21,563 nucleotides of DNA, from positions 1 through 21,563 of IMG/VR virus record IMGVR_UViG_3300015360_000221; one strand, 5' to 3'. A model generated the notes under the pieces. It was not told the origin of the DNA. It saw only the letters and a list, made by a program, of their open reading frames with translations, and searched no databases. How positions within the stretch are numbered: position 1 is the first letter of the stretch; each line of letters opens with the position of its first letter. Origin of the DNA: a virus. Below are positions 1 to 21,563 of this stretch, one piece after another. The translations under genes and the position numbers were made by a program.

Positions 1-1031
1 AACGAAATAGGACTAAGTTCAGGTGCTGGACCAAAGAATATAATACTTGGAATTGGAGGATCAACTATAATGATCGACGGAATGCTAATTGGCCCAATCG
101 GACCAATGTCCAAGCATGGGAAAACAATTTGAGGTAACGTCAAAAGTGTTGATGGAGCTTCAACGTCTGGAATGCCAATATCTGGAAAAGGAGGAATTTC
201 AGGAATTGGTATTTCAAAAGGAGTGTTTAATTCTTCTGATGGCGGTTCTTCCGGGTTTTGTCTTTGTATTGGGCTTTGTACTATTTGGCAAGTATCATTT
301 TCTACAGTCACAATTGGATCGATGTTTGTTCCCGGAGGAAAAACATGAGTGCCAGATTGATCTGTTGTCGTAAAAGTTCCGTCGCCAAAATCTATTCTAA
401 ATCTTGAGAAATTTCCATTTATGATTAAATTAAAAAAAGTGACAGTGCCTTCGCAATTGCTGCTTGATTCTGTGACTATTCTAAATTCCAGCACAATGTC
501 AGGACATGCCGCATCATCTAAACAAGTAGATTCATCTTCCAATGCACCAAGGGTACAAGTTAGCGTTTCTTCACCTATGTCACATACGCCAGTGGATGTG
601 ATCCTTGTTACGGTTGCTCCTGTAATATCGGTACAAATTTCTCCAATGAATTTTTCCGTTCTGTAAATAGATTCAACGATTTGATTGTGATGTTCTGCTA
701 TTATAAATCCACGAACATAAACTCCTGCTTTGTTTGACTTTGTTTGTGTTCCGCCTATATTTCTTGCACATCTTTTTAATTTATAAATCTTTCCATTAGA
801 GTTTTTATCAACTTCGTCGTAATAAAATAATTCTCCAGATATATTGGCGAATCCATTTTCGCTCCATTGTTCAGCAGCATCTGCTGAAACTGGTCTGATT
901 TCAATTTCTTCTGACCAAGGAGAATTGTCTGAAGACAACACAGCCTCGGAAGTATTGAAAACCAAGAATAGAGTTCTGTTCGAATCTAATCCTAGAGGAT
1001 ACGCTGGTTCTGGTGGGAATGCTACTGCCAT
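1..1031 (-). CDS. PKD-like tail-associated protein with Ile/Pro-rich C-terminus, partial (C-terminus outside window)
   Basis: The minus-strand frame starting with ATG at 1031 stays open to the window edge (343 codons seen). Residues 1-130 match the N-terminal module of the next two upstream genes: a YP..LD start, an E/LFYYDE segment near 67-73 and the signature IAEHHNQIVESI at 111-122. Residues about 190-250 look like a degenerate PKD/Ig-like domain, with FRIDFGDGTF at 211-220. From about residue 261 the chain becomes unusually rich in Pro and Ile (for example IPIPEIPPFPDIGIP), with no recognised fold. There are nine cysteines. No clear Shine-Dalgarno precedes the ATG; the start is chosen because the module shared with its paralogs begins there. 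The role is inferred as an external tail, fibre or decoration protein, from PKD-like content and position. The product name is uncertain. Confidence 0.7.
   Translation of the reverse strand, partial: MAVAFPPEPAYPLGLDSNRTLFLVFNTSEAVLSSDNSPWSEEIEIRPVSADAAEQWSENGFANISGELFYYDEVDKNSNGKIYKLKRCARNIGGTQTKSNKAGVYVRGFIIAEHHNQIVESIYRTEKFIGEICTDITGATVTRITSTGVCDIGEETLTCTLGALEDESTCLDDAACPDIVLEFRIVTESSSNCEGTVTFFNLIINGNFSRFRIDFGDGTFTTTDQSGTHVFPPGTNIDPIVTVENDTCQIVQSPIQRQNPEEPPSEELNTPFEIPIPEIPPFPDIGIPDVEAPSTLLTLPQIVFPCLDIGPIGPISIPSIIIVDPPIPSIIFFGPAPELSPIS
870..888. repeat. 8-bp inverted repeat with 3-base loop
   Basis: TTCAGCAG (870-877), loop CAT, CTGCTGAA (881-888). It lies inside the coding sequence of the leftmost PKD-like gene. 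Confidence 0.8.
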
Positions 1032-1087
1032 TTGTATTATTTATACAGGGTGCTGCGACTTTCTGCCTTTATGAAGAATTGTACGTT

Positions 1088-3397
1088 TCAATATATGCCC
1101 GTAATCCATTGTTCGCCAGATGGTCTAATTCCTAAGTTTGAAAAAGTTAAATCTTGTCCGTTGAATTTAATGAAAGCACTCGTGCTGTAATCGAATGATA
1201 AATAAGCGTTTTTATCATGATCCGAAGTGACTTTCAAAGTGTTTTCATTAGAATCAAACGATTCCACCGTTGTGTCTTGCACCGATCTAAATGCAATAGT
1301 GCTTGATCCGCCTGTTTCCCAAGTGCCAGTTGTGTCGTTAAAGGCGGCTATGCTTCCAGAGTTATTGAAAAAGAATACGCCATTATCTAAATCAACCAAT
1401 TCTCCTTCAACCTTTGTGCTTCCGGGCATGTCTGGCATTTTCTTTAAACTAATGAAAGGATCAGATGTTATGCCGTCTGTTTTATAAAAACTTTTAATCC
1501 TAAAGAACGACCCAACGCCATCGTTTCTTAGTATATATCCAGTGTTGTCTTTCCACGCAGTTCTGTATACTGCAAACCTTCCTTCGTCAGGTTCGCCACT
1601 AGTATATGACGACGTAACATGTTCCATTAACTCATCGGCTCCATTCGTATAATTTGAAATATTAAGTGTATTGTTTGTAGCGGTAAGAGTTGGAGCATAA
1701 TTTAATGTTGTCCGAACTTGATAAGAATTATTAGTATTTGGAGTTTCTGTTGGTTCGGGACCAAATAAGAAGTATGTTTTGTCTCCAGAGTTTAAAGCGG
1801 CCCAATTCCAAGGACGAGTAATAGTTAAACTAGGCTCAGGGAAAAAAGTATCGCTAAATCCTTCGTATTCAACTATCTTTATGGTTTGATCCGCAAGCGG
1901 CGATCCGCCGCTTGCCCAAAACATTAAAGCAGTGCCTTTGTTTCCAGAATTTGTAGTTGTCCTTGGAGCAAAAGATGTGTTTTTGTTAAATTCTTTTTTT
2001 GCTCGTTCTTCTTCCCCTGTTCCAGTTAAAAACGCACTACTTCTTGAAACTGTTTTCGTTTGTGTAGCTGTTTTAAATGTTTCGCTAATTAGCCCAAATT
2101 CATGTCCTATAACATCGGTGGAATTTGTAAACGTAAACAACCAAAGACTTCTATCTTCTATTATGTCTATTGAGTTTTCGTATGTTGTTATTCTGTAAGA
2201 ATTATACTGCGTATCAACTCTTAACTTTAAATCATACACACCACCAATGCTATAAGATGCTTTAGTTGATGAAAGGCTGGAATGTGTTAAATCGTCTCCA
2301 AGCGACCAAGTGTATTCTGTGATAGGGTCGATTGGAGAACCGCTTCCATTTAATTTTTCACCACCATTTGATCTAGTTGAGGAATGGTTACCTTCAGGCA
2401 CTTCAATGTTTATGATTGCGTTTGTTTTCGATCTTATTGTCGGCGGGATTGCAAATGGTCCACCGGGGTTAGTTGCCAACCTATCAAAAGACGGAGCATC
2501 GTCTCCTGCGGTTGCTAATTGACTAACGGTTGGAATGAAATCTATTACGGCTTCTTGAGGAGCTTCCACTCTTGCATTAATTAGTTGTTTGAATTGAACT
2601 ACATCTTCTCCGCAACCATTGCTTACCGTTAATTTAACGTCATATATTCCGGGGCAAGTATATGTTTTGGTTACAGTTCCGCCGTCTAAATCTTCTACTA
2701 TTACTCCGACTTGATCTGGAGGAACAACGCTTGTTACAGATATGTTAGCTCCCGGAGATATTATTGAACATGCTGACATTGTGCATGACACTGCCGACAA
2801 GCAAGACTGATCTCCAAAGTCCCAAATAAATGTTTTTGGATTACTTCCCAATCTAAAGCTTTGGTCTTCAAACGTAACAGTCAAAGGAATCAACCCAACT
2901 GTTTTGTTAACAGTAAACCATGCTCTAGGAGTTAGAATTAGTTTTTTTAGAAAATTTATTCTTCCAACTATTGTGTTGCCCAAAGGAGTGGAATCTACAG
3001 TGCCTTTTATTCCCACGAATTCTTGTATGGCAATAATAGCATCTTTAATATTATTGTGATGAGCAGCCATCACATTTTGAGTGATGTTTGTAATGAATCT
3101 TCTTTTGGAAACATCTGTGAAATTTGGCAGCAATTCCAAGCCATTAAATGTTGTGGCTGTTTTAGAAGAATAGAAGAAACTTATGGCACGATCATCTATA
3201 TCGCTGCATTGTTCGGTTAATGTGATTAGCCCAGAATCTGGAAATTTTGCCATAGCAGCAGCATCTCCTTGCACTGCTACAGAACTATCTCCGGGAGTAT
3301 AATCTTCGGACAATTGAACTCTTAACGAATCATGAGTTAGGTACAAATTGGTATCATCATCAAATGATTGAGGATAATTACTAGATGTTGGTATCAT
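1088..3397 (-). CDS. PKD-domain structural protein with kelch/propeller-like C-terminus (probable host-contact protein)
   Basis: This is a 769-residue protein. Residues 1-130 carry the module shared with both neighbours, including AAHHNNIKDAI at 111-121. A first PKD-like domain spans about 157-275: WDFGD at 192-196, then a Cys-containing insertion (Cys199, 205, 210), then CPGIYDVKLTVSNGCG at 248-263. A second spans about 281-414, with WSLGDD at 364-369 and GGVYDLKLRV at 385-394. The remaining 350 residues are beta-rich and Asn/Thr-rich. The stretch GVFFFNNSGSIAAFNDTTG and the ending SGEQWITGIY recall kelch-like propeller domains of phage structural proteins; this is recollection, not a search. 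The ATG at 3397 has the Shine-Dalgarno AGGAG (3402-3406), which overlaps the stop codon of the upstream gene. Probable job: surface binding at the tail or baseplate periphery. Confidence 0.75.
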   Translation of the reverse strand: MIPTSSNYPQSFDDDTNLYLTHDSLRVQLSEDYTPGDSSVAVQGDAAAMAKFPDSGLITLTEQCSDIDDRAISFFYSSKTATTFNGLELLPNFTDVSKRRFITNITQNVMAAHHNNIKDAIIAIQEFVGIKGTVDSTPLGNTIVGRINFLKKLILTPRAWFTVNKTVGLIPLTVTFEDQSFRLGSNPKTFIWDFGDQSCLSAVSCTMSACSIISPGANISVTSVVPPDQVGVIVEDLDGGTVTKTYTCPGIYDVKLTVSNGCGEDVVQFKQLINARVEAPQEAVIDFIPTVSQLATAGDDAPSFDRLATNPGGPFAIPPTIRSKTNAIINIEVPEGNHSSTRSNGGEKLNGSGSPIDPITEYTWSLGDDLTHSSLSSTKASYSIGGVYDLKLRVDTQYNSYRITTYENSIDIIEDRSLWLFTFTNSTDVIGHEFGLISETFKTATQTKTVSRSSAFLTGTGEEERAKKEFNKNTSFAPRTTTNSGNKGTALMFWASGGSPLADQTIKIVEYEGFSDTFFPEPSLTITRPWNWAALNSGDKTYFLFGPEPTETPNTNNSYQVRTTLNYAPTLTATNNTLNISNYTNGADELMEHVTSSYTSGEPDEGRFAVYRTAWKDNTGYILRNDGVGSFFRIKSFYKTDGITSDPFISLKKMPDMPGSTKVEGELVDLDNGVFFFNNSGSIAAFNDTTGTWETGGSSTIAFRSVQDTTVESFDSNENTLKVTSDHDKNAYLSFDYSTSAFIKFNGQDLTFSNLGIRPSGEQWITGIY
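1893..1915. repeat. 10-bp GC-rich inverted repeat with 3-base loop
   Basis: GCAAGCGGCG (1893-1902), loop ATC, CGCCGCTTGC (1906-1915). It sits inside the 769-residue PKD gene and is far more GC-rich than its surroundings. No U-tract follows on either strand. Confidence 0.85.
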
Positions 3398-3404
3398 TTT
3401 TCTC

Positions 3405-4436
3405 CTACAGGACGATGATTGTATCTTTTAAAAACACTCTTCTTAGTTGTTGTGTTGAAAGCACTAATAGCAATGAAGGTTCATATTCTCCGGGACTATC
3501 ATACGTATGAGTGACAGAATGTATATCTGGATCAGTTATGCTTTCTGTTTGTCCGTCATCAAAAATCCAAAATCGTTGTACTATTTCTCCATCTGATTGA
3601 TCTACAAATTCGAATTCTTGTGGGGACGTGCTCAAATTAGAAGCTGTTTCCACCGAGTAATTTGGCAAATTAGAATCAGATGGTGCTACGTAAAAAAATT
3701 GTATAGTGTTATCTTCCGACACTTCGATGTAGTTGTTTTTTGTAACCACCCCTTGAGCACCATTAGATGTAATTATGCTTAGTTTTACAGTATATATTCC
3801 TTCTTGTTGGTAAGTGTGAAAGGGACTTTTCAATATAGAAGTTGTCCCATCCCCAAAATCCCAAAAATATCTTACAACATCTCCTCCTGAAAAATTTTGA
3901 AATCTTACTGATAATGGTGGCGAACCCTTTCTTGGGAATGATCGGAAAAGAGGTTTTGGAGACAAAAATTTATTTTCAAGAGTTTTTAATCTTCCATTTA
4001 GAGAATCGGCATTTGGGTTTGTCTCTAGTCCGACATAATTCTCAATATTTATGATTGCATCTTTAACGGCATTGTGGTGTTCTGCCATTACTGCGTTTGA
4101 TACATATGATCCAGCGTCCCAAGGATGTTGCACAGACCCTGCAAACGCCCTAATTAACTCACTAAAGGTTGTGTTAGTCCTTGAATCATAATATATTAGT
4201 TCTGAATTTCCTGCTTCTCCTGCTGGTGGTCCGATTCTCAACAAACCTTTGCTTGGAAAAATGCTAGCATCATCTACAATTATTTTTTTTCCATTAAACC
4301 CAATGCTCTGCTTTAGTTGTGTTTGAGCATTGTTTTTAGCTTCGTACAATATGTCTTTATCGTCAATTGCGTCTGGATACACTGACAAATCGCCAGATAC
4401 ATATCCATCGTCAAGACTTGATACTCTGTCAACCAC
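3405..4436 (-). CDS. Tandem PKD-domain structural protein (343 aa)
   Basis: It starts with GTG at 4436, supported by AAGGAG at 4442-4447 with a 5-base spacer; that Shine-Dalgarno lies inside the last codons of the upstream coiled-coil gene. Residues 45-137 form a module common in phage minor structural proteins: KIIVDDASIFPSKGLLRIG, an ELIYYD strand, then AEHHNAVKDAIINIENYVG at 118-136. A canonical PKD domain follows at about 163-240 (FWDFGDGT at 191-198, HTYQQEGIYTVKLSI at 207-221). A second, more diverged one sits at about 246-343 (FWIFDDGQT at 289-297, HTYDSPGEY at 310-318). The protein ends right after the second PKD, so it lacks the long C-terminal extension of its downstream paralog. 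PKD and Ig-like folds are known on virion surfaces; binding to a host glycan or protein is inference. Confidence 0.77.
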   Translation of the reverse strand: MVDRVSSLDDGYVSGDLSVYPDAIDDKDILYEAKNNAQTQLKQSIGFNGKKIIVDDASIFPSKGLLRIGPPAGEAGNSELIYYDSRTNTTFSELIRAFAGSVQHPWDAGSYVSNAVMAEHHNAVKDAIINIENYVGLETNPNADSLNGRLKTLENKFLSPKPLFRSFPRKGSPPLSVRFQNFSGGDVVRYFWDFGDGTTSILKSPFHTYQQEGIYTVKLSIITSNGAQGVVTKNNYIEVSEDNTIQFFYVAPSDSNLPNYSVETASNLSTSPQEFEFVDQSDGEIVQRFWIFDDGQTESITDPDIHSVTHTYDSPGEYEPSLLLVLSTQQLRRVFLKDTIIVL

Positions 4437-4438
4437 TG

Positions 4439-5086
4439 CTACTCCTTACATATTGTTTTGGGGGAATCTAACTTATTCTGTCGATCAAAAGAGTCGTTTA
4501 ATATATTGATGGTTTCTTTTTTAATTGGAGCGTCATCGCTCAAAGATAAAATAGCCTTCACTAATTCAATATCTAGTGGTTGTCTGAGCAACATTCTCAT
4601 TTCCAACTCACTTCTTAATTTTTGCTCCCAATATTCAGTTTGGGCTTTTATATCGTCAAATTGCTTTATTTTTTCTTTCTTTTCTAGGGATTGATAAGCT
4701 TCATAGAAAAAATTAGCTTCTTCCTTTGCGAATTTTAGTTTTTTACACATGCTATTTTCAGAGCGATCTATTCCATCTATTTTTCGTTTGATTTGTCTTG
4801 TTTTTATTTCAATCTCAGCTTGGAAATTATTGTTTTCGATGGATTGTCTTAATTTTTCCATCTCTATAATCATCAACAACTTGCGGTCTTCTATGTCTTC
4901 TAATTCTAAATTGATAGAATCCATTGTTTCTTTTCGTGACTGCAACTCTCTTAAGCATCTCCACAATTTGGCTTGAATTGTTGGTTCTTTGCCAATTACA
5001 AAATATTTAAGCTGAAAAAAACTATGACGATCAACTATTTCATTTTTTAAAAGTTCTTCAATTTTTTCGTTGTATTCGCTTGACAT
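4439..5086 (-). CDS. Coiled-coil protein of unknown function
   Basis: This is a 215-residue, highly charged protein, mostly predicted helix by eye, with heptad-like Leu/Ile spacing from about 50 to 165 and no signal peptide or membrane segment. The C-terminal third contains a conserved-looking block, YWEQKLRSELEMRMLL at about 152-167, followed by QPLDIELVKAILSLSDDAPI. The ATG at 5086 has a strong Shine-Dalgarno (AAGGAG, 5092-5097, 5-base spacer). The gene is first after the divergent plus-strand gene and is followed after two bases by the PKD gene. The position suggests an assembly or structural accessory role (for example a fibre chaperone), but I do not recognise the family and the function is left open. 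Confidence 0.62.
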   Translation of the reverse strand: MSSEYNEKIEELLKNEIVDRHSFFQLKYFVIGKEPTIQAKLWRCLRELQSRKETMDSINLELEDIEDRKLLMIIEMEKLRQSIENNNFQAEIEIKTRQIKRKIDGIDRSENSMCKKLKFAKEEANFFYEAYQSLEKKEKIKQFDDIKAQTEYWEQKLRSELEMRMLLRQPLDIELVKAILSLSDDAPIKKETINILNDSFDRQNKLDSPKTICKE

Positions 5087-5108
5087 ACAGACTCCTTTTG
5101 GTCATAAT
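5080..5108 (+). promoter_or_regulatory. Sigma70-type promoter for the plus-strand gene
   Basis: A perfect -35 TTGACA (5080-5085) is followed by a 17-base spacer and CATAAT (5103-5108), five of six matches to TATAAT. Predicted transcription would start near 5115, giving a leader of about 20 bases before the ATG at 5134; a weak GTGAG (5123-5127) could serve as ribosome binding site. The -35 overlaps the start codon of the divergent coiled-coil gene. The match is by eye; activity is inferred. Confidence 0.58.
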
Positions 5109-5131
5109 ACTGGTTTAATATAGTGAGACAA
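5104..5131 (-). promoter_or_regulatory. Possible divergent minus-strand promoter
   Basis: Read on the minus strand, TTGTCT (5126-5131, four of six matches to -35) is followed by 16 bases and TATTAT (5104-5109, five of six matches to -10). It overlaps the -10 of the plus-strand promoter and would start a transcript almost at the Shine-Dalgarno of the coiled-coil gene. In AT-rich DNA such a match can arise by chance, so this is a weak call. Confidence 0.25.
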
Positions 5132-5133
5132 TT

Positions 5134-5646
5134 ATGTACTTAAAAAATACTAGATGTTATCTTTCTGGCGCAATCGAACATTGTGAAAATAAAACTAATT
5201 GGCGATTAGAGCCAAAAGTAATTTTGCATGAGCAATTTGGCGTTCAGGTCTTTGATCCATTTGACGACCCGAAACAACAATGGGTGCCAACATTGGAAAA
5301 AGCAAGGCTAGAACAAAATTATGACGAATTGTCAAAGGTTGCTCGTAATTTCGTTCGAAAAGACTTATGCTTGGTTGATCGTTGCGATTTTTTAATTGCT
5401 CACGTCCCTTACAAAGTACCAACTACAGGTACTGTTCATGAAATAATTAATAGTAACAATGCTAAAAAACCTACATTGCTTGTGTGTCCGCAAGGCAAAG
5501 AGTTTATTTCATCATGGTATTATGGGTTTATTCCACACAAGTTCATGTTTTCAAGCTGGGAAGAATTGTACAAATATCTTAATGAAGTAAATGTTGGACT
5601 TCATAAAAACGAAGACAAATGGTCTTTTGTTTACGAGTTGATATAA
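5134..5646 (+). CDS. Nucleoside 2-deoxyribosyltransferase-like protein
   Basis: This is the only plus-strand gene (170 aa). It has the layout of the nucleoside 2-deoxyribosyltransferase-like family: an N-terminal strand with YLSGAIE (9-15) followed by W23-R24, the segment VFDPFDDP (39-46), an Asp-containing stretch RKDLCLVDRCDFLIAHV (75-91), and GTVHEI (99-104), whose Glu103 is in the place of the family's catalytic Glu. Enzymes of this fold move deoxyribose between bases or hydrolyse the N-glycosidic bond; phage members may serve nucleotide salvage or modified-base metabolism. The substrate cannot be told. It has its own promoter, and its last 16 bases overlap the 3' end of the convergent 145-residue gene. 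Strand, promoter and enzymatic nature all set it apart from the surrounding structural operon. Confidence 0.75.
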   Translation: MYLKNTRCYLSGAIEHCENKTNWRLEPKVILHEQFGVQVFDPFDDPKQQWVPTLEKARLEQNYDELSKVARNFVRKDLCLVDRCDFLIAHVPYKVPTTGTVHEIINSNNAKKPTLLVCPQGKEFISSWYYGFIPHKFMFSSWEELYKYLNEVNVGLHKNEDKWSFVYELI

Positions 5647-6068
5647 TGATACACGTCGTAATATGTAAATCTACATTTCAACGTATATGATATTGGCACA
5701 CTCATTACCTTATACAATGGGTTGGATAAGGTAATGTCATATTCTTTTAAAGACAATCCGTCACAATCCCATTTTTCTGTGATTATATTTGTAAATTTAG
5801 AAGAATCATCGCTCCACAAAAAAATAGTTCCGTTTTTTACGAACCGCATACTGTTTTTAAGAGTTTCGCAACTATTTTTCGAAGGTTTGGTTATTGATAT
5901 TTCAATACAATCACTTGTATCTGGAATAGCTGTTATTTGGATGAACATTTCAGGAACTATTATGTCACATTTGTAGTTCTCGCCAACAAATGACCACATT
6001 ACTCTTTTAGTTTTTTTAGACATAATATCTGACATTATGAAATTACGTTTTTTTGCCAAGGTTTTCAT
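5631..6068 (-). CDS. Hypothetical protein (145 aa)
   Basis: This is an unrecognised protein with a Lys-rich N-terminus (about 1-22) and then a mixed, probably beta-rich body with four cysteines. It has no signal peptide or membrane helix. Its ATG (6066-6068) shares one base with the stop of the upstream glycosyltransferase-like gene (TGATG), so translation is likely coupled and the full-length start is preferred over the internal Met12 and Met16. Its 3' end overlaps the convergent plus-strand gene by 16 bases and contains the 11-bp inverted repeat at 5703-5736. No function is proposed. Confidence 0.6.
   Translation of the reverse strand: MKTLAKKRNFIMSDIMSKKTKRVMWSFVGENYKCDIIVPEMFIQITAIPDTSDCIEISITKPSKNSCETLKNSMRFVKNGTIFLWSDDSSKFTNIITEKWDCDGLSLKEYDITLSNPLYKVMSVPISYTLKCRFTYYDVYHYINS
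5703..5736. repeat. 11-bp perfect inverted repeat, 12-base loop
   Basis: CATTACCTTAT (5703-5713) and ATAAGGTAATG (5726-5736) are perfect reverse complements. The hairpin lies 57 bases past the stop of the plus-strand gene and inside the C-terminal codons of the 145-residue minus-strand gene. On the plus strand it is followed by TCATATTCTTTT, a poor U-tract, so a terminator for the plus-strand transcript is possible but weakly supported. Confidence 0.5.
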
Positions 6069-6673
6069 CAGCAGATTTTAGCTCCCAATATTGCCTTAAA
6101 TTTACACCCCTTATCTATGGCATCTATGGCCCAAATGATTTTTGATTCATCTAATGAATCGTATGACATGTTTCCAATATCAATAAATGTTTTTCTGTTG
6201 ATCGTCAGTCCATTTAAGGTGCATTGAGTAAAATCTGCATACAAGTTGACTGGACGACCCTGATGATTGTAGTCTATAACTATTGGGAAAAATATATCTT
6301 TTTCGTTTTCCATAAATTGAAAGAATTTTTCGTCTATGTTGTATGGAACAACTGAACCTTCGATAACAATTATGTTCCATTCTGGATTTCCATTTTGCAT
6401 ACCAGTATTTATAAGAGATGTATAAGTGCCTCCGCCTTTGAAAACATTGCATAATTTTTTAATTTCATCAATATCTTCTTGTGAAGAATCTTCAGAAGTT
6501 ACGCAAATAATATCTTTGTCACGAAATCTCGTGCGAATACTATTAACAGTTGATTTTAACCTTCCGATATTATGCTCTGGGGATATGATTATAAACCCAA
6601 AGCTTACATCGTAATTGTATGAATACATTTTTTTAACCTTGTTTGTTTCAACCCACAGAGGATTCGTCACCAT
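6068..6673 (-). CDS. Glycosyltransferase family 2-like (GT-A fold) protein, DxD motif absent
   Basis: The 201-residue protein resembles small GT-A proteins. It has an opening strand and helix, SFGFIIISPEHNIGRLKSTV (24-43), a GGGTYTSLINTGMQNG segment, then a strand ending IIVIEGSVVP where family members normally carry DxD. A C-terminal block (GLTINRKTFIDIGNM ... WAIDAIDKGCKF) matches the usual acceptor-side region. Without DxD, activity is doubtful; it may be degenerate or metal-independent. The ATG at 6673 has no Shine-Dalgarno. Met16 (ATG at 6626-6628) is preceded by AAGG and lies just before the first strand of the fold, so it may be the true start. It is followed by the 145-residue gene with a one-base overlap. 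Possible roles are virion or host-surface sugar modification; this is inference. Confidence 0.52.
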   Translation of the reverse strand: MVTNPLWVETNKVKKMYSYNYDVSFGFIIISPEHNIGRLKSTVNSIRTRFRDKDIICVTSEDSSQEDIDEIKKLCNVFKGGGTYTSLINTGMQNGNPEWNIIVIEGSVVPYNIDEKFFQFMENEKDIFFPIVIDYNHQGRPVNLYADFTQCTLNGLTINRKTFIDIGNMSYDSLDESKIIWAIDAIDKGCKFKAILGAKIC

Positions 6674-6696
6674 TTGAATATATTTTTTAACATTTT

Positions 6697-7506
6697 TTAA
6701 ACAAGACTTATATCAAAGTCTATTCGGATAACGTCAGAAGCATCCAAGTTTCTGTTTAAGGAAAACAAACCAGAGGAGGGAGTTACAGAGGCTACGTTTG
6801 TCAAAGACCAAGTGCCATCAGGACCGCTTACTGGCGGCACATATACAGACGCTGTTTCACTCAATCTAATTCCATTAACATATACTCTTAGCGTGCCACT
6901 TACATAGGCTGTGCTTACGGTAGTTGTTTTCCAGTTTTGATAGTCACTTCCACCTGTGTTTTGCCTTGATGGGGTGCGATCATAATAGTGTTGGTGGGCA
7001 GCAGAAGAAGGGAAAGCCATTGTCGCTTCAATTGTATTTGCAGAAACAACATTCCATGAAATTGTATCAGAGTCCTGAAGCACTACTGTTTCATTTTCAA
7101 ATAATGCGGTTGTTGAAGGAGTGGCTGGAACACGTAATCTAAGAGCACTTGCTTCATCGGATATTAAAGCAAGTTTATCCCTTTCTTCACCAAGCATTCT
7201 TACAAAACTTACAGGAACTCCGCTTATGATGGTTGTTCCATCTGTATGTTCTGCAATGTTGTGCAAAGCTTCATCTATGGCTATAGTAATTAACGAACCA
7301 TCATTTTCTAGTGATTGTGCCAAACGATTTGCTAGAGTTCCAGCAGTTCCAATAGAATCAGTTAATACTTGAGTGTTTATATCAACAGCCGAATTGATGA
7401 GCCGTTGTCTTTCTAAAATATTTGCAAGTGGAAGGTTGTCAAACTGGTGATGGTATGGGTCCATCGGCTGATGTAACACTTCGGCAATTTTTTCAATCTC
7501 TGGCAT
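6697..7506 (-). CDS. Tail fibre-like structural protein with HxH motif
   Basis: This is a 269-residue protein. The N-terminus has a histidine-rich segment, MDPYHHQFDNLPLANIL (15-31), seen at the start of many phage fibre or neck-associated proteins. Helical residues 32-125 include ALHNIAEHTDG (80-90) and VRMLGEERDKLALISDEA (102-119). The C-terminal half is beta-rich, with AHQHYYDR (170-177), an HxH motif like those that bind metal in T4-type long fibres, and a module SGTLRVYVNGIRLS (203-216) common in phage fibres. The ATG at 7506 has AAGGAG (7511-7516) overlapping the stop of the SET gene. It probably trimerises as a short fibre or baseplate-attached protein. The family assignment comes from recollection of similar phage proteins, not from a search. 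Confidence 0.6.
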   Translation of the reverse strand: MPEIEKIAEVLHQPMDPYHHQFDNLPLANILERQRLINSAVDINTQVLTDSIGTAGTLANRLAQSLENDGSLITIAIDEALHNIAEHTDGTTIISGVPVSFVRMLGEERDKLALISDEASALRLRVPATPSTTALFENETVVLQDSDTISWNVVSANTIEATMAFPSSAAHQHYYDRTPSRQNTGGSDYQNWKTTTVSTAYVSGTLRVYVNGIRLSETASVYVPPVSGPDGTWSLTNVASVTPSSGLFSLNRNLDASDVIRIDFDISLV

Positions 7507-7514
7507 AATTCTCC

Positions 7515-8012
7515 TTAACCTAGCATTTTCGTTATTTTGACAAAGTTATATAGAGCTTTTTCTGAGAAGGTTGCCCATTCTTCTTCTTCTGTTTTTTCTT
7601 TTCTGAATTTAGAATCCCACAAATAACCATAATTGCCCAATATTTCTTCGTCTTTTTCTATGTCTCTGGAAAAATGATAAATCAATCCTGTTGCTGCATT
7701 GCTTGAATTGATCCATTGCTTTTGAAAATTCATGTCTCTTATTTCGCAGTTGTGATTTTCTGATGCATGATTTACAATTCCTGCATAACCCATAGGCACA
7801 ATTAGAGTATTGTCGAATTTGCTCAAAAACTTATAAGGATTGGCATAACTGGTACATTCATCTGCTAATTGTCCAACTTCAACCTTAATACCTATTATTT
7901 CTAGGTAATCACCCTTAGATAGTCTTTTATTGGCAAATAGTCCATTTCCAGCCAATGTAATACTGGATTTTGTCATATAAAATCTATCATCTGGCAATTC
8001 TCTGATTATCAT
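7515..8012 (-). CDS. SET-domain protein, probable protein lysine methyltransferase
   Basis: This 165-residue protein is essentially a single SET domain. It shows the N-terminal SAM-site segment AGNGLFANKRLSKGDYLEIIG (21-41, with the G-x-G-L-F-A core), the NHASE motif (81-85) corresponding to the NHxC/NHS site, and RDIEKDEEILGNYG (116-129), matching R-x-I-x-x-G-E-E-L-x-x-x-Y-G with the catalytic-position Tyr128. No pre-SET or Cys-rich post-SET region is present. SET proteins methylate lysines using S-adenosylmethionine; the target here is unknown and could be a virion or host protein. Its ATG overlaps the stop of the upstream 90-residue gene in ATGA (8009-8012), so the two are probably translationally coupled. 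A SET enzyme inside a tail-gene operon is unusual. Confidence 0.83.
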   Translation of the reverse strand: MIIRELPDDRFYMTKSSITLAGNGLFANKRLSKGDYLEIIGIKVEVGQLADECTSYANPYKFLSKFDNTLIVPMGYAGIVNHASENHNCEIRDMNFQKQWINSSNAATGLIYHFSRDIEKDEEILGNYGYLWDSKFRKEKTEEEEWATFSEKALYNFVKITKMLG

Positions 8013-8281
8013 TTTATGAAACCATTTTGTAATGCTAAATTCAATTCTTTTATTGTAATGTTTCTTCCTATGACTTCTGACAAACTATCTAAAAAGTGTT
8101 TTCTTAAACTTTTCAATATCTGATCTTTAAGATTAACATCATTTTCTGCAAACTTTATGGCTTCTATGAGTTCTTGTTCTCCAACATCCCAATCAAAAAC
8201 ATTGTCATCAACGCATATGACGTTTTGGTTTTCATGTTTTTTAATTTTGAGTATCAAACGAAACTTAAATTCCAATTCCAT
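8009..8281 (-). CDS. Hypothetical small protein (90 aa)
   Basis: An unrecognised acidic/basic mixed protein. It has a short beta start (ELEFKFRLILKIKKH), then a VCVDDNVFDWD-type stretch, and helices in the second half ending near IGRNITIKELNLAL. It has no other Met, so the ATG at 8281 is the only ATG start; it overlaps the end of the upstream structural gene by 28 bases and has no clear Shine-Dalgarno, which suggests coupling. Its stop overlaps the start of the SET gene by four bases. The tight coupling hints at a shared process with the SET protein, but no function can be given. Confidence 0.58.
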   Translation of the reverse strand: MELEFKFRLILKIKKHENQNVICVDDNVFDWDVGEQELIEAIKFAENDVNLKDQILKSLRKHFLDSLSEVIGRNITIKELNLALQNGFIK

Positions 8282-8730
8282 GTAATTTGCATACTTGACG
8301 TTTTATTTAAATCAGCAAATGTTGTCATGCTGTAAAGTTCATTATTGTTCATTTGAAGAGCCATTTCGCTTAAAGCAAGCCCATTGCCTTCACTGAAGGT
8401 GAGTACCGAAGTAAAAACAACCTGAGATGGAATTGCTGAATTAATTTGACTAACAACTACCTTTGATACTTTTGTCGTTCCAAACAATCCTGTTCTTTCA
8501 GAATTTACGGATTTAGGAACACCGCCACTTGTGCCATTGTCTCCAAACAACATGCGTACAATAAAGAAGTCAAAAGTATTGCCGATTTCATTGGCCAAGG
8601 AAGCGGCAAGCGCTTCTCTGCCTTTTCTAAGTACGGCGTTTTTTATATGGCGAATTTCTTTGTTTCCATCGTTATATTCAATGATGATTTCTACTTCGCC
8701 CTTAGCTTTAATTGAATCAGTTGTTTCCAT
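8254..8730 (-). CDS. Probable baseplate/tail-associated structural protein (158 aa)
   Basis: The open frame could begin at 8748, but the ATG at 8728-8730 is chosen because GAGGAG (8735-8740) sits four bases before it; this leaves a 14-base overlap with the upstream wedge gene. The protein begins with a strand-rich segment (VEIIIEYNDGNKEIRHIKNA), a helix (KGREALAASLANEIG), and ends with beta strands LALSEMALQMNNNELYSM and the closing ITWNWNLSFV. This pattern occurs in small phage proteins coded just after the baseplate wedge genes, near fibres. The exact role (fibre attachment or capping) is not known. Confidence 0.55.
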   Translation of the reverse strand: METTDSIKAKGEVEIIIEYNDGNKEIRHIKNAVLRKGREALAASLANEIGNTFDFFIVRMLFGDNGTSGGVPKSVNSERTGLFGTTKVSKVVVSQINSAIPSQVVFTSVLTFSEGNGLALSEMALQMNNNELYSMTTFADLNKTSSMQITWNWNLSFV

Positions 8731-11700
8731 CGTTCTCCTCGGCAGCATATTCTATAGAATATGTAATTGTTTCTTTTTGTGTTATGTAATCGACTATTTG
8801 GTTTTTATCTGGTGCATTCAACGAAGACAATGCGGACATCATAGACATTCCATTGTCCACACTTATTTCAAACACTTCGTTACCTCTTCGGTCTATAAAT
8901 TCAAATTCATGTCCGGGCATCGGAGGATAAATTCTTTCTTCAATGGTAACTATCGGATCATATCTCATTCCATAAGGAGGATCGATAGTTGTCCCTGAAT
9001 GCTTGGAATATTTCAAAATATCGTATTCTACGGCTGTACCTGTTGTTTCAAACTCTCCATCAGGACCAGCTAGAGTAATTGTTGTTCCGTCTATTTCAGC
9101 AATTGCGTAATATTTGAAAGTAGCAGCCGATCCAGATAGTCCCGCATAAACCAAGAAATTTTCTTTGAATAAATCATCCTCTAATATTAAATTCGGATCA
9201 ACAGGAGCATTTATTCCGTTTAAAATCCCCAATGTTGTTTCTTGGTTATTTGGGGATGTATCTAATGTAAGTCCTCTGTAATGTAGAAACCCCCTTCCAT
9301 TATTTGTTAATCTTTTGTATACAATGGTGGTTATTCCAGATACATCGCCACCATTCCATTCATCAATGTAAAACTTAAGAGTTTCACCAACAACAAACCC
9401 AGACACTTTGTATTGGGATGAACCGTATAATACAAAATTTCCAATTTCCATTATGCTTCTTATGTCATCTATATCACTAGCTAAAACGCTATTTCCTTTA
9501 ACGAGAACGCTTCCTCCAGAATAATCAACTAAACCTCTCCTCTTGACTGTCAAGCTTCCGATAACGCTTGATTCCACAGCAGTTGCACTGTCGTCACGTA
9601 TCGTATAGGTAACAGATGATGCAGAGGATGATGGCAAGGTGCCATCATCCTCTATTACCAAGCTTCCGTTAGGAAGTAATTGAATAAGAGGATAAGTGCT
9701 TCCATATGCAGGAATCGACACATCCCAAGCAGCCCCCGTATAATTAGGATCATTATCTACGTCCCATTGTGTTTTTACACCAATTTCATCAAAGTCTAAA
9801 TTTGCGTCTGAAATGGTAAAGTAATTATCTTTAGTAATTGACGTAGACGTTGTTTTTCTTATTCTTTCGTTTGATAATCTGAAGGTGAATTCGCTATGAT
9901 CTACTGGCTCGGTTGGGCTTCCTGACGCAATTACTGCAAACTTCTTATCAGTATTTGAAATTGTATATTCTCCTTGATTTGCAGATGGAGACAATATTTC
10001 CAAAAAAGTTAAAGAATCATCAGGTTCTACGCCTAATTGATCTAACGAAATAGTTGGAGCAAAAATAACGATTTCATCATTTGATATAACACCTGAAGCT
10101 CCAGAAACAGGAGTGGTTACATTTGCCAATGCACTTCTTGTGATTTGTTGATTAGTTTCCATAGATCGATTAAATATGGTTTGAGGAGGATCAACAACAG
10201 TCATTTCTTGCCCAGCTATGTAAACTAAAGCTGTTATGGTTTCGGTTGGGGATGGCATAAATTCATTCACGTTTCCGACTAGATTCATCGAATGAAGTTG
10301 AGCGTGAAATGGCTTGAACTCTCTGATTATTTGCGTAGCTTCAACAATTCTATCATCTGATAAAGTTTCTATTTCAATATCAATGTTGAACTTGCTGCTT
10401 TGACACTTGCCGCATTCATCGACAAATTGTCTGTCTATGTGACATGGATTGGCAGAATCTCTTTTGCTGCCATTGTATTCTTCCATGTTGTATATGTTTT
10501 CTGAATAAGGAAATTCGGTTCTTATTTTGCCAAAGATTACAGGGTCGGTAAAAGGATGTCTGTCTGGAATGATTGCATCAAACAGAACGTCATCTTCTTC
10601 AATTAACCGAACATTCCAATTTTTTAAAGGATAAGATTGATCTCTTTCATCTCTTTGATCCGACAAAGGCAAAGTTCTTATATAATCTTCTATTGTTTGT
10701 TCTGTTGGATTTAAAACTTCATTTACTTCATATAAAACTCTAATGCTATCGCCTGCATCTAAGATGATTGGATCAACAGATAGTTGATCCCCAACCCATG
10801 TCATTACAGTTACATCATCGACATTTACCAACGTAACGTAATCAGAAGTTAGCGTGGTCCAAGCATCGTCGTCAGGTCCTCTATAGTACAACTCGAAATT
10901 ATCGGTATCAACTGGAAGTATTGAAAGTTGGCTCAATTCAAACACAATATCAGTATTGCTTTCCACATCAAACAATTCTTGGTGAGTATGTGGCGATATC
11001 ACTTGCCACAGTCTGGTAAATTTATCTAATCTTATGCCTGCTTGACCTAATGCTTTTTGAAGACCGTTGAATGTTCCTTTTTGCTTAAAACAAGGAATGG
11101 CATTTTTTATTTGCCGTCTCCATAGAGTGGGATCGCCCGATCTCAGCTTTAGGTTGAACAAATTACCAAGTAACGGCAATAAAGATTCATGAGTTGCATT
11201 GGCGTCAATAAGGTCAACCATTTGGTTGGTCATGTCTTCTAAAAACGTAAACCCATCTGCCACGGAATTGTTTAAGCCACGAAGTGTTTGCGGAGTTAAA
11301 TCTCCATCACTCATCATCATTTTAAACATTTCAGGAAGATATCTTTCCTGTAATGTTTCATATTTTACTGGATTTGTAAAGTGAGTAGGTATGCTAGTTG
11401 TTAATTGCGTTGCCCCGCCCAAAAAGAAAAAAGAGTGTGCAGAATAGGAATTTCCAGCAGCAAAAGGCGTCCAAGTCCAGCATACAACATAATCGCCTTC
11501 TCTCATTCCTACTGGATTCCATTCAAGTTGAAAATTTCCATACAAAGGATTGCCTTCTTCGTCTTCTGTTGTTTGCGTCAACATGGCATTGGCTGTATCT
11601 GTTGACAACCACGCAGGAAAATCATCATTTCCAAATCGTGCTACTTGTTTGGCTTCATTGAAATGAAGCGTTTCAATTTTAGACGTTGCTTTTATTTGGT

Positions 11701-12010
11701 TTTCTAATTTTCCTACATCTGCTAGATTGGCAGGAGTAGGACTATTACATGCTGTTAGTTTGGCAATTTCTAGCTGTGACTGCAAATCTGGAAGAGGAGT
11801 GGTTCGTATTGTTTCAATTATATTTGGGCTTGAAAAGCTTCTTTCAATGTAAAATATTTTTACATTGTCTACTTTATAAGGATCAACTTGAAAGCAATCT
11901 GGTTCCTCATCTTCAATTGCCGTTCCGCTTAAAATAGCATTAGGCGTAAGTATATCAAACAGAATGATATCTGCTATGGTTGGGTTTTCAGATATTGTTT
12001 TTTCAGCCAC
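8717..12010 (-). CDS. Large baseplate wedge protein, tail protein I-like
   Basis: This 1097-residue protein starts with GTG at 12010, with AGAGG (12015-12019) four bases upstream overlapping the stop region of the J-like gene. Residues about 276-327 carry the hallmark of the phage tail protein I family: LLPLLGNLFNLKLRSGDP, then WRRQIKNAIPCFKQKGTFNG and an ALGQAGI helix. EFKPFHAQLHSMNL at 564-577 matches the closing part seen in the same group. A Cys/His cluster lies between (Cys523, His524, Cys533, Cys536). The remaining 500 residues are beta-rich and contain many Thr, Ser and Asp. The family member in P2 is under 200 residues, so this is a much expanded version, perhaps also doing the job of T4 gp7-like wedge arms. 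Direct position after the J-like gene supports the assignment. Confidence 0.77.
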   Translation of the reverse strand: MAEKTISENPTIADIILFDILTPNAILSGTAIEDEEPDCFQVDPYKVDNVKIFYIERSFSSPNIIETIRTTPLPDLQSQLEIAKLTACNSPTPANLADVGKLENQIKATSKIETLHFNEAKQVARFGNDDFPAWLSTDTANAMLTQTTEDEEGNPLYGNFQLEWNPVGMREGDYVVCWTWTPFAAGNSYSAHSFFFLGGATQLTTSIPTHFTNPVKYETLQERYLPEMFKMMMSDGDLTPQTLRGLNNSVADGFTFLEDMTNQMVDLIDANATHESLLPLLGNLFNLKLRSGDPTLWRRQIKNAIPCFKQKGTFNGLQKALGQAGIRLDKFTRLWQVISPHTHQELFDVESNTDIVFELSQLSILPVDTDNFELYYRGPDDDAWTTLTSDYVTLVNVDDVTVMTWVGDQLSVDPIILDAGDSIRVLYEVNEVLNPTEQTIEDYIRTLPLSDQRDERDQSYPLKNWNVRLIEEDDVLFDAIIPDRHPFTDPVIFGKIRTEFPYSENIYNMEEYNGSKRDSANPCHIDRQFVDECGKCQSSKFNIDIEIETLSDDRIVEATQIIREFKPFHAQLHSMNLVGNVNEFMPSPTETITALVYIAGQEMTVVDPPQTIFNRSMETNQQITRSALANVTTPVSGASGVISNDEIVIFAPTISLDQLGVEPDDSLTFLEILSPSANQGEYTISNTDKKFAVIASGSPTEPVDHSEFTFRLSNERIRKTTSTSITKDNYFTISDANLDFDEIGVKTQWDVDNDPNYTGAAWDVSIPAYGSTYPLIQLLPNGSLVIEDDGTLPSSSASSVTYTIRDDSATAVESSVIGSLTVKRRGLVDYSGGSVLVKGNSVLASDIDDIRSIMEIGNFVLYGSSQYKVSGFVVGETLKFYIDEWNGGDVSGITTIVYKRLTNNGRGFLHYRGLTLDTSPNNQETTLGILNGINAPVDPNLILEDDLFKENFLVYAGLSGSAATFKYYAIAEIDGTTITLAGPDGEFETTGTAVEYDILKYSKHSGTTIDPPYGMRYDPIVTIEERIYPPMPGHEFEFIDRRGNEVFEISVDNGMSMMSALSSLNAPDKNQIVDYITQKETITYSIEYAAEENDGNN
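8735..8740 (-). promoter_or_regulatory. Ribosome binding site deciding the start at 8730
   Basis: Minus-strand GAGGAG lies four bases before ATG 8728-8730. It would fall inside the coding sequence if the upstream in-frame ATG at 8748 were used, so it favours the shorter protein. Confidence 0.7.
9623..9653. repeat. 14-bp perfect inverted repeat with 3-base loop
   Basis: AGAGGATGATGGCA (9623-9636), loop AGG, TGCCATCATCCTCT (9640-9653). It sits in the C-terminal half of the tail protein I-like gene, coding EDDGTLPSSS on the minus strand. No U-tract follows, so it is not a standard terminator. Confidence 0.9.
11845..11867. repeat. 10-bp inverted repeat with 3-base loop
   Basis: CAATGTAAAA (11845-11854), loop TAT, TTTTACATTG (11858-11867). 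It lies near the 5' end of the tail protein I-like gene, about 145 bases after its start codon. Confidence 0.85.
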
Positions 12011-12018
12011 TAATCCTC

Positions 12019-13593
12019 TTATGTGTACATAAATGAAATGTTTATTTCATCTGGTCTAATTATTTCATAAAACTCAGTAGTCACAACATCGCCTGAGTTT
12101 TCTGGGTCGCTTGTTGTAAAAGTTACATCTACTCCTTGTATTTCTTTAATATCAGAGAGTGACTTGACTAATTCTGTATCTTTTAAAGTTTTTCCGTATT
12201 GCCAGTTATTTAACGAGAAAAATGCACTTATCTTTCTTGTAATGTTTTCTCTAAATTCTTGTTCGAATTTTCTATAAAACCTATCTATGCTAACATCTAT
12301 GTCAACATCTGTTTCTATAATTTCTCCATTTCTTATGCAAATATAATCAGTGAGCATTTTCTTATCAACTAGTTCATCATTTAATGCTACTTTTAATTCA
12401 TTGCTAGCAATTGCCAAATTGTTCGTATCATCTAACGCTAAAACATAAATGTCAATAATGTTTCCAGCACAACCGTGATTTCTTAAGACGGCATTAGATT
12501 TTCCTATTTTTCCTTGGAATGGAGTGGCAAATTGTTCTGCCAAGGTTTTATAATCTTCTCCTGTTACCGCTCTATTTTGTGTTCTGAGAAAAGCTGGTAA
12601 TTTTCTTCTTACGTCTTCAATTGTGTCGCCATCATATCCAAACTCACCTTTGGTGTAATTTCTAAAGTTCACAGGGATGTTTACAGAAAATCCCGGATTA
12701 GGGAATGCTCTTTGAGTGTCAACAAAGTCTGTTATGATGTTGCCAATGATGCCGCCGCCAACTCTATATGTAGCCTCAATTGATGAGCCTTGAGTGGGGA
12801 TTTTCCCCGCTCTGTTATTACCAAATATAATGAATGCATTATATTCTGAGTCAAATTCTACTCTATATTCGTTTCTTGGTTGGGAATCAGTGAAGAATTC
12901 TACCTGCTCCCATAAAAGACCCTCTACAGATACTCGAATAGAGTCAAACGTAACAGGCCCGCTTCTTAGTTGTAAAGTTTGAGATATTTCGCCATTGCCT
13001 ACAAATGTATCTGCAACGGTTCTTCCCTCCACTCCAACAATACTTTCTACAGATGTTTCTCCTGCTGGAATGATAATGTCTTGATCGAAAATAGGATTGT
13101 TGTTTGAATCTGATGGGAACAATTCAATCGTAATTAACGTACCTTGCGAGGCGACCTCAACAACTAGCGGAGTGCTAATTTGTAAATCGGTAGTTACAGG
13201 GTTGGTCATTGTTGCTTGCCACAAACTTCTTGCAGCAATTGGTGGTTGTGGTCTAAATCCAACCAACTTAGAAAGTCTAAAAGCATTTTCTGTTTCAGTT
13301 ACTGTATCAATAAAAAGTTCATTGACAATTTGATCCATCTTGAATGATAATGTGTCGGCTAAAAATGCCCAATTTTCTATCAACATTATCGCTATAGAAG
13401 ATTCTACAAGGTCGTTAAATGCATTGGGCATTTCAGTGCCTTGTGGTCCGAATCTTTCCAATAAAAAGCTTATTAACCTTGACTTCATGGAAAAGAAATC
13501 TTGGTTGGTATAGTTGATATTAACCACATTGGTATTTCTTATTAATCCCGATTGGTCATATGGTGACAAGTTTATTGGGCAATTATCTGCCAT
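12019..13593 (-). CDS. J: Baseplate wedge protein J (gp6-like)
   Basis: This 524-residue protein has the baseplate J/gp6 layout: an N-terminal helical part with ERFGPQGTEMPNAFNDLVES (48-67); a middle with VVEVASQGTLITIE, the segment EGRTVADTFVGNGEISQ and the strand pair FIIFGNNRAGKIPTQGS plus YRVGGGIIGNI; and a C-terminal part with RTQNRAVTGEDYKTLAEQF and a late ENITRKISAFFSLNNWQYGK helix. In contractile phages J-like proteins dimerise around the hub to form the inner wedge ring together with the gp25 and I/gp7 proteins, which flank it here. The ATG at 13593 has GGAGG (13599-13603), and only one base separates it from the gp25-like stop. Confidence 0.93.
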   Translation of the reverse strand: MADNCPINLSPYDQSGLIRNTNVVNINYTNQDFFSMKSRLISFLLERFGPQGTEMPNAFNDLVESSIAIMLIENWAFLADTLSFKMDQIVNELFIDTVTETENAFRLSKLVGFRPQPPIAARSLWQATMTNPVTTDLQISTPLVVEVASQGTLITIELFPSDSNNNPIFDQDIIIPAGETSVESIVGVEGRTVADTFVGNGEISQTLQLRSGPVTFDSIRVSVEGLLWEQVEFFTDSQPRNEYRVEFDSEYNAFIIFGNNRAGKIPTQGSSIEATYRVGGGIIGNIITDFVDTQRAFPNPGFSVNIPVNFRNYTKGEFGYDGDTIEDVRRKLPAFLRTQNRAVTGEDYKTLAEQFATPFQGKIGKSNAVLRNHGCAGNIIDIYVLALDDTNNLAIASNELKVALNDELVDKKMLTDYICIRNGEIIETDVDIDVSIDRFYRKFEQEFRENITRKISAFFSLNNWQYGKTLKDTELVKSLSDIKEIQGVDVTFTTSDPENSGDVVTTEFYEIIRPDEINISFMYT

Positions 13594-13594
13594 T

Positions 13595-14014
13595 TCATCC
13601 TCCGGCTAGTGGAACTTGTAAGACAAGGGCTTGTAAATCTGATATATTCTCTGGGTCGAAAAATTTAATTTTTATAGACAGTATATTTTCTTGGCTTTCT
13701 CTTGTGTCTGACGGATTCAGGTCATTTTCATCTATCATTCCTACATAAATATCTTCTATGACAACCCTTGGTTCCCATGTAGATATTGACTCTATAATCA
13801 TACGTTTTGCTTGTTCTGCAATTGTTTCGTCATTTGGTTCGAACAAAAGAGTTTTTAGTGCGGTTCCATAAGCGGGCAGCATTACTCTTTCTCCCGGATT
13901 TGTTAATAGCAATACAAGCAAATCAGACTTAATTGTATTTAAGCCCTTTTGTGTATGTATTAAACCACGAGGGTCTTTTACTATTGGATATGATGCTCCG
14001 AAAAAATCAGTCAT
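13595..14014 (-). CDS. W: Baseplate gp25/gpW-like protein (sheath initiator)
   Basis: A 139-residue member of the GPW/gp25 family, close to the usual length. The signature is plain: the helix LNTIKSDLLVLLLTNPGERV, with NPGERVMLPAYGTALKTLLF (39-58) followed by EPND, then an amphipathic helix (AEQAKRMIIESISTWEPRV) and the closing strands. In T4 and P2 this protein joins the inner baseplate to the first sheath ring and sets sheath polymerisation. The ATG directly abuts the stop of the spike gene; GGGGAG (14026-14031) lies 11 bases upstream, a little far, so translation may be partly coupled. Confidence 0.95.
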   Translation of the reverse strand: MTDFFGASYPIVKDPRGLIHTQKGLNTIKSDLLVLLLTNPGERVMLPAYGTALKTLLFEPNDETIAEQAKRMIIESISTWEPRVVIEDIYVGMIDENDLNPSDTRESQENILSIKIKFFDPENISDLQALVLQVPLAGG

Positions 14015-16009
14015 TTAATTTAATTCTCCCCGTGGACAAGTTTCCCAAGGTTGGCATTTGTGGAATGGCAACAATTGATATATACTCACGCATGAAGAAG
14101 CTTGCGAAGCTGACGCAAACACACGGTCGCTTGCAACTAATCCTTTTGGAGTAATGCAGGCCACTGGAAACATACATGGCACGCACTCTTCCTTAGTTGC
14201 AGCACCACCTAATGGTTGGCAATCTTTTCCAGCAGCTAACAAAATTATTTCGTCTGCCACAAATGCGTGTAATTGAGCATAATTAACATACCTTTTCTCG
14301 GTCACATGATAAGTTTCGTTACTTACAAATGTTATTTTATTGGAAGGATTTTTTTCCACATCTCCAACAACGGTAACATGTTCGTCATGGGTGGAACAAA
14401 TATAATCACCGCCTGCTCGTACAAATATTTGTCCCGGCCCAGATGGTTTTTCTTGCATACGAAAAATATGTGGTCCTCTTTCAGTGTTGTCGATTTGCGG
14501 AGCAGTCAGTTGTATAAATTGTTGTTGCGTTTCTTCTTGAGAAAAATCATCTTGCATAAGAATTTCTAATCCGTACCCTGATCTCAATCTAATAAATGCT
14601 TTGGTTGCTTTGGATACAGGCACGCCTCCTTCGCTTCTACAAGGACTTGATTGCTCGTTTTCCTCATCTATCATCTGCAAAATATGGTTACTGGTACTTT
14701 GCATGGTTATGCCACGCTTTTCTCCTCCCACATTAGGTGGCGAACCGGGACAATCTGGCTTTCCAGTGGTATGGTCGTTTAGCTCAATTTTATTACCACT
14801 GGCACTAATCATACGTATATAATTTTCTTCGCCACGCAGACTGCTATCTGATTCTTTATCGCTCATTTCAATGCGATGGCCAGTGGCAGATGTCCAAGAA
14901 GTTTTGCCTGCATATTTATCACTACATCCAAAACTAAAAGGAGAAAGACTTTGCTCCCATCCCGGCTCACCACCGCCCGGTTCTTCCACTGAATCATCCA
15001 TTACAAAAGAGTGTCCAGACAAAGATAAAAATTGTATTCCGCTTTGTGGTAATTCGCATTTATTATTTTGAGGAGTACCCGGTCCCTTTAGTGGTCTACA
15101 TTCGTTTTTATGTTTAAAATAAATATTTCCTTGACTTTCAACAATTGAAGAATTGGAAGATTCACCCTCACAGGTTGTGCTTTCTTCTTGTTCTTCACAA
15201 TCTACCTGTTGCCCACCGCCACATTCTGGGTGTGACCACGATTTGCAATCGTGCATTGGATCATCTTTAAAAATCATCCAATTTCCAGCACTTGACATTA
15301 TTTCAAGTCTTTTATTTTTGTGACCACATTTATAATCACCATCTACAAGTTTAACCATGTGTTTTTGAGGAGTTTTGAATCCATAAATATTTGGATAAGT
15401 CAACTTCTCCTGTGCGTCTGGCGTTTCTGTAAAATCTACTCTTGAAGTGGAATCAAATCCATTGTAATTTTCGGTGTTCCACTGTGGGAATACTTGTGAT
15501 CCATCGTTTGCCCCTGCAAGATAACCTTTCCTGTGTCCTTCATGAATTTTGTAATATTCTTCTATATTGAAGTTCCAATTATGTTCCCCATCTGGTCCTC
15601 TGTTTCTGTGCCATAGAGTTCCAAGATAATATGGCGAAGACCTGCTTCCGTTTTCAAAAATTATTCCAAGAGTAGAACCTGCCGGAGGAACCCAATTTAG
15701 TCCACAATCATCAAATCCTCCCATTGCAGATATTGGATAAGCATATGGCAACGATTTAACAGGAATATTATTCTCATGAAACAAAGGACTAAAAAATCTA
15801 ACTCTATTTTGTTTATAAGCATCTATTGTGTCTATGCACAATGCAGTAAAAAGTCCAAATTGAGTTTCTGATTGCGGAGGAATTTTCCACCGTTTCTTAA
15901 CTTCGCTTTGAACCAATGACTTGACATCGTATCCAGTTTCATAGAAACGTTCTTCTATTGAACGAATACGTCTGTCGAATACATCAAATTTATCTATTAT
16001 TTTTGTCAT
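14015..16009 (-). CDS. Tail spike / gp5-VgrG-like baseplate hub spike protein
   Basis: The start is set at ATG 16007-16009, which shares one base with the upstream stop (TAATG); an in-frame TTG three codons earlier is less likely. The 664-residue protein starts with a helical region, then an OB-fold-like gp5 N-domain at about 55-135 (YKQNRVRFFSPLF, LPYAYPISAMGG, VPPAGSTLGIIFENG, SPYYLGTLWH). After a linker comes a long repetitive part in which a short motif (G)(H/N)xxxxxDD/D recurs: SSAGNWMIFKDDP, SLSGHSFVMDDS, SATGHRIEMSDK, SASGNKIELNDH, STSNHILQMIDE and SGYGLEILMQDD. The same motif recurs in VgrG/gp5-type spikes that build a trimeric beta-helical needle. No lysozyme domain is visible. It has 20 cysteines, clustered at about 228-320 and 597-658. 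Confidence 0.85.
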   Translation of the reverse strand: MTKIIDKFDVFDRRIRSIEERFYETGYDVKSLVQSEVKKRWKIPPQSETQFGLFTALCIDTIDAYKQNRVRFFSPLFHENNIPVKSLPYAYPISAMGGFDDCGLNWVPPAGSTLGIIFENGSRSSPYYLGTLWHRNRGPDGEHNWNFNIEEYYKIHEGHRKGYLAGANDGSQVFPQWNTENYNGFDSTSRVDFTETPDAQEKLTYPNIYGFKTPQKHMVKLVDGDYKCGHKNKRLEIMSSAGNWMIFKDDPMHDCKSWSHPECGGGQQVDCEEQEESTTCEGESSNSSIVESQGNIYFKHKNECRPLKGPGTPQNNKCELPQSGIQFLSLSGHSFVMDDSVEEPGGGEPGWEQSLSPFSFGCSDKYAGKTSWTSATGHRIEMSDKESDSSLRGEENYIRMISASGNKIELNDHTTGKPDCPGSPPNVGGEKRGITMQSTSNHILQMIDEENEQSSPCRSEGGVPVSKATKAFIRLRSGYGLEILMQDDFSQEETQQQFIQLTAPQIDNTERGPHIFRMQEKPSGPGQIFVRAGGDYICSTHDEHVTVVGDVEKNPSNKITFVSNETYHVTEKRYVNYAQLHAFVADEIILLAAGKDCQPLGGAATKEECVPCMFPVACITPKGLVASDRVFASASQASSCVSIYQLLPFHKCQPWETCPRGELN

Positions 16010-17553
16010 TAACAAGTCTCAGGAGTGTAATCACCAGAACCAGCACCTCCAACAGGCTCTCCTGTCGGCAAATCAATTCCCGGAACAGGCAGAACTAACT
16101 TTAAAGTAGTTATAAACGAACCTTCTTTTATTGCATGATTTACGGAAATAACAATCCATGCTCTGTTTGTCAATACACGATTACATTGTGGATCGGCAAG
16201 CCAATCTCCACAACTGCCTTCGTTTTTTCCGTTTATCATTTGAGGAAGTGATCCTGATCCCTTTAGGTGAAATGGATTGATTACCACGATAGATGCCGTG
16301 GTGCCAACCAAAATTTTTATATCAGAAAACTTTTCCAAAGGATTGCCAACGATTTTCAATTCTGCCTCTATTGCTTGCAGCCCATCTGTCATGAAAGAGT
16401 TAGCTTTAGAGTGTGCTTTTTGTGATTGTGCAGTTTTTTTTACAGCATCTTCACCATGTACGCAATTACCGGGTTCTGAAACTGGTATGCTTTGTTGTAT
16501 GCCAGTTTGTGGGGTTTGTGGTTTTTTGCAAGGTCCAGCGGCTTCAGGGTCATTTTGGTTTGTTGGCTCACCAGTTGTAGAACCGCCTGAATTGCCAGCT
16601 ACTGATAATTTGGCAAATGCAGCAGCCCAATTTATTGTTGGAGAAAAGCTTATTACATCGCTACATTTTCCGCCATTAACTATAAAGGTTCCGATTGATG
16701 AACTGGAAAGTGACGACTCATTGCAACGTGGCAATGGGTCTTCCCAAAAAATTAAGGTTGGTATTTTTTCTGAAGTATCGTATGTAATCCTAATTCCTTT
16801 TTTGTCTTTGGTTAAAAATGGTTCTATCCATTTTTGTACTACAGAAAGTTTGTTCTGATTGTCGGCTTGCCATTTGCATACTGGATCACCTTCAAATTCC
16901 CATGTTCCACCAGCACGTTTTAAGAATTTGACTTTAGCTTTTGGTTCGTTATCACTGAAAAGTTTTATAATGGCTTCTTTTAAAGGAAGAGGATTTTCGT
17001 CATCCCCCCATATTTTTGATTCTCTTCCAACAAATGCTACTTGCATTGTATCAGTAGCAGTTACTATGAATTTAACTTTTCCTCCTTCAAAATTAACCTG
17101 CATATCCAATGGAACAAAGTTAACTTTACTTGACCACTGTACTCTTTTTGTGTTGAAGTTTTCAGTAGAATTTATAGAACATATTTCTGTAGACCATCCA
17201 TATCTAACCGTCATTTGGTTTTCGCCACTACTTGATGTTCCTAAGCATTTAATTATACTATCAACAAAAGCGTGAAAACTACCACCTTGTTCGTCTAGAA
17301 TTTCAAGCTTACAAGTCGCTCCATTAGACGTTCCGTATTCAAAACTTTTAATTACAGCTTCATGTCCAAACTGAGGGGCAGATTTATTGCCTACTGTTAT
17401 TTTTGCCTCTCCACCTCCTTTTCTGGAAAACACAACTTCTACTATAGGAGTTACACTTTCTCCCTGCAAACCAATGTTTTCTTCGATAGAAAATGGACCT
17501 CTTTTGAAAGAACCTATACATCCAGAAAGACATGAATTGATATTGTTAGCCAT
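16009..17553 (-). CDS. Baseplate hub protein (gp27 / late control D-like)
   Basis: This is a 514-residue protein. Features of the D/gp27 hub family are a beta-rich N-domain with GHEAVIKSFEYGTSNGATCK and MTVRYGWSTE near residue 115, a middle helix before LSVVQKWIEPFLTK, the stretch GGKCSDVISFSPTINW (about 292-307), and a C-terminal domain with CNRVLTNRAWIVISVNHAI followed by KEGSFITTLKLVLPVPGI. The hub trimer connects the tube to the spike, and the spike gene follows immediately with a one-base overlap. Its own ATG overlaps the stop of the LysM-like gene by one base. A Ser/Thr/Pro-rich linker near 315-365 separates the two halves. Confidence 0.78.
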   Translation of the reverse strand: MANNINSCLSGCIGSFKRGPFSIEENIGLQGESVTPIVEVVFSRKGGGEAKITVGNKSAPQFGHEAVIKSFEYGTSNGATCKLEILDEQGGSFHAFVDSIIKCLGTSSSGENQMTVRYGWSTEICSINSTENFNTKRVQWSSKVNFVPLDMQVNFEGGKVKFIVTATDTMQVAFVGRESKIWGDDENPLPLKEAIIKLFSDNEPKAKVKFLKRAGGTWEFEGDPVCKWQADNQNKLSVVQKWIEPFLTKDKKGIRITYDTSEKIPTLIFWEDPLPRCNESSLSSSSIGTFIVNGGKCSDVISFSPTINWAAAFAKLSVAGNSGGSTTGEPTNQNDPEAAGPCKKPQTPQTGIQQSIPVSEPGNCVHGEDAVKKTAQSQKAHSKANSFMTDGLQAIEAELKIVGNPLEKFSDIKILVGTTASIVVINPFHLKGSGSLPQMINGKNEGSCGDWLADPQCNRVLTNRAWIVISVNHAIKEGSFITTLKLVLPVPGIDLPTGEPVGGAGSGDYTPETC

Positions 17554-17882
17554 TAGAACACATCCGCTGGTAATCTGATGTTTGTTCCAGATTTAAATTC
17601 AAACACGTCTTTAATATTATTGGCTTCCATGATTTTCCACCAAAATTCAACAGTTCCATAAAATTGTTGTGACAATAAATCTGGCCTATATTCAGTTCCA
17701 GATTTTATAACTGTAAACCTGTCCCCAGATGATAATGGAGAATTTGCTTTTTTGTATGTTTTAAAAGTTAACAAATTACGATCTCCATATCTTATTACTG
17801 TTGCGTTAGCGTAGCGACTTAACGCACTAACAAGCTCTCTACTAGTTGGATTGATTTCTAACTCTGTTATTTTATTTGCCAT
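17553..17882 (-). CDS. Baseplate gp53/LysM-like protein
   Basis: The frame is open up to 17966, but that start would overlap the upstream gene by 83 bases; ATG 17880-17882, one base after that gene's stop (TAA-C-ATG), gives a cleaner 109-residue protein. The first half has VIRYGDRNLLTFKTYK (29-44). The second half has the LysM-like core GDRFTVIKSGTEYRPDLLS (53-71) followed by QQFYGTVEFWWKIMEANNI (72-90) and NIRLP. This matches T4 gp53 and LysM tail proteins, which help attach the tail tube base to wedges. There is no good Shine-Dalgarno, so translation is probably coupled to the upstream gene. Confidence 0.7.
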   Translation of the reverse strand: MANKITELEINPTSRELVSALSRYANATVIRYGDRNLLTFKTYKKANSPLSSGDRFTVIKSGTEYRPDLLSQQFYGTVEFWWKIMEANNIKDVFEFKSGTNIRLPADVF

Positions 17883-17883
17883 G

Positions 17884-18429
17884 TTATCTACCGCTTTCAA
17901 ATATTCTTTCTTGTCCGGGCAATGCTTCGCTTCTGTAAACAACCTCCCATGTTGTATCAACATCAAATTTATAAGGAGTAAAATTAAAACTGTCCCAAGC
18001 TACGTCTGTAGGGAATTTAACAGAATACGATTTTAATACTACGCACAATTCTGAATCTGCTAACAAAAGACCACATTTAATCCTGCATACAGGAGGAGGT
18101 ACGAAAGGTGCTCCTGAACTTGCGTCCTCACGAGGATAAACAGCACTTTCTAACAATCTTAGGTAAAAAAGATTTGTAACTACATCAGTTTGTTTTACAA
18201 CAAAAAAGTGCAACTGCATTGATATAGTTCTGTTTTCAGAATGAGAAAAAGTTTTAAGTGGAAAAGATCGCCCAATGACTGGTTCATCATTATATGATGC
18301 CGATTTTGAGTCAGTAATATCTGGAAGATTATTTAGCTCGATCTTTAATGCACCCCTTCTTACAGGAACAACTATGTAACATTTACTTATGTTTTCTAAC
18401 TCTCCACCGGGGATTGTTGCTCTAGGCAT
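17884..18429 (-). CDS. Tail tube-cap/CIS tube-like protein (gp48/gp54 or XkdP N-domain-like)
   Basis: A 181-residue, beta-rich protein. It shows the pattern seen in the N-terminal domain of contractile injection tube/LysM proteins: PDITDSKSASYNDEPVIGRS (34-53) followed by a strand pair ENRTISMQLHFFV, a helix NLFYLRLLESAVYP, PPPVCRIKCG, then VVLKSYSVKFP and a closing DVDTTWEVVYRS. In several systems this domain and a LysM domain are fused in one chain; here the LysM part is a separate gene immediately downstream. ATG 18429 has AAGAGG (18434-18439) four bases upstream. Lying between tape measure and hub, it likely forms or caps the first ring of the tail tube. The family assignment is moderately sure. 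Confidence 0.55.
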   Translation of the reverse strand: MPRATIPGGELENISKCYIVVPVRRGALKIELNNLPDITDSKSASYNDEPVIGRSFPLKTFSHSENRTISMQLHFFVVKQTDVVTNLFYLRLLESAVYPREDASSGAPFVPPPVCRIKCGLLLADSELCVVLKSYSVKFPTDVAWDSFNFTPYKFDVDTTWEVVYRSEALPGQERIFESGR

Positions 18430-18456
18430 AATTCCTCTTTTGTTTTTTACTGTGTA

Positions 18457-21400
18457 TTATATGCTATCGTTTGCCACTTGACGACTTGCATTGCTTTGGA
18501 AGTTGCCATATTGCCATGCACCATATGTCGGACTTGCAGTTGGTCTGTTGTTTTGAGTCATTGTGCTGGCGTGTTTTTGCGAGTCCGACATGCCGCTCAT
18601 TCCACTTGATGGAGTTAACAATTCGATAATTTTTTCATTGTCACTATGAATTTTAGCCAATAAAACAACTTGCTCATCAGCAGCCGCCGCAATAGCACTC
18701 ATTTCTTTCGTCATGTTGCCATCATTACCAATTCCTGCCGCCGTGCTTGCATATTGTTCCTTTACTCTGTCATAGGCATCTTTTATTGGCTTGCTTTCGG
18801 CTGTTACTGCGGATTGAGGCTTGCTTACTGAACCTCTTGTAGCAGAAGGAATTGCCATTCCTCCCATTTTTCCAGTTGAAATGAAATTCTCCATTGCAGA
18901 TTCTTCTGGCAACTTCATGCCATTTACCAATCCCTCTTTTGGGGTTATTTCAACTCTTTCGCCCTTGTGAACTTGCATGATCTGATCTTGTGAAGTAAGG
19001 AAGTTGCCGCCCTTTCTGAAAGAAGGAATTTTGTATTTACCCACATCATCTGGCATGTTTGCGTCCATGTATTTTTTTAGATCAGCAGTGCTATTAAAGT
19101 CTCTAGATTTTGCCCATTCTTTGAATTTTACTTGTGTTTCATTTGTGGCATGGTCACTGTTTACAGTTCTTAAATAGTTTCTTATTTCTGGCTGATTCAA
19201 CCTGCCTTTTTCAGTTGGTTTTATTGGCATGTTCTGAGAAACATCTGATGATCGAGAAACATCTAATGATTTAGATGATCCAGCATTGGCATCGGACTGA
19301 TCGTCATAAAATTTAATTTGAGCAGGATCAAAGTTTCCCTTTCCAGTTTTCTCCAGTTGTTTTTGAAGTGTTGCCTCACCTCCGACCATTTTTTCTGTAG
19401 CATCCACATGCGGCTGCGCCAATTCCAAACTTTTATCTGGAGAAACAGGGACAGCAGATGGAGACACGGCAGCACCAGCACTCTTATTGAGCAATTGCTT
19501 TCTGTTCGGCATACCAGTTTGTTTTCCTTCAAAATCTCCAAGTTTAGAATACAAATCAACTGCTTCACTACCCATAATGGTCTTCATGTTATCATTGGTT
19601 TTTTTAGATGCCGAATTAAAATCATCGATTATGGCGTCAAATGTAGCAAACATAGTATCAAATGACGATTTGCTATTGTCTCTAACGATAGACATATTTC
19701 TGTTTACATCGCCCTTAGACCTATTCGAAGCATAGTTTGCGTCTTTGCTTATTTTTGAAACGCCATTATTCCAAACCTTATCACTTAAAACTTTTTGGTT
19801 GCGTTCAAGTTTAGTTGCGTTGCCAGCAACAGCAGCTTCGGTAGATTTGGCATCTGGTCCATCTAGAAGATCACTCCATAGGTCCTTAATTCCAGACCAC
19901 ATTCTGCTGAATAATCCTGTGGTTGCGTTTTTTGTGTCTTTGCCCATTCCTTTCGATCCCGCTTCTTTTACGGCAGAACTTGCATTAATTTTTTCTGGAG
20001 ATACAGTTTTTGCTACTCTTGCTGTTCCGCCTTCTGTTCCAGCTTCTTTTCCTAATGTAAGTTGACTGACGAAGTTACTTATTCCCTCCATTCCTGCTTC
20101 TTTTCCTAATCCAGTTGTGAATGCTCCCATGTTAAGCATGGATGCTTCTGACATTGCAGACCCCATTGCTTTCATTGCCTTGACAAGCTCTAATATCAAT
20201 TCTGTTGTATTATTCAATCTTTCTTTGGCGTTTTCAAGTTCATCATTATCAGGCATCAATTCAATTGGAGACAATATGCCAGTTCGTATAAATTTAGCAA
20301 TGTTTTTGAATACTTCCGAAAAAATGTCTGCTTGTGACAGTATTTCTTGCATTTCGCTATCGCCAGTAGAAAACCATCCAGAAGGATTTGATAATTTAAA
20401 CAATTCGCTTGAAAGGTTTTTCATTAATTCTGGAATAGCTTTGATGATTCCTGTTATTGATGTCATCTTGGTTGATATATCGCCTAAATTTATTCCTGAA
20501 AAATTAGATGATATAGGTTCTATGATGCTCCATCTTAAAAATTCGGCTATAGTAAAGAAAGCATCTCTGAATTCACCGCTTTTCACCAATTCATTGATCG
20601 TGTCAATTTTAGCTTCTTTATACCAGAACAAACCACTTCTTTGAGTCAATGGCACCAATTCATTAACAAGCGATGATAATAAAGTAGGAACAGCTTTGAT
20701 AACTTCTATTATTGATGTAATCTTAGTTGGTATATCGCCTAAATCTATTCCTGAAAAATTAGATGATATAGGTTCTATAATGTCCCATCTTAAAAATTCG
20801 GCTACTGCAAAGAAGGCATCTCCAAATCCACCGCTTTTTGTCAACTCGCTAATCGTATCAATTTTAGCGTCTTTATACCAGAACAAACCACTTCTTTTAG
20901 TCAATGGCACCAATTCATTAACAAGCGATGACAATAAAGGAGGCACAGCTTTGATAACTTCTATTATTGATGTCATCTTAGTTGATATATCACCTAAATC
21001 TATTCCTGAAAAATTAGATGATATAGGTTCTATAATGCTCAATCTTAAAAATTCGGCTACAGCAATAAAAGCGTTTTTGAATTCACCGCTTTTTGTCAAC
21101 TCGCTAATCGTATCAATTTTAGCTTCTTTATACCAGAACAAACCACTTCTTTTAGTCAATGGCACCAATTCATTAGCAAGTGATGATAATAAAGGAGGCA
21201 CAGCTTTGATGATTTCTACTATTGATGTCATCTTAGTTGATATATCGCCTAAATCTATTCCAGAAAAATTAGATGATATAGGTTCTATAATGTCCCATCT
21301 TAAAAATTCGGCTACTGCAAAGAAGGCGTCTCCAAATTCACCACTTTTTGTCAACTCGCTAATCGTGTCAATTTTAGCTTCTTTATACCAGAACAAACCA

Positions 21401-21563
21401 CTTCTTTGAGTCAAAGGCACCAATTCATTAACAAGCGATGACAACAAAGGAGGTACAGCTTTTATTATTTCAGATAGTGATTTAAAATTTCCAGATATAT
21501 CATTTAAGTTAATTCCAGAAAAGTTATTTTGAATTGGTAAAATTATATCATTTTTAAGGAATT
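18457..21563 (-). CDS. Tail tape measure protein, partial (N-terminus outside window)
   Basis: The frame is open from the right edge of the window to the TAA at 18457, at least 1034 codons; the TTG at 21447 is a repeat-internal codon, not the start. It begins with four near-identical 85-residue repeats plus partial and degenerate units (see repeat entry), then a helical segment, an alanine/glycine-rich region with the amphipathic stretch GLFSRMWSGIKDLWSDLL, and a long polar, Ser/Asp/Lys-rich region. A C-terminal module GGNFLTSQDQIMQVHKGERV followed by EITP is the ending typical of tape measure and minor tail proteins. Tape measures set tail length and line the tube. Position directly upstream of the tube-cap and hub genes supports this. 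Confidence 0.87.
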   Translation of the reverse strand, partial: FLKNDIILPIQNNFSGINLNDISGNFKSLSEIIKAVPPLLSSLVNELVPLTQRSGLFWYKEAKIDTISELTKSGEFGDAFFAVAEFLRWDIIEPISSNFSGIDLGDISTKMTSIVEIIKAVPPLLSSLANELVPLTKRSGLFWYKEAKIDTISELTKSGEFKNAFIAVAEFLRLSIIEPISSNFSGIDLGDISTKMTSIIEVIKAVPPLLSSLVNELVPLTKRSGLFWYKDAKIDTISELTKSGGFGDAFFAVAEFLRWDIIEPISSNFSGIDLGDIPTKITSIIEVIKAVPTLLSSLVNELVPLTQRSGLFWYKEAKIDTINELVKSGEFRDAFFTIAEFLRWSIIEPISSNFSGINLGDISTKMTSITGIIKAIPELMKNLSSELFKLSNPSGWFSTGDSEMQEILSQADIFSEVFKNIAKFIRTGILSPIELMPDNDELENAKERLNNTTELILELVKAMKAMGSAMSEASMLNMGAFTTGLGKEAGMEGISNFVSQLTLGKEAGTEGGTARVAKTVSPEKINASSAVKEAGSKGMGKDTKNATTGLFSRMWSGIKDLWSDLLDGPDAKSTEAAVAGNATKLERNQKVLSDKVWNNGVSKISKDANYASNRSKGDVNRNMSIVRDNSKSSFDTMFATFDAIIDDFNSASKKTNDNMKTIMGSEAVDLYSKLGDFEGKQTGMPNRKQLLNKSAGAAVSPSAVPVSPDKSLELAQPHVDATEKMVGGEATLQKQLEKTGKGNFDPAQIKFYDDQSDANAGSSKSLDVSRSSDVSQNMPIKPTEKGRLNQPEIRNYLRTVNSDHATNETQVKFKEWAKSRDFNSTADLKKYMDANMPDDVGKYKIPSFRKGGNFLTSQDQIMQVHKGERVEITPKEGLVNGMKLPEESAMENFISTGKMGGMAIPSATRGSVSKPQSAVTAESKPIKDAYDRVKEQYASTAAGIGNDGNMTKEMSAIAAAADEQVVLLAKIHSDNEKIIELLTPSSGMSGMSDSQKHASTMTQNNRPTASPTYGAWQYGNFQSNASRQVANDSI
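20428..21563 (-). repeat. 255-bp (85-residue) tandem repeat inside the tape measure gene
   Basis: Units lie at 21193-21447, 20938-21192, 20683-20937 and 20428-20682, with a partial diverged unit at 21448-21563 and a degraded one beyond 20428 (about 20160-20427). The spacing of the shared CAATTCATTA block (20656, 20911, 21166, 21421) is exactly 255 each time. Each unit encodes a chain starting LLSSLVNEL, with GLFWYK, EFLR and EPISSNFSGI blocks and ending near IIKAVPP. The very high nucleotide identity between full units points to recent duplication or gene conversion. Confidence 0.95.

Follow-up and report, generated by a model that had tools for sequence, protein, structure and literature searches.

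The stretch of DNA analysed here (named "the window") represents a complete IMG/VR virus record of exactly 21,563 bases, which carries on its minus strand three consecutive genes, designated A, B and C, that an open reading frame check recovered at the coordinates assigned to them in an earlier interpretation of the letters alone (the sequence-only reading). Gene A (3405..4436), the first of the triad and a conserved one, encodes 343 amino acids (aa) comprising an N-terminal module (referred to as the "N-module") and two PKD domains. Gene B (1088..3397) encodes 769 aa, in which the N-module and two PKD domains are followed by a predicted Kelch-type beta-propeller. Gene C (3..1031) meets the end of the record, and the first 343 aa that are available, open at the contig edge, encompass the N-module, a PKD-like domain and the start of an Ile/Pro repeat array.

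The triad is preceded, also on the minus strand, by genes of a contractile-tail baseplate. Directly upstream of A is a conserved gene specifying a 215-aa protein (4439..5086; coiled-coil-like by eye), which was retrieved at 77 loci including the window. Further upstream are a tail-collar-like protein (at 8254, between the Tail_P2_I gene and the small genes), a Tail_P2_I-like baseplate protein of 1097 aa (8717..12010; Pfam PF09684, 7.2e-6, above the cut-off), a gp6/J-like baseplate wedge protein (12019..13593; phrog_219, 4e-27; TIGR02243, 1.5e-32, which is below the TIGR02243 cut-off), the baseplate wedge protein gp25/W (13595..14014; Pfam PF04965, 2.8e-17) and an injector OB-domain protein (at 14015). 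A gp53-like protein is listed between the latter and a protein that carries repeats and occupies the tape-measure position (18457-21561). In myophages, tail-fibre genes are found downstream of the baseplate genes W, J and I, being the gene order of phage P2. A, B and C are similarly encoded with baseplate genes, downstream of the gp25/W, gp6/J and Tail_P2_I homologs, and, as in the P2 arrangement, have an N-terminal part in common, with a distal part that varies in the case of C. The P2-type locus differs in specifying one fibre, whereas three paralogous proteins with different tips and PKD spacers are present here.

The operon contains several further features. In the gene in the tape-measure position, a unit of 255 bp (85 aa) occurs four times in tandem, with 90% matching, at 20432-21462. 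A SET-domain protein is encoded within the tail operon at 7515-8012 (Pfam PF00856, 2e-7, above the cut-off; 19 loci including the window), and a nucleoside 2-deoxyribosyltransferase-like gene is located on the opposite strand at 5134-5646 (2.5e-6, marginally below the cut-off; found at 38 loci including the window). The small protein encoded at 6068-6673, syntenic in 62 loci including the window, looks by eye like a GT2-type glycosyltransferase, with no family support in Pfam, PHROG or NCBIfam.

The N-module spans approximately 130 residues and consists of a beta domain followed by a helix that starts at the motif A(E/A)HHN. It is located at residues ~13-150 of A (3987..4400, ending in the AEHHN helix), ~1-147 of B (2957..3397, AAHHN helix) and ~1-134 of C (630..1031, AEHHN helix), all on the minus strand. 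The corresponding HHN motifs are AEHHNAVKDAIINIENYVG, AAHHNNIKDAIIAIQEFVG and AEHHNQIVESIYRTEKFIG, and the PKD-like cores that follow are WDFGDG (A), WDFGD (B) and IDFGDG (C); no other ORF of at least 70 aa in the window contains HHN. Pairwise blastp (one-sequence database, uncorrected E) gave 1e-20 for A-B, 5e-8 for B-C and 3e-7 for A-C, and in a shuffle control the N-modules scored z = 23 (A-B), 17 (B-C) and 12 (A-C), with none of 2000 shuffles near the observed score. Coordinates, motifs, cores, blastp and shuffles thereby agree with the sequence-only reading in its claim of three consecutive genes with a common HHN-bearing N-terminal module, and the profile-profile alignment that it had proposed points the same way: hhalign of the family N-module profiles returned 99.7% for A-B (3e-26), 99.3% for A-C (1e-20) and 98.6% for B-C (5e-16) over 115-124 columns, and 97.9%, 97.0% and 88.1%, respectively, when the HHN helix was left out. 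The similarity consequently extends beyond the helix, contrary to the outcome that the sequence-only reading had named as its refutation. In AlphaFold2 (AF2) models, the N-module of B has strands at residues 26-106 and then a helix at 111-128, and that of the C protein of a relative (L009) has strands at 28-122 and a helix at 127-154, so that the two resemble each other in overall predicted secondary structure, a series of short strands giving way to a long helix from near HHN. Among solved structures, the L009 module found its best phage match in a portal-tail chain of GP4 (8jov_1; Z 7.9, rmsd 4.7 over 99 residues), a similarity that does not go beyond a common arrangement.

It could be argued that the three modules have converged on a common combination of a beta domain and a helix rather than having been duplicated: the motif of the helix comprises few residues, faint matches to the beta part by itself exist in giant proteins of cyanophages, and a 318-aa protein of L083 has the whole module in one unrelated context. 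Convergence is nonetheless hardly credible in view of an in-register profile similarity across 115-124 columns, at E values no worse than 5e-16, among three neighbouring genes. Judged from these alignments, the N-module is truly duplicated, and A, B and C are paralogs that carry it N-terminally in each case.

Contrary to the sequence-only reading, the similarity is not restricted to the N-module; the module is indeed common to all three proteins, but the first PKD domains of A (3723..3920, minus strand; residues ~173-238, WDFGDG) and B are also homologous (hhalign 99.3%). Membership of the PKD family of Pfam, PF18911/PF00801, is clear for both proteins, A matching Pfam PKD_4 at 1.9e-24 (86 bits versus a cut-off of 27) and B at 2.4e-13 (50.4 bits versus 27). 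The architecture of A, namely the N-module followed by two PKD domains, is kept across the lineage in a family alignment of 57 rows, and of these 57 proteins 42 match PHROGs annotated as virion structural protein and 37 match PHROGs annotated as baseplate wedge subunit. Searches of PDB sequences with A and with B returned only PKD-type or weak matches, and none of A, B and C contains a recognised tail-fibre Pfam domain. In the A protein of one relative (L011:4477-5739), the two PKD domains are separated by an additional copy of the small beta element.

The AF2 model of B from the window has a mean pLDDT of 88.6, and its confidence is mostly above 90 at residues 414-769, corresponding to the C-terminal domain (1091..2158, minus strand). 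When compared with solved structures, this domain aligned to the Kelch domain of KLHL7 (3ii7; VIA-align Z 21.5, rmsd 3.2, 269 residues) and to KLHL20 (Foldseek E 2.4e-7), and it is accordingly predicted to be a propeller, which explains what the sequence-only reading had described as a 350-residue beta domain. Although the predicted fold resembles that of Kelch-repeat beta-propellers such as KLHL7, identity is approximately 12%, and no Pfam Kelch family matched B at E values up to 1; the domain is therefore referred to as having a Kelch-like fold and not as a Kelch member by sequence. The arrangement of N-module, two PKD domains and propeller is retained across the lineage (alignment of 56 rows).

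C is the variable member of the triad. Its PKD-like domain (297..494, minus strand; RIDFGDG core) scores 0.028 against Pfam PKD_4 (14.9 bits, under the cut-off of 27), and the equivalent region of the L009 model (residues 163-241) aligns with a PKD domain at Z 9.2 over 71 residues. The Pro/Ile-rich repeat region that follows (3..239, minus strand) is cut by the contig end, and what had been taken for an Ile/Pro-rich tail closing the protein proves in relatives to open a long repeat array, beyond which a conserved C-terminus is found. Complete copies of C range from 483 to 2946 aa across relatives, a range from which a 128-aa ORF in L078 was excluded because it looks interrupted. In most of them, repeats of ~10-12 residues with the consensus (I/V/L)-P-(S/T)-x-I-x-(V/I/L), here abbreviated "IPSxIxV", come after the PKD-like domain, the motif matching as many as 157 times (in L020), and such repeat-type proteins end in a conserved C-terminus, exemplified by MPEKPEVEMVYRGAPIEMKI...VPC. 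Between L012 and L031, identity amounts to 52% in the middle of C, 72% in its N-terminal part and 87% at its end, compared with 74% for B. In one sub-lineage, C has instead a distal part made of Pro/Thr-rich linkers that bear modules of RCC1, Kelch-like or Cys-rich type, being RCC1 repeats in L060 (E 8.6e-108), L072 (9e-26) and L055, Kelch-like repeats below the Pfam cut-off in L055, and modules that appear Cys-rich by eye in L065, L074, L075 and L077. A distal part that varies more than the anchor was thus found for C only, in contrast to A and B.

No relative of the IPSxIxV array was detected in Pfam, NCBIfam or PDB sequences, and a PDB sequence search with C as a whole returned nothing. AF2 modelling of a repeat-type C protein (L009) gave a mean pLDDT of 53 and values of ~50-60 in the repeats; the usable parts of this model are confined to the module and PKD-like domain. 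A viral Foldseek search with it yielded a single, uninformative match at E <0.001, and its LRR-like matches (YopM, rmsd 11.7) were discarded as an artefact of a low-confidence model. Two ORFs adjoining C in relatives were recorded by eye, one that resembles a trypsin-like protease and immediately follows a C gene of the propeller type (L072:19232-20052) and one resembling an HNH endonuclease, inserted between C and the MptE-like gene described below (L081:8718-9539).

Relatives were sought with the three N-modules, by which 79 IMG/VR loci were found in addition to LR756511.1, the unannotated record of an uncultured phage of 595 kb. The order A-B-C is present in 73 of the 79 loci and in LR756511; five of the remaining loci end after A or B, and the sixth (L080) contains one long C-like gene as the sole module copy of a 34-kb fragment. 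LR756511 specifies the same genes in the same order with three copies of the module, but differs at 33-46% protein identity (43% over 96% of the length for A, 33% over 99% for B, and a differing repeat region in C). The 642-kb huge phage LR756502 has no module copy. Two GTDB contigs, L082 (in a Neisseriaceae MAG) and L083 (in an Altiarchaeales MAG), were considered and dismissed as a clue to the host, given that they look like phage contigs in bins.

If the triad were a local adhesin array that is still expanding, with more copies left of position 1 as the sequence-only reading anticipated, copy number would be expected to vary and recent duplicates to be found. A fourth, C-like copy does lie directly beside C, following it, in two of ~80 loci, both among the 73 (L055:16375-17484 and L075:18463-20468). 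Yet exactly three module copies are present in all ten long records (131-595 kb, including LR756511; one A copy was reported in two pieces), and the gene after C in relatives is usually MptE-like and not another copy of the module. Furthermore, a tree of 99 modules (a quick tree, with support by SH-aLRT only) sorts them by gene position, with support of 99 for all B modules and 95 for C together with the fourth copies and L080 (both starred), and 88 for all A modules. A strictly monophyletic C that excludes the fourth copies was rejected (p 0.035), an expected outcome given that D and X nest within C. The tree thus indicates that the triplication is older than the diversification of the sampled lineage. 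The constant copy number and the sorting by position argue for an old, fixed triad, and a growing local cassette that continues past the left edge is very improbable. The paralogy of the three genes, their order, copy number and domain architectures, and the stability of A and B versus the variability of C, are established.

The surroundings of the triad are conserved as well. In LR756511 and dozens of IMG/VR loci the order is spike, gp25, gp6, Tail_P2_I, collar, a 269-aa protein, GT2-like (a reading of the sequence, with no family match), the 215-aa protein, A, B, C, MptE-like and a gene of ~97 aa. The MptE-like/DUF115 gene right after C is located outside the window (L003:15445-16308, with counterparts in 41 loci); the L003 protein falls below the family threshold (23.2 bits versus a cut-off of 34.6), and 8 of 23 members match at E <=0.01 (best 6e-7), scores that speak for distant similarity only. 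Its position next to C suggests that C may be modified. It is tentatively conceivable that repeat-type C constitutes a new class of phage fibre shaft, in which each of the IPSxIxV motifs (up to 157) would form one short beta-strand and a turn (a low-confidence prediction), length would be tuned by gain and loss of repeats, and Ser/Thr residues may be glycosylated by the adjoining MptE-like enzyme.

Among the closest known systems are the giant virion or baseplate proteins of Kyanoviridae cyanophages (phrog_2885, phrog_4406), in two of which the beta part of the N-module is situated near the N-terminus of a protein encoded right after gp6. These proteins differ in being single and ~3,900-4,300 aa in length, the match does not include the HHN helix, and no A-B-C triad is present in the two records searched. 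T4 Hoc also strings Ig-like domains on a conserved anchor, but is bound to the capsid through a C-terminal anchor (PMC10385173), whereas the module of A, B and C is N-terminal and their genes are in a tail operon. The "Moraphages", which have several core glycosyltransferases (PMC12619734), were considered as a possible lineage. The triad is undescribed in the literature searched on huge and jumbo phages, PKD, Kelch, repeats, tail fibres, MptE-like enzymes and the GP4 structure, of which few subscription papers formed part, and the accession LR756511, PKD and tandem repeats are all absent from the main text of Al-Shayeb 2020. PKD domains, propellers and fibres encoded after J and I are of known kinds; what is new is a fixed paralogous triad with a third member that varies in repeat length.

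Taken together, A, B and C probably represent an ancient, fixed set of three paralogous tail-fibre or adhesin proteins in a lineage of contractile-tailed, large-to-huge phages. Their location in the tail is supported by gene order and by the annotation of module relatives, and an anchor joined to an exposed part is the best reading of a duplicated module that is N-terminal in all three proteins, the genes of which belong to a baseplate/tail-fibre operon. From the sequence we infer that the N-module (beta domain and HHN helix) most likely docks onto the baseplate; the PKD domains that follow would act as spacers and the distal parts would be exposed at the surface, where they may bind receptors, in whatever oligomeric state the proteins might adopt. 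A would then form a short PKD-PKD arm, and the predicted propeller of B a constant candidate head with a plausible ligand-binding role. C would be the adaptable member, either through an IPSxIxV array of variable length with a conserved C-terminus or through linkers with exchanged modules. Of the earlier proposal of an anchor module bearing interchangeable heads, the anchor and exposed part are retained; the interchangeability applies to C alone, which swaps or resizes its distal part, while the architectures of A and B are fixed.

The C-terminus of repeat-type C, being conserved and not hypervariable, is less typical of a receptor-binding tip and counts against the adhesin reading. Together with the conserved architectures of A and B, and with module matches to PHROGs that are annotated as virion structural protein or baseplate wedge, it fits structural proteins at the periphery of the baseplate, similar to whiskers or a collar, in which the module would fill equivalent positions and the PKD domains, propeller and repeats would be scaffolds or spacers that have no receptor role. 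We consider this rather unlikely, because the exchange of domains in C (RCC1, Kelch-like, Cys-rich) and its extreme variation in length resemble host-contact proteins more than scaffolds.

The syntenic triad provides an annotation handle on what is likely the apparatus by which uncultured large phages contact their hosts, phages whose relatives are unannotated in the collections searched. Because the propeller of B, as a stable candidate head, can be told apart from the variable C, questions of host range may be aimed at one gene, and the IPSxIxV array of C may serve as a test case for the evolution of fibre length by repeat number.
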